Below are positions 1 to 64,000 of a DNA stretch of 64,000 nucleotides, in pieces (position 1 is the stretch's first letter; each line of letters opens with the position of its first letter). The notes below the pieces were generated by a model. The model had not been told where the DNA came from and made no database searches. It saw only the letters and a program-made list of their open reading frames with translations. A program made the translations under genes and the position numbers. Where the stretch lies: positions 1 through 64,000 of the forward strand of contig CAJXOU010000007.1 of the NCBI GenBank assembly GCA_913057645.1, given 5' to 3'. The DNA comes from an uncultured Rhodobiaceae bacterium (GTDB taxonomy: Bacteria; Pseudomonadota; Alphaproteobacteria; Parvibaculales; Parvibaculaceae).

Positions 1-574
1 GGTCAGCGCGTGGCGCTGCGGGTGCGGGTTCTCGCTGTGGGCGAGGAGCGGGGAGTGGGCGGGGGGGGGCGGGGCGGGGTGCCGGCGGGTGACGGCGGGG
101 TGCCGCATCGGCGTGGAGCTCAGGGACGGGTGCGCCGAGCAGGGGCGGGCTCCTGAGCGGGGACAGCGCGTCGTCGGGGCGGACGGCGAGGGCGGGCGGC
201 GGGTGCCTGTCGAGCCGCGTCAGGGCCGCCAGAAGGTCGGCCATCTCGGCCCGGCGCTTTTCGAGCTGGGCGGTCAGCACGGCTTCCGCGCCCTTCAGTC
301 CCTGCAACCTGTCTTCCGAGGCCGAAACGTCGGCTTCCTGGGTCTGTACGCGGGCGGCGGCGTCGATCAGCTTGCGGCGGACCTCTTCGGCTTCCGCGCG
401 GACGGCGTCGGCCTGTGCCTGCAGCTCCTTCTGGCGCTCCAGCGTGGTGTCGATTTCCTTTTGCAGGGCTTCAAGCTCGCCGGGCTCCGCCGTCTGTGCC
501 ATGACGGGAGCGGCGGCCCCGAACATCGCCGCCAGCAGGAGCGGTCCGAGCCTTATGTAGCGGCGCTCACGCAC
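1..574 (-). CDS. Murein hydrolase activator EnvC-like protein, N-terminal part only
   Basis: Partial gene: it begins with GTG at 574, overlapping the upstream mutase-like stop by 8 nt, and runs off the left edge. About residues 9-27 form a hydrophobic, alanine-rich signal-type segment ending in VMAQ. About 100 residues of E/K/Q/A-rich heptads follow, a predicted coiled coil. A signal peptide plus coiled coil directly after gpmI is the usual arrangement of EnvC-type LytM/M23 proteins, which activate periplasmic amidases at the division site. The M23 domain would lie outside the window, so the family call is inferred from architecture and position. Below about position 130 the translation turns into Pro/Arg/Ala-rich low complexity although the frame stays open, which looks like poor sequence at a contig end. 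Confidence 0.65.
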   Translation of the reverse strand, partial: MRERRYIRLGPLLLAAMFGAAAPVMAQTAEPGELEALQKEIDTTLERQKELQAQADAVRAEAEEVRRKLIDAAARVQTQEADVSASEDRLQGLKGAEAVLTAQLEKRRAEMADLLAALTRLDRHPPPALAVRPDDALSPLRSPPLLGAPVPELHADAAPRRHPPAPRPAPPRPLPAPRPQREPAPAAPRAD

Positions 575-2129
575 TGACCCGGTCAGCGGTCTGTGCCGCG
601 GTCAGCGAACGGCCGGTCATCGTCGCCGGAGCGTCCACGCCGCAGAGATGAAGAAGCGTCGGGGCAACGTCGGCGAGCGTGCCGCGTTCGAGCGAGACGT
701 CCTTGCGGCCGCCAATCATGACGAAGGGGACGGGCGATGCCGTGGTGCGGCGGCAGGGTCCGCCGGTCTCCGGATCCAGCATCGTCTCCGCCTTGCCGTA
801 GGTGCCGCAGAGAATCAGCGTGCCGCCACGCTTGTCGATCTGCGCGGCGATCTTTCCGAGGCACTTGTCGACCGCTTCAATGGCCGCGATTGTCGCCTTC
901 AGATTGCCGGTTCGGCCAAGCACGGCCGGGTTTGCGAAGGCGGCGGTGATGACGTCGTGCTCGCCTTTTTTCAGAGCCGCCAGCAGTTCGCTGGTGATGC
1001 TGGCAGAAGCGAGGTCCGGCTTGCGTTCGATCTGTGCGGGCGAGTCCGTCACGAGAACGGTCTCGCCTGTAAACAACGATGCCGCGCCGCCGCGCGCGAA
1101 GGTCGAAAGGTTCGTTTCTGCGATACTTTCGGTCAGCGTCAGCTGTTTCAGTCCCGCTGCCGCAAGCGTTGCAGCAAGGCCCGGCGCAAAGGAGATCGCA
1201 TCGTAGAGCGATGCGACACCGTTTCCGAGCGGGGCACCGAGCTTCACCAGCGAATAGACGCCGGACAGCACCGGGGATTTCTGCGCGAGCCCCGCGGCCA
1301 ACGGGTCCGACAATGCGGCAAGGAGGCTCTGCCCGTGGTCCGGCTGCAGGTTCACGAGGAGCAGCGCATCGTCTTGCCTGATACCGCGGAACGACGACGC
1401 AAGCGCGGGCATCACCCGGTCGTCATCGAGACCCTTGCGATAGCATTCGTCCAGATAGGCGGTCGGATATTCGGTGTAGGGCGCCTCCGCATTGGCGAGC
1501 GCGCGCCACGCGGTCGCGGTCGCCGCCGGGTCGCAGCCGTCATCGAAACCATAGGCGCGGCCGAGCACGCTGCCGAGATCCGCATGTTCCGCGCCTGCGA
1601 TGTCGTCGAGGAACTCGCTCAAATGATCGATGCCGCCCTGTGGACGCGTGTCCTGTCCGTCCATGACGGCGTGAACCCAGACCTTTACGCCCTCATGGCT
1701 CAAAAGCGCGGCGAGAACCGCCATGTAGTGCTGGTTGCCGGCGATGCCCGATGGCGTCACCGCGCCGATCAGGTGAACTGCGCCGCCCAGCGGGCGTACG
1801 CGGGAGACGATTTCCCGGAGGAGCGGATGTGCCGCAATGCCATTCGGTCCGTCGCTTGCAAAGGCGCGGGCGATGCGGGCGGATGGCGGTTCGACCGGGC
1901 GGCCGGCGCCAATCGTCGCATAAGCTGCCTGCGGATGTCCGGGCTTGCCGGAAGCCAGACCCACGGCTTCGCCGGCGGCTTCGAGCTGCGTTGTCGGCCA
2001 TGTCGCCGCCAGCCGGTCATAGATCGGCGTCCGCGCCAGCGCGAGCGCGTTTCCGTCGCGTTCGCCGCGCGCACCCCAGCCGTCCAGCAAAGCAAGGACA
2101 AGAGGTCGAACGCCAGTCATTGCAGTCAT
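567..2129 (-). CDS. gpmI: 2,3-bisphosphoglycerate-independent phosphoglycerate mutase homologue, catalytic residues lost
   Basis: 520 residues, the normal iPGM length, with recognisable family blocks throughout (LDGWG near residue 16, IGAGR near 73-77, DGQDT near 158, TMLDPETG near 449, and the TLLHLCGV-type C-terminus). Active iPGM isomerises 3- and 2-phosphoglycerate using two Mn ions and a phospho-serine. Here the GNSEVGH block reads GHPQAAY (catalytic Ser replaced by Pro66). The Asp/His pair of DMVGH is Ala402/Arg406, the DHGN block is TYGK (Thr443, Tyr444), the last His ligand is Thr462, and two substrate arginines are Gln262 and His265. Only the first Asp ligand (Asp16) remains. The frame is intact, so this looks like a retained pseudoenzyme rather than decay. 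The start is ATG at 2129; ATG at 2120 is possible. It overlaps the envC-like gene. Confidence 0.85.
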   Translation of the reverse strand: MTAMTGVRPLVLALLDGWGARGERDGNALALARTPIYDRLAATWPTTQLEAAGEAVGLASGKPGHPQAAYATIGAGRPVEPPSARIARAFASDGPNGIAAHPLLREIVSRVRPLGGAVHLIGAVTPSGIAGNQHYMAVLAALLSHEGVKVWVHAVMDGQDTRPQGGIDHLSEFLDDIAGAEHADLGSVLGRAYGFDDGCDPAATATAWRALANAEAPYTEYPTAYLDECYRKGLDDDRVMPALASSFRGIRQDDALLLVNLQPDHGQSLLAALSDPLAAGLAQKSPVLSGVYSLVKLGAPLGNGVASLYDAISFAPGLAATLAAAGLKQLTLTESIAETNLSTFARGGAASLFTGETVLVTDSPAQIERKPDLASASITSELLAALKKGEHDVITAAFANPAVLGRTGNLKATIAAIEAVDKCLGKIAAQIDKRGGTLILCGTYGKAETMLDPETGGPCRRTTASPVPFVMIGGRKDVSLERGTLADVAPTLLHLCGVDAPATMTGRSLTAAQTADRVSA

Positions 2130-2244
2130 GATGATCTTGAAATTCCGCGAGCAATTCGAGGCTCGAATCGGCGCGCCCTCCGCGCACGAAATCGGAACCT
2201 AGTGCAAGCGTCACAAAGTGTCCACTTGCCCAGGTACGCGCTTC

Positions 2245-2727
2245 TCACGCGCGGTGATAGGGATGGCCGGAAAGTATCGTAATGGCACGATAGAGCTGTT
2301 CGGCGAGCATGGCACGGGCGAGCATGTGCGGCCATGTCATGGCGCCGAAAGCCATGACATGGGCGGCTTTCTCGCGGATATCTGGTGCGAGGCCGTTTGC
2401 GCCGCCGATGACGAAGGCTATGTCGGCAATGCCGGTGTCGCGCCAGGTTCCCAGTCTTCTTGCGAAGGCGTCGCTGCTTTCGGTTTTGCCGCGCTCATCG
2501 AGCGCAACGAGCGTTGCACCCTTCGCCGTCGCACCGAGCAGAAGTTCCGCCTCGCGTGCCATCAGCGCGGGCGCATCGAGTTTCCGCTTTTCCTCGACCT
2601 CGTTCACGGGGCCTGCGGAAATGCCGATGCCCCGTCCGGCAGCGTCGAGGCGCGAAATATAATCGTCGACAAGAAGTTTTTCGGGGCCCGGTTTCAACCG
2701 CCCCACGGCGCAGATCTGGACGCGCAT
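2245..2727 (-). CDS. rlmH: 23S rRNA (pseudouridine1915-N3)-methyltransferase RlmH
   Basis: 160 residues, the standard size for this SPOUT methyltransferase, which methylates pseudouridine 1915 in helix 69 of 23S rRNA in assembled 70S ribosomes using S-adenosylmethionine. Visible signatures are LDERGK near residue 77, the SAM-binding FVIGGANGL near 105-113, and the C-terminal knot block [19 protein letters not shown] followed by GHPYHR at the end. ATG at 2727. It lies 81 nt downstream of rsfS and 115 nt upstream of the mutase homologue on the same strand, so it is probably co-transcribed with other ribosome-related genes here. Confidence 0.96.
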
Positions 2728-2808
2728 AAATCCCCCGTCCGGCTAGGCCGGCCACCCTTCAGCGGAGACGGGGAGAAGCCGCGGGCTTCGCCTGAGGGAG
2801 CTATAGCC

Positions 2809-3333
2809 TCAGACAGCCAGCTGGTCGGCCGGTATATCGGCAGACCACATCTTCTCCAGCCTGTAGAACTCGCGCACTTCGGGGCGGAATACATGGATCA
2901 CCACGTCGCCGCCATCGATGAGCACCCAGTCGCCCTGTTTCATTCCCTCGACCTGCGACGTACCGAACCCCGCTTCCTTCATGCGGCGCACGAGATGATC
3001 GGCCACGGCGCCGACATGGCGCTGTGACCGTCCGCTCGCGACGACCATATGATCGGCGATGGGGGTCTTTCCGGTCAGATCGATGGAAACCACATCTTCG
3101 GCCTTGTCTTCCTCCAGGCTCTCGAGCACGAGAGCGAGCATCTTCGAAGACTCGCCGGTACCGGCCGCCTGCCCTTCTCGGGACGCCGCGGCCTCCTTGA
3201 CTGCTCCGGCGGGCTTTGCCCGGCCGGGCTTCTGCTGGACCTTGAGGTCCTGTGATTGTCTGCTCAGGAACAAGCTCCTTGGTTTCGCGTACTGCACATC
3301 TACCTGTGGTGGCCCATCGAACGGCCGCCACAA
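2809..3333 (-). CDS. rsfS: Ribosome silencing factor RsfS
   Basis: The conserved domain spans about residue 65 to the end: KAEDVVSIDLTGKTPIADHMVVASG, then GDWVLIDGGDVVIHVFRPEVREFY and the closing EKMW, as in the Iojap/RsfS family. The protein binds L14 on the 50S subunit and blocks subunit joining during starvation. The open frame begins with TTG at 3333 and adds about 64 basic, low-complexity residues; ATG at 3141 is the first methionine of the conserved domain. Alphaproteobacterial members often carry short variable N-termini, so the true start is uncertain. It is followed by rlmH and preceded by nadD. Confidence 0.93.
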   Translation of the reverse strand: MWRPFDGPPQVDVQYAKPRSLFLSRQSQDLKVQQKPGRAKPAGAVKEAAASREGQAAGTGESSKMLALVLESLEEDKAEDVVSIDLTGKTPIADHMVVASGRSQRHVGAVADHLVRRMKEAGFGTSQVEGMKQGDWVLIDGGDVVIHVFRPEVREFYRLEKMWSADIPADQLAV

Positions 3334-3401
3334 AGAAAAGAATAAGACCGAGAGGGCATCAGTTCAATGACCGGATTCAGACGCTTGCGTGACAGAAGCG
3401 C

Positions 3402-4004
3402 TCAGGCAGGGTGTTTTGCCTGTGCCCGGATTTCCGTCGCGGAATACGTACTTTCCGGACCCGTCAGGAATGCGAGGGCTGGCGGCACGAGATGGGGCAG
3501 GAGGGCCGCGTCACTGGCGTCGAGCGTTGCCTCGCGCAGCGCGGTCGCGGCGGGCGAAAGCCGCGCCTTCAGCGTATAGCCGGGGCGGGGATAGACCGCG
3601 ATCGGCACCGTTTCCGCGATTTCCCGCCAGTTCCGCCATTTGGGGAACTGCAGCATGTTGTCGGCGCCCATCAGCCAGACGAAGCGGATTTCGGGAAAGC
3701 GGCCTGTCAGCGCGGCGAGCGTGTCCGCTGTGTAACGCGTACCGAGCCGCGTCTCGATGTCGCTGACCACGATGCGCGGGTCCCGTGCCATCGCTTCTGC
3801 GGATGCAAGACGCTCGGCGAAAGGCGCCATACCCTTCACGGGCTTCAGCGGATTGCCGGGTGAGACGAGCCACCACACGCGGTCGAGCCCGAGCGCCTTG
3901 AGGCACATCTTCGTTATGTGGAGGTGGCCTTCATGCGCGGGATTGAAGGAGCCGCCGAGCAGTCCGACCTTCAGCCCCGGTGTCAGGAGTTCGCGCCGCG
4001 CCAT
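3402..4004 (-). CDS. nadD: Nicotinate-nucleotide adenylyltransferase NadD
   Basis: 200 residues. NadD transfers AMP from ATP to nicotinate mononucleotide in NAD synthesis. The nucleotidyltransferase signature GGSFNPAHEGH lies at about residues 17-27, with WLMGADNML near 108-116 and the terminal TEIR box (YSATEIR) near 186-192. ATG at 4004; the upstream proA stop is only 7 nt away, which supports translation from one operon mRNA. The gene order proB-proA-nadD-rsfS-rlmH is common in alphaproteobacteria. Confidence 0.96.
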   Translation of the reverse strand: MARRELLTPGLKVGLLGGSFNPAHEGHLHITKMCLKALGLDRVWWLVSPGNPLKPVKGMAPFAERLASAEAMARDPRIVVSDIETRLGTRYTADTLAALTGRFPEIRFVWLMGADNMLQFPKWRNWREIAETVPIAVYPRPGYTLKARLSPAATALREATLDASDAALLPHLVPPALAFLTGPESTYSATEIRAQAKHPA

Positions 4005-4011
4005 CTGCCGC

Positions 4012-5301
4012 TTACGGGCGCACCTGGCCGCTGCCGCGCACCAGGTATTTGAAGCTGGTCAGCTGTTCGACGCCGACAGGTCCGCGTGCATGGAACTTGC
4101 CGGTCGCGATGCCGATTTCCGCGCCCATGCCGAACTCGCCCCCGTCGGCGAATTGTGTCGAGGCGTTGTGCAGCAGGATCGCGCTGTCGATTTCCGCAAA
4201 GAAGCGCTCGGCGGTCTTCTGGTTGCCGGTCACGATGCAGTCGGTGTGGTTGGAACCATATTGTGCAATATGCGCGATGGCGCCGCCGACGCCCTTTACC
4301 ACGCGCACCGCAATGATCGCGTCAAGATACTCGGTGTACCAGTCCTCTTCCGTTGCGGGCTTCACGCGGGTGTCCGCCTTTTGCGCCGCCTCGTCGCCCC
4401 GCACCTCGCAGCCCTCCGCGATAAGCGCCGAGACGAGCGGTTCGAGATGCGTTGCCGCGCAGGCTTCGTCGACGAGCAGCGTCTCCGCAGCCCCGCAGAT
4501 GCCGGTGCGGCGGAGCTTCGCGTTCAGGACAATGTTGCGCGCCATGTCGAGATCGGCTTCGCCGTCGACATAGACGTGGCACACGCCCTCGAGATGCGCG
4601 AAGACGGGCACACGCGCCTCTTCCTGAACGCGCGCGACGAGGCTCTTGCCGCCGCGCGGCACGATGACGTCGAGATTGCCGCCCAAGCCCTTCAGCATTT
4701 CGCCGACCGCAGCCCGGTCCGTCGTCGGCACGAGCTGGATCGAGGCTTCGGGCAGGTTCGAAGCGAAGATGCCTTCGACAAGTGAGGCATGGATCGCCTT
4801 GTTGGAGCGGGACGCTTCCGAGCCGCCGCGCAGCACGGCGGCATTGCCCGCCTTGAGGCAGAGCGCGCCCGCATCCGCCGTCACATTGGGACGGCTCTCG
4901 TAGATGATGCCGATGACGCCGAGCGGCACGCGCACGCGTTCGATGTGGAGTCCGTTCGGGCGGTCCCATTCGGTGATGATGGAACCGACGGGATCTGGAA
5001 GCGCGGCGATCTCCTCCAGCGCGCGGGCAATCGCCTCCACGCGCTTCGTGTCGAGCGTCAGCCGGTCGACCATCGAAGGTGCGAGGCCGTTCTTCACCGC
5101 ATCCGCCACATCATCGGCGTTGGCGGTCAAAATGTCGTCCACATTCGCGCGCACGCACATCGCGGCGGCGAGCAGCGCCGCGTCCTTCTGCTTCGTGGAG
5201 GCCTGGGCGAGCGCTGTCGCGGCTTCACGCGCCCTGATGCCGATTTCGGCCATCAGCGCGGGGACATCTTCGCGTCCGGCGTTGAGTTTCACGATGCTCA
5301 C
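4012..5301 (-). CDS. proA: Gamma-glutamyl phosphate reductase ProA
   Basis: Second step of proline synthesis: NADPH-dependent reduction of gamma-glutamyl phosphate to glutamate semialdehyde. The aldehyde-dehydrogenase fold is evident. The catalytic cysteine sits in [11 protein letters not shown], preceded by [11 protein letters not shown]-like sequence and the [10 protein letters not shown] block. GTG at 5301 is chosen because a GAGACAGG-type ribosome site lies just upstream and the family usually has about 420-430 residues (429 here). The frame stays open to a TTG at 5367, which would add 22 unconserved residues. It lies about 106 nt after proB. Confidence 0.93.
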
Positions 5302-5407
5302 GGGGCTCACCTGTCTCTCTGTCGATGGGCTGCCGCCAAGTATCTCAGGCAGCCTGTCCGGGTTCAATGGCGCCGGTTTCCCTATCTGGGGACGGCTCCT
5401 CGGAATT

Positions 5408-6526
5408 TCACGGCTTTTTCAGCACGAGATCGTCACGATGGATCATCTCCGCGCGGCCTGAAAAGCCGAGGAGTTCCTCGATTTCGTGGCTGGAATGGCC
5501 CTTGATGATGCGGGCATCCTCGCTCGCATAGGCGCTGAGGCCGCGGGCGATCTCGTGGCCTTCGGCGTCGCGTACCGTCACCGCATCGCCACGGCCGAAA
5601 TCGCCCTCGACAGCGGTGACGCCGGCGGGGAGGAGGCTCCGCCCGCCCATCAGAGCCTTCACCGCACCCTGATCGATGGTTATGGTGCCGAGGCTTTTCA
5701 ACGAACCCGATATCCAGCGCTTCCGGGAGGCAAACGGCGTCGAATGCGCCGCGAACCAGGTACAGCGTGCGCCTTCCTCCACCGCCTGCAGTGGATGAAG
5801 CGCGCGGCCGTTCGCGATCGCCATGCGGGCGCCGCCTTCGGTCGCGATGCGTGCTGCAGCGATCTTCGTCTTCATGCCCCCGCGTGAATAGATGCTCGCC
5901 GCGTCGCCCGCCATCGCCTCGATTTCGGGTGTGATCTCGGCGACTTCCGCGAGATGCTTCGCGCCGGGAAGATGGGGCGGCGCGGTGTAAAGCCCGTCCA
6001 CATCCGACAGCAGCACGAGGCAGTCGGCGGAGACCATGCTTGCGACGCGCGCCGCGAGCCGGTCGTTGTCGCCATAGCGGATTTCCGTCGTCGCCACAGT
6101 GTCGTTTTCGTTGATGACGGGAACGGCGCCAAGCTTCAGGAGCGTGTTGATGGTCGAGCGTGCGTTGAGGTAGCGGCGGCGTTCTTCCGTGTCTTCCAGT
6201 GTCAGAAGCACCTGAGCACAGGAAAATCCATAAGCGGAGAGAATTTCCTGAAACGCATGTGCGAGACCAATCTGTCCGACGGCGGCCGCTGCCTGACTTT
6301 CCTCCAGTTTCAGCTTCCCGGGCGCAAGCTTCAGCGCGCGGCGGCCGAGGGAAATCGCCCCGGAAGAAACGATCATCATTTCCTGTCCCCGCGCGCGCAT
6401 GCGGGCGACGTCTTCAACCAGCGCCTGCAGCCAGGTGCGGTTGAGCTTGCCGGTCTCGTCGTCGGTCAGCAGTGCCGAACCGATCTTCACCACGACGCGC
6501 TGCGCGTTTTCGAGATGCGTGCTCAC
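5408..6526 (-). CDS. proB: Glutamate 5-kinase ProB with PUA domain
   Basis: First step of proline synthesis: ATP-dependent phosphorylation of glutamate. The amino acid kinase domain starts with [10 protein letters not shown], contains [35 protein letters not shown] and [15 protein letters not shown], and is followed by a PUA domain from about residue 270 to 355. The GTG at 6526 overlaps the obgE stop as GTGA and has GAGGG 9 nt upstream, so it is preferred over the TTG at 6535. Proline feedback inhibition is known for the family. Confidence 0.95.
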
Positions 6527-7563
6527 GGACGCCAACCCTCTTCTTCTTCCGCCGCTTCGGCCTTTTCCTCCTCGCGCCGCAAGGCGATCTCGTCAGCAAC
6601 GAGGCGCAGCACTTCCTTCACGCCTTCGCCCGATACGCCGGAGATGACGCGCACATCGCCGCCGCTTTCCTCGCGCAATGCCCCGAGTTTCTCCGCACGT
6701 TCTTCTTCGGTGAGGGCGTCCACCTTGTTGAGGCAGAGGATTTCGGGCTTCCGGTCGAGCTCGCTGCCATAGGCTTCCAGCTCGCCGCGCACGATGCGAT
6801 AGGCGTCGGCGACGTCGTCCGCGGTGCCGTCAACGAGATGGATCAGGATGTTGCAGCGCTCGACATGGCCGAGAAACCGGTCGCCGAGGCCCGCACCTTC
6901 ATGCGCGCCTTCGATCAGGCCCGGAATGTCGGCGAGCACGAAGGTCCGCGTGTCGACGGTTACGACGCCGAGTCCGGGGGCGAGCGTCGTGAAGGGATAG
7001 TCCGCGATCTTCGGCTTCGCCGCGCTCACGGCGGCAAGGAAAGTCGACTTGCCGGCATTGGGAAGGCCGACGAGCCCGGCATCGGCGATCAGTTTCAGGC
7101 GCAGGACAATTGTCCTTTCCTCGCCTTCCTGGCCTGGGTTCGCGCGGCGCGGCGCCTGGTTGGTCGCGCTCTTGAAATAGGCATTGCCGAAGCCGCCATT
7201 GCCACCCTTCGCAAGCAGCACGCGCTCGCCGACGGTGGTCATGTCGGCGATCAACGTTTCCTCGTCTTCCTCGAAGATCTGCGTGCCGACCGGTACTTTG
7301 AGCACCACGTCTGCGCCGTTCGCGCCGGCGCGGTTCTTGCCCATGCCGTGCATGCCGGTCTTCGCCTTGAAATGCTGCTGGAAGCGGTAGTCGATCAGCG
7401 TGTTCAGCCCTTCGACGCATTCGGCGATGACGCTTCCGCCCCGGCCGCCGTCGCCGCCGTCCGGTCCGCCGAATTCGATGAACTTCTCGCGCCGGAAGCT
7501 CACCGAGCCTGCGCCGCCGTTGCCTGATCGGATATGGATTTTCGCCTGGTCGAGGAACTTCAT
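6523..7563 (-). CDS. obgE: GTPase ObgE/CgtA
   Basis: 346 residues from the ATG at 7563. Essential Obg-family GTPase that associates with the 50S subunit and links ribosome assembly to stress responses. The glycine-rich Obg fold comes first ([29 protein letters not shown]). The G domain follows with G1 GLPNAGKST near residue 167, the G2/switch DYPFTTL, G3 DIPGLIEGA and G4 LNKVD. The C-terminus is a short acidic tail (EEEEGW). It lies downstream of rplU/rpmA, as in most bacteria, and is coupled to proB by a 4-nt overlap. Confidence 0.97.
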
Positions 7564-7564
7564 G

Positions 7565-8089
7565 TCACGTTTCCATCTGCGCCAGCCGCATGGTGAGGCA
7601 GCGCACTTTCTCCTGGCGCGCAAGGCACCAGCGGTGGTCCTCGCCAGTATAGCGGAAGCCGAGTTTCGTCAGCACGCGGCCCGAAGCGTGGTTCTCCCAG
7701 AAATGGCCGGAAATCAGCGTCTCGGCGCCGAAACGGGCGACCGCCTCGCCGAGCACGGCCCGCGCTGCCTCGCTCGCATAGCCCTTGTTCCAGTAGGGTT
7801 CGCCGATCCAGTAGCCGATCTCATGCGTTCCGTCGGCATGGGCCTGAAGCCCGCAGGTGCCGATGAAGCCTTCGCCATTCGCTACCGCATAGGTGAATTC
7901 CTCGTCCTCCGCGCGCATGGCCTCCTGCTTGCCGATCCAGTCATGCGCCAGGTCGAGCGAATAGGGATAGGGCATGCGCGACAGCATCCGTGCCACGTTT
8001 CAGTTGTTGGCGAGGCGGGCCAGTCTTTCGGCGTCGTCCCGGCAGAGCGGTCGCAAGGTCAGTCTCTCGGTTTTCAGTTCTTCGCGCAT
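7565..8089 (-). pseudogene. RimJ/RimL-type GNAT N-acetyltransferase interrupted by in-frame TGA
   Basis: Reading from ATG 8089 gives MREELKTERLTLRPL, the typical GNAT opening, then LARLANN, a TGA at 8002-8000, and NVARMLSRMPYPYS in the same frame. Homologues have Trp at this point (NNWNVARML is a common block), and TGG to TGA is a single change. Downstream the family blocks are intact: FIGTCGL, IGYWIGEPYWNKGYASEAARAVL (acetyl-CoA loop) and [15 protein letters not shown] shorter product could start at the ATG at 7987 or 7996, but it would lack the first strand and helix. It lies 1 nt upstream of obgE. A sequencing error is possible. Confidence 0.8.
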
Positions 8090-8124
8090 CGGGCCTTCCC
8101 ATCACGTCTTCGCATGAGGGCATG

Positions 8125-8152
8125 AAAAAAGGGAGATGGCGGTCCATCTCCC
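8125..8152 (-). terminator. Rho-independent terminator after rpmA
   Basis: Perfect 9-bp inverted repeat GGGAGATGG (8131-8139) / CCATCTCCC (8144-8152) with a 4-nt loop. On the minus strand the stem is followed directly by six T residues (8130-8125). It sits 50 nt beyond the rpmA stop and before the acetyltransferase start, so it should end the rplU-rpmA transcript. Confidence 0.88.
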
Positions 8153-8202
8153 TCTTAAATCCCGATGGTTGCCACCTTTGCGAGGCGGCTTCACCTCGCG
8201 TT

Positions 8203-8478
8203 TCAGTCCGCCGCTTCCGGCATGTCGGCCGTGACGACCGAAACGAAGGCGCGGCCGTTCTTGCGGATGCGGAATTCCACCACGCCTTCCGACTTCGCGA
8301 AGATCGTGTGGTCCTTGCCCATGCCGACGTTGCGGCCGGGGTGCCACTGCGTACCGCGCTGGCGGATGATGATGTTGCCCGGAATGACGGCTTCGCCACC
8401 GAACTTCTTCACGCCGAGGCGCCGGCCGGCGCTGTCGCGACCGTTGCGGGAGGAACCGCCTGCCTTCTTGTGAGCCAT
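8203..8478 (-). CDS. rpmA: 50S ribosomal protein L27
   Basis: 91 residues beginning [20 protein letters not shown], the invariant L27 start, followed by [21 protein letters not shown] and [15 protein letters not shown]27 lies near the peptidyl transferase centre, and its N-terminal tail reaches the tRNA acceptor ends. It is 21 nt downstream of rplU and ends just before a clear terminator. Confidence 0.98.
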
Positions 8479-8499
8479 GTTTCTACTCCTGCGTGCCGC

Positions 8500-8814
8500 T
8501 TAGCCGGCGATGTCGAGGATCTTGACGAGCATCAGATCCTGGCGATGGCCGTTCCTGCGACGGTAATTCTGGCGGCGGCGCTTCTTGAAGATTTCGAGCT
8601 TCGGGCCGCGGGTGAGTTCCACCACTTCGGCCTTCACCTTGGCGCCGTCCACGAGAGGCGCGCCGAGCTTCGTCTCGCCGCCTTCGCCGCCAACCATCAG
8701 GACTTCGCCGAGGTCGATCTTGTCGCCGGCCTTCGCGTCGATCCGCTCGATCTCGAGCAGGTCGTCTTTCGCGACCCTGTATTGCTTGCCGCCGGTCCGG
8801 ATGACTGCGAACAT
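8500..8814 (-). CDS. rplU: 50S ribosomal protein L21
   Basis: 104 residues from ATG 8814: MFAVIRTGGKQYRVAKDD, later GGEGGETKLGAPLVDGAKV, and the basic KKRRRQNYRRRNGHRQ near the C-terminus that binds 23S rRNA. The frame extends further upstream, but those codons lie in the structured leader and are not L21-like. It is first in the rplU-rpmA unit, with a promoter and hairpin leader upstream. Confidence 0.98.
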   Translation of the reverse strand: MFAVIRTGGKQYRVAKDDLLEIERIDAKAGDKIDLGEVLMVGGEGGETKLGAPLVDGAKVKAEVVELTRGPKLEIFKKRRRQNYRRRNGHRQDLMLVKILDIAG

Positions 8815-8841
8815 TGTTGATACCACCATGTAACGAAAAAG

Positions 8842-8873
8842 GCCCAGCGTCCGCCGGTGAGCGGCACGGGCCG
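8842..8873 (-). promoter_or_regulatory. Leader hairpin with U-tract upstream of rplU
   Basis: On the minus strand GGCCC (8873-8869) pairs with GGGCC (8846-8842), with an inner CCGC/GCGG pairing. Five T residues follow directly (8841-8837), about 23 nt before the rplU ATG. The layout promoter - hairpin - U-tract - ribosomal gene resembles an attenuator or autoregulatory leader. That role is inferred; no known Rfam leader is recognised by eye. Confidence 0.5.
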
Positions 8874-8884
8874 AATTGGCGCGC

Positions 8885-8912
8885 AATATACAGGGGGAGG
8901 TTGCGCTGTCAA
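8885..8912 (-). promoter_or_regulatory. rplU: Sigma-70-type promoter of rplU-rpmA
   Basis: Minus-strand TTGACA (8912-8907) and TATATT (8890-8885) are separated by 16 nt. This is a near-consensus housekeeping promoter, about 70 nt before the rplU ATG and immediately before the leader hairpin. Confidence 0.8.
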
Positions 8913-8942
8913 GCCGCGAAAACCTTTAAAACCGGCGCTTTC

Positions 8943-9710
8943 TCAGCTATTTCCGACCGTTTTCCTATCCATTGCCGAGCGCCAGGCGCAGAGCCCCAGA
9001 AAATAGAGCGAGGAGGCCACAAAAGCCCAGAAAGCGGCGGGGGCGGCCTCGGAGGGTTCGCTGTCCGGCCCGCTCGCCACCACCAGCCAGAAGGTCGCCA
9101 GCGCCCAGAGCGTGGTCACGGCGAGCGTCAGCGGCCGCAGCGTCGTTACCCGGAAGGGATGGATGAATTTGAGCGGCACGAAGGTCAGAATGCCCAGCGC
9201 CGCAATCACCGCCAGGTTCACCCAGGGCCCGGTTCCCAGCACATAAAAACACAGCACAATCATGTTCCAGGTGGCCGGAAAGCCCGAAAAGTAGTTGTCA
9301 TGGGTCTTCATCTCCCGGTTGCCGTAGCAATAGAGGGAGGTTGTCATGATGTAGGCCGCTGCCGGAATGCCCCAGCCGTCGGGGACGAGGCCGAAACGGT
9401 AGATCAGCAGCGCCGGGATCACCGAATAGGTCAGATAGTCGATCACATGGTCGAGGACGGCGCCGTCGAAGCGCGGTGCATATTCCGTCACGCGGACCTT
9501 GCGGGCCATCGGCCCGTCGAAGCCGTCGATGATGAGGGCAGCCCCCAGCCAGAGCAGAGCCAGGCGGAGGTCGCCCCCGATCAGCGCCGCAATGGCGAGC
9601 AGCGCGGTAATCACACCAGATGCCGTGAAGGCGTGAACGGCCCAGGCGGCGGCAACCCGGGCTTTCGGGGGCCGCACCTTCTCCTCATCCCTTGCCGGTG
9701 CTCCATTCAT
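8943..9710 (-). CDS. pcs: Phosphatidylcholine synthase Pcs (CDP-alcohol phosphatidyltransferase)
   Basis: 255 residues from ATG 9710 (a TTG at 9740 also opens the frame). It condenses choline with CDP-diacylglycerol to phosphatidylcholine in the inner membrane. The CDP-alcohol transferase motif is seen as DGFDGPMARKV followed by FDGAVLDHVID near residues 62-93. Hydrophobic segments flank it, and the Pcs-type FPATWN and HPFRVTTLRPLTL blocks occur near 144 and 185. Bacterial Pcs is typical of alphaproteobacteria that associate with hosts or have abundant membranes. It is divergent from tRNA-Ser and separated from rplU by about 130 nt. Confidence 0.9.
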   Translation of the reverse strand: MNGAPARDEEKVRPPKARVAAAWAVHAFTASGVITALLAIAALIGGDLRLALLWLGAALIIDGFDGPMARKVRVTEYAPRFDGAVLDHVIDYLTYSVIPALLIYRFGLVPDGWGIPAAAYIMTTSLYCYGNREMKTHDNYFSGFPATWNMIVLCFYVLGTGPWVNLAVIAALGILTFVPLKFIHPFRVTTLRPLTLAVTTLWALATFWLVVASGPDSEPSEAAPAAFWAFVASSLYFLGLCAWRSAMDRKTVGNS

Positions 9711-9866
9711 GGGACGCAGTCTAGCAGGCGGGCGGGGCAATGCCTAAGCCTCGCCCGGCTTTCCTTTTTCCGTCCCGATCCGGTCTTGTGCGGCGACCGC
9801 GTGGCGTTTACATTCCGCGCCGTTTCAACCTCACGGACGGCCTCGACGGTCCGGTCCGTCCTCTGC

Positions 9867-9956
<90 letters not shown>

Positions 9957-9984
9957 CGCTCTACCTAAGTCATTGGTAGCGCTG

Positions 9985-10043
9985 AAACTCGCAGAAATCC
10001 TGAGCTTCTGACTTCCCGATTGTTACACCGCAGTGTTACACCG
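9985..10043 (+). promoter_or_regulatory. Candidate integrase arm-type sites, left end
   Basis: AAACTCGCAGAAA at 9985-9997 has its exact reverse complement at 17273-17285 near the right junction. TGTTACACCG occurs twice, at 10021-10030 and 10034-10043, just before the integrase start, and TGTTACACC recurs at 17232-17240. Repeats of this kind close to both ends are expected for arm binding by tyrosine integrases. They also overlap the probable integrase promoter region, so autoregulation is possible. Confidence 0.5.
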
Positions 10044-10048
10044 GGAGC

Positions 10049-11830
10049 ATGGAAGAGTTGAGTAAGCACCCTAGGCTCGCACGTCGCGGGCAGGTCTATT
10101 GGTTTCGCGCAAAAGTCCCCGCTGATCTTCGGCTGCACTACGCGCCCAAGCAGGAAATCACCTTCAGTCTTCGCACGCGCGATCTGAAAGACGCGCTTGA
10201 GAAGGTGCGGGTTGAGGCGGTGAAACTCGATCAGGAGTTTGCGGTGGCGCGCCGTAAGCAAGCCGAGCAACCCCAGACAGCATTGAGCGACATAGAAATC
10301 GAGCGTCTGTCGGCCATCTATCTGCAACAGCTCTTGCAAGAGGACGAGGAAGTCCGCCGTGACGGTACAGGCGGGGACGCTGTCTACGTTGCGGCAAGGG
10401 ATCAACTTGAAGGAGCTGCCATCGCCGGTTTTGACGAGGCAGATTTGCAGAGCGACGTTGGCATGTCGGAGCGCGAATACGCGAAAGCGGGCGAAGCGCT
10501 CGATATAGTAGGGGAAGAGTTTAGAGCGGCATTGGCGCGCGGGCGCACCACGATTGTCGAGGAGGAGGTGGACGAGCTTCTGGCTTGGAACGGTGTCCGG
10601 CTCGACAAGCTCTCTGAGAGCTACCGAAAACTTTCCTCTGCTATCTTGAAGGCCAGCGTTACAGCCCACGGGATGCAGGCGCGTCGCCACCGAGGAGAGG
10701 TGGTCGATACACCGCGTGCACCAGCTCCATTCGGTAATCAAGGCGGTGCTTCGGCTGGCAAGGCAATCCGGTTCAGTGAGTTGTTCGAGAAGTGGAAGAA
10801 GTCACATCAAGGACCAACAAAGACCAAGGACGAGTTTGGAGTGCAGGTCCGGCGCTTCGTTGAGGTGAACGGTGACTTGGAGGTGCATGAAATCACGCCA
10901 GCACATGTGCGCGATTTCAAAGACGCCATGATCTTGATGCCCGTGCGGCTGGACAAGAGGCTGCGCGCGATGAGCGTGCCCCAAATCTTGGAGGCCACCA
11001 AAGACGCAAACATTGTGAGGCTGTCGCCGCGAACTGTCCGGGAGAAATCTGTTGCGGCCATACGTGCCGTTCTGGCCCGTGCAGTGGATGATGGAGACCG
11101 AGCCGACAATCCTGCCTCAGGGATTAGGGTTCCTGTGTCGAGCGAGCGACGGCGGCGGCCCACCTATCCCTTCACCATTGACGAGCTAAACAGGTTCTTC
11201 ACTTCCCCTGTGTTCACGCAGGGCCAGCGAACGCCCGGATGCGGTGGAGAGGCCGCTAGGTGGTTGCCCCTCCTTGCGCTCTTCACGGGTGCGCGTCTTG
11301 AGGAGCTTGCGCAACTTGAGGTCAGCGACGTCCGGGTTGAGGAAGGTGTTCAGTACATCTTCATCGGCGCAGACCCAGACTTGCAGCGAGTGAAGAACGA
11401 GCAGTCGCGCCGCAAGACACCACTTCACCCGGAGCTTAAGGCGCTAGGCTTTCTTGAGTACGTGGCGAGCGTGAAGAGCGCCGGGGAAGCGCGCCTGTTC
11501 CCGGAGGTGGTGTCGAAGGAGGAGAAGATTTCTGCGGCGTGGTCGAAATGGTTCGGGCGATATAGGAAAAGATGCGGGATCACCGAGAAAGGGAAGGTCT
11601 TTCATTCGTTCAGGCATAGCGCAAAACGCGCCATGCGCGAGGCTGGCATAGAGAAGCCCTTACGCGATGCGCTGATGGGGCACGCATATGACGACGAAGC
11701 TGACGAGTATGGATTGGACGAGGATGGTCTCGGCGTCTCGATGCGAACGCTCTACGAAGCCCTTAGCAAACTGCGCTATCCGCGACTTGATTTGACGCAT
11801 CTCTATCCGGGACGAGCGTTCGAAAACTGA
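10049..11830 (+). CDS. Tyrosine site-specific integrase
   Basis: 593 residues, longer than average. The N-terminus (RRGQVYWFRAKVPADLRLHY) matches the DUF6538-type head found on many alphaproteobacterial tRNA-island integrases. A SAM-like core-binding domain follows around residues 245-370 (SELFEKWKKSHQGPTKTKDEF). The catalytic domain shows Arg in GARLEELAQL, the HSFRHS box (His-x-x-Arg), His in MGHAY, and a candidate nucleophile Tyr in MRTLYEALSK. It lies immediately inside attL and reads inward, the usual position for the enzyme that inserts and excises such an element at tRNA-Ser. Confidence 0.95.
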   Translation: MEELSKHPRLARRGQVYWFRAKVPADLRLHYAPKQEITFSLRTRDLKDALEKVRVEAVKLDQEFAVARRKQAEQPQTALSDIEIERLSAIYLQQLLQEDEEVRRDGTGGDAVYVAARDQLEGAAIAGFDEADLQSDVGMSEREYAKAGEALDIVGEEFRAALARGRTTIVEEEVDELLAWNGVRLDKLSESYRKLSSAILKASVTAHGMQARRHRGEVVDTPRAPAPFGNQGGASAGKAIRFSELFEKWKKSHQGPTKTKDEFGVQVRRFVEVNGDLEVHEITPAHVRDFKDAMILMPVRLDKRLRAMSVPQILEATKDANIVRLSPRTVREKSVAAIRAVLARAVDDGDRADNPASGIRVPVSSERRRRPTYPFTIDELNRFFTSPVFTQGQRTPGCGGEAARWLPLLALFTGARLEELAQLEVSDVRVEEGVQYIFIGADPDLQRVKNEQSRRKTPLHPELKALGFLEYVASVKSAGEARLFPEVVSKEEKISAAWSKWFGRYRKRCGITEKGKVFHSFRHSAKRAMREAGIEKPLRDALMGHAYDDEADEYGLDEDGLGVSMRTLYEALSKLRYPRLDLTHLYPGRAFEN

Positions 11831-11888
11831 CGCAAAAATTTGAGAGGTCATACAGAAGGGTGATTGAGCGCGCTTCCCCCGTGGGTGG

Positions 11889-12746
11889 TCACGCAGCTGG
11901 GCGCGTCGCATCAAGTTCAGCTAACCATCGAAGGTAGGAGGCGGCTCCGCTCACGAGAGCAACCGTCAGGCCGATGGGAGGTTGCTGTGCTTCCTCAACT
12001 GCCTGTCCGTGTCGGTAGAAGTGTACGCCGTCCACCCAATCACACAGGCTTTGTGCAAGCTTGTTGGCTGCTTGACGGGCGGTTGCGTCGTCGCCATGCA
12101 TTTGTGCGATTGTAGGCAAGAGGTGTTGCCTGATCTCAGCGCTCCCCAACCGTTGTGCGTTAAACATGAGCTTGAACAGGATTTCGAGGGCTTCGAAAAC
12201 GTTTCGTAGGGCTTCCTTTGAGTTGGGGTTGTCGCGGTCAAGTGCCTCTTGTGCGCCTTCGAATGCGTGGCGGACAGCGCCGTAGCGGTCGTCTTCTAAG
12301 GCTCCGATGGCGGATACATAGTTGCGTTGGAATTCGTCATCGACCGCATAGTGAACGCCGCCTAGCTCGTCTAGCCGATAGTGAACGTGTTCTTCGCGAA
12401 AGATGCGGGCCACGTCCTGTCGCAGTTGCTCCACCCGTCTTGGGTCGTGCCGGACGTGTCCATCTCTGGTGCGCGCATCGAGATACATGGACATATGCGT
12501 TATTGCATCGAGGACGTCTCGTAGTTCGGCTGTATTGAAGAACCTGTCCCACGATATGCCGTAGCCCATGTAGGGAAGTTCGACACCTTGCTCCCTTTGC
12601 ACCAGACCAGCGTAATCGTCATCCAAAAAGTCTGAGAATAGATGGTAGATGCGCCGCCTCATACGCGCGCTATCGGCTTGGCGTTCTTCTCGCTTGATAT
12701 AGACGCGAGAGAACGGCAGACCGGATGGAACTTCGTTGTCACACAT
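11889..12746 (-). CDS. Hypothetical protein, helical, possible HEPN-like/Abi-related cargo
   Basis: 285 residues, no family recognised with certainty. The chain is mostly charged helices. A middle block SKEALRNVFEALEILFKL (about 178-195) and a C-terminal block WVDGVHFYRHGQ followed by a Pro-Pro stretch and SYLRWLAELD resemble alpha-helical proteins found beside abortive-infection genes. No clear R-x(4-6)-H RNase motif is seen. It is the only minus-strand gene in the element, convergent with the integrase and divergent from the serine recombinase across a 184-nt gap that carries a strong palindrome. It is probably cargo; a defence role is inferred from neighbours only. Confidence 0.6.
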   Translation of the reverse strand: MCDNEVPSGLPFSRVYIKREERQADSARMRRRIYHLFSDFLDDDYAGLVQREQGVELPYMGYGISWDRFFNTAELRDVLDAITHMSMYLDARTRDGHVRHDPRRVEQLRQDVARIFREEHVHYRLDELGGVHYAVDDEFQRNYVSAIGALEDDRYGAVRHAFEGAQEALDRDNPNSKEALRNVFEALEILFKLMFNAQRLGSAEIRQHLLPTIAQMHGDDATARQAANKLAQSLCDWVDGVHFYRHGQAVEEAQQPPIGLTVALVSGAASYLRWLAELDATRPAA

Positions 12747-12854
12747 GTTTCGATCCGGCCTTGTTTGTTCGTGTGAAGCAGTGTTCAGGAAACCCCCGCT
12801 TGCGACAAGGACGAAAGTTGAGGAAATCCGCAGGCGGCAGAGCGGTATCGAGAT

Positions 12855-12882
12855 CGTTCAAAAAACATTTGATTTTTGAACG
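12855..12882 (+). repeat. Palindromic site before the serine recombinase (Hin-like crossover or operator)
   Basis: Perfect 10-bp inverted repeat CGTTCAAAAA (12855-12864) / TTTTTGAACG (12873-12882) around an 8-nt centre. The inner 26 bp (12856-12881) have the size and TCAAAAA/TTTTTGA half-site character of Hin/Gin crossover sites. It lies 49 nt upstream of the serine recombinase start, so it may be the recombination site, an autoregulatory operator, or both. Confidence 0.55.
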
Positions 12883-12930
12883 TTCCTGTCGAAGTATCTG
12901 CCGCAGACGCATACAAATCGGGATGAACCA

Positions 12931-13521
12931 ATGAGCAAGCGGGCTGCGATCTATCTTCGGGTATCCACGGACGGCCAGACCACGGACAACCAGCGCCTTG
13001 AGCTAGTGCGAGTCGCAACCCAAGCAGGGTGGGACGTGGTCGAGGTATATGAGGACGCTGGGGTCTCGGGAGCGAAGGGACGCGACAAGCGCCCGGCGTT
13101 TGACCGTCTGTGCAAAGACGCGGCGCGTCGCCAGTTCGATGTCGTCATGGCGTGGTCAGTGGACCGGCTAGGGCGCAGCCTACAGGACCTTGTCGGCTTC
13201 CTGAGCGAGCTTCATGGAATGCGCGCGGACCTCTTCCTGCATCAACAGGGCATCGATACGACGACGCCCGCTGGCAAGGCCATGTTTCAGATGCTCGGCG
13301 TGTTCTCGGAGTTCGAGCGGTCGATGATCCAAGAGCGTGTGAAGGCCGGTCTGGCGCGCGCTAGAGCGCAGGGAAAGACGCTGGGCCGCCCGCGCATTGT
13401 CGATGATCGTCTTCGCCAGACGATTGCAAGCGCGCGTGCGGAGGGGCTGAGCGTTAGAAAAATCGCTACCCAAGTGGGAGCGTCGGTGGGGACGGTCCAA
13501 GGTGTTTTGAGGGGCGCTTGA
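12931..13521 (+). CDS. Serine recombinase (resolvase/invertase family)
   Basis: 196 residues, the usual size of small Tn3/Hin-type serine recombinases. The catalytic serine is Ser12 in YLRVSTDGQ. The conserved arginine region WSVDRLGRSLQDL lies near 75-87, and the E-helix block FSEFERSMIQERVKAGLARA near 128-147. The C-terminal 45 residues (GLSVRKIATQVGASVGTVQ) form a helix-turn-helix. Such enzymes resolve dimers or invert DNA between paired sites. An element that already has a tyrosine integrase would use it for dimer resolution or DNA switching. A candidate binding palindrome lies just upstream. Confidence 0.93.
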   Translation: MSKRAAIYLRVSTDGQTTDNQRLELVRVATQAGWDVVEVYEDAGVSGAKGRDKRPAFDRLCKDAARRQFDVVMAWSVDRLGRSLQDLVGFLSELHGMRADLFLHQQGIDTTTPAGKAMFQMLGVFSEFERSMIQERVKAGLARARAQGKTLGRPRIVDDRLRQTIASARAEGLSVRKIATQVGASVGTVQGVLRGA

Positions 13522-13665
13522 GCACCGCGTCCGAGTGCGTTGCGCTATTTGGCCGGAACGGCGAGCCTTTCCCGCGTAACGAAATGGCACGGCCGGTTCT
13601 AGTTGCACCTCAGTCTTGCCAAGAGGAGCATAGGCTTCGCGCGGGCCAAAGGAGATGCAGGCACA

Positions 13666-14433
13666 ATGTCTTTGAGCTTCGATGCTTCAAATCTGCCGGA
13701 TGCCCCGCTGGAGCGTGCTGTAATGCTCCAGAACATGATAATCGCCTTGTCGCAAAACGGCGGCTGGGATGAGGCTGTGTATCTTCAGCTCCGAAACGAG
13801 TTCATGGAGGGCGAAACGCGTAGCCTGTTGCCCTCCTTCGTCCGCACTTCTCGCGATCACGGGGCCTTGTGGGCACACCTCAAGAACGTCGCTACCGGTT
13901 CAGGATCGTGGGGAGTTCGACGCGCCCATATATACGAAGCATTCCAGCCGCTTCTCGATCATCTGGAGGGGCGCAACAAAGCTCCGGCCGATGCCGCCAT
14001 CTCCGAAGTTCTATCCTCCTTCGATCTTGAGGGCGTTCACCGGGCGTGGGAACGGGCGCTCAGTAGGCGAGATGAAGACCCAGAGAGTGCCATCACCGCA
14101 GCGCGCACGCTGCTGGAGACTGTCTGCAAGCGCATCTTGGATGAAGCTAAGCAGACATACGGGGACGATGATCTTCCGAAGCTCTATGGCAAGACGGCCA
14201 AGGTTCTGAACCTTTCCCCCTCTCAACATACTGAGGAAGTGTTCAGGGCGATCCTAGGCGGCTGTCATACCGTTGTGCAGAACCTTGGTACGCTCCGAAA
14301 CAGGCTTGGCGATGCTCATGGGCAAGGGCGGAACCCGGTACGACCGGCGCCACGTCACGCGACGTTGGCCGTCAACCTAGCCGGATCAATGGCGACGTTC
14401 TTGGTGGAAACTTGGAAGAGCCAGCAGGAGTAA
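13666..14433 (+). CDS. Abortive-infection family protein with Abi_C/HEPN-like domain
   Basis: 255 residues from ATG 13666, which has AAAGGAGA 10-15 nt upstream. The C-terminal half matches the abortive infection C-terminal (Abi_C) pattern: AARTLLETVCKRILDE near 145-160, DLPKLY near 169-174, ILGGCHTVVQNLGTLRN near 196-212, and LGDAHG followed by RPAPRHATLAVNLAGSMATFL. R211-x6-H218 (RNRLGDAH) fits the R-x(4-6)-H active-site motif of HEPN ribonucleases. The family includes phage-exclusion proteins that arrest the cell by RNA cleavage. Function here is inferred from family and location in a mobile element. Confidence 0.82.
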   Translation: MSLSFDASNLPDAPLERAVMLQNMIIALSQNGGWDEAVYLQLRNEFMEGETRSLLPSFVRTSRDHGALWAHLKNVATGSGSWGVRRAHIYEAFQPLLDHLEGRNKAPADAAISEVLSSFDLEGVHRAWERALSRRDEDPESAITAARTLLETVCKRILDEAKQTYGDDDLPKLYGKTAKVLNLSPSQHTEEVFRAILGGCHTVVQNLGTLRNRLGDAHGQGRNPVRPAPRHATLAVNLAGSMATFLVETWKSQQE

Positions 14434-14688
14434 TCCGACGGCGGTAGCCGGTCAATTTCCTTGCTACCAGTGCTCAATTCCAGCACCGCCTGATTTAGGT
14501 TGCTCTCTAGCTATATGGAACGGCCCTACTTGTGCCGCCGAGCGGCAACAGTTGGCGCTGCTTTGTGCGTGGGGGAGAAATCTATTTCCTCCTCCTCCCG
14601 CTATCTGGCACCGGCGCAGGCTCAAGGCGAGTTCCGCCCCAGCCGTTCCGCCTCCAGACACCTCACAATCACCTCCAGGAACACTTTC

Positions 14689-15741
14689 ATGAACACTGTC
14701 TCGGCCCTTCGGGGCAAGCAGAGCGTGGCGCTGCGCGCGCCGTCGCTCTCAACTCTCTTTGAAACGCCTTTCCCCCCTCGTGAACACATCATCGCTCCTT
14801 GGCTTCGTGCCGGGGAGAGCGCGATGGTATGGGCACCAACCGGTGTCGGCAAAACCATGTTCTCCCTTACGCTCGCTCTTGGGGTGGCCGGAGGGGGCAG
14901 CGTCTTCGGGTGGACCTTTCCACGCCCTCAGCGCGTGTTGATTGTCGATGGCGAGATGAACACGGCGGACCTCGTGGACCGCTCCAAGATGCTCTTGCAG
15001 ACCGTTGAGGGCATCAATGCGGAAGAGGCCGCACGGAACATCACCGTGATGGCACGGCAGTACCAAGACCCCGACGCGGAATTCCCCGACCTCGCTACCC
15101 CCGAAGGCCGCGATGAGGTTTTCGAGAGGGCGCGGACGGGCCGGTACGACCTTGTGATCCTCGATAACTTCTCCACCCTTGCCACCGTCGATGATGAGAA
15201 CGCGGCGGCGGCCATGAACCCCGTGCTCGCCTTTCTCATGCGCATGAAGCAGGCCAATATCGCGTGCCTCTTGGTGCATCATTCAGGGAAGTCTGAAGCA
15301 TCCTTCCGGGGCAGCTCCAAGCTCGCTACGACGTTCGAGGTCATCATCGGCTTGCACCGCATCCCCGGACAGGCGGCGCGTCACGGGACCGCTTTCAACA
15401 TTGTTTGGGACAAGTACCGGGGCAAGCGAGACGATGGCGTGAGGGGACGGCGTGCGGCACTTGAAGAGTGCTCTCGGGGTCACCTCCGATGGAACCATGA
15501 ACTTTCTACTGAGGAGGAATGCGACGACCTCGTGGAAGCGGTGAAGTCGCTCCGGTACGCTACACAAGAAGAGTTGGCCAAGGCTCTCGGCTGCTCCACA
15601 GGCAAATTATCCAAGCTCAAAGCTCGGGCCATTCACACGCTGCGGCTCGTTACGGAGGCCGACTGGGATGAGTGCTTGAAGGCTGCCCGCACGCTTCGTG
15701 ATGAAGACGTTGAAGGGCAAGACTTAGCGCCCGACTTCTAG
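14689..15741 (+). CDS. RepA/RecA-like AAA ATPase of the mobile element
   Basis: 350 residues from ATG 14689, which has AGGAA 9 nt upstream. Walker A APTGVGKT at 49-56, Walker B LVILDN at 155-160, then LLVHHSGKSEASFRGSSKL, the sensor/arginine region typical of the AAA_25 or RepA-like hexameric helicase group related to RSF1010 RepA. The C-terminus has a short helix-turn-helix-like ATQEELAKALGCSTGKLSKLKA. Such proteins are common on small integrated plasmid-like elements and suggest replication after excision. Two strong inverted repeats follow at once downstream. A pure regulatory or defence ATPase cannot be excluded. Confidence 0.85.
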   Translation: MNTVSALRGKQSVALRAPSLSTLFETPFPPREHIIAPWLRAGESAMVWAPTGVGKTMFSLTLALGVAGGGSVFGWTFPRPQRVLIVDGEMNTADLVDRSKMLLQTVEGINAEEAARNITVMARQYQDPDAEFPDLATPEGRDEVFERARTGRYDLVILDNFSTLATVDDENAAAAMNPVLAFLMRMKQANIACLLVHHSGKSEASFRGSSKLATTFEVIIGLHRIPGQAARHGTAFNIVWDKYRGKRDDGVRGRRAALEECSRGHLRWNHELSTEEECDDLVEAVKSLRYATQEELAKALGCSTGKLSKLKARAIHTLRLVTEADWDECLKAARTLRDEDVEGQDLAPDF

Positions 15742-15758
15742 GCACCTTCAGGGGTATC

Positions 15759-15780
15759 GGCAGGGGGGTTAACCCCTGCC
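15759..15780 (+). repeat. Inverted repeat 1 downstream of the RepA-like gene
   Basis: GGCAGGGG (15759-15766) and CCCCTGCC (15773-15780) are perfectly complementary around GGTTAA, 18 nt after the stop codon. No T-run follows, so it is a weak candidate for a terminator and may be a structural site. Confidence 0.6.
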
Positions 15781-15794
15781 TCATAGACAGAGGA

Positions 15795-15835
15795 TTTCAC
15801 GCTTCACTCTCTTCTCTAGGGGGTGAAGCGTGAAA
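15795..15835 (+). repeat. Inverted repeat 2 downstream of the RepA-like gene
   Basis: TTTCACGCTTCAC (15795-15807) and GTGAAGCGTGAAA (15823-15835) form a perfect 13-bp stem with a 15-nt loop; CGCTTTT follows. It may be a terminator of modest quality or, with repeat 1, part of a replication origin or transfer site. Confidence 0.6.
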
Positions 15836-15978
15836 CGCTTTTAGTCTCAACGGTTTAGAAGGCGGCTGGGACAGGTGCTTCACTTTACAGTTGAGCAGGG
15901 TTGAGCACAGGGAGTTGCAGGGGTGACTTGCTGGCCTCATCGTGAACCCGGCGTACCCGAAGCACATTGGAACAACAG

Positions 15979-17046
15979 ATGGCACTCCTGTCCGAGCGTG
16001 AACTTGTAGAGATTAGGGTGCGCGCTGAGGGCACCGATGCGGTCTCGCATTTTCGCGCGGAGATCGCAAAGTGCGAGAAATTGGGAGATGAGAAGGGCAG
16101 GTTAGCCAATCTGGAGCGGTTGCGGTTTGCCGAAGAGTATATTGCGCAGCAGGTCGCACTGAAGCGGCGGTTGGCTACCACCTTGCCGGATGACGGCGAT
16201 TTGTTTGGCGGCATCGCCAACGCATCGATCCAGTCTGATGAGTTCGATTTTGGCGGCGGTGTCGTTGCGCGGAAGACATATGCACATGTAATGGCACCGT
16301 TCTTGGCAGCTTTTGAACGTGCGCGTCCCGGCAGCTATCATCCCGGCCCGTTGAAGGCGGTAGGCGGAGGAATAGCTTTCGATGTGGAGCTTGAGATTGT
16401 AGTCCCTAGAAGCTCTCAGCCTACAGGATTTGACCGACTAAACACCATCTGGTGGCTTGCCGCCCTCCTCCGCATGCTTCATCCCTCGGGTTTGAGAGTG
16501 CCGGTAGTCGCTAACATGTCTTTCGCAGCTGTGGTGGGGGCGGACAGCGAGCCAAAGTTCTGGCCGGTTGAAATGACCGGGCGCGGTCTTCAGTTGCAGC
16601 CGTCTGCCGAACTGCCTGTCGAGGTGTTGGAATGGGTGGCGAAGCACTACGTGGGCGGTGAGCGGCTGATGCGGGATAGTGCGTTCTCACTAGCGTTTCA
16701 GGCGTTGGATGCGAGCTTGTTCGTGAGCCATCTCGGCTCCTCTAAGCTGCTCCTCTGGGCCGCGCTTGAAGCACTGTTCCGGCCCGGCCGCCACCGGACC
16801 ACGCACCGTTTGTCAGCAGCCATAGCCACCTATCTAGTAGCTAACCGCAGTGACCGGGACCGAGAGTACGACCGTGTAAAGAGGCTGTATGAAGCTCGCG
16901 GGCAGGTCACCCATGCGGCAGAGGTTCCAGACGTCGCGGATGTGGCAGCTGCCTTCCGTCTCGCTCAAGCGTGCTTCACCAAAGTGTTGGAGTTAGGACA
17001 AACACCGGACATCGATGCGCTTACTGCGAGTTGGAAGACAAGGTGA
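15979..17046 (+). CDS. Hypothetical protein with C-terminal HEPN/ApeA-like domain
   Basis: 355 residues from ATG 15979 (TTG at 15967 is also in frame). The first 70 residues are a charged helical region. A middle beta-rich region (about 85-220) has no recognised family. The C-terminal 110 residues are helical: SSKLLLWAALEALF near 254-267, RLSAAIATYLV near 277-287, then KRLYEARGQVTH. R307-x4-H312 fits the R-x(4-6)-H catalytic motif of HEPN RNases and resembles HEPN/ApeA-type proteins. It is the last gene of the tRNA-Ser element. A role in RNA cleavage during phage infection is inference. Confidence 0.7.
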   Translation: MALLSERELVEIRVRAEGTDAVSHFRAEIAKCEKLGDEKGRLANLERLRFAEEYIAQQVALKRRLATTLPDDGDLFGGIANASIQSDEFDFGGGVVARKTYAHVMAPFLAAFERARPGSYHPGPLKAVGGGIAFDVELEIVVPRSSQPTGFDRLNTIWWLAALLRMLHPSGLRVPVVANMSFAAVVGADSEPKFWPVEMTGRGLQLQPSAELPVEVLEWVAKHYVGGERLMRDSAFSLAFQALDASLFVSHLGSSKLLLWAALEALFRPGRHRTTHRLSAAIATYLVANRSDRDREYDRVKRLYEARGQVTHAAEVPDVADVAAAFRLAQACFTKVLELGQTPDIDALTASWKTR

Positions 17047-17397
17047 CGCTATTGTGCAGGCGCTGCCCTGCGACCCCACAGCGTTGGGTATAGCATCATG
17101 GTACAGAACGATCTTATCAGGCTTCAAATTCGGCAAAGGGCATCCGGGAGGCATTCATCGACGTGCAGCGGGCACTCTTCGCGCATTGACCACGTGCAGT
17201 CCTGTCTTCGCTTGTCGCCGTTACCCCAAGCTGTTACACCAGAGCTACCTAGGGAAGGCAAAAAGTCCAGATTTTCTGCGAGTTTGGGTGGTCCCTTCGA
17301 GTGTCCCACCCTCTCCGCCATAATCGCTTGACATGTTTCGGCTCAATACCGGACTTTGGCCCCCGATCGTGACGGAATGGCATGGGGGTGCCCGAAG
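17047..17397. other. Right end of the element and leader before the next gene
   Basis: No convincing gene. The stretch holds TGTTACACC (17232-17240) and TTTCTGCGAGTTT (17273-17285, inverse of 9985-9997), then attR at 17304-17320. Short open frames crossing attR have no ribosome site or familiar sequence. A TTGACA at 17328-17333 could be a -35 box for the downstream gene, but no good -10 is seen. Confidence 0.6.
17304..17320 (+). repeat. attR: second copy of the 17-bp tRNA-Ser end
   Basis: TCCCACCCTCTCCGCCA, identical to 9940-9956. The preceding TTCGAGTG resembles the tRNA T loop TTCGAA with a 2-nt length difference, so identity is confined to 17 bp. Confidence 0.9.
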
Positions 17398-17859
17398 ATG
17401 TTCAAGAGCGTCAATCCAGTAAAATTCGTTCTGTCCGCCGTTCTCTCGATGGCGGTTCTCGGCAGCGTGCCGGCGCGGGCGGCAGACGACGTTTTCATGA
17501 TGCCGGTCAAGCCCGCTCTCGAAACGCCAAACGCGAAGGAAAAGCTCGACGGCTCGGTCTCCTTCTACTTCGGCGACACGCCGCATCCGAAGGTGCTCGA
17601 AAACTATGGCGAGTTCGTCTCCAACAAGAAAACGAATGCCTTTGCCAAGTCCGACGCAGAGACCTGCCAGCATGTCGTTCTTTCCAACTTCATCGAATTC
17701 CAGGAGCGCGCGCAGTCTCTCGGTGGCAACGCGGTCATCAACATCAAGAGCTATTTCCGGCGCAATGAAGTGAAGGACGACAGCCGCTACGAATGCCATG
17801 TGGGCTTCCTCATGTCCGGCGTGGCGCTGAAGGGCGAGGTGGTGAAGCTCGCCGAGTAG
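17398..17859 (+). CDS. Exported protein of the family often labelled excinuclease ATPase subunit
   Basis: 153 residues from ATG 17398; earlier ATG/GTG codons exist but would spoil the signal peptide. Residues 1-31 are a Sec signal (basic start, hydrophobic VLSAVLSMAVLG, cleavage after ARA). The mature part carries GSVSFYFGD, SNKKTNAFAKSD, ERAQSLGGNAVINIKSY and VALKGEVVKL, a pattern found in small proteobacterial periplasmic proteins that databases mislabel as excinuclease subunits; no nuclease or ATPase motif exists. It directly precedes the aryl polyene operon (34 nt) and may be transcribed with it. Function unknown. Confidence 0.8.
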   Translation: MFKSVNPVKFVLSAVLSMAVLGSVPARAADDVFMMPVKPALETPNAKEKLDGSVSFYFGDTPHPKVLENYGEFVSNKKTNAFAKSDAETCQHVVLSNFIEFQERAQSLGGNAVINIKSYFRRNEVKDDSRYECHVGFLMSGVALKGEVVKLAE

Positions 17860-17893
17860 AACGCGAGGCATCCTCGCGGCAAGGCGGAGGAAG

Positions 17894-18661
17894 ATGCAAA
17901 CGCAAAGCGTTGCAGTATCGCACGGCGCGCCCGAAGCCATTCATGTCGGCTCGTGGGCTGCAATTCTATGCGGGCCCGGCGGCACGGAGGAACGGCTTGG
18001 TTCCTGTGCTGAGGAAAAGGAGATCCCCGCGGGGCTTCGCCGTCGCCTCGGAACGCTTGGCCGCATGGGCGTTGCCTGCGGTCTCGGGGTCGCGCCGCAA
18101 GGCGATGCCGACATCGTTTTCTGTTCACGCCATGGCGACATTTCGCTCGCGCATCAGTTGCTGACGGCGCTGGTCGAAGGCGAGCCCATGTCGCCAGCGG
18201 GTTTTTCCATGTCTGTGCACAACGCGGTGCCGGGGGTGCTTGATCTTGCGCGCAAGGCTCGGATCGGTCACACCGCAATTGCGGCCGGTGCGCAGACGCT
18301 CTCGGCCGGTCTCGTCGAAGCCTGGCTCCGCCTTGCCGCGAGACCCCATCTCGATGTCGTCCTGGTATACGCGGAAACACCCTTGCCCGAATTCTACGAC
18401 CAGTTCACCGACGGCGATCTTGGCGGGACGGCGTTCGCGCTTCGTCTCTCGGCGCACAAGGGCGAGGGTGTCTGCTTTTCTCTCGGTTCGGACCGTGGCG
18501 AAACGCCATCGGATGTTCAGCCTCTCGATGCGCCGCATGCGGAGTTTCTTGCGCGTACAATCATCGAAATGTTACGCGGCCCTGCTTCCCGCGCAGAACT
18601 CCAGTGGCGGTCGCAGGGTTTCCTCTGGTCGCTGGGGAGTGCCGCCGATGCAACGTCTTGA
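17894..18661 (+). CDS. Beta-ketoacyl synthase-like chain length factor (aryl polyene, ApeC type)
   Basis: 255 residues with a GGAGGAAG ribosome site. This is the short ketoacyl-synthase N-terminal form (Ketoacyl-synt_2) that pairs with a full ketosynthase in aryl polyene systems and sets product length. Blocks seen are SPAGFSMSVHNAVPGVLDLA near 97-116, followed by AIAAGAQTLSAGLVEAWL and HLDVVLVYAETPLPE. The usual catalytic Cys is absent (the sequence around residue 130 is AIAAGAQT), as expected for a non-catalytic partner. The probable partner is the ketosynthase at 32791-34014. First gene of the operon; it overlaps the next gene by 14 nt. Confidence 0.88.
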   Translation: MQTQSVAVSHGAPEAIHVGSWAAILCGPGGTEERLGSCAEEKEIPAGLRRRLGTLGRMGVACGLGVAPQGDADIVFCSRHGDISLAHQLLTALVEGEPMSPAGFSMSVHNAVPGVLDLARKARIGHTAIAAGAQTLSAGLVEAWLRLAARPHLDVVLVYAETPLPEFYDQFTDGDLGGTAFALRLSAHKGEGVCFSLGSDRGETPSDVQPLDAPHAEFLARTIIEMLRGPASRAELQWRSQGFLWSLGSAADATS

Positions 18662-19451
18662 CTACGCCTGGCGTCTGTTCGGAACCGGTCTCTCTTTCGC
18701 CGCCTTCGGCATCGGCGGTCTTGTTCTCTCGCTGACGGTTTTCCCCCTTATCAATCTCTTCGTGCGAGATCGCAAGAAGCGCTCCGCATACGCGCAGCGG
18801 CTTGTGCATGGTGCGTTCAGGTTGCACCGCAATTTCATGATCGTCATGGGTGTCATCGAGTGGGAGACGCACAATGCCGAAGTGTTGGCGGGTGACGAGG
18901 GTGTCCTCGTCGTCGCGAACCATCCGACGCTGCTCGACGTCGTGCTTCTCATGTCGCTCATGAACCGCTCGCAATGCATCGTCAAGGGAGGCGTGGCGCG
19001 CAACCCCTTCATGCGCGGCGTCGTGGCGGCCACCGGCTATATCCGCAACGACGACGACCCGGAGAAACTGGTGACGGATTGCGTCGGTGCGCTGGAGGCC
19101 GGGAACAATCTCATCGTTTTCCCGGAGGGATCCCGGACGGTTCCCGGCGCGCCGGTCAGGCTGCAGCGCGGCGTTGCCAATATCGCGATCCGGGGCCGGG
19201 TTCCCATTCGTCTCGTAACCATAAAATGCGAGCCGCCGACCCTCATGAAGGGCCAGAAATGGTATGAGATTCCGCCCCGGCGCATGCATTTCACGATCAG
19301 GGTGCAGGGATTGGTTGAAACCGAACCTTATATAGGTGAATCTGCACCATCGATTGCCGCGAGGCGCCTGAACGGGGACCTTGCCGAGTGGCTGACGGGG
19401 GAAGTGGGGCATGGATCGGCTCGAGGATCGTATTCGGCGGCTCATTGTTGA
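18648..19451 (+). CDS. Lysophospholipid acyltransferase family protein (aryl polyene operon)
   Basis: 267 residues from ATG 18648. One N-terminal membrane segment (about 12-38), then the PlsC signature NHPTLLD (H-x4-D) near 89-95, FPEGSRT near 154-160 and VPIRLVTI near 179. It probably acylates the glycerol-type or lipid anchor to which the polyene is attached in the membrane. The open frame extends upstream in the ketosynthase-like gene, but homology begins at this ATG. The C-terminus overlaps the first ACP gene by 41 nt. Confidence 0.9.
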   Translation: MQRLDYAWRLFGTGLSFAAFGIGGLVLSLTVFPLINLFVRDRKKRSAYAQRLVHGAFRLHRNFMIVMGVIEWETHNAEVLAGDEGVLVVANHPTLLDVVLLMSLMNRSQCIVKGGVARNPFMRGVVAATGYIRNDDDPEKLVTDCVGALEAGNNLIVFPEGSRTVPGAPVRLQRGVANIAIRGRVPIRLVTIKCEPPTLMKGQKWYEIPPRRMHFTIRVQGLVETEPYIGESAPSIAARRLNGDLAEWLTGEVGHGSARGSYSAAHC

Positions 19452-19680
19452 AACGCTGAATCTGGAAGACATTTCGGCAGACGATATCGGCGAAGACGAA
19501 CAACTCTTCGGAGAAGGGCTTGGGCTGGATTCGATCGATGCGCTCGAAATCGGCATCGAAATCCAGAAGACCTTCGGAGTGAAGATCGACTCCAAGGACG
19601 AGAATCTTGCCAGCTATTTTTCAAGCGTCAGGGAACTGGCGCGTTTCGTGTCCCGGCAGCAGCAGGAGCAGGCGGTATGA
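19411..19680 (+). CDS. Acyl carrier protein 1 (aryl polyene, ApeE type)
   Basis: 89 residues, acidic, helical. The phosphopantetheine attachment site is Ser41 in GLGLDSIDALE. Two dedicated ACPs in tandem are a hallmark of aryl polyene clusters, one carrying the growing chain. The start lies inside the acyltransferase gene (41-nt overlap), and the stop overlaps the next ACP start by 4 nt, so translation is tightly coupled. Confidence 0.94.
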   Translation: MDRLEDRIRRLIVETLNLEDISADDIGEDEQLFGEGLGLDSIDALEIGIEIQKTFGVKIDSKDENLASYFSSVRELARFVSRQQQEQAV

Positions 19681-19928
19681 CCCGGGACGAAATCTATGAA
19701 ACGCTGAAAGGCTTTCTCGTCGAGCTCTTCGAAATTCCCGAGGAGCAGATTTCGCTCGACGCAAATCTCGCCGACGATCTCGATCTCGACAGCATAGACG
19801 CGGTCGATCTCATTCTCAAGTTGCAGGAGTTCATCGGCCGCAAGGTTTCGGCCGAGCAGTTCCGGTCGGTGCGGACGGTACGTGATGTCATCGACCAGGT
19901 TAATGAGCTTCTCGAACAGGCGGCCTGA
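19677..19928 (+). CDS. Acyl carrier protein 2 (aryl polyene, ApeF type)
   Basis: 83 residues. The attachment serine is Ser39 in DLDLDSIDAVDLI. Acidic residues around the site suit docking with the ketosynthase and ketoreductase. The start ATGA overlaps the ACP1 stop, and the 3' end overlaps the membrane protein gene by 26 nt. Confidence 0.94.
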   Translation: MTRDEIYETLKGFLVELFEIPEEQISLDANLADDLDLDSIDAVDLILKLQEFIGRKVSAEQFRSVRTVRDVIDQVNELLEQAA

Positions 19929-20484
19929 TTTCTGGGGCACCGCCGTCACCGGCGTGATGTTGCTTGTTCCGGTCGCAGCGGTGCTTGGGCTTCGCTTCGT
20001 GGGCCCCTGGCCGGTTGTCGTTCTTCTCCTTGTCTGTATTGCGGCGCGTCTTCTCGTGCCGCGCGCGATGCCGGTGCCGGTGACGATGACCGTTTGTCTC
20101 ATCGCCGTGGCGCTTGCCGTGCTTGCGGTCAGTTCCGTTTCGCCGGACCTTGCCGCGCGGCTCTACCCGGTCTTCATGAGCGCCACCATGCTTGTTGCCT
20201 TCGCCGCCACTCTCTGGAAGCCGCCCAGCATGATCGAGCGTTTCGCGCGCATCGCCGAACCGGATCTCGACGCGCGCGGTGTCGCCTATACGCGGCACGT
20301 TACGATGGTCTGGGTTGCCTTCTTCGCCTTGAACGGGCTCATCGCCCTATGGACGGTACTCGAAGGCGACCTTTTCTGGTGGGGCCTCTATAACGGCCTC
20401 ATCAGTTATCTCCTCGCGGGCAGCCTCTTTGCGGTCGAATTCCTTGTGCGCCAGCGCGTTCGCAGCAGGAGCGATCCGGCATGA
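19903..20484 (+). CDS. COG4648-type inner membrane protein of aryl polyene clusters
   Basis: 193 residues from ATG 19903. Four or five predicted membrane segments (GVMLLVPVAAVLGL, VVVLLLVCIAARLL, TVCLIAVALAVLAV, MLVAFAATLW, WVAFFALNGLIALW). The conserved block KPPSMIERFARI followed by YTRHVTMVW is the signature of the small membrane protein found beside ACPs in these clusters. Its biochemical role is unknown; a part in assembly or export at the inner membrane is likely from context. Confidence 0.87.
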   Translation: MSFSNRRPDFWGTAVTGVMLLVPVAAVLGLRFVGPWPVVVLLLVCIAARLLVPRAMPVPVTMTVCLIAVALAVLAVSSVSPDLAARLYPVFMSATMLVAFAATLWKPPSMIERFARIAEPDLDARGVAYTRHVTMVWVAFFALNGLIALWTVLEGDLFWWGLYNGLISYLLAGSLFAVEFLVRQRVRSRSDPA

Positions 20485-22133
20485 TGGAGGCGCTCTGGTC
20501 CTTCCTTTCAGGCGCGGAAAATTCCACGCCGGTCGCGTGCCGCGGTTCCCGTGATCTTTCCGCCGGTGCGCTTCGCGCCGCGGCGCTTTCGCTTGCAGAA
20601 GATTTGCGAAAGGACGAGGGCGCTGTCTTTCTCTATTGCGAGGATGCCGCGAATTTCACCGCTGGCCTCATTGGCGCGCTGATCTGCGGGCGCGACATTC
20701 TTCTTCCCGCGCATTCCGCGCCGGCCTATCTCGCCGAGATCGGTGCCAAGCGGCAGAACCTCGTGAGTGACCTTTCCACGCTCGACGGCATGCACGTCTC
20801 CGTCGCGGAAGACGGCGATGCCGGGGCCTTGCCCGCCATTCCCGATGGCCGCATCGGTTTCTTCACGTCCGGGACCTCCGGCGATCCAAAACTCTGCATG
20901 AAGGCGATGACGCAGCTTTCGGCGGAAGTCGCGGTCCTGGGGAACCTGTGGGGTACTCCGGCGGGTGCGGTCGTCGGCACCGTCTCGCACCAGCATATCT
21001 ACGGGCTGCTGTTTCGCGTCCTCTGGCCGCTCGCCTCGGGGTCGGTGTTTTTCTCCCGCATTCACGAAACCTGGGAGAGTGTTGCCGAAAGTATCGGCGA
21101 ACATGGCACCGTCATTTCCAGCCCCGCCCACCTCGGGCGGATTCCGCCCGAGGTAAGGTTGCGGCACAAGCCCGCCTTCATCTTCTCTTCCGGCGGGCCG
21201 CTCACGCCCCAAGCGGCGCAAGGTGCGCTGGCGCAATTCGGGTGCCTGCCGACGGAAGTCCTCGGCAGCACCGAAACCGGTGGTGTCGCGTGGCGCCGGC
21301 AGGTGGAGCCCGGAGAGGCATGGACACCGCTTCCGCGCGTCGAGGTGTCCGCGGATGCGGATGGTGCGCTCACCGTCCTGTCGCCCTTTACCGGGGCGTC
21401 CGTTCCGGTGCCGATGGGGGACGCCGTCGAATTCCTCGAAGACGGCCGCTTCCGCCTCAAGGGCCGGCTCGATCGTATCGTCAAGGTCGAGGGCAAGCGC
21501 GTCTCCCTGCCGCGGGTCGAGGAGGCTTTGCGCGCACTGCCTCAGGTCGAGGACGTGGCGGTAACCGATCTGCCGGATCGCGGCGGCGCGCTCGGCGCCA
21601 TCGTTGTGCTGACCGGTGAGGGGCAGGCCGCCCTGTCGGCGTGTGGATCGTTCAGATATTCGCGGGATTTTCGCGCCGCGCTTCGCCGTCGGCTCGAACC
21701 GATGGAACTTCCCCGTTTCTGGCGTTTCGTCGACGAGGTTCCGCAGAACAGTCAGGGCAAGAGAATTGCTTCCGTGATGCGTTCCCTGTTTCGATCACCG
21801 GAACTGCCGCAGATCGAGTCGGAAAATCGGGAGGGCGACAAGGTGGAGTTCGATCTCCTGCTCCAGCCGGACCTGCGCTGGTTCGAAGGGCACTTTCCGG
21901 ATCAGCCGATTCTTCCCGGCGTTGCGCAACTCCACATCGCGTCTGTTCTCGCCGAAAGGGTCTGGGGCATCGAGTTTCCGGGCCACGACATGTCCCGCGT
22001 CAAGTTCCGGCGTGTGATGCAGCCGGGAGAGCGCGTGTCGCTCTCGCTTGTTCGCCGCGAACGGCGGCTGGACTTCCAGTATGTGAGTGGCGGCGAAATC
22101 GTCGCGAGCGGCACGGTCAGGGGTCTTGAGTGA
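20481..22133 (+). CDS. Fused acyl-ACP ligase and 3-hydroxyacyl-ACP dehydratase (ApeH-ApeI type)
   Basis: 550 residues with two domains. Residues 1-440 are an AMP-forming adenylate ligase: FFTSGTSGDPK near 127-137 (phosphate loop), STETGG near 267-272, and the hinge GRLDRIVKVEGKRVSL. This would activate the aromatic starter acid and load it on an ACP. Residues about 455-550 are a hot-dog dehydratase with FEGHFPDQPILPGVAQLH, whose His is the FabA/FabZ-type catalytic residue. In the well-known E. coli-type cluster these activities are usually on separate proteins. Starts with ATG overlapping the previous stop by 4 nt. Confidence 0.9.
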   Translation: MMEALWSFLSGAENSTPVACRGSRDLSAGALRAAALSLAEDLRKDEGAVFLYCEDAANFTAGLIGALICGRDILLPAHSAPAYLAEIGAKRQNLVSDLSTLDGMHVSVAEDGDAGALPAIPDGRIGFFTSGTSGDPKLCMKAMTQLSAEVAVLGNLWGTPAGAVVGTVSHQHIYGLLFRVLWPLASGSVFFSRIHETWESVAESIGEHGTVISSPAHLGRIPPEVRLRHKPAFIFSSGGPLTPQAAQGALAQFGCLPTEVLGSTETGGVAWRRQVEPGEAWTPLPRVEVSADADGALTVLSPFTGASVPVPMGDAVEFLEDGRFRLKGRLDRIVKVEGKRVSLPRVEEALRALPQVEDVAVTDLPDRGGALGAIVVLTGEGQAALSACGSFRYSRDFRAALRRRLEPMELPRFWRFVDEVPQNSQGKRIASVMRSLFRSPELPQIESENREGDKVEFDLLLQPDLRWFEGHFPDQPILPGVAQLHIASVLAERVWGIEFPGHDMSRVKFRRVMQPGERVSLSLVRRERRLDFQYVSGGEIVASGTVRGLE

Positions 22134-23854
22134 CCGTCGATCCCTGCGCCATCGTGCCGACCTACAAGCATGCCGGTGCCTTGCGCGGCGTCGTGCGGAG
22201 ACTTGTGGAGGAAGGTCTGCCCGTCGTTGTCGTGGACGATGGCAACGTGCCGGAGATCGCCGGACAGATTTCGGAGATATGCGCGGATTTCGAAGGGGTT
22301 GAACTCCTGCGGCGCGATACCAATGGCGGCAAGGGTGCCGCCGTTCTCGATGGCATCGCCTGGGCGAACGCGCGTGGTTTCACCCATGCGCTCCAGGTGG
22401 ATGCGGATGGCCAGCACGACATCTCCCGCGTCGGCGATCTTTTGAAGCTTGCCGAGGCGCAACCCGAAGCCCTCATTACCGGTGAACCCGTTTACGACGC
22501 AACCATCCCGCGCAGCCGCCGCTTCGCGCGCTGGATCACGCATTTCTGGGTGGCGGTCAACACGCTCACCTTCCGCTACATCGACAGCATGTGCGGGTTT
22601 CGCGTCTACCCGGTCGCGACGGTGCTGCAGGTGGCGCGTGCACACCGCCTCGCGCAACGCATGGCCTTCGACACGGAAATACTGGTGCGCCTCGTCTGGC
22701 GAGGAACGAAAGTCGTCACATTCCCCGTCGCCGTGATCTATCCGCCGGGAAACCATTCCAATTTCGCGCTCTGGGACGACAATCTTCGTATTTCAGGCAT
22801 GCATGCGAAGCTCTTCTTCATCATGCTTGGACGGTTGCCGTTTCTCGTCTGGACGCGCCTGCGGCAGCCGAAGGAAAATTCATCCCGGCACTGGGCGCGT
22901 ATTTCGGAGCGCGGCAGCTATGCCGGATTGTGGATTCTCGGTGCGGTCTATCGCCTGTTCGGCCGCCGGGCCTGCATCGCCGCCGTTTCTCCGGTCGTTC
23001 TCTTCTTCTTTCTCACGGGTGGTGAGCAACGACGCGGTTCGCTTTCCTATCTTGCTCACGCTCATGAAGCGGGCCTGATCGCCGAACGGCCGGGCTGGCG
23101 GCTTTCCTTCCGTCACTTCATGGCATTCGCGTCTTCCGCAATCGACAAGCTTGCTGCGTGGACGGGAAACATTCCCGCGTCCGATGTCGAGGGTGTGGAT
23201 GAAGGCGATTTCGCTGCCGCCAAGGAAAGCGGCAAGGGCGCACTCGTCCTCACCGCGCATTTCGGCAATCCGGAAGTTCTGCGCGCCATCGCGACGCTTG
23301 GCGAGCGCTTCCGCGTCACGGTCCTTGTCCACACGGTTCATGCGGTGCGCTTCAACCGCCTGATCAACGAGTTCTCCGCCTCCTCCATCGTTCGCGTCGT
23401 GCAGGTGACCTCCGTCGGCCCGGACACGGCGATCCTGCTGCAAGAGGCGGTCGCGCGCGGCGAATGGGTCGTCATGGCGGGCGACCGTGTGCCCGTCAGC
23501 GGCAATGAACGGATAAGCTGGGCGCCCTTTCTGGGCGAGCCGGCCCCCTTTCCGCAGGGACCTCACATTCTGGCTGCCCTCCTCAAATGCCCGGTTTATC
23601 TCTTGTTCTGCCTGCGCGAAGGGACGCGCCACCGCGTTCATTTCGAGCGCATGGCGGAGCGGATCGAATTGCCGCGCAAGGACAGGGAAGGAGCACTTGC
23701 CGCCTCCGTCGCCGATTATGCCGGCCGTCTCGAAAGGCATTTGCGCGCGGCACCGCTACAATGGTTCAACTTTTTCGATTTCTGGCACCCGGCGGGGCTG
23801 AGACCACCCCCCGCAGCCGCGCTGCCACAGAGAGACAGGACAGGCGTTTCGTGA
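22130..23854 (+). CDS. Fused family 2 glycosyltransferase and lipid acyltransferase
   Basis: 574 residues. The N-terminal 240 residues are a GT2 enzyme: AIVPTYKHAG near 7-16, VVVDDGN near 34-40, NGGKGAAVLDGI near 66-77, and the DXD motif VDADGQHD near 90-97. Residues about 260-560 resemble the LpxL/HtrB-type acyltransferase group, with GALVLTAHFGNPEVLR near 374-389 supplying the H-x4-E/D-like site, and VMAGDRVPVSG. It probably builds and acylates the sugar-lipid carrier of the polyene. The start overlaps the previous stop (GTGA) and the end overlaps the ammonia lyase start (GTGA). Confidence 0.88.
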   Translation: MTVDPCAIVPTYKHAGALRGVVRRLVEEGLPVVVVDDGNVPEIAGQISEICADFEGVELLRRDTNGGKGAAVLDGIAWANARGFTHALQVDADGQHDISRVGDLLKLAEAQPEALITGEPVYDATIPRSRRFARWITHFWVAVNTLTFRYIDSMCGFRVYPVATVLQVARAHRLAQRMAFDTEILVRLVWRGTKVVTFPVAVIYPPGNHSNFALWDDNLRISGMHAKLFFIMLGRLPFLVWTRLRQPKENSSRHWARISERGSYAGLWILGAVYRLFGRRACIAAVSPVVLFFFLTGGEQRRGSLSYLAHAHEAGLIAERPGWRLSFRHFMAFASSAIDKLAAWTGNIPASDVEGVDEGDFAAAKESGKGALVLTAHFGNPEVLRAIATLGERFRVTVLVHTVHAVRFNRLINEFSASSIVRVVQVTSVGPDTAILLQEAVARGEWVVMAGDRVPVSGNERISWAPFLGEPAPFPQGPHILAALLKCPVYLLFCLREGTRHRVHFERMAERIELPRKDREGALAASVADYAGRLERHLRAAPLQWFNFFDFWHPAGLRPPPAAALPQRDRTGVS

Positions 23855-25404
23855 CAGGCGAAGTGATTTTCGGCGGGCGGGACCTCACCATCGAGGAGGT
23901 TTACGCCCTGGCCACGCGGAAGGCCTCGGCGCGGCTCAGCGACAATTCGGACTTTCGCGAAAGCATTGTCCGTTCGGCGGCGCATGTCGCGGAGACGCTC
24001 GCGCGCGACGGCGTCATCTATGGCGTGACGACGGGCTATGGCGATTCCGTCACGACACCCGTGCCGCTCGATCTGGTGCCTGAGCTGCCGCTCCATCTCA
24101 CGCGCTTTCATGGTGTCGGCATGGGCCGCTTTCTCACGCCGGAGGAAACACGCGCCGTCATGGCGTCGCGGCTTGCCTCGCTTGTGCGGGGCTGGTCGGG
24201 TGCGAGCTTCGAGCTTGTCGAGCTCCTGTGCGAGATGCTCCGGCTGGATATCCTGCCGCTCATTCCGGCGGAGGGCTCGGTCGGCGCTAGCGGCGATCTG
24301 ACACCGCTCAGTTATGTTGCGGGCGCGCTTGCGGGCGAGCGGCGCGTTCTTTTCAAGGACCGTGAAATGATGTCGGCCGAGGCTTTCGCTGAAGCCGGTC
24401 TGAAGCCCGTCGTCCTGCGCCCGAAGGAGGCCCTTGCCGTGATGAACGGCACGGCCGTCATGTCCGGCCTCGCTGCTATGGCCTTCATGCGCGGCACCAT
24501 TCTTTCGTCGCTCTCCACGCGCCTGACATCTCTCGCTTCGCTTGCGCTCCTCGGCAATCCGTCGCATTTCGACGAACGCCTTTCCGTGGCGAAGCCTCAC
24601 GCCGGTCAGACGAAGGTTGCCGCCCGCATCCGCAACGATCTTTCCGCCTTTGCCGCGCGCCATGCGCCTTCGCGTCTTCAGGACCGCTACTCGATCCGCT
24701 GCGCACCGCATGTGATCGGTGTCTTCGAAGACATGGCGCCCGTCTTCCGGGCGATGCTCGAAACAGAGATCAACAGCGCGAACGACAATCCGCTGATCGA
24801 CCCCGAAAGCGGCGATATCCTCCATGGCGGTCACTTCTATGGCGGTCACGTCGCCTTCGCGATGGATTCGTTGAAGAACCTCGTCGCAAACATCGCCGAC
24901 CTGATGGACAGGCAGATGGCGCTTCTTGTCGATACGCGCTTCAACAACGGCCTACCGTCCAATCTTTCCGGTGCGACGGGGCCGCGCGCCGCCGTCAATC
25001 ACGGCCTCAAGGCGTTGCAGATCGCGGCTTCGGCATGGACGGCGGAAGCGCTCAAGCTCACCATGCCGGCAAGTGTCTTTTCGCGCTCGACCGAGTGTCA
25101 CAATCAGGACAAGGTCTCGATGGGAACGATTGCGGCGCGCGACGCGCTGCGTGTGCTCGAACTCAGCGAACAGGTGGCAGCCGCGCTGACGGTTGCCGTG
25201 CGGCAGGCGCTCCGCCTCCGGATTGAAAGCGGTGCGCTCTCCAAGGCCGATATCGGGCCGTCGGCCTCCGCCTTCTTCATGGAGATTGAAGAGACGATTC
25301 CCTTCATCGAGGAAGACCGCCCGCTCGACGCGCTGCTCGGCGAGCTTTGCCACCGGACGGAGACCGGCATGTGGTCTCTCGACTGGCAGGAGGGGGCGGC
25401 ATGA
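23851..25404 (+). CDS. Aromatic amino acid ammonia lyase (HAL/PAL/TAL family)
   Basis: 517 residues from GTG 23851, which overlaps the upstream stop as GTGA. The MIO cofactor tripeptide is Ala146-Ser147-Gly148 in EGSVGASGDLTPLSYVAG, the catalytic Tyr is in GVTTGYGDSV (Tyr63), and NDNPLID and the FNNGLPSNLSG block are present. The selectivity pair, Ser-His in histidine lyases, reads Phe86-His87 (LTRFHGVG), so histidine is unlikely as substrate. In this operon it would convert phenylalanine or tyrosine to a cinnamate-type starter acid for the adjacent ligase. Exact substrate not decidable from sequence. Confidence 0.92.
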   Translation: MTGEVIFGGRDLTIEEVYALATRKASARLSDNSDFRESIVRSAAHVAETLARDGVIYGVTTGYGDSVTTPVPLDLVPELPLHLTRFHGVGMGRFLTPEETRAVMASRLASLVRGWSGASFELVELLCEMLRLDILPLIPAEGSVGASGDLTPLSYVAGALAGERRVLFKDREMMSAEAFAEAGLKPVVLRPKEALAVMNGTAVMSGLAAMAFMRGTILSSLSTRLTSLASLALLGNPSHFDERLSVAKPHAGQTKVAARIRNDLSAFAARHAPSRLQDRYSIRCAPHVIGVFEDMAPVFRAMLETEINSANDNPLIDPESGDILHGGHFYGGHVAFAMDSLKNLVANIADLMDRQMALLVDTRFNNGLPSNLSGATGPRAAVNHGLKALQIAASAWTAEALKLTMPASVFSRSTECHNQDKVSMGTIAARDALRVLELSEQVAAALTVAVRQALRLRIESGALSKADIGPSASAFFMEIEETIPFIEEDRPLDALLGELCHRTETGMWSLDWQEGAA

Positions 25405-25823
25405 AAGCCATCGTCACGGCCTCCGTTCCCTTCGATGTTCAGTTCTACGATCTCGATCCCATGAACATCGTCTGGCACGGCAATTATTCGAAGTATTTCG
25501 AACTCGGCCGCGTCGCGCTTCTCGGAAAAATTGGCTACGGCTATGGTGCCATGAAGGCGTCGGGATATGCTTGGCCGGTCATCGACATGCATATCCGCTA
25601 CTACAGGACGCTGGAACTCGGACAGCGGGCGGAAGTTCAGGCAAGTGTCGTTGAATGGGAGAACCGCCTCAAAATCGACTATCTGATCGTGGATCCTGCA
25701 ACGGGGCGCAAGGTGACGCGCGGACATACCGTTCATGTCGCGCTCGACATAGAGACAAAGGAAATGCAATGGGAAACGCCGCCCATCCTGCGCGAGAAGC
25801 TTGCTCCGTGGCTCGGATCGTGA
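25401..25823 (+). CDS. Acyl thioesterase, hot-dog 4HBT type (ApeK-like)
   Basis: 140 residues. The 4-hydroxybenzoyl-CoA thioesterase/YbgC signature is clear: VQFYDLDPMNIVWHGNYSKYFE with the catalytic Asp near 17. It would release stalled or finished acyl chains from ACP. ATG 25401 overlaps the lyase stop by 4 nt. The hot-dog fold without FabZ-type His distinguishes it from the dehydratases in the cluster. Confidence 0.9.
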   Translation: MKAIVTASVPFDVQFYDLDPMNIVWHGNYSKYFELGRVALLGKIGYGYGAMKASGYAWPVIDMHIRYYRTLELGQRAEVQASVVEWENRLKIDYLIVDPATGRKVTRGHTVHVALDIETKEMQWETPPILREKLAPWLGS

Positions 25824-26386
25824 AGCTCGCCGCGCTGCCGGTCCTGTTCGCCTTCGCCCTTTCCTCCGCGGCGTCGGCCGCCACTTGCCCTTCGCCGCGA
25901 GACATAAAGATCGGCGAGGTCGACCGCGCCTTCGCTCAGGAGCGTCATATCGAAGGCATGTCGAAACCGCTTCTTTCAAAGGGCCGGCTTACGGCCGATG
26001 AAGATCGTATCGTCTGGCACATGACCGAACCCTTCGACGTCGAGACGGTCATCGCCCCCGACGGCATCACCGAATCCGTCAATGGCGAAGCGCCGCGCCC
26101 GGTCGCCTCGGCATCGGGAGAACTCGGAAGCGCCATCGCGCGTTCGGCCGCCGCCCTGATGCGCGGAAGATGGGAGGAGCTGACGTTGCTGTTCGAGGTT
26201 TCGGAGCCGGCGGTGCTCGACAATGGCGACTGGCAGGTTCTGCTCGTGCCGCACAACGAACGCATGAAACAGGCGGTCGGCTCTATCGAGGTGACGGGCT
26301 GCGGGGACGTGGAGCGCATCGAGATCGGCGGCGGGGGCGGAGATCGCCATATCGTCACCTTTCCGGCGGGCGACGACGCGCCATGA
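25820..26386 (+). CDS. LolA-like outer membrane lipoprotein carrier protein
   Basis: 188 residues from GTG 25820 (GTGA overlap with the thioesterase stop); GTG 25808 is also possible. Signal peptide LPVLFAFALSSAASAA, then FAQERHIEGMSKPLLSKGRL and IVWHMTEPFDVETVI, the beta-sheet pattern of LolA paralogues found in aryl polyene clusters. It likely ferries the lipid-linked pigment across the periplasm. It is followed by the exporter with a 4-nt overlap. Confidence 0.85.
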   Translation: MKLAALPVLFAFALSSAASAATCPSPRDIKIGEVDRAFAQERHIEGMSKPLLSKGRLTADEDRIVWHMTEPFDVETVIAPDGITESVNGEAPRPVASASGELGSAIARSAAALMRGRWEELTLLFEVSEPAVLDNGDWQVLLVPHNERMKQAVGSIEVTGCGDVERIEIGGGGGDRHIVTFPAGDDAP

Positions 26387-28620
26387 CGCTTTCCCGCTGG
26401 CCGGCACTGCTTATCGTTCTCAGCATTCTGGCCGCGCTGGGTTTTTCCCTCTCGCGCCTTTCGGGGTCGGTCGACACCGATATTCTTTCTCTCCTGCCCG
26501 CCGACACGCATGACCCCGTTCTCGCCGATGCGGTGCGCCGGGCCAGCGATGCCGCTTCCAACCGCGTGGTCTTCGCCATCGAAGGGGGTGCCGCCACAGA
26601 GCGGCAAACGGCGCGCATGGAGCTTTCCGAAGCGCTCGCCGCCACCGAACGATTCCACCCCATGGATGAAGAAGGCGAAGCGCTCTGGCGATGGCTCTTC
26701 GCGCACCGTACCTCGCTTCTCTGCGAGGCAGACCGCGAAACGCTCGAAGCCGGGCACGGCGATACAATTGCGCAAGAGGCGCTGCGCCAGTGGTACGGAC
26801 CGGCCAGCGTGGGGTTTGGCGGGCTCGTGTCGCAGGACCCGCTTCTTCTCACTAACCGTCTGCTCAACTGTGTGCTTCCCGGCGCTTCCGCGCCGTCGGC
26901 AGCTGGCGCGGAGATAGTGTCGGGAACAATCGAAGGTTCGGTCTACCGGCTCGACGTTCAGGACGATGTCGCCGGTGCCGTTCAGGGCTGGCGCGATACG
27001 TGGGGAGAACGCGGGTTGTCGCTCACCCGGGGCGGCGCGCTTTTTCATGCGGCCTATGGCGCGGCGCAGGCGCGTTTCGAGGTGACCCTTATCGGCGGCG
27101 TCACGCTCTGCGTCCTTCTTTTCCTCTACTGGACGATATTTCGTTCGTTCCGCGCCCCGGTGCTTGCGCTTTTCATGGTCGCGTCCGCGCTTGCGACCGG
27201 CCTTGCCGTCGTGCTCGCCGTCTTCGGCACCATTCACGTCATGGCACTCGTCTTCGGTGCGGCGTTGATCGGCATGGTCGTCGACTACACGACCTATTAC
27301 CTCGTCACCGGTCTCGGCGGGGCACCCGGCACGCCGGACGAACGCCGCGACCGACTCTTCCGTCCGCTCACGCTCGGTATGCTCACGTCGGCGGGCGCCT
27401 TCGCGGCGCTTCTCGTCTTTCCGGTGCCCGCTTTCCAGCAGGTTGCGCTTTTCGGCATGTCTGGGCTCGCAATGGCCTGGGCGGGTACGCTCTGGCTTGT
27501 GCCGCATCTCGAGGGCGGCCGCACGGAGACGGGGCCGGGCGCCATCCGCGTCGCGCATCATGCGGAGGGCTTTCTTTCCCGCTCGCCGCGCGGGCCCGTC
27601 ATCTGGGCCGTCGCGGGGGTGGCACTGCTGGCCGCGTTTCTCGGCTGGCGTTACGGAGAGGTGCTCGACGATGTGCGCGGGCTGCAGGACCCCTCGCCGG
27701 TTCTTGCCGCGGAAGAGGCGCATTTGCGTGCCCTGACGGGCTTTGCGCCCTCCACCGCCTTTATTCTCGTGCGCGGCACTTCGGCCGATGCTGTGGTCCG
27801 GGAGGAGGAAAACCTGCTCGCCGCCCTCCCGCCCGAAGACCGGGACGCCGTCGTCTTCGCCGCAAGCCGCATCGATCCGTCCGCCACTCGTAGCCGGGAA
27901 ACGGAAGCGCTTATCCGCGCCCGGCTGCTCGACCCTCACCTTGACGCCCTCGCCGGTGAACTCGGCGTCGCCTCTGAAGGAACCTATGAAAGCGGCTCGG
28001 ACGGGACTGTTGACCTGCCCGCCACCGCCGCCTCGCTCCGGGGTGAAACGGACGGCACCGCCTGGTCGATCGTGCCGGTAAGGCGCGCCATCGAGCTGCC
28101 GGATGCGGCCGCGGGCGAGCGTGCTCCCTGGATCATTGTCGAGCCGGCCTCGCTCTATTCCGGCCTTTTCGCGGAGTATCGCCGTCTCGCAACGCTGGCC
28201 GTCGCAGGCGCGCTCCTTGCCACGGGGCTTCTTCTCGTGCTGCTCGAAAGGCGGCTCCCGGTTCTTCGTGCGCTTCTTCCCGCGCTGCTCGCCACGCTCG
28301 CGACCCCGCCCCTCGTCATGGCGCTCGGCATCCCGTTCTCGTTCTTTTCGGCCATGGGCCTCTTCCTCGTCGTCGGCGCGGGTGTCGACTATGCGATCTT
28401 CCAGCGTGAGCCCTCGCATCCGGAGAGCCGCTGGACCCGCGCGGGCATCGTGCTTGCCGCGCTCATGACCTGCATATCGGTCGGAATGCTCGGTTTCAGT
28501 TCGGTCTTGCCCGTGAGAAGTTTCGGCGTCACCGTAGCCGTGGGGATTTTTCTGTCGCTGGTCCTGTCGCCGCTTGCGCGCGGGCGGACCAGCGAAGTTG
28601 ATGTTGGGGATGGGGTGTGA
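26383..28620 (+). CDS. MMPL/RND-type exporter of the aryl polyene operon
   Basis: 745 residues from ATG 26383. Two RND halves, each with one leading membrane helix, a periplasmic loop and a cluster of helices: TM1 WPALLIVLSILAALGF, periplasmic region to about 235, then FEVTLIGGVTLCVLLFLYW with the GMVVDYTTYY motif near 285-295. The second half begins near 405 and has VVGAGVDYAIFQ near 664-675. The paired Asp-Tyr motifs belong to the proton pathway of MMPL proteins. It probably moves the lipid-linked polyene out of the inner membrane with the LolA-like partner upstream. Confidence 0.93.
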   Translation: MTLSRWPALLIVLSILAALGFSLSRLSGSVDTDILSLLPADTHDPVLADAVRRASDAASNRVVFAIEGGAATERQTARMELSEALAATERFHPMDEEGEALWRWLFAHRTSLLCEADRETLEAGHGDTIAQEALRQWYGPASVGFGGLVSQDPLLLTNRLLNCVLPGASAPSAAGAEIVSGTIEGSVYRLDVQDDVAGAVQGWRDTWGERGLSLTRGGALFHAAYGAAQARFEVTLIGGVTLCVLLFLYWTIFRSFRAPVLALFMVASALATGLAVVLAVFGTIHVMALVFGAALIGMVVDYTTYYLVTGLGGAPGTPDERRDRLFRPLTLGMLTSAGAFAALLVFPVPAFQQVALFGMSGLAMAWAGTLWLVPHLEGGRTETGPGAIRVAHHAEGFLSRSPRGPVIWAVAGVALLAAFLGWRYGEVLDDVRGLQDPSPVLAAEEAHLRALTGFAPSTAFILVRGTSADAVVREEENLLAALPPEDRDAVVFAASRIDPSATRSRETEALIRARLLDPHLDALAGELGVASEGTYESGSDGTVDLPATAASLRGETDGTAWSIVPVRRAIELPDAAAGERAPWIIVEPASLYSGLFAEYRRLATLAVAGALLATGLLLVLLERRLPVLRALLPALLATLATPPLVMALGIPFSFFSAMGLFLVVGAGVDYAIFQREPSHPESRWTRAGIVLAALMTCISVGMLGFSSVLPVRSFGVTVAVGIFLSLVLSPLARGRTSEVDVGDGV

Positions 28621-29840
28621 TGCCTGACGTAGTGATTATCGGTGCCGGTCCGGCGGGATCGGTCGCGGCCGCGCTTCTGGCGAATGCCGGGTTCGAGGTC
28701 GAAGTTCTCGAACGCATGCATTTTCCGCGCTTTTCGATCGGCGAGAGCCTGCTGCCGCAGGCGATGGAGTGGCTCGCCGAAGCGGACCTCCTGCGCGATG
28801 TCGTCGAAGCGGGCTTCCAGCACAAGAACGGCGCAATCTTCCGTCTCGGCGAAAAGGAAGAGCGGTTCGATTTCCGCTCGAAGAGCGCGGAAGGCTGGGG
28901 CACGACCTATCAGGTCCGGCGCGACAAGTTCGACGAGCTGCTCGCACGCGGCGCGGAACGCAAGGGCGCGAAAATTCTGTTCGGGCAGACCGTGGTCGCC
29001 ATGCGTCCGCATCCCGAAACGCCGAGTCTCACCGTCAGGGACGAAGCGGGCGTGGAACGCGAAATCACGGCGCGCTTCGTTCTCGATGCCAGCGGCTTCG
29101 GCCGGGTTCTCGCGCGGCTTCTCGATCTCGAATCGCCGACGAGTTTTCCGAACCGAATGTCGATCTTCACCCATGTCGAAGACAACATTCCGCCCGCGGC
29201 CTATGACCGCAACAAGATCCTCATCACCGTCAATCCGCGCAATAGCCAGATCTGGTACTGGCTTATTCCGCTGGCGGACGGGTTATGTTCCATCGGTGCG
29301 GTCGGCGCGCCGGAGCAGATCGCGCCCTATGGCGCCACGCGGGAGGAGCAGCTCGCCGCGCTCATCGCGGAATCGGGCCTCATGTCCGACTTGCTGACAA
29401 ACGCAAAAAGAGTGCGCGATGTCGGCGAAATTTCAGGCTATGCGGCGCGCGTGAGTTCGCTCACCGGCGACGGTTATGCGCTGCTCGGAAACGCCGGGGA
29501 ATTTCTCGACCCGGTGTTTTCCTCCGGCGTCACCATCGCGCTCAAGTCCGCGTCCCTCGCCGCGCATACGCTGATCCGTCATCTTCGCGGCGAGACGCCT
29601 GACTGGGACGCGGAGTTTTCCGCGCCGCTCAGCCGCGGCGTCGAAACCTTCCGTGCCTATGTCAGCGGCTGGTACGATGGCTCGCTGCAGAAAATCATCT
29701 TCAACCGGCCGGCCGCCGATGCCCGCCAGGTCAAGGCGATGATCACCTCCGTTCTGGCGGGCTATGCGTGGGACGAGGAAAATCCCTTCGTCCGCAATCC
29801 GCAGAAGTATCTCAGTATGGTGGAAGAGTTGTGCGGTTAG
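28620..29840 (+). CDS. FAD-dependent oxidoreductase of the flavin-dependent halogenase family
   Basis: 406 residues; ATG 28620 overlaps the exporter stop (TGATG). FAD motif GAGPAG at 8-13. Halogenase hallmarks: GESLLP at 41-46, a lysine at 69 in HKNGAIF that aligns with the catalytic lysine of PltA-type phenol/pyrrole halogenases, the WYWLIP (W-x-W-x-I-P) motif at 212-217, and FLDPVFSSGVTIAL near 299-312. It may chlorinate or brominate the aromatic head group, as in xanthomonadin-type pigments. Hydroxylation or another oxidation remains possible because related clusters contain uncharacterised homologues. Confidence 0.85.
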   Translation: MPDVVIIGAGPAGSVAAALLANAGFEVEVLERMHFPRFSIGESLLPQAMEWLAEADLLRDVVEAGFQHKNGAIFRLGEKEERFDFRSKSAEGWGTTYQVRRDKFDELLARGAERKGAKILFGQTVVAMRPHPETPSLTVRDEAGVEREITARFVLDASGFGRVLARLLDLESPTSFPNRMSIFTHVEDNIPPAAYDRNKILITVNPRNSQIWYWLIPLADGLCSIGAVGAPEQIAPYGATREEQLAALIAESGLMSDLLTNAKRVRDVGEISGYAARVSSLTGDGYALLGNAGEFLDPVFSSGVTIALKSASLAAHTLIRHLRGETPDWDAEFSAPLSRGVETFRAYVSGWYDGSLQKIIFNRPAADARQVKAMITSVLAGYAWDEENPFVRNPQKYLSMVEELCG

Positions 29841-30403
29841 GTTTGATTGTTCTTCTGGGCCTGTTCGCCCTTTCCGGCTGTGCCGGAACGCCGGACCCCT
29901 TGCCGGTGCGCGAGGAACTTGCGCCGGGCGTGTTCCTCACGCTTCCGCAGACGCAGCCCTTTGGTCCGGGCGTCGCGGCTACCCAGCTTGTCGAAGCGGA
30001 TTATGGCACCCGCCGGGATCGCTTCCAGGCGAACATCGAAACCTCGTCCCAGCGCTTCGTGCTTGCCATGACCGTTCTCTCGGGTCCGCCGCTCATGACG
30101 GTGGAATGGCATGAAGGCGCGGTGGTCGTTCGCAGGGGTGTCGTTCCGGCAGTTCTCGACGCGGAGCGGATTCTCGCTGATTTCATGTTTGTCTATGCGA
30201 ATGAGCAAGCGCTCCGCAAAGCCGTTTCCGGCGGCGATCTCGTCATGTCGGGAAGCGGTGCCCGCCGCATTTTCCGCAATGGCGAGTTGCTTGTCGAAGC
30301 GGTTCAGCCAGATGGAAACCCCTGGGAAGGGGAGGCGCGGCTCGTCAATTTCGTCTACGGTTACGAGCTTTCCATCACCAGCCATTCGGCAAGCCCGCAA
30401 TGA
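29831..30403 (+). CDS. DUF3261 lipoprotein of the aryl polyene operon
   Basis: 190 residues from GTG 29831, which overlaps the previous gene by 10 nt. Lipoprotein signal LIVLLGLFALSGC with the lipobox cysteine near 17. DUF3261 proteins are regular members of aryl polyene clusters and may act at the outer membrane with the LolA-like carrier. The body is beta-rich with no catalytic motif. Confidence 0.85.
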   Translation: MRLGLIVLLGLFALSGCAGTPDPLPVREELAPGVFLTLPQTQPFGPGVAATQLVEADYGTRRDRFQANIETSSQRFVLAMTVLSGPPLMTVEWHEGAVVVRRGVVPAVLDAERILADFMFVYANEQALRKAVSGGDLVMSGSGARRIFRNGELLVEAVQPDGNPWEGEARLVNFVYGYELSITSHSASPQ

Positions 30404-31575
30404 CCGGCACGTCCATCTACATCGCTGGCGCTTCCGCCGCCAATGCCCTCGGTTCCGACTGGAACGGTGTGGCCGATGCGCTGTTCGCGGGCGATCCTTC
30501 CGGCCTCGCGCAGACGACCAGGCTGAGCGACGGCCGCACACCGCCGGTGGGTCTTTTGCGCGCCGAGCCGGAAGCGCTGCCCGCGCATCTCGGCGAATGG
30601 GAAAGCCGCAACAACAGGCTCGTCTACCATTGTCTTCTGCCGCTTCTGCCCGCGATCGAGGAGGCCCGTGCGCGTTTCGGCGCGGCGCGTCTCGGCGTCG
30701 TCATCGGAACAAGCACGTCGGGCATAGAGAGCTGGGAAAAGGCCTTGCCGCGCCGTCTCGCCGACGGCGTCTGGCCGAACGATTTCCGCTTTCCCCGTCA
30801 TGAGCTCGGCGATCCTTCCGCCTTCGCTGCCGCGGCGACGGGCATCTCCGGTCCGTGCTATTCGGTTTCCACCGCCTGCACTTCCGGCGTCAAGGCGATG
30901 GTCAGCGCGGCGCGGCTCATCCAGACAGGGCTCTGCGACGCCGTGGTGACGGGGGGCGTCGACACATTGTGCGGGCTCACGCTTAACGGCTTCTCCGTTC
31001 TCGACTCCGTTTCCGCCGAGCGCTGCAATCCCTTCAGCGTCAATCGCGACGGCATCAACATCGGCGATGGCGGCGCGCTCTTCCTGCTGACGCGGGATAC
31101 ATCCGACATCCGTATCGCGGGTTGGGGCGAAAGCTCCGACGCGCATCACCTGAGCGCGCCGGACCCGGAAGGCGGCGGTGCCGAACTCGCGATCGGCGAA
31201 GCGCTCTCCCATGCCGGCGTCGGCGCCGGCGACATCGCCTATATCAATCTTCACGGCACGGCGACGCGTCTCAACGATGCGATGGAAGCGCAGGTCACGC
31301 ACCGCCTCTTCGGCAGCGACACGCCCTGCAGTTCCACCAAGTCGCTCACCGGTCACATGCTGGGCGCGGCCGGCTCGGGCGAAGCCGCCTTCCTCGCGAT
31401 GGCGCTTCAGCGCCGTCTCGCGCCGCCGCATGTCTGGGACGGCGAGGCCGATCCCGATCTCCCGGCGCTTCATCTCGCAGACCGCATCGGCGAGCGTGTC
31501 GATGGCCGTTACATGATGAGCTGTTCCTATGCTTTCGGCGGGAACAACATGGCGCTCATCCTGGCGCGGGAGTAG
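30400..31575 (+). CDS. Beta-ketoacyl-ACP synthase (ApeR type)
   Basis: 391 residues. Complete catalytic triad: Cys160 in VSTACTSG, His285 in HGTATR, His319 in SLTGHMLG with Lys314. It is a FabB/FabF-like enzyme, probably supplying or extending early acyl-ACPs in the aryl polyene pathway. ATG 30400 overlaps the lipoprotein stop by 4 nt. Confidence 0.92.
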   Translation: MTGTSIYIAGASAANALGSDWNGVADALFAGDPSGLAQTTRLSDGRTPPVGLLRAEPEALPAHLGEWESRNNRLVYHCLLPLLPAIEEARARFGAARLGVVIGTSTSGIESWEKALPRRLADGVWPNDFRFPRHELGDPSAFAAAATGISGPCYSVSTACTSGVKAMVSAARLIQTGLCDAVVTGGVDTLCGLTLNGFSVLDSVSAERCNPFSVNRDGINIGDGGALFLLTRDTSDIRIAGWGESSDAHHLSAPDPEGGGAELAIGEALSHAGVGAGDIAYINLHGTATRLNDAMEAQVTHRLFGSDTPCSSTKSLTGHMLGAAGSGEAAFLAMALQRRLAPPHVWDGEADPDLPALHLADRIGERVDGRYMMSCSYAFGGNNMALILARE

Positions 31576-31580
31576 CCCCC

Positions 31581-32057
31581 ATGACGGAAATCCATGCAAC
31601 CGGGCCGCTTCCCGCCGCCGCAGACCTTGTCCGCCACAGCGGTACCATGCTGCTCCTCACTCGCCTCACGGAAGCGTCGGAAACGCACGCCGTTTCCGAA
31701 GTCGCGATCACGGAGAACTCGACCTTTTATCGCGAGGGGCGCGGCGTGCCCGCTTATGTCGGCCTCGAATACATGGCGCAGACCATTGCCGCCTATGACG
31801 GCGTCGAGCGGCGGCAGAGCGGCAAGCCGCCCGAGATCGGTTTCCTGCTCGGTACGCGACGCTTCGATGCCTCGCATCCCTATTTCGCGGCGGGTGAGAC
31901 GCTGCGTGTCCGTGTCGACATGACATTCAACGACAATGGTATGGCAGCCTTTGACGCGGTCATCACCGTCGCGGAGGAGGAACGCGCCCGCGCCTCCATC
32001 AATGTCTACAGGCCCGAGAGCGGCGGCCTCGGCACTCTCGCGGGGGCGGCGCGATGA
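31581..32057 (+). CDS. 3-hydroxyacyl-ACP dehydratase-like protein (ApeP type)
   Basis: 158 residues from ATG 31581. Hot-dog fold pattern: LVRHSGTMLLLTRL near 17-30, GVPAYVGLEYMAQTIAAYDG near 57-76 and GFLLGTRRF. This matches the partner subunit that pairs with the FabZ-type dehydratase in aryl polyene synthesis, so the hot-dog domain fused to the ligase is the likely partner. Five nt separate it from the ketosynthase. Confidence 0.88.
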   Translation: MTEIHATGPLPAAADLVRHSGTMLLLTRLTEASETHAVSEVAITENSTFYREGRGVPAYVGLEYMAQTIAAYDGVERRQSGKPPEIGFLLGTRRFDASHPYFAAGETLRVRVDMTFNDNGMAAFDAVITVAEEERARASINVYRPESGGLGTLAGAAR

Positions 32058-32791
32058 GCGAAGCGAAACCCCGCCCCGTCCTCGTCACCGGCGCGAGCAA
32101 GGGCATCGGCCGTGCGATCGCGGTGCGTATCGCGCGCGACGGCTTCCCCGTCACCGTTCACTATGGCGGCGACGAAGCGGGCGCGGAGGAAACGCGCCGT
32201 CTCATCGAGAGCGATGGCGGCAGCGCCCGCATTCTCGGCTTCGACGTGTCGGACCGCGACGCCGCGCTTGCCGCGCTTGGAGCGGACATGGAGTCGAACG
32301 GACCCTATTGGGGCATCGTCCTCAATGCCGGCATCGCGCGCGACAATGCTTTCCCGGCGCTCACGGGCGAAGACTGGGACGGCGTCGTCGACACCAATCT
32401 CGGCGGCTTCTTCAATGTCGTCCATCCGCTCGTCATGCCGATGATCCGGCGGCGCGATGGCGGGCGCATCGTCACCATCTCCTCCGTTTCCGGCATCACC
32501 GGCAATCGGGGCCAGGTGAACTACAGCGCGGCCAAGGCCGGCATCATCGGCGCGACCAAGGCGCTCGCCGTCGAACTCGCGACACGGAAGATCACCGTCA
32601 ACTGCGTCGCGCCCGGTGTCATCGAAACCGCGATGATCGAGGAAGCGCCGGTCGAGGAAATCCTGAAAATGGTTCCGATGCAGCGCCTCGGCAAGCCGGA
32701 CGAGATTTCGGGTATCGTGGCCTTCATCCTGTCGGAGGAAGCGTCCTACATGACGAGACAGGTGATCTCAGTGAACGGGGGGATGTGCTGA
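32054..32791 (+). CDS. 3-ketoacyl-ACP reductase, FabG-like SDR (ApeQ type)
   Basis: 245 residues. Rossmann motif TGASKGIG near 12-19, NAGIAR near 96-101, catalytic Ser in TISSVSG near 140-146 and YSAAK near 157-161. It reduces the 3-keto intermediate in each polyene extension cycle using NADPH. Overlaps both neighbours (ATGA and TGATG). Confidence 0.94.
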   Translation: MSEAKPRPVLVTGASKGIGRAIAVRIARDGFPVTVHYGGDEAGAEETRRLIESDGGSARILGFDVSDRDAALAALGADMESNGPYWGIVLNAGIARDNAFPALTGEDWDGVVDTNLGGFFNVVHPLVMPMIRRRDGGRIVTISSVSGITGNRGQVNYSAAKAGIIGATKALAVELATRKITVNCVAPGVIETAMIEEAPVEEILKMVPMQRLGKPDEISGIVAFILSEEASYMTRQVISVNGGMC

Positions 32792-34014
32792 TGCGCCGCG
32801 TTGTGGTCACGGGCATGGCGGGCGTCACGCCGCTCGGCGATACCTGGGACGAGATTTCCGCGGAGATGGAAGCGGGCCGCACCGGCGTCCGCTACATCGA
32901 CGCATGGGACAAGCTCGGCGACCTGAAGACGCGTCTCGGCGCGCCGTCCGTGCAGTTCGAGCATGAGAAGGTCTATCCGCGCAAGAAGATGCGCTCCATG
33001 GGCCGCGTCGCCGCCCTCGGCGTGCGCTCGGCGGAACGCGCGCTCGAGCATGCAGGCCTTCTCGACGATCCGATCCTGACGTCCGGCCGAACCGGCGTCG
33101 CCTTCGGGTCATCGTATGGCTCCACCGAACCCACCAAGGGCTTCGTTCATTTCATGGATACGGGCGAGGCGACCGGCCTTTCCGCCATGAGCTACATCAA
33201 GATGATGAGCCACACGGCGGCGGTGAATATCGGCATCTTCTTCGGGCTGCAGGGCCGCGTCATCACCACGTCATCCGCCTGCACGTCCGGTTCGCAGGCC
33301 GTCGGGTATTCCTGCGAGGCGATCCGCTATGGCCATGCGGATGTGATGATCGCGGGCGGCGCGGAAGAACTCTGCCCCACCATGGCCATCGTCTTCGACA
33401 CGCTGTTCGCGACGAGTTGCCGCAATGATGCGCCGCATACGGCGCCCAAGCCCTATGACCGCGATCGCGACGGCCTCGTGATCGGCGAGGGTGGGGCGGC
33501 GCTCATCCTCGAGGAGCGCGAACACGCGCTGGCGCGCGGCGCGACGATATACGCGGAGATCGTCGGCTTTGGCACCAACATGGACGGCTCCCATGTCACC
33601 GATCCGAAATCGGAGACGATGGGCGAAGCGCTCAATCTCGCGCTCGGCGATGCCGGGTTGCCGTCACAAGCCATCGGCTTCGTCTCTGGCCACGGCACGG
33701 CGACGCTGCAAGGCGACACGGCGGAGACCATCGCCACCTCGCGTGTGCTCGGCCCCGCCGCGCCGATCCATTCGCTGAAAGGCTATTTCGGCCACACGCT
33801 CGGCGCCTGCGGTGCCATCGAGGCCTGGCTCACCATCGAGATGATGCGTGAGAAGCGCTTCGCGCCGAACGTGAACCTCGTCAATGTCGACGAGAAATGC
33901 GGCGAGCTCGACTACGTCACCGGTTCCTTCCGCGCCCTCGACACTGAATTCGCCATGTCCAACAACTTCGCTTTCGGCGGCGTCAACACCTCGCTGATTT
34001 TCAAGCGAGTGTGA
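32791..34014 (+). CDS. Beta-ketoacyl-ACP synthase II-type (ApeO type), last gene of the operon
   Basis: 407 residues, FabF-like. Catalytic residues are intact: Cys164 in TSSACTSG, His301 in SGHGTATLQG, and Lys330 with His335 in SLKGYFGHTLGA. It is the probable catalytic half of the heterodimer with the chain length factor at 17894-18661, although the two genes sit at opposite ends of the operon. TGATG start overlap with the reductase. Confidence 0.92.
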   Translation: MRRVVVTGMAGVTPLGDTWDEISAEMEAGRTGVRYIDAWDKLGDLKTRLGAPSVQFEHEKVYPRKKMRSMGRVAALGVRSAERALEHAGLLDDPILTSGRTGVAFGSSYGSTEPTKGFVHFMDTGEATGLSAMSYIKMMSHTAAVNIGIFFGLQGRVITTSSACTSGSQAVGYSCEAIRYGHADVMIAGGAEELCPTMAIVFDTLFATSCRNDAPHTAPKPYDRDRDGLVIGEGGAALILEEREHALARGATIYAEIVGFGTNMDGSHVTDPKSETMGEALNLALGDAGLPSQAIGFVSGHGTATLQGDTAETIATSRVLGPAAPIHSLKGYFGHTLGACGAIEAWLTIEMMREKRFAPNVNLVNVDEKCGELDYVTGSFRALDTEFAMSNNFAFGGVNTSLIFKRV

Positions 34015-34121
34015 GGGACTATTCCGGCCGAGTACCACGTTGGGGGCGATTGACTACAGGCTGCTAGGCAAAGGATGAGAACAGGTCAAAGCATGTTTCG
34101 CCAATCCCTCCCCACTCATTC

Positions 34122-35345
34122 TTAGCTCGTCGCCGTTCCGTCGTCGACAAAGCGCAACAATACTTCGACGCGCAGAGTGCCCACCTCCCTCGCCTTTTCT
34201 GCGCGTTCCATAAGGTAGTAGTCAAACGCCATCATCGGTGTAACTGCCGTGCTCCGCTCCACTATCATTTCGGCGGCCTGCACGATGCGGAGCAATTCCG
34301 AAATATCGAGCAGGTGAACGAAGCCACCGGTCGCGCCCATGAAATCGTGCATGAATTCGATGCCGTAGGCCGAGTGGTCGTCTACAAGATTCAAGTCAGG
34401 AATTAAGACGACAGCGTGGGTAGGGCGCTCCCGTTCGATTGACAACGTATTGCCCTTCGGGCTTGTCACTGGGACGCCGGATTTGAGAGCCCGTATAGCT
34501 CCGCGCAGTTGAGCGAATGCTTTATCGATATGAATGGAAATGTCGCGCTTCAGCTTCGTCCTGTCCGGCAATTTTTCGCGCGCCAAAACGGAAAGCGTCT
34601 TGGATTCGATTAATATCGCGCCGAACTCGTGACTCAACAGGATGTCGGTCAGTTCTCTTGTGCCGTTGCCCTTCGGTATTTGTGGGCTGTGATGGACCCC
34701 AGAGAGTTGAAGGTTGTCAGTCAGCCAAATGCCCAACTGCTCTTGCTGATTACCTTCGTCGTCATCGAAGAGGTTAATCAGGCTGGATGATGCCCCCGCA
34801 GTGATAAAGTGATTTTGGAGGATCTTCCAATCCGTCCTTCCGCCGACCTCCAGCAACAACCATCCTTCACCATGAAGGTGAAGGCGGTCGAGTAAAGGAA
34901 AGGCCGTCACTGTGATAGCCGAGTGGTCAATCGGGCCCAGCGCCGCGATGCTTGTCCACATAGATAAACGGTCTAACTTGCCCGGCACAGACAGGTCGTT
35001 CCAAGTGACGTTCACTGCAAGTTCGTTGAATAAGAATGCAACCAAACGTTCGCCGCGTGCCATGCCACGAATACCGTTCAACTCTTCTTCGCGTTCCACG
35101 ATCGACCAAACGATGCAACCGTTGCTGCCATCGTCGCAAATCTTCAGCGCGTACAGCAGACGACCGCCGCACATAGTGAAGGCAAGCTGCATCTGCGCGC
35201 CTCGCACGATGTACTTCAATAAGAGCGTACTGCCCTTGATAAGAAGGGTTGGCTCAAACCCGTCGCTGCCTTGCGCATAGTCGAAGCGGACTAGCTGCGG
35301 AACAGCTAAAAACTCCGAGCGGTTGTGTGCCGATAGCATGTGCAT
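34122..35345 (-). CDS. Hypothetical protein with PD-(D/E)XK nuclease-like region
   Basis: 407 residues, family not recognised. Around residues 225-285 the block ELTDILLSHEFGAILIESK (Asp then Glu-x-Lys) followed by QLRGAIRALKSG follows the core of PD-(D/E)XK/NERD-type nucleases. Residues before and after are mixed alpha/beta without clear domains. Base composition is visibly more A/T-rich than the neighbouring operon, and the gene opposes the operon direction, both suggesting recent acquisition. It ends 107 nt from the last polyene gene. A nuclease or defence role is a hypothesis. Confidence 0.65.
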   Translation of the reverse strand: MHMLSAHNRSEFLAVPQLVRFDYAQGSDGFEPTLLIKGSTLLLKYIVRGAQMQLAFTMCGGRLLYALKICDDGSNGCIVWSIVEREEELNGIRGMARGERLVAFLFNELAVNVTWNDLSVPGKLDRLSMWTSIAALGPIDHSAITVTAFPLLDRLHLHGEGWLLLEVGGRTDWKILQNHFITAGASSSLINLFDDDEGNQQEQLGIWLTDNLQLSGVHHSPQIPKGNGTRELTDILLSHEFGAILIESKTLSVLAREKLPDRTKLKRDISIHIDKAFAQLRGAIRALKSGVPVTSPKGNTLSIERERPTHAVVLIPDLNLVDDHSAYGIEFMHDFMGATGGFVHLLDISELLRIVQAAEMIVERSTAVTPMMAFDYYLMERAEKAREVGTLRVEVLLRFVDDGTATS

Positions 35346-35462
35346 CAGGTTATCATGCGCTATTCTAGTGGAAAGAGAACAGCGAACTGATTAGTTCTCG
35401 ATAGAAAGCCGCCCACGGATGATCCGGGAGAGGTGTCTTTGTCTTGGACCTGGCTTCCGGCG

Positions 35463-35501
35463 TTACTTCTTCACGTCGAAGCGGTCGGCATCCATGATCT
35501 T
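35463..35501 (-). pseudogene. Duplicate of the katG 3' end (last 12 codons and stop)
   Basis: Minus-strand reading gives KIMDADRFDVKK and TAA, against [12 protein letters not shown] and TAA at the end of katG (37054-37092): 37 of 39 nt identical. Beyond this the sequences differ. It lies 1.55 kb downstream of katG on the far side of a toxin/immunity pair, so it looks like a junction left by insertion or gene exchange at the katG end. Confidence 0.85.
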
Positions 35502-35562
35502 ATCCCCGGTCCCACGAACGCGCCTAGATTTGCTCTGATGCAATTTTCGTGGGGCGACGGTT

Positions 35563-36468
35563 GTGGAAGTCGACTGGAAACTCCGTCTTGCTAGGCTGAA
35601 GTACGATATCGCGGCGGAGCGCTTTCCGGCTGCAGGCCGCCGCCTCATTCGGTTAGCTAAGGCAAATCCCAATTGGCGTCTGCAACCCCGCGTACCAGCG
35701 GGCAACCCAGATGGCGGTCAGTGGATGCCGGTATCGCGGACAGGGCCAAGTGGGGGTCGAGGTCCTTCCTCTGTCCGGATCGGTGGGAGGACTCTGGAAT
35801 CTACGCCAGCTCAAGCGGCGCGTTACGCGCTTGCTGAGGCGCGGGCGAGAGATTGGGTGGCGAGGGTTCGTGAGATTGATCCTCGATGGAGCCCAAGGCC
35901 GAACATCTATGAAACCATGGAAGGTGCAATTAGAGCGCGACAAGCAGAAGCGTCGGACGCCCAAACGCGGCTTGCGGAGCTTGCGAGGCTAGCGCCTAGG
36001 CAGCTGATAGAAAACTATCGTCATGCGCACAATTCCCGTGATTTGCTTGGATACGAAACGTGGCCTCGCAATCAAAACACAGTAGCAGTTGCCCGGATCG
36101 GCCGCATTGCAGTTGTCGGTCCCAGTTCGGGTGCTCCTCCCTATACGGCGCGAGACCGCATAGCAGCGCAGCGGGCAGTCGATACGCTTGTGATCAGGCA
36201 TCCGGATGTTATGAATAGGGTTAACATCGGCGGCAGACCCAATGATGCTTTGTACCATGCTGAGGCGACGGTCCTTTTACGGGCGTCGCGCATTAACGGT
36301 GGTTCTCTGGCGGGGCAGCGCTTCGAAGTGCATACCGACCGTCCGATGTGCAGAAGTTGCGAAGCAGTCCTTCCACGGCTCGGATTGGAGTTGGGCAATC
36401 CGGCCGTTACGTTTGTCGGGCCAAACGGTGCGAGGCGGACTATGCATAATGGCTTTTGGGGGTGGTAG
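35563..36468 (+). CDS. Polymorphic toxin with C-terminal nucleic-acid/nucleotide deaminase-like domain
   Basis: 301 residues, GTG start at 35563. The N-terminal part contains RVPAGNPDGGQW at 43-54, a linker often seen in alphaproteobacterial toxin-like proteins. The C-terminal part holds the zinc deaminase signature: His232-Ala-Glu234 (YHAEATVLL) and Cys263-x2-Cys266 (MCRSCEAVLPRLG). Such toxin deaminases act on cytosine or adenine in nucleic acids or nucleotides of a rival. No signal peptide, Rhs repeats or T6SS domain is attached, so delivery is unclear. It is followed after 5 nt by a probable immunity gene. Confidence 0.8.
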   Translation: MEVDWKLRLARLKYDIAAERFPAAGRRLIRLAKANPNWRLQPRVPAGNPDGGQWMPVSRTGPSGGRGPSSVRIGGRTLESTPAQAARYALAEARARDWVARVREIDPRWSPRPNIYETMEGAIRARQAEASDAQTRLAELARLAPRQLIENYRHAHNSRDLLGYETWPRNQNTVAVARIGRIAVVGPSSGAPPYTARDRIAAQRAVDTLVIRHPDVMNRVNIGGRPNDALYHAEATVLLRASRINGGSLAGQRFEVHTDRPMCRSCEAVLPRLGLELGNPAVTFVGPNGARRTMHNGFWGW

Positions 36469-36473
36469 GGACC

Positions 36474-36950
36474 ATGAGAAAGCATAGCTATTTTGCCTCC
36501 CGTTTTCGCGAGGGGTGGCCCGGGGTGGCTGAGATGGAACCCTATTTTCTCGCACCTCCCGGAAAGCGGTGGTTCTTCGAGACGCGCAACGACAGTGCCG
36601 GTCTGACGCTGGAAGGCGTTGATGGCACCGGCCATTTCGGGCCGGTTGACCGGCGCCGTATCGCCATCCACCTCGATATGTGGGGGCATCCGGAACTGGG
36701 TGTGCAGCTTACTTACCGGAAAAGGGGAGGCGGGCACGACGAGACGTTCTACTCGATGGGGGATCCTTCACGTCTCGACGAGCATGTGCCCAGCCTCCAC
36801 GACACATTGTTGCCGGTCGGCTTGTTCATTTCCTATGAGGATGGGTGGGAGGCTGTGAAGGAGTTCATCGCGACGGATGGCGAAAGGCCGAAATCCATTA
36901 CGTGGATTGAGGAAGAAGCGCTTCCGGCAGGAACGTTTCCTGCGCCTTAG
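36474..36950 (+). CDS. Probable immunity protein for the adjacent deaminase toxin (Imm1-like)
   Basis: 158 residues from ATG 36474, preceded by GTAGGGA. Small, acidic-aromatic, alpha/beta protein ending YEDGWEAVKEFIATDG followed by PKSITWIEEE, the tail pattern of Imm1-type immunity proteins that often accompany deaminase toxins. The 5-nt spacing after the toxin stop and same strand support a toxin/immunity pair. Assignment rests on context plus this tail pattern. Confidence 0.7.
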   Translation: MRKHSYFASRFREGWPGVAEMEPYFLAPPGKRWFFETRNDSAGLTLEGVDGTGHFGPVDRRRIAIHLDMWGHPELGVQLTYRKRGGGHDETFYSMGDPSRLDEHVPSLHDTLLPVGLFISYEDGWEAVKEFIATDGERPKSITWIEEEALPAGTFPAP

Positions 36951-36988
36951 CCGCTTGTCGCACTCCTCTGCAATACCCCGGTCCAAAC

Positions 36989-37025
36989 AAAAAAACGCCG
37001 CTCCCGGATTGCTCCGGGAGCGGCG
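36989..37025 (-). terminator. katG: Strong rho-independent terminator after katG
   Basis: Perfect 13-bp stem CGCCGCTCCCGGA (36996-37008) / TCCGGGAGCGGCG (37013-37025) with loop TTGC. On the minus strand it is followed by seven T (36995-36989). It starts 29 nt after the katG stop. Confidence 0.93.
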
Positions 37026-37053
37026 TATGTTGTTTCGCACCTGAGTCGGAGCG

Positions 37054-39240
<2,187 letters not shown>

Positions 39241-39274
39241 TTATCCGGGGCAGTGTTGCTCATCTGCCCTCAGT

Positions 39275-39289
39275 TTAGAATTATTACAA
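39275..39289 (-). promoter_or_regulatory. katG: PerR/Fur-type operator-like palindrome upstream of katG
   Basis: Minus-strand TTGTAATAATTCTAA matches the PerR box TTATAATNATTATAA at all but two symmetric positions. It lies 56-70 nt upstream of the katG ATG in an A/T-rich patch, which suits a peroxide- or iron-responsive repressor of the Fur family. No regulator gene is present in the window. Confidence 0.55.
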
Positions 39290-39410
39290 TTAAAAACTAT
39301 CACCCCCGACGCGAAATGCAACCCCTCGATACTGTGCCGTGGAAGACCGGCAGCAGGCCTTCCTTGCCCTTGTGCTCCATCGCTACGGCCCGCTGGAGCA
39401 AAGTCAGAGC

Positions 39411-40166
39411 TCAAGTCTTGTTGGCGGGCTTCAATCCCTCGATCAGGTCCATCGGCAGCGGGAAGACGATGGTGTTGGTCTTGTCGCCGGCGATGTCGTG
39501 AAGCGCCGCGAAATAGCGCAGCTGCATCGCGCGCGGATCGCCCGAAAGGATGCGGCCCGCTTCCACCAGCTTCTCGGCGGCCTGCTGTTCTCCCTCGGCG
39601 TTGATGATCTTCGCCCGCCGGTAGCGTTCGGCTTCCGCCTGTCGTGCGATGGCGCGCACCATGCTCTCGTCGATGTCGACATGCTTGATCTCGACGTTCG
39701 CGACCTTGATGCCCCAGGCGTCCGTCTGCTCGTCCAGGATTGTTTGAATGTCCGCATTGAGCTTGTCGCGCTCCGCCAGCATCTCGTCGAGTTCGTGCTT
39801 GCCGAGAACGGAGCGGAGCGTCGTCTGGGCGAGCTGGCTCGTCGCTTCCATGTAGTTCTCGACATTCAGGATCGCCTTTTCCGGATCGACGATGCGGAAA
39901 TAGAGCACCGCGTTCACCTTCACCGAGACGTTGTCGCGCGAAATCACGTCCTGTGTCGGCACATCCTCCACGAAGGTCCGCAGGTCCACGCGCACCATCT
40001 GCTGGATCACGGGGATGATGAGGATGAAGCCGGGTCCGGTCACACGCGTGAAACGGCCGAGTGTGAAGACGACGCCACGCTCATATTCGCGCAGGATGTT
40101 GATCGCCGAAACGAAGAAGGCGATCAGCAGAACCGCCAGAAGAATGTAAATCGCCAAACCACCCAT
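39411..40166 (-). CDS. Slipin/stomatin-like SPFH membrane protein
   Basis: 251 residues. One N-terminal membrane helix ([15 protein letters not shown]), then the SPFH domain with [51 protein letters not shown] and the helical [22 protein letters not shown]. Slipins scaffold membrane microdomains and pair with NfeD proteins, whose gene lies 42 nt upstream on the same strand. Confidence 0.95.
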
Positions 40167-40208
40167 TATGGGCCTTCCTTCCTGATATGTGATGTCAGAG
40201 GGACGGGC

Positions 40209-41585
40209 TCAGCTCACGACAAGCGTCAGCCCATCCATTCGTTCGACGCGAACGGTCGATTGAGGTGCAAGCTCGGCGGGGCCGCGCGCCCGCCAGCGTT
40301 CACCATGAATATGGACATAGCCTTCACCGTTCGCCCATTCGAGAACGCGCGCTTCCGCTCCCTCCATTTCCTCGGCGCCCGTCGCGACGGGTCTGCGCAT
40401 CGCGCGCAGCGTATAGCCGATGAGAAATATCAACAGTGCAGCGCTTGCTGTCGCCGTGCCGGCGATCGTCACCCATGATATCTGGAACTCGGGATTGTCG
40501 CTGTCGATCAGCATGGCTGCACCGAAAACAAAGGAGACGAGCCCACCGAAGCCGGCCACACCGAAGGTCGGGGTGAATGCTTCCACGGCCATGAGAACAA
40601 GTCCGAGCACGATGAGCGCGACGCCTGCATAGTCGAGTGGCAACTGGTTCAGCGCGTAAAGCCCGAGCAACAGACAGATCGCACCGAGAATGCCGGGGCC
40701 AAAGCTGCCGGGATTCGACAGTTCGAAAATGATGCCGTAAACGCCGATCATCATGAGCAGAAAGGCGACATTCGGATTGCCGATTACCGCGAGGAGCTGC
40801 GTCATGAAGCCGGGCTCCACATGTTCAATGCGGGCATCCGCGGTTCTCAGTGTCTTCGTGCCGGTTCCCGCCACGACCTCGCGCCCATCCATCTGGGCGA
40901 GAAGATCGTCGAGGTCGCGCGCGACGATTTCGATGACCCCCGTCTCCTGTGCTTCCTTTGCACCGAGGCTCACGCCTTCGCGTACCGCTTCTTCCGCCCA
41001 CTTGGCGTTGCGGCCATGCGTTTCGGCGAGCGATCTTATCAGTGCGACGGCATCGTTCGTTGCCTTCTTTGAAAGCGCTTCCTCGTTTGACGGCACCGCC
41101 TTGCCGTCCTCGCCGTCTCCGCTACCGCTCGACTTGCCGGGCTGTTGCGGGCTTCCGGGCATACCGCCCATCGACACGGGGGTCGCCGCGCCAAGGTTCG
41201 TTCCCGGCGCCATGGCGGCGATACCGGTTGCATAGATGATGTAGGTGCCGGCGCTTGCCGCGTGCCCACCGCCCGGCCAGACATAGCCGGCAACGGGGAC
41301 GTCCGAAGCCAGAATATCGCTCACGATATCGCGTGTGGACGTGACGAGACCGCCGGGCGTGTCGATCCTCAGGACAAGAACATCGGCGTTGCGCTCTTCT
41401 GCGACGGCAATCGCGTCTCCGATCTGACGGGACGTCGCAGGGCCGATGGTGCCCTTCACGGTCGAGATGAGAGCCAGCGGCGAACCTGCCGGCGTGGCTT
41501 CTTCCTGCGCCTGCCCGATTATCGGCAGAATCGCGCCACATATCGCCAGAAGGACAAATAAGAGCGAACGCTTGTCGCGGTTCAT
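40209..41585 (-). CDS. NfeD-family membrane serine protease (ClpP-like)
   Basis: 458 residues from ATG 41585. Signal sequence ([19 protein letters not shown]), then a ClpP-class protease domain with [16 protein letters not shown], the probable nucleophile Ser in [11 protein letters not shown] and the Lys in [11 protein letters not shown]. Several membrane helices follow from about 270, and a C-terminal OB-like NfeD domain ([23 protein letters not shown]). Family members cleave hydrophobic stomatin C-termini, and the adjacent slipin is the expected partner. Confidence 0.92.
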
Positions 41586-41756
41586 TCGGCTCCCTTTCGT
41601 GGCTTGCCGCTGTTCTCCGCCGGGCGCATATCCAGTCTGCCAAAGCCGGGAGCGAATGGCCATGTTTTCGTGCGAACCGTCTCCTTGCCCACCCTTGCCG
41701 GGCGCGCCCTTTGCTCCATTTTCATCGATAGCGCAGCAGATAGTGGAGGAAAGGCC

Positions 41757-41963
41757 ATGTCGGAACATGTCTACAGGGTCATCGAAGTCGTCGGCTCTTC
41801 GCCCAAGGGGATCGAAGGCGCCATCGAAAACGCCGTCGAAAAGGCGAACAAGACGCTTCGCGAACTCAGATGGTTCGAGGTGATCGAAACACGCGGGCAT
41901 GTCGAAGGCGGCAAGGTCAGCCACTATCAGGTGAAGCTGAAGCTAGCCTTCACGCTGGAATAA
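41757..41963 (+). CDS. Dodecin flavoprotein
   Basis: 68 residues with a strong GGAGGAAAG ribosome site. Sequence [22 protein letters not shown], and [21 protein letters not shown] with the flavin-stacking Trp near 38, is diagnostic. Dodecin forms a dodecameric shell that stores riboflavin or FMN. It is divergent from the NfeD gene. Confidence 0.95.
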
Positions 41964-42103
41964 GACGGCCGGCAGCCTTTATCCGGCGCCGCGCGGGGAA
42001 ACTTTCCTGCTTTCCGGCGTTGTTGCTCCATGAGCCGCGCAATTCTGCGGCCTTTGGGCCCGCGGTTCGCGCGCCCGGACAGTCCGTCCTGGAAGGAAAC
42101 TCC

Positions 42104-42292
42104 ATGCCTCTCCTCAATCTGGTTCTCGTCCTCATCGTGATCGGTGTGCTGCTCTGGCTGGTCAGCACCTACATTCCGATGGATTCGAAGATTAAGAGCA
42201 TCCTCAATGCCGTGGTCGTGATCGCGGTTGTGATCTGGCTGCTGCAGGTCTTCGGATTGCTCGGCTCGCTCCAGAACATAACCGTCGGCTAG
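42104..42292 (+). CDS. Small membrane protein of the Thivi_2564 type
   Basis: 62 residues, ATG 42104 with GGAAGGAAAC upstream. Two hydrophobic helices (NLVLVLIVIGVLLWLV; ILNAVVVIAVVIWLLQVFGLL) separated by NxYIPMDSKIK-like sequence. Function unknown. Its TAG stop overlaps the stop of the convergent HD-domain gene. Confidence 0.85.
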   Translation: MPLLNLVLVLIVIGVLLWLVSTYIPMDSKIKSILNAVVVIAVVIWLLQVFGLLGSLQNITVG

Positions 42293-42726
42293 GTTTCCGG
42301 GACGCCGATCAGTCTCAACGCGTCGCGGTACTTTCTTGCCTTCCCCTCTCGCTCGCCGGCCGGACTTGTTTTGAGCACCGCGGTCAGATTGTCGGTCAGG
42401 TCGGCGATCTTGACCGGCCGGGCGAGCGGATTGGCGGCGGCGCGCTTCGCGAAATCGAGATAGTCCTCGCCCTCCCGCCGCGTCAGAGCATCGACCGCTC
42501 TGACGATGTCCTCTGCCACGCCGGATTTGTGCAGCCTGTCGAAGGTCCAGCCCTCGACATGCTCCACGACATCATGGAGCGCGGCGACGATCCGTTCCTT
42601 CTCGCCGGTCACGGCCAGCGTGACCCGCATGACATGGAGCATGTAGGCGTCACCGGTCTTTCGGTCGAGTTCGTCTGCATGGGCTTCTGCCGCCAGCGCG
42701 ATCGCGCGCCCGAGGGTGATGGTCAT
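42289..42726 (-). CDS. HD-domain hydrolase, small (p)ppGpp hydrolase-like
   Basis: 145 residues from ATG 42726. RelA/SpoT-like HD pattern: AIALAAEAHAD and YMLHVMRVTL (first His), IVAALHDVVEHVEGWT (HD), and KIADLTDNL (Asp). Small stand-alone proteins of this kind (Mesh1/metal phosphohydrolase-like) hydrolyse alarmones or nucleotides. Substrate not determinable here. Its stop codon overlaps that of the convergent gene at 42104-42292. Confidence 0.85.
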   Translation of the reverse strand: MTITLGRAIALAAEAHADELDRKTGDAYMLHVMRVTLAVTGEKERIVAALHDVVEHVEGWTFDRLHKSGVAEDIVRAVDALTRREGEDYLDFAKRAAANPLARPVKIADLTDNLTAVLKTSPAGEREGKARKYRDALRLIGVPET

Positions 42727-42851
42727 CTGCGTCTCCAGCTTTCCGCTACGTCCCTTCAACCGGCGAAAGCCATTTCCGTTCAACCTCGCGCCAGCCGTCT
42801 CCTTTCGCTACTCTCCCTCCCCAACAGAAACGCTGGACAGGGGAGAGGCCA

Positions 42852-43631
42852 ATGGAGCCGGTCAGGAAACTCAGCCGTTCGATCGCAGGCAAGGTTGCGC
42901 TCATCACGGGCGCGGCGAGCGGCATGGGCCGCGCCACCGCACATATCTTTGCGGGCGAGGGCGCGAAGGTCGCGGTCCTCGATCTCAAGCAGGACAGGGT
43001 CGATGCGGTCGTCGCGGAAATCAAGGCCGAAGGTGGCGAAGCGGAAGGCTGGGCGCTCGATGTCGCGGATGGCGACGGCATCATCCGTGTCGTGAAAGAG
43101 ATAGAGGCGCGTTTCGGCGGGCTTGATATTCTCGTCAACAATGCCGGTCTCGCGACTTTTCACGGCGTTGGCGAGCCGGAATACGAGAAGACCTGGACGC
43201 TTGCGCTCGATGTGATGCTGACGGCGCATGTCCGTTTCATCCGCGCCGCACTTCCCTCGCTCAAGAAATCGGGAGAGGGCCGCATCGTCAATGTCGCCTC
43301 GACGGAAGGTTTCGGTGCAACGCCGGGCAACTCGCCTTATGTCGCCGCCAAGCATGGCGTGATCGGCCTTACCCGCGCGCTTGCCGTCGAGCTCGGACGA
43401 GATGGTGTTACCGTCAACTGCATTTGCCCGGGGCCGATCCGCACGGGGATCACCGCGGAAATACCGGATGAGCACAAGGAAATATTCGCCAAGCGTCGCG
43501 TGCCGCTCCGCCGCTATGGGTTTCCCGAAGAGGTTGCGCATGTGACGCTGAGCGTCGTTCTGCCGGCGGCCTCCTATCTCAACGGCGTTGCGATTCCCGT
43601 CGATGGCGGCATGCTCGTCAAGAACGCGTGA
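42852..43631 (+). CDS. SDR-family oxidoreductase
   Basis: 259 residues. Classical short-chain dehydrogenase: TGAASGMG near 19-26, NNAGLATF near 96-103, Ser in VASTEGFG near 149, YVAAKHG with Tyr/Lys near 161-165, and PVDGGMLVK at the end. NAD(P)-dependent; substrate unknown. No operon partner: the next gene is convergent and overlaps by 14 nt. Confidence 0.92.
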   Translation: MEPVRKLSRSIAGKVALITGAASGMGRATAHIFAGEGAKVAVLDLKQDRVDAVVAEIKAEGGEAEGWALDVADGDGIIRVVKEIEARFGGLDILVNNAGLATFHGVGEPEYEKTWTLALDVMLTAHVRFIRAALPSLKKSGEGRIVNVASTEGFGATPGNSPYVAAKHGVIGLTRALAVELGRDGVTVNCICPGPIRTGITAEIPDEHKEIFAKRRVPLRRYGFPEEVAHVTLSVVLPAASYLNGVAIPVDGGMLVKNA

Positions 43632-44862
43632 GGAAGCGGGCGGCGCCTTCTCCTGCAGCACGGCCTGTCGCGAGGCAGGCCGTGATCAGGTAGCCGCCGG
43701 TCGGCGCCTCCCAATCGAGCATCTCGCCCGCCGTGAAGACGCCCTGCATCTTCGCCAGCATGTAGTCGCTATTGAGTTCCCCGAGCGCGATGCCGCCGTC
43801 GACGCTGATTGCCTCGGCAACGGGGCGAGGGCGGTCGATTGGCATCGAAAGATGCTTGATCGACTGAGCCAGCCTTTCGGGATCGCCGAAAACGTCACTG
43901 CCTGCGTGTTCACGCAACAATGCCGCCTTTGCGCCGTCGATCCCCGCTTTCCTTCTCAGATGGTTTGCCATGGAGCTCTTGCCGCGAGGCGCGGCGAGAT
44001 CGCGGGCCAGGCGCGTTTCGTCGCGATCCGGTGCGAGATCGACAACGAGATTCGCTTTCGCCCCGGCGTCGAGAAAATCGCGGAGCGGCGCCGAGAGTGC
44101 ATAGACAGCACTCCCTTCGATGCCGGTCGAGGTGACGACGAAATCGCCTTTCACGTGCTTCCCGCCGAAAGAGAGCATGATCGACTTCACGGGTGCGCCT
44201 GCGAAGTTCTCCTTCATGTGCCGGCTCCATGCGATGTCGAAGCCGCAGTTCGCGGGCCGCATCGGCGCGACGGAGATCCCCCGTGCTTCAATGAACGGAA
44301 TCCAGCTTCCGTCCGCGCCGAGGCGTGGCCAGCTCGCGCCGCCCAGCGCCAGTACCACCGCCTTGGCGACATGGGTCGAGTCGCCGTCGGGCATGCGGAA
44401 GCGAAGTGAGCCTTCTTCCGTGAACCCTGTCCAGCGGTGCCGCGCATGAAAGATGACGCCTGCTCCGCGAAGCCGCGCGAGCCATGCACGCAGCAGGGGA
44501 GAGGCCTTCATGGCAGTCGGGAAGATGCGACCCGAGCTTCCCTCGAATGTCTCGATGCCGAGTTCCGCCGCCCAGTCGCGGATCGCCTCAGGCGGGAAGG
44601 CCCGAAGTGCGGGTTCGAGAAAAGTTCGAGCATCGCCGAAACGCGTCAGAAAGGCGTCGAACGGCTCGCCATGCGTGATGTTGAGGCCTGACTTTCCCGC
44701 AAGAAGGTATTTCCGGCCGAGCGAAGGCATGGCATCGAAGACATGCACCTCGGCGTGAGGCGCCAACCGTTCGGCGGCCATCAGCCCGGCAGGCCCGCCA
44801 CCGATCACGGCAGCAAGAGGGCGCGACGAAGACGTGCGGGATTTTTCGGGGGTGTTGCTCAC
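43618..44862 (-). CDS. HI0933/YhiN-like flavoprotein (TIGR03862 type)
   Basis: 414 residues. FAD motif VIGGGPAGLMAAERL near 19-33, GRKYLLAGKSGLNITHG near 49-65, VLALGGASWPRLGADGSW near 170-187, and the C-terminal GELNSDYMLAKMQGVFTAGEMLDWEAPTGGY region. Predicted NAD(P)/FAD-dependent oxidoreductase; physiological substrate unknown. Confidence 0.92.
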   Translation of the reverse strand: MSNTPEKSRTSSSRPLAAVIGGGPAGLMAAERLAPHAEVHVFDAMPSLGRKYLLAGKSGLNITHGEPFDAFLTRFGDARTFLEPALRAFPPEAIRDWAAELGIETFEGSSGRIFPTAMKASPLLRAWLARLRGAGVIFHARHRWTGFTEEGSLRFRMPDGDSTHVAKAVVLALGGASWPRLGADGSWIPFIEARGISVAPMRPANCGFDIAWSRHMKENFAGAPVKSIMLSFGGKHVKGDFVVTSTGIEGSAVYALSAPLRDFLDAGAKANLVVDLAPDRDETRLARDLAAPRGKSSMANHLRRKAGIDGAKAALLREHAGSDVFGDPERLAQSIKHLSMPIDRPRPVAEAISVDGGIALGELNSDYMLAKMQGVFTAGEMLDWEAPTGGYLITACLATGRAAGEGAARFLTRS

Positions 44863-44919
44863 CGAGCCAAGCTATCATCGCTTTCGATTGAAAGCAGCTA
44901 TTCGAAAAGTACATTCTTC

Positions 44920-45378
44920 ATGACTGAAATCTATGTCGACGCCGATGCCTGTCCCGTCAAGGAGGAGGTCGTGCGCGTCGCGGAACGCCACGCCATCACC
45001 GTCCATGTCGTAAGTAATAGTGGCATGCGGCCGACCGGCCATCCGCTCGTCCGGCAGGTCGTTGTGCCGTCGGGCCCCGATGTGGCGGACGACTGGATTG
45101 CCGAGCGGGCGGGCGAGGGCGACATCGTCGTCACCGGCGACATTCCGCTTGCCTCCCGTGCGCTCGAAAAGGGCGCCGCGGCGATCGGCCATGACGGTCG
45201 CGCCTTCACGAAGGACAGCATCGGCATGGCGCTCGCCATGCGCGATCTCATGCGCGAACTTAGGGAGACGGGTGAATCGAAAGGCGGTGGTCCCGCCTTC
45301 TCGAAAGAAGACCGCTCGCGCTTTCTTCGAGCGCTCGAAGACGCCGTCCAGAACGAAAAGCGGCGCGCCGGACCCTGA
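44920..45378 (+). CDS. YaiI/YqxD family protein (DUF188)
   Basis: 152 residues from ATG 44920. Signature YVDADACPVKEEV near 4-16, VVPSGPDVADDWI near 49-61, and VVTGDIPLASRALEKGA near 71-87, a PIN-like fold with conserved aspartates. Possible nuclease; role unknown. Divergent from the YhiN-like gene across 57 nt. Confidence 0.94.
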   Translation: MTEIYVDADACPVKEEVVRVAERHAITVHVVSNSGMRPTGHPLVRQVVVPSGPDVADDWIAERAGEGDIVVTGDIPLASRALEKGAAAIGHDGRAFTKDSIGMALAMRDLMRELRETGESKGGGPAFSKEDRSRFLRALEDAVQNEKRRAGP

Positions 45379-45424
45379 GCCGCGGCGCGCCGCCTCGCTG
45401 TTTCACGATTTCACGCGATGAAGA

Positions 45425-46192
45425 TTACCCGGGAAGGGCGCTCTTCAACTCGTCCGCGTCGTCGTTCTGCGCCTTGCCGGCAATGATGTCGGACAGGTCG
45501 GCTTCCGGGCCGTAATAGGACCGGTTGCTGTCGTCGTCCCAGTCGATGTTGCTCACGCCGACCGAGGCACCGGCGAAAAGGCCTTTGGTGTCGGACCAGC
45601 CGATCACGTCGGCTTCACCCAGCGTGCCGGCTGCGGCCTTCGAATAGTTCACGACGGTGAAGCCCGCCTCGGCGTTCAGCGCAAGCTTGTTGCCGGTCTT
45701 GAACGCGTTGACCGCCTCGTCGCTCATCAGCAGGAAGGCGACCGTGCCGCCGGACGCACCGGCCTGTGCGCCAACCGTGATGCCGCCGAAATTGTAGAAT
45801 GCGGGATCGGGCCATTCGCCGTCCTTGCGTACCAGCAGCACGCCGGCACCGCCCTGGCCGCCGACGACCGCGGCCGCCTTGCCGAATTCAGGCACGATAT
45901 AGACGCCCTTGGCCTTTTCCAGAAGGCCGGAGAGTTTCTCGTCCTGCGTCATCTGTCCTGCGCTGTTCACGGCGTCGTTGACGAGCTCCTGTGCTTCCAT
46001 TTTTGCGTCTGCGCTCTGCGCATCCGTGATGGAGCCGGTCATTTCGGCTTCCGCGTTGGCGTTGGCCTTTGCGTTCGCTCCGGTGTCATCCGTGGCGCGT
46101 GCCATCGGCACGCCAAGGGAAAGGCCCAGAGCCAGAGCGCAGGTCAGAACGGCGGTCTTCGTCCCGGTTTCATTTGTCATGCGCTGTCTCAT
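45425..46192 (-). CDS. SYLF/YSC84-domain lipid-binding exported protein
   Basis: 255 residues from ATG 46192, with AGGAGG 6 nt upstream. Signal peptide (VLTCALALGLSLGVPMARA). A linker rich in Ala/Asn/Lys/Glu (GANAKANANAEAE) follows, then the SYLF domain: LLEKAKGVYIVPEFGKAAAVVGGQGGAGVLL, FYNFGGITVGAQAGASGG, and GEADVIGWSDTKGLFAGASV. SYLF proteins bind lipids; a periplasmic or envelope role is likely. Confidence 0.9.
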   Translation of the reverse strand: MRQRMTNETGTKTAVLTCALALGLSLGVPMARATDDTGANAKANANAEAEMTGSITDAQSADAKMEAQELVNDAVNSAGQMTQDEKLSGLLEKAKGVYIVPEFGKAAAVVGGQGGAGVLLVRKDGEWPDPAFYNFGGITVGAQAGASGGTVAFLLMSDEAVNAFKTGNKLALNAEAGFTVVNYSKAAAGTLGEADVIGWSDTKGLFAGASVGVSNIDWDDDSNRSYYGPEADLSDIIAGKAQNDDADELKSALPG

Positions 46193-46270
46193 GATCGTCC
46201 TCCTGTTCGTCGGTACAACTACTCCCCAGAACACGGGACTCGATGCAGCGTTCCATATTTTACAAGCGTT

Positions 46271-46298
46271 ATGGCCCCGCAATTTTTTGCGGGGCCAT
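46271..46298. terminator. Inverted repeat between msrB and the SYLF gene
   Basis: Perfect stem ATGGCCCCGC (46271-46280) / GCGGGGCCAT (46289-46298) with an A/T loop, 54 nt past the msrB stop. On the minus strand the stem is not followed by a T-run, while on the plus strand pyrimidine-rich TCTCTTTTCTTTC follows. It may end msrBA transcription or act as a barrier between units. Confidence 0.55.
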
Positions 46299-46351
46299 CT
46301 CTTTTCTTTCGCTTGAAACGAATTAAATGCGGCGAGGCGAGCTGTGGAAAA

Positions 46352-46852
46352 TCACGCCGCTCCGGCAGATTCGAAGCTCATCGCGACGCCGTTCATGCAG
46401 TAGCGCTTGCCGGTCGGCGGTGGTCCGTCGTCAAAGACATGACCAAGATGGCCGCCGCAGCGGTGGCAATGCACCTCAGTCCGCGTCATGAAGAAGCTGC
46501 GATCCTCGGAGGTGCCGACGGCGTTCTCGAGCGGTGCATAGAAGCTTGGCCAGCCGGTACCGCTTTCATATTTCGTTTCCGAGGAGAAGAGCGCCAGGTC
46601 ACAAGCCGCGCAGTGGTAGGTTCCGGCGCGCTTCTCCTTGTTGAGCGGGCTCGTGCCCGCCCGTTCTGTGCCGTCCTCGCGCAGGACATAATACTGTTCG
46701 GGCGTGAGCTGCTTCTTCCATTCCGCTTCGCTCTTCACGATCTCGAATTCGCCCTCGGCCGCGTCGGCCTTTCCGCCGCGCGAAAGGAGGCCCGTTGCGG
46801 CAAGAACACCGGCAACCGCCGTTCCGCCCAGAAAGATGCGTCGTGACATCAT
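46352..46852 (-). CDS. msrB: Peptide methionine (R)-S-oxide reductase MsrB with Tat signal
   Basis: 166 residues from ATG 46852 (a second ATG follows at once); GGAGG lies 5 nt upstream. MSRRIFLGG and a hydrophobic stretch form a twin-arginine signal, so the enzyme is predicted to act outside the cytoplasm. The MsrB domain has zinc Cys pairs in [10 protein letters not shown] and [20 protein letters not shown], and catalytic Cys in RYCMNGVAM. It lies 10 nt downstream of msrA. Confidence 0.95.
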
Positions 46853-46862
46853 GTGATCCTCC

Positions 46863-47486
46863 TCAATGTCCACCTGCTTCATCGCCCCATACCTGCTCGA
46901 GCCGTTCGTCGCGTCCGCAGCTCCAGCGGTAGAAGGTGTAGCGGTTCGGATTCTTCATGTAGTAGTCCTGGTGATACTTCTCGGCGGGGTAGAAGGGAGC
47001 CGCCTCGAATATCCCGGTTACAATCGGTTGCGAAAAGCGGTCGGATGCCTCCAGTTCCGCTTTCGATCTTTCGGCGAGTTCCTTCTGCTCTTCGTTCAGA
47101 TAGAAGATCGCGCTGCTGTATTGGGAGCCGGTGTCGCAGAACTGCGCGTTCTTGCGGAACGGGTCGATGTTCCGCCAGAAGACATGCAGCAATTCCTCAT
47201 AGCTCACCTTTGACGGGTCGTAGACGATCTTCACGGATTCGATGTGGCCGGTACCGCCCGCCGACACTTCTTCGTAGCTCGGGTTCGCCGTTGTTCCGCC
47301 GGTATAACCGGAGGTGGTGCTGATGACGCCTTCGGTCTTGTCGAAGGGCGGTTCCATGCACCAGAAGCAGCCGCCAGCGAAGATCGCGACGGCGGTGCCT
47401 TCCTCGCCGGGGGGCTGGGCGCCTGCGCTTCCGGTGCCTGCAAAGGCAATCAGCGCAAGAGCGAACGAGAAAACAAACCGCTTCAA
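46863..47486 (-). CDS. msrA: Peptide methionine (S)-S-oxide reductase MsrA, exported
   Basis: 207 residues from TTG 47486, chosen because AAGGAG lies 8 nt upstream and a Sec signal starts there ([22 protein letters not shown]). ATG 47561 is also in frame. The MsrA catalytic block is [14 protein letters not shown], followed by [24 protein letters not shown] and TGSQYSS. With MsrB it would repair oxidised methionines in envelope proteins. Confidence 0.94.
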
Positions 47487-47669
47487 AATCCGGACTCCTT
47501 CTTTCCTCTCCGTGCCCCGCCATGTGGCCTTGTCAGGAATGTAGGTCGAAAACACCGCCATTGCCTTTCACTTCAAGGTCACGTCTTTGCGAGCGGGCCG
47601 GGCGTCAATCCCACATGGACGCGAGGGGCTTGGGGGTCTAGCATTGTGCTGCCTTGGGAGGGGCAGAAG

Positions 47670-48467
47670 ATGGGCGTTTCGGCGGAGAATTCGGCTGTTA
47701 TTCATGCGGATGGCGTGGCTCCGGTCATCCGGCGCATCAGGGCGGATGAGCCCTGGCGCTGGCTCGAAGCGGGATGGGCCGATCTGCGCGCCGTTCCTGC
47801 GATCAGCCTCGCCTATGGGTTCGTCTTTCTGTCCGTTTCGCTTTCGCTCGCCGGACTTCTCTTCTTTTCCGGGTTGAGCGCACTGTTGCCCGTTTTTGCC
47901 GCCGGCTTCCTTCTGCTGGGGCCGCTGCTCGCCGTCGGTCTCTACGAGGCGAGCCGCCGTCTCGAACAGGGTGCGCCGGTCCGGCTTGCCGACGTTCTTT
48001 TCGTTTCGAGCCGCAACCTGACGCAGCTTGCGCTTGTCGGCGCCATGCTCGCAGGCGCAATGATCGTCTGGCTGCAGATCGCGGGCTGGCTTTTCGCGCT
48101 TTTCTTCGGCCCGATCGGTATTCCGCCCCTGTCCGAGTTCGCGCCCCTTCTCCTTCTCAGCCCGCGCGGGCTCGCCCTCCTCGTCATCGGTACAGCGGCA
48201 GGCGGCATCATCGCCTTCGCCGTCTTTGCGATGTCGGCGATTTCCGTACCGCTTCTTCTGGCCCGGGATGTCGATGCGGTGACGGCCGTACTCGCGAGCG
48301 TTCGTGCGGTGCGCGAGAATTTCTGGACCATGCTGCTCTGGGCGTGGATCGTCGCCTTGCTCACGGCCTTCGGGATCGCGACGTGGTTTCTGGGGCTGGC
48401 AGTGATCTTTCCGCTGCTCGGCCATGCGACCTGGCATGCGCAGCGCGCGCTCGTGGCGGACGCCTAG
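47670..48467 (+). CDS. DUF2189 multi-span membrane protein
   Basis: 265 residues from ATG 47670. Six or so predicted membrane helices (AISLAYGFVFLSVSL, ALLPVFAAGFLLLGPLLAVGLY, LALVGAMLAGAMIVWLQ, and others). Conserved EPWRWLEAGWADLRAVP opening and VPLLLARDVDAVTAV near 190 are typical of DUF2189. Often found beside cytochrome oxidase genes; function unknown. Its stop overlaps that of the convergent ccoS. Confidence 0.88.
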   Translation: MGVSAENSAVIHADGVAPVIRRIRADEPWRWLEAGWADLRAVPAISLAYGFVFLSVSLSLAGLLFFSGLSALLPVFAAGFLLLGPLLAVGLYEASRRLEQGAPVRLADVLFVSSRNLTQLALVGAMLAGAMIVWLQIAGWLFALFFGPIGIPPLSEFAPLLLLSPRGLALLVIGTAAGGIIAFAVFAMSAISVPLLLARDVDAVTAVLASVRAVRENFWTMLLWAWIVALLTAFGIATWFLGLAVIFPLLGHATWHAQRALVADA

Positions 48468-48631
48468 TCCTTCCTCTCGTCCTGTTCCGGTTCGTTCTCG
48501 TCGAAGAGAATGCGCTCCGCCGCGCCTTCCAGATCGTCATACTGCCCGGTCCTCAGAGACCAGAGAAAGCCGATGAGTCCGAGAAGCCCGAGCAGCAGTG
48601 CGGCCGGTACGAGGAAGATCAGGATGTTCAT
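48464..48631 (-). CDS. ccoS: Cytochrome oxidase maturation protein CcoS
   Basis: 55 residues: MNILIFLVPAALLLGLLG, one membrane helix, then FLWSLRTGQYDDLEGAAERIL, the diagnostic CcoS motif. It is needed for cofactor insertion in cbb3 oxidase. ATG 48631 overlaps the ccoI stop by 4 nt. Its TAG (48466-48464) overlaps the TAG of the convergent DUF2189 gene. Confidence 0.93.
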   Translation of the reverse strand: MNILIFLVPAALLLGLLGLIGFLWSLRTGQYDDLEGAAERILFDENEPEQDERKD

Positions 48632-50829
48632 CGCCGCGCGCCGAGATTGAGCCGCAGTGAATTCAGCGTCACCGTGATCGACGAGCTCGACATGGCGATG
48701 GCGGCGACAAGCGGCGTCACGAAGCCTGCTACCGCCAGCGGTACGGCGACCGCATTGTAGGCAAGCGCCAGGCCGAAATTCTCGAAGACAAGCCGTCGAG
48801 ACTTCCGGGCGACGTCCACGGCTTCCACGATGGGGGCAAGCAGCGCGCCCTGGAAGATGAAGTCTGCGGCCGTCTGGCTCACATCGGCCGCGTCCGCGGG
48901 GGAGAGCGACACATGAGCCGCGCGGAGTGCAGGCGCATCGTTCAGTCCGTCGCCGATCATGGCTACCTTGCGGCCCTCAGTGGCGAGTTCTTCAAGGCGT
49001 TCGATCTTGGCGCCCGGCCGCGCGCCTGCGCGCCACTCGGTGATGCCCAGTTCCTCGGCGAGTTTGCGCACCGCCGGTTCGCGGTCGCCGGAGAGAAGTT
49101 CGATCGCGAAACCGCGGGCGCGCAGCGCCGCAACCGTTTCCTTCGCATCGCTGCGGGGCGTATCCTCGAAACGGAAGCAGACCGGTGCGGCATCGCCCCG
49201 CTTCAGCCATAGCTCGGAACCGGCATGCGAAGAACTTGTCGGTGCCCCGGTGAAGTCGGCATTGCCGAGCCGGACCATGTCGTCGCCGAGCCGGGCTTCG
49301 AGCCCCATGCCGGGCACTTCATTGACGTCTTTCAGAACCGGACGCGTCAGCGCGCCGCCCTGTGCTGCCAGCGCGACGGCAAGCGGGTGACGGCTTGACG
49401 ATGCGAGCGCGACACCCAGCGCAAGATCGGCGCGGTCGAGGTCGTCCTTGTTGACGAGGTGCGGGCGGCCAAGCGTCAGTGTGCCCGTCTTGTCGAAAAC
49501 GATGGTATCGGCCTGCGCCAGCCGTTCCAGGCCATCCGGCGCCTTCACCAGTACGCCCTGCCGGGTAAGCCGCCCCGTTGCGACGACCTGCACCACGGGC
49601 ACGGCAAGTCCGAGTGCACAGGGGCAGGTGATGATCAGGACGGCGATGGCGTGCGTCAGCGCGGTTTCCCAATGTGCGTCGAGCGCGAACCAGAGGGTCA
49701 GTGTGGCTGCCGCCATCAGGTGCACGGCGGGCGAATAGATCCGCGCCGCACGGTCGGCGATCCGTACATACCGGGCGCGTCCCTGTTCGGCCGATTCCAT
49801 CAGACGCACGATCTCGGCGAGGAGGGAATCGTCGTCGCGCTTCGTCACGGTTATGATGAGCGGAGCGCCGAGATTGAGCGTACCCGCAAAAACGGGCGCG
49901 CCGGGCCTGACCGTTTCGGGAAGGCTTTCGCCGGTGACAAGACTGGTGTCGATCTCGCTCGTTCCGCTCATCACTTCACCGTCGGCGGGAACGCGTGCGC
50001 CCGCGACGACGAGGACGCGCATGCCGGGCTCGAGATTTTCCACTGCAATGGAACGCTGCGCACCGTCGGGCGCGAGCAGGGTCGCGGCGGTGGCGCGGAG
50101 CCCAAGCAGGTTCTCTGCCGCCGAACATGCCTTTGCGCGGGCCTGCACGTCGAGATAACGGCCAATCAGCAGGAAGAAGAGAAGCGTCACGCTGGCGTCG
50201 AAATAGACGTGGCGCGCGTTCACGATGGTCTGCACGAGGCTCATCGTCGTCGCGAGGATGACAGCGAGCGCGATCGGCACATCCATGTTCATCGTTCCGG
50301 CGCGGAGCGCCTTCAACGCCGAACGGAAGAAGGGTTGTCCGGCATAGGCAATCGCCGGAAGCGCGATCAGGGCGGAGATCCAGTGGAAGAAGCTGCGGGT
50401 TGTCTCGTCCATGTCGGTGACGAGGCCGGACCAGACGGAGACCGAGACCAGCATGACGTTCGCCGCAGCGAAGCCTGCGACTCCGAGCGCCCTGAGCAGC
50501 GAGCGGCCCTCGCGTTCGTCCAGTGTGCCGAGAAGTTTCGGATCGAAGGGGACGGCGGTGAAGCCCGTCGCGGCGAGCTTCCGCAGGATGGCGTCCGCCC
50601 TGAGCGCGGCAGGATCCCAACGCACGGCAACGCGCTTCGTCGAAAGATTGGCGCGCGCATAGGAAACTCCCGAAAGATCCTTCAGTGCGCCTTCCACCTT
50701 GCGCAGGCACCCGGCGCAATGCATGCCGGCCACGACCAGGTCGAGGCGGGCTTCTCCATCCTGCGTCTCTCGCACGAAGAGATCAGGGTCGATCCCGGGC
50801 CTTTCCTCCGTGGCCGCCGCCTCAGTCAT
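48628..50829 (-). CDS. ccoI: Copper-translocating P-type ATPase CcoI/FixI
   Basis: 733 residues. N-terminal heavy-metal domain with GMHCAGC near 35-41, eight predicted membrane helices, TGES near 297, CPC motif TCPCALGLAVP near 400, DKTGTLTLG near 445 (phosphorylated Asp) and GDGLNDAPALR near 632. It exports Cu for assembly of the CuB site of cbb3 oxidase. It lies between ccoH and ccoS with 4-nt overlaps on both sides. Confidence 0.96.
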   Translation of the reverse strand: MTEAAATEERPGIDPDLFVRETQDGEARLDLVVAGMHCAGCLRKVEGALKDLSGVSYARANLSTKRVAVRWDPAALRADAILRKLAATGFTAVPFDPKLLGTLDEREGRSLLRALGVAGFAAANVMLVSVSVWSGLVTDMDETTRSFFHWISALIALPAIAYAGQPFFRSALKALRAGTMNMDVPIALAVILATTMSLVQTIVNARHVYFDASVTLLFFLLIGRYLDVQARAKACSAAENLLGLRATAATLLAPDGAQRSIAVENLEPGMRVLVVAGARVPADGEVMSGTSEIDTSLVTGESLPETVRPGAPVFAGTLNLGAPLIITVTKRDDDSLLAEIVRLMESAEQGRARYVRIADRAARIYSPAVHLMAAATLTLWFALDAHWETALTHAIAVLIITCPCALGLAVPVVQVVATGRLTRQGVLVKAPDGLERLAQADTIVFDKTGTLTLGRPHLVNKDDLDRADLALGVALASSSRHPLAVALAAQGGALTRPVLKDVNEVPGMGLEARLGDDMVRLGNADFTGAPTSSSHAGSELWLKRGDAAPVCFRFEDTPRSDAKETVAALRARGFAIELLSGDREPAVRKLAEELGITEWRAGARPGAKIERLEELATEGRKVAMIGDGLNDAPALRAAHVSLSPADAADVSQTAADFIFQGALLAPIVEAVDVARKSRRLVFENFGLALAYNAVAVPLAVAGFVTPLVAAIAMSSSSITVTLNSLRLNLGARR

Positions 50830-51377
50830 GTGTTCCCCCAGGCATGCGTGACGACACGCTTTTCGTCGACATAGGTTTCGCCCCGGGGGCCGGTCGCGGC
50901 GATACGTACCTGCCAGTTGCCGGTGCCGGCGAGGGAAAAGAGGCCTTCATAGGTGCCCGGCGCGGTTTCTCTCAGCATGCTGCGGCTGTCTTCGCCCGAC
51001 ACGACGGGACGCCAGAAAGTACCCCGCACCGACAGACCTTCGACCGGCCGTCCCTCTGAATCGGCGAATGTCACGCTGAGGACGGTGCTGTGTCCTTTTC
51101 CGGTTTCCGGCCCGGGAAGCACGCGCGTTTCGATTCCCGCGCTCCAGCCGAGCTCCTTCTGCGCTTCCATGCGCTCGATCACGTGGTTGTAGGCGCGGCC
51201 CTTCTGATAGGCTCCCTCTACTTCCACGCCATCGAATGTGGACAGGGCCCGGTAGACCATCAGGCCGTTGACCCCGAACACAATGGCGAAAAAGAGCACG
51301 AAACCTCCCAGCACGCGTCGGCCGGTGATCGTGCCGAAGCGGGTGGAGGGTCTGAAGTCGCTGTCGCCGGTGTTCAT
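50826..51377 (-). CDS. ccoH: CcoH/FixH family assembly protein
   Basis: 183 residues. Single N-terminal membrane helix (LGGFVLFFAIVFGVNGLMVY), then FDGVEVEGAYQKGRAYN, a block typical of FixH, and a periplasmic Ig-like domain ending WQVRIAATGPRGETY. Required for stable cbb3 complex formation. 4-nt overlaps with ccoG and ccoI. Confidence 0.93.
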   Translation of the reverse strand: MNTGDSDFRPSTRFGTITGRRVLGGFVLFFAIVFGVNGLMVYRALSTFDGVEVEGAYQKGRAYNHVIERMEAQKELGWSAGIETRVLPGPETGKGHSTVLSVTFADSEGRPVEGLSVRGTFWRPVVSGEDSRSMLRETAPGTYEGLFSLAGTGNWQVRIAATGPRGETYVDEKRVVTHAWGNT

Positions 51378-52909
51378 TGCTTGGGTCCGCGGAAGCTTGT
51401 CGACCTGGTCGCTATCTTGCCGGACTCGATGTCGGTCACGACGAAGGTCATGTCCGCTTCGCCGCCGTTGAGTGCGTCCAGGCGTTCGGACGGCAGACTG
51501 ACGAAGAATCGGGCGTTGGCAAGCATGTCGGCTTCCACGACGATGGTTGTTTCGTCTTCGTTGCCAAGTGACGGCCGGGTCAGTATAGCGCCGTCCAGCC
51601 CTTCGAGCGAAATCCGGTAGGTGCGCGCCGAATGCTCCTTGTTGACGATCTTCACCTGATATCCGTTCCGGATCGAGCCGTCGGAAAGCGTCACGAAAAG
51701 AGGATTGCGGTCGGCCAGCACGCTGACGTCGAGCGTCGAGCGGTTGGCGAGCGCGACAACCATGATGGCGGCGACGAGAGCGAGGGCAGCCGCATAGAGA
51801 ATGGTGCGAGGACGCACGATATCGAGACGCGGGCTCTCGCCCATGCGGCGGCGTTCCTGGTTGCGGAACGTATCATAGGCGATAAGGCCGCGTGGCCGTT
51901 CGACACGGTCCATGATCTCGTCGCAGGCGTCGATGCAGAGCGCACACTGGATGCATTCGAGCTGCATGCCGTCCCTGATATCGATGCCCATGGGGCAGGC
52001 GGCGACGCATTGCCCGCAGTCGATACAGTCACCCCGTCCCTCCCAGCTCGTGCCCTTCTTGTGGGGGCCGCGCGTTTCGCCGCGATCCTCCTTGTAGCTG
52101 ACCAGAAGTGAATCTTCGTCGAACATCGCTCCCTGGATGCGCGGCCAGGGGCACATGTAGATGCAGACCTGTTCGCGGGCGATGCCGCCGAGCGTATAGG
52201 TCGTCGCCGTGAAGAGCCCAATGAAGAGATAGGCGGCGGCAGGCGCCTCGAAGGAGAGAAGCTCGCCCGCCAGTGTCGGTGCATCGGCGAAATAGAAGAC
52301 CCAGGCGCCGCCTGTCGCCACGGCAATCAGGAGCCACACGAAGTGCTTCGCCGCTTTCCGGGCGAGTTTTCCCGCGCTCCAGGGCGACTTGTCGAGGCGG
52401 ATGCGTTTTGCCCGGTCGCCCTCGATGAAACGTTCGACATGGATGAAGAGATCTGTCCAGACCGTTTGCGGGCAGGCGTAGCCGCACCAGACGCGACCCG
52501 CGATGCTCGTCACCAGAAAGAGACCGAGGGAGGCGAGGATCAGAAGTCCGGTGACGTAGTAGAATTCCTGCGGCCAGATTTCGAGGAAGAAGAAGTAAAA
52601 GCGCCGCGAGGGGAAATCGAGCAGCACTGCCTGGTCGGGAAGTCCAGGTCCCCGGTCCCAGCGCAGCCAGGGCGTCACGTAGTAGACCGCCAGCGTCACC
52701 ACCATCACCAGCCATTTCAGGCGGCGGAAGATGCCGTGCACGAGCTTGGGATAGACCTTGACCCGGCTTGCATAGAGGGGCCGGTTCCTTTCCGAATTGA
52801 CGGCGGTGTAGCGCTCGCCTTCGTCGCCATGCGGATCGGTATTGCCGTGCGTCGCCGCCTGCGCGGCTTCGCGCGCCAGACGTTCGAGGCTGGTAACGGT
52901 CTCGGTCAT
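51374..52909 (-). CDS. ccoG: Cytochrome oxidase accessory protein CcoG (RdxA/FixG)
   Basis: 511 residues. Four or five membrane helices and two 4Fe-4S ferredoxin clusters: CIDCGQCVAACP near 289-300 and CIQCALCIDACDE near 311-323, plus CGYACPQTVW near 157. The C-terminal half is an Ig-like periplasmic domain. Known CcoG proteins reduce copper for delivery to cbb3 oxidase. It is 68 nt downstream of ccoP. Confidence 0.96.
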   Translation of the reverse strand: MTETVTSLERLAREAAQAATHGNTDPHGDEGERYTAVNSERNRPLYASRVKVYPKLVHGIFRRLKWLVMVVTLAVYYVTPWLRWDRGPGLPDQAVLLDFPSRRFYFFFLEIWPQEFYYVTGLLILASLGLFLVTSIAGRVWCGYACPQTVWTDLFIHVERFIEGDRAKRIRLDKSPWSAGKLARKAAKHFVWLLIAVATGGAWVFYFADAPTLAGELLSFEAPAAAYLFIGLFTATTYTLGGIAREQVCIYMCPWPRIQGAMFDEDSLLVSYKEDRGETRGPHKKGTSWEGRGDCIDCGQCVAACPMGIDIRDGMQLECIQCALCIDACDEIMDRVERPRGLIAYDTFRNQERRRMGESPRLDIVRPRTILYAAALALVAAIMVVALANRSTLDVSVLADRNPLFVTLSDGSIRNGYQVKIVNKEHSARTYRISLEGLDGAILTRPSLGNEDETTIVVEADMLANARFFVSLPSERLDALNGGEADMTFVVTDIESGKIATRSTSFRGPKQ

Positions 52910-52977
52910 TCAGATACTCGAAATATTGACGGGCGGGATGCGCCGCACCCCGCCCGCCAAAACAGCAGTCGTGGTGC

Positions 52978-53859
52978 CTACTCGCCGCCGCCCAGTGTGT
53001 ACACGTAGAGAGTCAGCGCGTTGATCGTGCCTTCATCAAGGCGTTCACCCCAAGCTGGCATGACGCCGCTGCGTCCGTTTGACACGGTTTCGACGATGGC
53101 CGCCTTGTCGCCGCCATAGAGCCAGATGGCATCGGTCAGGTCGGGTGCGCCGAGTTCCTGGTTGCCTTTGCCGGCCTCGCCGTGACAGGCGACGCACTGG
53201 CTCTGGAAAACATCCGCGCCCCGTGAGACCGCGTCGGCATTTTCACTGCGGCCCGACAGCGACAGGACATATTCGGCGACATCCGAGACTTCGGCGCGGC
53301 TCAGAATGCCGTCTCGGCCATAGGCCATCATGATGTTGACGCGCGTGTCGTCATCGGCGTCCCAGCGGATTCCGTGTTGGAGCGTCGTGTGAATGTCGTC
53401 GAGCGTGCCGCCCCAGAGCCATTCGTCGTCATTGAGATTCGGAAAACCCTTCGACCCTTGCGCGCCGGAGCCGTGACAGGGGGCACAGTTGTCGCCGAAG
53501 GCGGCCCGGCCGGCGCCAAGCGCGACTTCCATGAGGCCGGGATCGGCGGCAATTTCCTGAAGAGGTGTCGTCGCGACCTTCTGCATCGTGTCGGCTCGGC
53601 CTGCGGCGATCGCCTCTATTTCGCCCGAGACGACGTCGCGCTGTTCGTAGCCGATCACACCCTTGGTGTAGGTCCAGCCGTCGAGCGAGAGATAGGGCCA
53701 GGCCGGCATCACCACCCAGTAGACGGCGGCCCAGACGCAGGTCGCGTAGAAGGTGTAGATCCACCACTTCGGCAATGGATTGTTGAGTTCGCGGATACCG
53801 TCCCAGCTATGGCCGGTCGTCTCGACGCCGGTCACCTCGTCCTTGTGCTTTTCGCTCAT
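52978..53859 (-). CDS. ccoP: cbb3-type cytochrome c oxidase subunit III, dihaem CcoP
   Basis: 293 residues. N-terminal membrane helix after GIRELNNPLPKWWIYTFYATCVWAAVYW-like sequence, then two class I cytochrome c domains with CAPCHG (near 131) and CVACHG (near 223). It passes electrons from the bc1 complex to CcoO/CcoN. ATGA overlap with ccoQ. Confidence 0.97.
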   Translation of the reverse strand: MSEKHKDEVTGVETTGHSWDGIRELNNPLPKWWIYTFYATCVWAAVYWVVMPAWPYLSLDGWTYTKGVIGYEQRDVVSGEIEAIAAGRADTMQKVATTPLQEIAADPGLMEVALGAGRAAFGDNCAPCHGSGAQGSKGFPNLNDDEWLWGGTLDDIHTTLQHGIRWDADDDTRVNIMMAYGRDGILSRAEVSDVAEYVLSLSGRSENADAVSRGADVFQSQCVACHGEAGKGNQELGAPDLTDAIWLYGGDKAAIVETVSNGRSGVMPAWGERLDEGTINALTLYVYTLGGGE

Positions 53860-54059
53860 TCTCCGGTCTCCGTATCCTTCTTTCCGCTGTCCTCGGGTTC
53901 CTTGTCCTCGAGAGGCAGCTTCGCCATGCGGTCGAATTTCTTCTTGTTCGACGGCCAGAGGGCATAAGCCAGCACGACGGCGAAGAGCACCACCATGAGG
54001 ATCAGACCGCCCGTCCCGAACCAGGTTCTCACCAGCGAATAGGTCGTCTCGCTATCCAA
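53856..54059 (-). CDS. ccoQ: cbb3-type oxidase subunit CcoQ
   Basis: 67 residues, one membrane helix (LILMVVLFAVVLAYALWPSNKKKFD), then a charged tail rich in Glu/Asp/Lys. The position between ccoO and ccoP and the ALWP-x-NKKKFD motif identify it. It stabilises CcoP in the complex. Confidence 0.93.
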   Translation of the reverse strand: MDSETTYSLVRTWFGTGGLILMVVLFAVVLAYALWPSNKKKFDRMAKLPLEDKEPEDSGKKDTETGE

Positions 54060-54070
54060 GGCTCATGCTC

Positions 54071-54802
54071 CTATTGCGTGAAGTCGGTGTTCTCGTAGGC
54101 GTTGAAGTCCACGAGCGTGCCGAGCATCTGGAGATAGGCGACAAGAGCGTCGAGTTCGGAGATCGTCTTCGGGTTGCCGTCGAAGTCGCGGGCCACCGCT
54201 TTCGGATACCGCTGCATCAGGCCCTCCGTATCGGCGTCGGGTGTGGCCTGCGCCTCGAGATCGGCGCGGGCGTTCTCGATCTCTTCGTCCGAGTAAGGCA
54301 CACCGGCGGCGGCAAGCGCTCTCAACCCGCCTTCGATGTTGCGGTAGTCGAGTGGCGTCTGCGCGAGGAAGGGGTAGCCCGGCATGACGGATTCCGGCAC
54401 CACGGCGCGCGGATCTTCCATGTGCAGCCTGTGCCATTCATCGGAGTACTTGCCGCCGACACGGGCGAGGTCGGGGCCTGTGCGCTTCGACCCCCACTGG
54501 AAGGGATGGTCGTACTTGCTTTCGGCCGCCAGGGAGTAGTGCCCGTAGCGTTCCACTTCCGAGCGAAGCGAACGCACCATCTGGCTGTGGCAGTTGTAGC
54601 AGCCTTCGCGGATATAGATGTTGCGGCCCGCAAGTTCGAGCGGGCTGTAGGGGCGCACACCCTTCACGTCCTCGATCGTGCTCTTGATCAGGAAGGTCGG
54701 CACGATCTCGACGAGGCCGCCGATGGCGACGACGATGAGCGTCAGGACGAGCAGAAGGATCGAATTCTTCTCGATCGTCGCGTGGGAAAACTTCTTTGCC
54801 AT
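54071..54802 (-). CDS. ccoO: cbb3-type cytochrome c oxidase subunit II, CcoO
   Basis: 243 residues from ATG 54802, with GAGGAG 8 nt upstream. One N-terminal membrane helix, then a mono-haem cytochrome c with [13 protein letters not shown] near 70-82, [19 protein letters not shown] and [13 protein letters not shown] (Met ligand). Membrane-anchored, facing the periplasm. Confidence 0.97.
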
Positions 54803-54813
54803 GATCCAGCTCC

Positions 54814-56490
54814 TCACTCGGCCGGTTGCAGCGTGGCGCCGGCGGGCGCTGAGGCGGGAAGGGGCTCGCTCTCGCGGACGCGGCCCTTGATGGTCATCCA
54901 GCAGTTGTAGACCATGATCAGGGCACCGGTGAGGAAGAGCACGCCGCCCAGCGCACGGATGACGTAGAAGGGATGCATCGCCTCGACCGTTTCCGCGAAG
55001 GAATATTCGAGGAAGCCCTGTGCGTCATAGGCCCGCCACATCAGCCCTTGCAGGATGCCCGACACCCACATCGCCGTGATGTAGAGCACGATGCCGATGG
55101 TCGCGATCCAGAAGTGCCAGCTGACCAGCGCGAGCGAGTAAAGCCGCTCGCGCTTCCACAGCCAGGGAATCATGCAATAGATCGCGCCAAAGGAAATGAA
55201 GCCGACCCAGCCGAGTGCACCGGAATGCACGTGTCCGATGGTCCAGTCGGTGTAGTGGGAAAGCGAGTTCACCGCCTTCACCGACATCACCGGGCCTTCG
55301 AAGGTCGACATGCCGTAGAAGGCGACCGAGACGACGAGCATGCGGATAACGGGGTCCGTGCGCAGCTTGTCCCAGGCGCCCGACAGCGTCATCAGGCCGT
55401 TGATCATGCCGCCCCAGGACGGCATCCACAGCATGATCGAGAAAGTCATGCCGAGGGTCTGCGCCCAGTCGGGCAGCGCCGTGAAGTGCAGGTGATGCGG
55501 GCCTGCCCAGATATAGATGAAGATCAGCGACCAGAAATGGACGATGGACAGCCGGTAGGAATAGACCGGCCTCTCGGCGCGCTTCGGGATGAAGTAGTAC
55601 ATCATGCCGAGGAAGCCCGCCGTCAGGAAAAAGCCCACGGCGTTGTGGCCGTACCACCACTGGATCAGCGCGTCCTGCACGCCGGGGAAGAGCGCGTAGC
55701 TCTTCGACGAGGTCCAGGTCTCCGGGATCGCGAGGTTGTTGCCGATGTGGAGCATCGCGATCGTCACGATGAAGGCGAGGTAGAACCAGTTCGCCACGTA
55801 GATGTGCGGTTCCTTGCGCTTCGCGAGCGTCGCCAGGAAGACGATCAGGTAGACCACCCAGACGATGGTGAGCCAGATATCGGCGTACCATTCGGGTTCG
55901 GCATATTCCTTCGACTGGGTCACGCCCATCAGGTAGCCGGTTGCCGCGATCACGATGAAGAGCTGGTAGCCCCAGAAGACGAACCAGGGTGCGATGTCGC
56001 CCGCGAGCCGTGTGCGCGAGGTCCGCTGCACCACGTAGAACGAGGTTGCGATGAGCGCGTTGCCGCCGAAGGCGAAGATCACCGCCGAGGTATGAAGCGG
56101 CCGAAGGCGTCCGAAATTCGTGAAGGCGGTGTCGAGGTTCAGGAACGGAAAGGCGAGCTGGAAGGCGATCACCACGCCGACTAGAAAGCCCGCCACGCCC
56201 CAGAAGAGCGTCGCGATGGCGCCGGCCTTGACCACGCCGTCGCTGTAGCCGGCGCCGTCATCCGTCACCTGGCCGTGGGTCACGTTGAAGTGGCGCTGTC
56301 CGAGCGCCATGACGCCCGCCAGGAAGGCGAAGACGAAGAACCATGCATGAACAGCCATGGGCGCGTCCTGCGCCTTGGCCGCGACGGCGATGAAGAGAAT
56401 TGCCCCGGCGATGAGCGCCCCTGCGACGGCCCATGCAGCAGACGTCATCGTGCCGGGAGGAGTTGCACCCGGCGCGCTTGAAACCGCCAT
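54814..56490 (-). CDS. ccoN: cbb3-type cytochrome c oxidase catalytic subunit I, CcoN
   Basis: 558 residues, about 13-14 membrane helices with an extra N-terminal pair. Haem-copper ligands are visible: [27 protein letters not shown] and [11 protein letters not shown]. It reduces oxygen to water at high affinity with proton pumping. First gene of ccoNOQP-GHIS. AAGGA lies 9 nt upstream of the ATG. No clear FNR/FixK palindrome is seen in the 180 nt before it. Confidence 0.98.
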
Positions 56491-56670
56491 ATCCCAATAT
56501 CCTTATATGCGTTGCCTTCATACTGGGAATGGCGGGACCCCGTTCGTTTGCTGCTCCGGCCCCCGATTCACCACCAGCGCTATAACCTTAGCACTTGTGC
56601 GGATAAGGCGGTACCGGCCAGCTTGCCGCGCTGCAAAATGTCACATCCAGAGTCACACCAGCGATCTCGT

Positions 56671-57816
56671 TCAGCTTCTGAGAATGGCTTTCCGGAAACG
56701 TGCAAGGGCGACAAAGAAGAAGGTCGCGCCGATCCCGGCCAGCACGGCAAGTTGCGGCCAGACGATGGAAGGCCCCGCGCCCCGATAGAGGATGGCCTGC
56801 GAAAACGCCACGAAATGCGTGGAGGGCGATAGCTGCATCGTGTTCTGCAGCCACACCGGCATGCTTTCGAGTGGCGTCGAAGAACCCGACAGAAGCTGCA
56901 TCAGAATGAGAACGGGCATCACCAGCAACCCGTATTGCGCCATGGAGCCGGTGAAAGTCGCGAGCAGGATGCCGAGCGCCGTCACGGAGAACTGGTAGAG
57001 CAGGGCGCCTGCGATGAAGAGGGCGAGTGAGCCCGATGTACGAACGCCGAGAACGCCCTGCACCATGAAGATCAGCGAGAGCGTTGCCGCCAGGACGATT
57101 ACGAGCCCGTTCGCCCAGAGTTTGGAGGACATGATCTCGATGGCTGTCACGGGCATGACGAGCAGATGCTCCAGCGTGCCGTGTTCGCGCTCGCGGATCA
57201 GCGCCGCGCCGGCGAGGATTACGGAGAGAAGCGTGATGTTGTTGATGACTTCCATCACGGCCGTGAAGGGTACGGAGTCGAGATTGGGATTGAAGAGCGC
57301 CCGCGCGATCAGATCTGCCTCGGCAGGCGTTTCCCTGCCGCTCGAGGAAAGAGCCCGGCTGACTTCCTGCGTCACAATGGACTGGATGTAGCCTGCGCCG
57401 TTGCCCGCCATGGACATGGCGGTCGCGTCCACATTGAGTTGCAGTGTCGGCCGGTGACCCGACAGGAGATCGCTCTCGAAATGCGGGGGGATGTCGAGGA
57501 TGAAGGTGTAGCGCCCCTTGTCCAGCGCTTCGCCCGCCTTGTCCGCATCGATGGTTACGGCGTTCTTGAAGTAGGGCGGCAGCAGGGCGGAGGCGATTTC
57601 GCGGGACAGTGGCGAACGGTCCTCGTCGATGATTGCGACGGAGGCGTTTGCGACTTCGAACTTCACGCCGGTTGCGACTTCATAGATGCCCCAGGAGAAG
57701 GCGTAGACGATCAGGAACACAAGCACGGGATCGGAGCGCAGCGAGCGCAGTTCCTTGATGCCGAGGCGATAGATGTTGAGCCCGGTGCGGCGGAAGGAGG
57801 CAAGCCGTTCCCGCAT
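56671..57816 (-). CDS. ABC-2 type permease, YhhJ-like
   Basis: 381 residues from ATG 57816, one nt after the stop of the preceding fusion gene. ABC-2 architecture: a membrane helix near 35-50, a large periplasmic loop to about 190, then five helices with LIREREHGTLEHLLVMPVTAIEIMSSK in the conserved coupling segment. Third component of a YhiI-RbbA-YhhJ-type exporter. Substrate unknown. Confidence 0.92.
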   Translation of the reverse strand: MRERLASFRRTGLNIYRLGIKELRSLRSDPVLVFLIVYAFSWGIYEVATGVKFEVANASVAIIDEDRSPLSREIASALLPPYFKNAVTIDADKAGEALDKGRYTFILDIPPHFESDLLSGHRPTLQLNVDATAMSMAGNGAGYIQSIVTQEVSRALSSSGRETPAEADLIARALFNPNLDSVPFTAVMEVINNITLLSVILAGAALIREREHGTLEHLLVMPVTAIEIMSSKLWANGLVIVLAATLSLIFMVQGVLGVRTSGSLALFIAGALLYQFSVTALGILLATFTGSMAQYGLLVMPVLILMQLLSGSSTPLESMPVWLQNTMQLSPSTHFVAFSQAILYRGAGPSIVWPQLAVLAGIGATFFFVALARFRKAILRS

Positions 57817-57817
57817 C

Positions 57818-60577
57818 TCACTTCTCCTGCTTGCGCAGAGCGGCGCGCGCCAACGCGAGGAGGACGACGCAGAAGGCAAGAAGCGCGGCGTGGTTCTGCC
57901 ACAGATCGGCGAAACCGAGGCCCTTTGTGACGGCGCCGGAGCTCACCTGCTGGAACCAGGATGAGGGAAAGAGCTTGCCCATGTATTGCGACGCGCCGTC
58001 GAGGCTCGAGACGGGCGTCAGCATGCCGGAGAAGTTCACCGTCGGCGTCATGGCGACGATCGCGGTGGCGAAGAGGGCGGCGATCTGAGTTTTCACGAAA
58101 GACGAAATGACGAGACCAAATGCCGTCGAGGCGAAAACGTAGAGGGCGCCGCCGAGGAGCAGCGCCGTCAGCGATCCCGTCACGGGTACCCGAAACAGGA
58201 AGAGACCCATCAACAGCAATGTCAGGAAACTCGCGAAGGCGAGCGCCACGTAGGGAAGCTGCTTGCCGAGCAGAAATTCCAGCCGTGTTACCGGCGTGGC
58301 GCGGAAATTCGCGATGGAGCCCATTTCCTTTTCGCGCACCACGCCAACCGCGGTCATGATGGACGGGATCAGCATCATCAGCAGCATGTAGGCGCCGGGC
58401 ACGATGGCGAAGACACTCTTGAATGCCTGGTTGAAGAGAAAGCGCGTCTCGATGCTGAACGGTGCGTCTGCCGCCCGGGGCAGGGGTTGCATGGCATGCA
58501 GACCCTCAGCATACTGAGCGACGATCGCTTCGCCATAGGCAAGGGCCGTCTCGGCGCGGAACGGATTGGAACCGTTCACCAGCAGGGAGATTTCGGGCGC
58601 GTCACCGGCGAGAAGATCGCGCCCGTATCCTTCCGGAATTTCGATGGCGAGCGTGATATCCCCGCTTTTCAGCCGCCTGTAGCGTTCGGACGCACTTTCG
58701 ATCTCTGGCATTTCCTCGAAATAACGCGACCCCTCGAAGCCCTGCAGCAGCGTCCGGCTTTCAAGCGAACGGTCCTGATCGAAGGCCGCATAGGGAATGT
58801 TCTCGACATCGAAGGAAATGCCGTAGCCAAGCGTGACAAGCAGGATAAGCGGTCCGAGAAGCGCGAAGGAAAGACGCACCGGATCGCGCATCAGTTCTGT
58901 CGTTTCCCGCCGGGCATAGGCCCACAGACGGCGTTTGCTGAAGAAGCGGCGGTGCGGTTCGGGCGCCGTTTCGCCCGAGGTGCCCGGAAGCGCATCCGCT
59001 CGCGGCGCTGTCTCTTCCTCGAATTCGGGCAGCCCCGCCGCTTCGCGCAGATAGTCGACGAAAGCCTCTTCCAGCGTCGTCTCGCCGCGTTCTGCCGACA
59101 GCGTGTGCGGCTCGCCGACGGCGAGCACGCGGCCCGCATGCATCAGCGAGACGCGGTCGCATCGCTCGGCTTCGTTCATGAAGTGCGTCGAGATGAAGAT
59201 CGTGACGCCCCGCTTGCGCGAGAGGTCGATCAGATATTGCCAGAACTGATCGCGCGCAATCGGGTCGACGCCCGACGTCGGCTCGTCGAGGATCAGGATT
59301 TCGGGATCGTGGATGACCGCGACGGCGAGTTGCAGGCGCTGACGGATGCCGAGCGGCAGGTCGCCGGGTCTTGCGTGTTCGTCGTCCTTCAGGTCGAAGC
59401 TCTCGAGCATCTCCGCGACCCGCGCCGTGCGGCGGGCGGCAGGCAGGTGGAAGAGCTCGGCGTGCAGTTCGAGATTCTGGCGGACGGTCAGTTCTTCGTA
59501 GAGCGAAAAGCTCTGCGACATGTAGCCGACGCGCCGTCGCGTCGTCATGTCACGCGCATCGAGCGGCTTGCCGAAGAGCTTCGCCGTGCCTTCGCTGACG
59601 GGCAGAAGGCCGGTCAGCATCTTCATCGTTGTCGTCTTGCCGCACCCGTTCGAGCCCAGAAAGCCGAAGATCTCGCCGCGCCCGATGCGGAAGCTCACAT
59701 GGTCGACCGCCACGAAATCGCCGAAGCGGCGGGTGAGGTTCGTCGCCTCGATCGCAGGTTCATCGCCGCCGCCGCTGCGCGGCGGCACATGCACGGGCTT
59801 GTGGCGCGCTCTCTTCTCCTCGGGCAACAGCCCGATAAAGGCAGCTTCGAGCGAACCCTTGCCTGCGGCTTCCCGCACTTCGCCGGGTGTGCCGGTGGCA
59901 AGCACATGGCCCTCATCCATCGCCGCGAGCCAGTCGAAACGTTCTGCTTCTTCCATGTAGGCGGTGGCGACAAGCACGCTCATCTGCGGCCGCCTCGCGC
60001 GAATGGTGTCGATCAGTTCCCAGAACTGGCGGCGGGACAGCGGATCGACGCCGGTGGTCGGTTCGTCGAGGATCAGAAGGTCGGGATCGTGGATCAACGC
60101 GCAGCAGAGCCCGAGCTTCTGCTTCATGCCGCCCGACAGCGCGCCGACCGCACGGTCGGGAAAGGGGGCGAGGCCCGTCGCCGTCAGAAGTTCGGCGATC
60201 CGCTTCTGTCGGGCATGGTCGCCAAGGCCGAAGAGCCGCCCGAAGAAGTCGAGGTTCTCCTTCACGCTGAGGGTCGGATAGAGGTTCTTGCCGAGGCCTT
60301 GCGGCATGTAGGCAATGCGGGTGTGACAGCGGCTGCGATGCGCGGGGTCGCGCATGTCTCCCCCGAGGACCGTCACCTCGCCCGCCTGGATGCGCCGGAC
60401 ACCTGCGAGAAGGCCGAGAAGCGTCGATTTGCCCACGCCGTCCGGGCCTATCAGCCCGGCCATGCAGCCGCCCGGAATGTCGAGCGTCACATTGTCGAGC
60501 GCGACCGTGTCGCCGTAGCGATGGGTCAGCGCGCCGACCTGCGCGGCGCTTGCGGGGCTCGCCGGGACCCCGCTCAT
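57818..60577 (-). CDS. rbbA: RbbA-type fused ABC transporter: two ATPase domains plus permease
   Basis: 919 residues from ATG 60577. Two ABC domains: Walker A GPDGVGKST near 44 with signature LSGGMKQKLGLC, and a second Walker A GSNGCGKTTTMK near 303 with the weaker signature LPLGIRQRLQL; each has LILDEPT. From about 545 to the end is an ABC-2 permease with LREKEMGSIA-like coupling helix (VVREKEMGSIANFRATP). E. coli RbbA has the same architecture and also binds ribosomes. The second signature motif departs from LSGGQ, suggesting unequal ATPase sites. ATGA overlap with the HlyD gene. Confidence 0.92.
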   Translation of the reverse strand: MSGVPASPASAAQVGALTHRYGDTVALDNVTLDIPGGCMAGLIGPDGVGKSTLLGLLAGVRRIQAGEVTVLGGDMRDPAHRSRCHTRIAYMPQGLGKNLYPTLSVKENLDFFGRLFGLGDHARQKRIAELLTATGLAPFPDRAVGALSGGMKQKLGLCCALIHDPDLLILDEPTTGVDPLSRRQFWELIDTIRARRPQMSVLVATAYMEEAERFDWLAAMDEGHVLATGTPGEVREAAGKGSLEAAFIGLLPEEKRARHKPVHVPPRSGGGDEPAIEATNLTRRFGDFVAVDHVSFRIGRGEIFGFLGSNGCGKTTTMKMLTGLLPVSEGTAKLFGKPLDARDMTTRRRVGYMSQSFSLYEELTVRQNLELHAELFHLPAARRTARVAEMLESFDLKDDEHARPGDLPLGIRQRLQLAVAVIHDPEILILDEPTSGVDPIARDQFWQYLIDLSRKRGVTIFISTHFMNEAERCDRVSLMHAGRVLAVGEPHTLSAERGETTLEEAFVDYLREAAGLPEFEEETAPRADALPGTSGETAPEPHRRFFSKRRLWAYARRETTELMRDPVRLSFALLGPLILLVTLGYGISFDVENIPYAAFDQDRSLESRTLLQGFEGSRYFEEMPEIESASERYRRLKSGDITLAIEIPEGYGRDLLAGDAPEISLLVNGSNPFRAETALAYGEAIVAQYAEGLHAMQPLPRAADAPFSIETRFLFNQAFKSVFAIVPGAYMLLMMLIPSIMTAVGVVREKEMGSIANFRATPVTRLEFLLGKQLPYVALAFASFLTLLLMGLFLFRVPVTGSLTALLLGGALYVFASTAFGLVISSFVKTQIAALFATAIVAMTPTVNFSGMLTPVSSLDGASQYMGKLFPSSWFQQVSSGAVTKGLGFADLWQNHAALLAFCVVLLALARAALRKQEK

Positions 60578-61626
60578 TCCCCGCTGCCGCTGCCGTCCGC
60601 GGCCTTGCGGGGCTGCGCAATCGGCGGAAGGCTGACGGCGAGGCTGTCGGGCCATTCGGTCCCTGAAAGGGTGCGGACATAGCCGACGCCCCGCACGCCC
60701 GTCTTCACGCGGGCCTCAACGCGGGCCAGCAGATCGGGATCGATGCTGAGTTTGACGCGGAACATGAGATTTTCGCGTTCCTCGCGCGTTTCCACGGCCT
60801 TCGGCGTGAACTGCGCGTCGGCGGCGACGAAGCTCACGCGGGCGGGAATCACGTAGTCGGGGATGGGATCCAGCACCAGCCGCGCCTCGTCGCCGAGAGC
60901 GAGACGGCCCGCCTCGGCGGCAGGCAGGAATATCGTCATGTAGACATCCGACAGGTCGAGCAGGGTGAGGATGCGGCCGCCGGCGGCCAGCACTTCGCCG
61001 GGCTCGGCAAGGCGATACTGGACGCGGCCCGAGCGCGGGGCCTTCAGCACCGTGTCGTCCAGCATGTCCTGAAGGCGGGCGAGGTTGGCCTTGGCGGATT
61101 CGATCGCCGCTTCCGCCTCGGCCTTGCTCGCTTCCGCCGTCGTGACGGCAGCTTGAGCGGTGCGAAGCCGGGCACGGCGCTGGTCGAGCTGTTCGGCGGG
61201 GATGTGCCCCCGTTCGCTCAACCGTTCGGCGCGGACGAATTCGTTGCGGGCAAGCTCCAGCTCGGCTTCACGCTGCACGATCAGCGCCTTGGCCTGGGCG
61301 AGTTTCTGCTCGGCGCGGCGGATGTCGGCGGTGGCAGCGGCAACTTCCGCCTTTATCTGGGCATCGTCCATCCAGGCGAGAACCTGCCCGGCGGTCACGA
61401 AATCTCCCTCATCCACCCGGATTTCGTCCACGCGGCCTGCAAATTTGGTGGCCACGTCGACCTGCTCGGCCTCGATCCTCCCGTTCGACATGGCGATGCC
61501 TTCGGGCGAGCCGGGAGACAGGATCGCAAACCAGTAATAGAGGCCGGCCGCGGCGATCGCGACGATGGCAAAAACGGCCAGAAGGCTCTTCCGGCCATCG
61601 GTCAGTCGCTCGAACCAGGACGGCAT
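60574..61626 (-). CDS. HlyD-family membrane fusion protein, YhiI-like
   Basis: 350 residues. N-terminal membrane anchor (LAVFAIVAIAAAGLYYWF), half-lipoyl motif RIEAEQVDVATKFAGRVDEI, a long coiled coil (about 105-195), the second half-lipoyl VLKAPRSGRVQYRLAEPGEVL and beta-barrel. Periplasmic adaptor of the adjacent ABC exporter. First gene of the three-gene unit. Confidence 0.93.
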   Translation of the reverse strand: MPSWFERLTDGRKSLLAVFAIVAIAAAGLYYWFAILSPGSPEGIAMSNGRIEAEQVDVATKFAGRVDEIRVDEGDFVTAGQVLAWMDDAQIKAEVAAATADIRRAEQKLAQAKALIVQREAELELARNEFVRAERLSERGHIPAEQLDQRRARLRTAQAAVTTAEASKAEAEAAIESAKANLARLQDMLDDTVLKAPRSGRVQYRLAEPGEVLAAGGRILTLLDLSDVYMTIFLPAAEAGRLALGDEARLVLDPIPDYVIPARVSFVAADAQFTPKAVETREERENLMFRVKLSIDPDLLARVEARVKTGVRGVGYVRTLSGTEWPDSLAVSLPPIAQPRKAADGSGSGE

Positions 61627-62189
61627 GAAATCCCTCTTTTGACGAGACTTTTACCTTATAGCGCCCTTTCGAACCATTCTTCGTGAGGCATGAGGGCGCA
61701 TGGCGCGTGAAACAAATGTCGAATACGGAGCGCTGCGCCACATTAACCAAAAGTAATGCGGTGCATTTTTGTCGCGCTTGCCCGGCCTCATGTATGGATG
61801 CATGCAGATTCATTGTTTCCCAGTAGAGCAGGCATATTGTTCAATCGTTTTGTCGACGATTAGGCTGTGCCAAAGCGACATGACGTGATAATTGAGACCG
61901 CCCGTCAGGGTGGTCCGATTGCGAATTTCGCTGAAAGGCGCTATTCCCGCCTCCGCCAGCAACGGTTGGAAAGGCGGGTTGGGGTTGCGCTCCGACGTGC
62001 CGCAATCGGCTGAACAATAAAATGGTGCTGACGGCGAAAGCCCTGCAGCGCCGGTATCGGTGGGAACGAGACCGAACGGCCGTCCCGCCGGTGCACTAAC
62101 CAAGAAGAAGAGCACAAGCTCCCGCCGTCGTATGGAAGCCTTGGAAGCACTCTCTTGCAAAGGAGTGCCGATCCCACGGGGAGGTTATT
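61627..62189. other. 563-bp region without a supported gene
   Basis: Divergent promoter region between the HlyD-type gene (minus) and the RND transporter gene (plus). Open frames on the minus strand here have no ribosome sites or family resemblance. The left part is A/T-rich (61,640-61,860) and probably carries promoters; no regulator binding site or RNA gene is recognised. Confidence 0.6.
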
Positions 62190-64000
62190 TTGCAGCGTAT
62201 TGAAAATCTCGTGTTCGGCCTGCGCTCGGTGATCCTGCTGTCGTTGCTGGTCTTCACCATCATCATGGGCTACTTCGCCTCGCAGCTGCGCATGGACGCC
62301 GGCTTCACGAAGATGCTCCCGATCGGCCATTCCTATATCGAAACCTTCTTCGAATATTCGGAAAGCTTCGGTGGCGGTAATCGCATCCTTGTCGTTCTCG
62401 AGAACAAGGAAGGCGATATCTTCCAGAAGGACTTCCTCTACAAGCTCAACGACATCACGCAGGACCTCTTCTACATTCCCGGCGTCGCGCGCCACACGGT
62501 GACCTCGCTCTGGACGCCGAACACGCGCTTCATCGCCGTGACCGAAGAAGGGCTCGAGGCGGGCGACGTCATTCCGGCGAACTTCGCGGGCACGGAAGAG
62601 GACATCGACACCGTCCTCCAGAATACGCTGCGTGCCGACCTCGTGGGACGTCTTGTTTCAACGGACTTCCAGGGCGCGATGATCCGCGCCGAGCTGCTCG
62701 ACTTCAATCCGGAAACGCAGCAGCGCCTCGACTATTTCGAGGTCGCGCGCAAGCTGGAAACCGAGCTTCGCGACAAGTACGTCACCGACACGACCGACGT
62801 GAAGATTGTCGGTTTCGCCAAGCTCACGGGCGACATCGCCGACGGCGCCTCTTCCGTGGTTTTCTTCTTCTCTCTCGCCTTCGTCCTGACCTGTTTTGCG
62901 ATGTGGCTCTACTGCCGCTCGTGGATTCTCACAGCGGTGACGGTCGGCGCTTCGCTCTGCTCGCTTGTCTGGCAATTCGGCCTTCTGCACATGCTCGGTT
63001 TCGGTCTCGATCCGCTGGGCGTGCTGGTGCCGTTCCTCGTCTTCGCCATCGGCGTCAGCCATGGTGTGCAGCAGATCAACATGGTCGGCGCGGAAATGGC
63101 GGCCGGCCTCGACAGGAACAAGGCGGCGCGCGCCACCTTCACCTTCCTGTTCCGTCCGGGCGTCGTTGCCCTGCTGACCACGCTGGCCGGTTTCGCCACG
63201 CTCTACATCATCCCGATCGGCATGATTCAGGAACTGGCGATCACCGCCTCGATCGGTCTCGGCTTCAAGATCATCTCGAACCTCATCATGCTCCCGCTGC
63301 TCGTCTCCTATGTGGCGCCGAATGAAGAGGAATACGGTGCCAAGGTGCGCAGCGCGATGGATTCCCGCGCCAAGCTCTGGCCCGCGCTTTCGAAGATTGC
63401 GACGCCCGCCATCGCCTTTCCGTTCGTCGGGGCCTGCTTCATTCTCGCGATGGTCGGTCTCTACGAGGCCCGCGACAAGCAGATCGGCGACGTTCACGCG
63501 GGCGCCGGCGAGCTCTGGCCGGATGCGCGTTACAATCAGGACAGCCGTTACATCGCGGACAAGTTCGCTCTCGGCCTCAATGTTCTCACCGTGATCGTCG
63601 AATCGGACAGCGTCGTCTGCATCGACTACGGCAAGATGCACTATCTCGAGAAGTTCAGCTGGCACATGCGCAATGTGGACGGCGTGCAGTCGGTCATCAG
63701 CCTTCCGGTGCTCGCGCGCAAGATCAACAGCATGTGGCAGGAAGGCAATCCGAAGTGGCAGAACCTGCCGCGCAATCCGGCAGCCCTCGCACAGGCGACG
63801 TCCAGCATCTCGAGTTCGTCGGGCATCGTGAATACGGACTGCTCCACCGCCGCCATCGCCATCTTCATCAAGGATACGAAGGCCAAGACGGTGAAGCATG
63901 TCGTGGCCGAGCTCGAGCAGCACATGGCCGAGAACCCGTATCCGGGCATCAATCTGCGGATCGGCACGGGTAACGTTCCCATCGTCGCGGCGACGAACGA
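62190..64000 (+). CDS. RND/MMPL-family transporter permease, N-terminal part
   Basis: Partial: 603 codons, running off the right edge. TTG start at 62190 with GGGGAGG 6-7 nt upstream. A leading membrane helix (SVILLSLLVFTIIMGYFA), then a periplasmic domain with RMDAGFTKMLPIGHSYIETF. A helix cluster spans about 210-400, with FLVFAIGVSHGVQQINMVGAEMA near 285-307. The second half begins near 410. This pattern fits the hydrophobe/amphiphile-type RND transporters that usually lie with DUF1302/DUF1329 genes; the partners would be downstream. Confidence 0.9.
   Translation, partial: MQRIENLVFGLRSVILLSLLVFTIIMGYFASQLRMDAGFTKMLPIGHSYIETFFEYSESFGGGNRILVVLENKEGDIFQKDFLYKLNDITQDLFYIPGVARHTVTSLWTPNTRFIAVTEEGLEAGDVIPANFAGTEEDIDTVLQNTLRADLVGRLVSTDFQGAMIRAELLDFNPETQQRLDYFEVARKLETELRDKYVTDTTDVKIVGFAKLTGDIADGASSVVFFFSLAFVLTCFAMWLYCRSWILTAVTVGASLCSLVWQFGLLHMLGFGLDPLGVLVPFLVFAIGVSHGVQQINMVGAEMAAGLDRNKAARATFTFLFRPGVVALLTTLAGFATLYIIPIGMIQELAITASIGLGFKIISNLIMLPLLVSYVAPNEEEYGAKVRSAMDSRAKLWPALSKIATPAIAFPFVGACFILAMVGLYEARDKQIGDVHAGAGELWPDARYNQDSRYIADKFALGLNVLTVIVESDSVVCIDYGKMHYLEKFSWHMRNVDGVQSVISLPVLARKINSMWQEGNPKWQNLPRNPAALAQATSSISSSSGIVNTDCSTAAIAIFIKDTKAKTVKHVVAELEQHMAENPYPGINLRIGTGNVPIVAATN

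Follow-up and report, generated by a model that had tools for sequence, protein, structure and literature searches.

HEPN proteins that carry an R-x(4-6)-H motif are predicted to act as RNases, and at least 16 HEPN clades are tied to restriction-modification (R-M) systems (Anantharaman et al., 2013; PMC3710099). The guard RNase PrrC is embedded in hsdMSR and is inhibited by it, and ApeA, comprising ApeA-NTD1 and HEPN_Apea (PF18739), is R-M-embedded in epsilonproteobacteria (PMC3710099). Surveys class Abi_C (PF14355) among the families of defence proteins (PMC10121019); our literature search found no functional study of the exact families PF14355 or AbiJ NTD4. Here we compare with these systems three genes in a 64,000-nucleotide stretch of DNA (the window), for which a preliminary description had proposed a defence module of two HEPN-motif proteins and a third helical protein. 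All three open reading frames and both R-x(4-6)-H motifs lie where that description had placed them.

The island and its integration site

The genes are carried by a 7,364-bp island (9957–17320) inserted in tRNA-Ser(CGA) (9867–9956, forward strand; identified with ARAGORN), the 3′ end of which is restored by the element. Exact 17-bp direct att repeats are present on the forward strand as a left copy (TCCCACCCTCTCCGCCA, 9940–9956) and a right copy (17304–17320), 7,364 bp apart. In a congener, the sister species G024, the site is unoccupied: the tRNA-Ser(CGA) 3′ end is joined directly to the right flank, and the matches to the left and right flanks overlap by exactly 17 bp. The tRNA target, the repeats and the empty site bear out the proposal of a mobile element.

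Other genes of the element, all on the forward strand, encode a 593-residue tyrosine integrase (10049–11830; DUF6538 and Phage_integrase, Pfam 5.8e-18 and 3.1e-12), a 196-residue serine resolvase/invertase (12931–13521; Pfam Resolvase 3.6e-46), of which the congeners G014 and G026 have an 84% identical protein, and an AAA_25 (RepA-like) ATPase with a C-terminal helix-turn-helix (14689–15741; Pfam AAA_25 1.5e-31). The probable start of the ATPase is ATG 14689, because the stretch upstream has a non-coding codon-position composition (codon-position GC). Neither R-M genes nor any other classified defence system were found inside the island, which for the wider field would be one more integrase-only defence carrier.

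The idea of a module did not survive comparison with related loci. The 285-residue protein is encoded on the opposite strand, and the resolvase and AAA ATPase genes intervene between the cargo genes, which do not form an operon; a single three-gene defence system was considered and rejected, as no related locus has two of the families. Given this lack of co-occurrence and of an operon, the genes are treated as three single-gene candidates and look like independent cargo.

Three candidate abortive-infection proteins

The 355-residue protein (15979–17046, forward strand; PHROG 28161, 1.2e-18) has no match in Pfam, NCBIfam or PADLOC. Its 30 relatives, 24–37% identical, span about seven phyla (Pseudomonadota, Planctomycetota, Bacteroidota, Spirochaetota, Gemmatimonadota, Neomarinimicrobiota and a ‘Deltaproteobacteria’ MAG). 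Numbered from ATG 15979, R307 (codon 16897–16899) and H312 (codon 16912–16914) are among 11 invariant positions in the 284 columns shared with 29 homologues, as are W260, E264, F267, R293 and Y304. The acidic residue upstream of R-x4-H is the invariant E264, which in the window protein is followed by F267 and does not form the Ex3[KR] pattern known from many HEPN families. Profile comparison (hhalign) aligned the family with the L002 protein over its C-terminal domain (3e-10; RSKLVHG), which itself has no Pfam name, and gave no signal against the AbiJ_NTD4 alignment. PDB sequence searches returned only designed helical proteins and chance matches. The 355-residue protein had no match by tblastn in phages, and single-protein scans of viral_contigs with each of the three cargo proteins gave no relatives; an alignment-based scan of viral_contigs yielded one relative.

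It is conservation, and not the presence of a motif, that exceeds chance here. The bare R-x(4-6)-H string, taken in the preliminary description as evidence for HEPN domains, is uninformative because chance yields it in nearly any protein of such size: shuffled versions of the 285-residue, Abi_C and 355-residue proteins contained on average 3.7, 2.1 and 2.3 matches (2–4 expected per protein), with at least one in 89–98% of shuffles. The 355-residue protein has four other such strings, none of which is conserved as an invariant pair. At the level of sequence, conservation supports the HEPN assignment of both the Abi_C and the 355-residue proteins.

An AlphaFold2 model of the 355-residue protein (pLDDT 88, pTM 0.84), for which the plasmid-record relative L003 was left out of the alignment, predicts a beta-rich domain (residues ~73–200) and a HEPN-like helical bundle (~214–340), preceded by a private helical hairpin (1–70). 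A mis-called start was considered for this 70-residue extension and rejected, as in codon-position composition the extension agrees with the remainder of the gene and the in-frame upstream DNA does not. In the model E264 lies in one helix, and R307 and H312 close the long helix 290–313. The proposed structural check gave a mixed result: the bundle is confidently predicted with E264, R307 and H312 in the right places, but a Foldseek search of the PDB and BFVD gave nothing at E ≤ 0.001 and no solved HEPN. The invariance of the R307/H312 pair and its modelled position at a helix end agree with the C-terminal HEPN-like domain first proposed. The family is a widespread group of proteins that probably cut RNA, unnamed in the libraries searched, and its window member, singled out earlier as the best candidate for something new, is indeed the newest of the three.

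The Abi_C protein (255 residues, R211-x6-H218; 13666–14433, forward strand), with the ribosome-binding site AAAGGAGATG upstream of ATG 13666, scores 81.2 bits against Pfam Abi_C (PF14355, 5.8e-23; cut-off 24) and also matches PADLOC AbiJ (3.8e-21) and PHROG 23253 (2.6e-75). R211 (codon 14296–14298), N212, D216 and H218 (codon 14317–14319) are invariant in the aligned homologues, from Paenibacillus to an E. coli record, and its HEPN domain aligns with that of AbiJ_NTD4 proteins (hhalign 1.4e-8) such that the RN..H motifs coincide. Its N-terminal domain recurs in homologues over their full length (PHROG 23253), which range from Alphaproteobacteria to Paenibacillus. Profile scores and conservation place it in the known family Abi_C, and its earlier description as a HEPN-type abortive-infection protein stands.

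The third protein (285 residues; 11889–12746, reverse strand) had been called unrecognised, but appears from profile comparison to be a distant AbiJ_NTD4-type protein, with an AbiJ_NTD4-like N-terminal domain and a C-terminal helical, HEPN-like domain. It matches PADLOC PDC-S32 (6.2e-5) and scores 13.9 bits against PF18863 (AbiJ_NTD4; cut-off 34). In its family (relatives L050 and L069–L071) an AbiJ_NTD4 match is present in three of five members (best 2.1e-5), and hhalign of the family against the AbiJ_NTD4 alignment gave E 1.2e-4 (probability 55%, 225 columns) and no signal against Abi_C. No plasmid match was found for the protein, and its AlphaFold2 model (pLDDT 80, pTM 0.57) retrieved nothing from the PDB with Foldseek at E ≤ 0.001. 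The canonical motif is missing, no conserved arginine lying 4–6 residues before H242 or H246; a long helix ends in the conserved H242, R245 and H246.

Proposed roles and competing explanations

Our preferred reading, which we consider probable, is that the island is an integrase-only element whose cargo consists of three independent abortive-infection-type proteins, for which we infer RNase activity, sensing and phage protection. In the Abi_C and 355-residue proteins, the variable N-terminal domain would sense some aspect of phage infection and release or assemble the C-terminal HEPN domain, which would dimerise and cut RNA using the R...H pair; translation would then stop, and the infected cell would yield no phage. 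The 285-residue protein may follow the same two-part plan, with an AbiJ_NTD4-like sensor and a HEPN-like bundle that has lost R-x(4-6)-H and either relies on H242/R245/H246 in the equivalent position or does no more than bind RNA. Phage defence by the cargo genes is predicted, and likely.

Gene neighbourhoods agree with the defence role suggested for the 355-residue protein, placing its family beside R-M, TIR and SIR2 genes. At three Burkholderiaceae loci (L025, L027 and L028) a relative follows hsdR-hsdM-hsdS co-directionally, after gaps of 20, 55 and 67 bp. A TIR gene adjoins the relatives L014 and L036, the latter locus also having AAA_13, and SIR2, N6_N4 methylase and HEPN_RiboL-PSP genes occur in the L003, L013 and L019 loci, respectively. 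Defence-type neighbours are found in about 10 of 28 loci, an uncontrolled count, and many loci have housekeeping neighbours.

We also put forward, tentatively, a joint reading that we regard as doubtful. The 355-residue family would be an undescribed kind of HEPN effector whose sensor is a small beta-rich domain. In some bacteria it would form the fourth subunit of type I R-M (hsdRMS plus HEPN); elsewhere, as in this island, it would have turned into an autonomous phage sensor, here with the N-terminal helical hairpin as an addition. The 285-residue family would be AbiJ-type with a relocated H..RH active site. It is unlikely that the 355-residue protein is simply a PrrC-type guard RNase, held in check by type I R-M and freed when a phage disables restriction, the window copy being a detached member that guards a host chromosomal R-M system or another target. 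PrrC, embedded in hsdMSR and inhibited there, is a precedent (PMC3710099), and the short gaps behind hsdRMS in three genomes fit; however, the arrangement occurs at just 3 of the 28 loci, which all belong to one bacterial family and so may reflect a single inheritance event, and R-M genes are absent from the window's island.

That the HEPN proteins are instead toxins stabilising the element, through addiction or by competing against other mobile elements, with little or no phage protection, we judge quite improbable. Toxin-antitoxin pairs often include a HEPN toxin and these genes lie in a small mobile island, but neither a nucleotidyltransferase gene nor any other small antitoxin-like gene lies beside any of the three, Abi_C is counted as a defence family in surveys (PMC10121019), and relatives of the 355-residue protein reside in defence neighbourhoods. 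There is a small chance that the C-terminal domain of the 355-residue protein is a structural or RNA-binding bundle in which the R/H pair is structural. Consistent with this, none of 29 homologues has a HEPN Pfam match and Foldseek found no solved HEPN; against it, R307 and H312 are invariant at 24–37% identity, with the invariant acidic E264 upstream as in HEPN domains. Moreover, many HEPN proteins have the LYxxRSxxxHG form. Decay of the 285-residue protein into a functionless AbiJ-type gene, which the absent R-x(4-6)-H might suggest, is least probable of all, as its frame is intact and H242, R245, H246 and a GGVH..D.EF motif are kept in 28–42% identical homologues from other genera.

Comparison with described systems

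The Abi_C family is already known; what is new is the 355-residue family as a probable HEPN variant with a predicted fold, now available as an alignable set of 30 members from about seven phyla, with invariant R/E/H and a confident model, outside Pfam, NCBIfam and PADLOC. If the preferred assignment is correct, it would add a class of HEPN effectors in which the beta-rich sensor domain is new, and the hsdRMS-HEPN arrangement would allow the PrrC question, how restriction failure triggers an RNase, to be asked without an ABC ATPase. The genes of some relatives lie fourth after hsdR-hsdM-hsdS, a setting that recalls PrrC and further HEPN guard RNases linked to R-M; unlike PrrC, the 355-residue protein lacks an N-terminal ABC ATPase domain (no Pfam match, and a beta-rich domain in the model), and its gene in the window is not R-M-linked.

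ApeA resembles the 355-residue family in having a beta-rich N-terminal domain before a HEPN-like domain with R-x4-H, and in the R-M operon setting of some members. In contrast, the beta-rich domain has about 130 residues, compared with about 300 in ApeA, and the family has a W260-x3-E264-x2-F267 core and an H-P-x-P-W signature. Neither PF18739 nor ApeA-NTD1 was detected in any of 29 homologues at E 0.5; this comparison is based on Pfam absence, because a HEPN_Apea profile search of 110 genomes and controls found no PF18739 protein for profile-profile comparison.

The Abi_C protein shares with Abi_C/AbiJ-type proteins (PF14355, PADLOC AbiJ) the C-terminal R-N-x4-D-x-H-G and the mobile-element setting, and differs in an N-terminal domain without a Pfam family. 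The 285-residue protein may be collinear with AbiJ_NTD4-HEPN proteins (PF18863; PADLOC PDC-S32) over the 225 aligned columns (E 1.2e-4), whereas its HEPN motif is replaced by W-[IV]-[DH]-[GS]-[AV]-H-x2-R-H.

The Abi_C protein and the weight of the motif

The preliminary description had proposed, from R-x(4-6)-H strings, that two HEPN proteins and a third helical protein form one defence module. With the composition of each of the three proteins, such a string is expected 2 to 4 times per shuffled protein and occurs at least once in 89–98% of shuffles; because of this abundance, the motif argument carries no weight before homologues are aligned. For the 255-residue Abi_C protein (13666–14433, forward strand) the alignment bears out a HEPN-type protein, with R211, N212, D216 and H218 invariant across the homologues. 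The protein scores above the Pfam Abi_C threshold (5.8e-23), matches PADLOC AbiJ (3.8e-21) and is spanned entirely by PHROG 23253, and in a profile comparison its C-terminal half aligns with the HEPN domain of AbiJ_NTD4 proteins (E 1.4e-8), the RN..H motifs being in register. AbiJ is a HEPN family, and Rx4-6H with a polar residue after the arginine is a predicted RNase active site (Anantharaman et al., PMC3710099). By tblastn the protein matched 226 plasmid records, 15 of which span 80% or more of the query, with identities of 44–73%. It is a new but ordinary member of a known family, with a conserved N-terminal domain that bears no family name. At a relative's locus on a Sinorhizobium fredii plasmid (L072, 5233–6771), a serine recombinase gene adjoins the Abi_C homologue, as in the window, but in divergent orientation.

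A probable HEPN-like family without a Pfam name

Neither the 355-residue protein (15979–17046, forward strand) nor its relatives matched Pfam, NCBIfam or PADLOC families; PHROG 28161, whose function is not known, matches residues 140–318. The relatives (about 30 loci: one plasmid, one sampled genome on the same contig as locus L034, 28 genome contigs and one viral contig) range over Pseudomonadota, Planctomycetota, Bacteroidota, Spirochaetota, Gemmatimonadota, Neomarinimicrobiota and a MAG labelled Deltaproteobacteria, and are 24–37% identical to the window protein. The common region starts at about residue 73; the first 70 residues (15979–16188), a predicted helical hairpin, are present in none of the aligned relatives and are coding, as judged by codon-position composition. 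Invariant in 29 aligned sequences are G94, R165, W219, W260, E264, F267, R293, Y304, R307, H312 and P343, and the remaining R-x(4,6)-H strings are not invariant pairs. An AlphaFold2 model built from 28 sequences, the window protein and those of fetched loci (mean pLDDT 88, pTM 0.84), comprises a helical hairpin (6–68), a beta-rich domain (75–196) and six helices (214–353), with E264 within helix 252–267 and R307/H312 closing helix 290–313. The family varies a known kind of protein in a new way. For the window protein the HEPN-like assignment is highly probable rather than firm: it is based on the invariance of R, H and E and on the domain's profile match (E 3e-10) to a second HEPN-looking protein, likewise without a Pfam name, and Foldseek found no match for the model among solved or viral structures.

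Three genomes, those of Paraburkholderia sp. C35, Burkholderia sp. Ac-20379 and Paraburkholderia phenazinium, have the 355-family gene directly after hsdR (ResIII, HSDR_N), hsdM (N6_Mtase) and hsdS (Methylase_S), with all four genes in the same direction; the gap before its start is 20, 55 and 67 bp in the three genomes. Elsewhere the neighbours encode TIR proteins (L014, L036), an N6_N4 methylase (L013), AAA_16/nSTAND1 (L026) and AAA_13 (L036) ATPases, a HEPN_RiboL-PSP match (L019), and an upstream integrase with a downstream SIR2 gene (L003). Such a gene lies at most three genes away in about 10 of 28 loci, a raw, uncontrolled count. At least 16 HEPN clades are linked to R-M systems, for which PrrC-like guarding has been proposed (Anantharaman et al., PMC3710099). 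At L003 (7977–13594) the 355-family gene is followed by a 301-residue ORF that looks PIN-like by eye, though it has no Pfam match, and then by the SIR2 gene, possibly a multi-gene defence operon; the integrase upstream distantly resembles that of the window (28.6% identity).

The 285-residue protein

The third protein (11889–12746, reverse strand), described as unrecognised, can now be placed. By itself it gives a weak PADLOC PDC-S32 match (6.2e-5) and a Pfam AbiJ_NTD4 match below threshold (0.077). Full-length relatives, 28–42% identical, are scarce: 398 sampled Pseudomonadota genomes gave one, and 200 genomes from the family to which that relative belongs added three. AbiJ_NTD4 matches three of the five family members (best 2.1e-5), and along 225 columns the family profile is collinear with that of genuine AbiJ_NTD4-HEPN proteins (E 1.2e-4, probability 55%). 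R-x(4-6)-H is not among the residues conserved in the family alignment; in its place the family keeps W237-[IV]-x-x-x-H242-x2-R245-H246. In the predicted structure (pLDDT 80, pTM 0.57) this motif ends a long helix (221–246) ahead of the last helix, the place of the canonical motif in the 355-residue model, and alternative histidines occur in other HEPN families (PMC3710099). These comparisons point to an AbiJ_NTD4 relative without the canonical motif, which may or may not cut RNA. The original observation thus stands and its interpretation in part: two of the proteins keep conserved catalytic-type residues and are HEPN or HEPN-like, and the third is a motif-less AbiJ_NTD4 relative.

Three cargo genes of an integrative element

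The last 17 bases (9940–9956) of tRNA-Ser(CGA) (9867–9956) are repeated exactly at 17304–17320. In congener G024 the flanks match adjoining stretches with a 17-bp overlap and the tRNA 3' end is directly continuous with the right flank, so that G024 carries the empty site; the element is therefore 9957–17320 (7,364 bp), and all three genes sit within it. It encodes a tyrosine integrase, the 285-residue protein, a serine resolvase, the Abi_C protein, an AAA_25 ATPase with a helix-turn-helix, and the 355-residue protein. None of 26 congeners examined has the complete element, the resolvase being the only recurring part (2/26, 75–77% DNA identity). In these two, G014 and G026 (L079, L080), the resolvase is 84% identical as a protein and the rest of the island is absent, so it may have been exchanged between different elements.

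Outside the element, an aryl polyene type cluster, to judge by its ORFs, lies right of the attachment site (about 18240–34014), with two tandem acyl carrier proteins, an AMP ligase, a glycosyltransferase-acyltransferase fusion, an aromatic amino acid ammonia-lyase, a thioesterase and a ketoacyl synthase. Further on, in a low-GC stretch, a 301-residue ORF (35563–36468) with a C-terminal deaminase-like HAE...C-x2-C pattern (by eye; no Pfam match) and the next ORF (36456–36950), matching immunity protein Imm1 (2.1e-4), look like a polymorphic toxin-immunity pair.

A single three-gene system is rejected: no locus among those of all relatives holds two of the families together, and the genes form no operon in the window. 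They are, in our reading, three separate pieces of cargo, each independent of the others, for which family knowledge and neighbours make defence the best explanation, one we favour moderately. Since neither structural phage genes nor a relaxase were seen in it, the element is an integrase-only island, the same sort as those known to carry defence genes in E. coli (PMC10121019).
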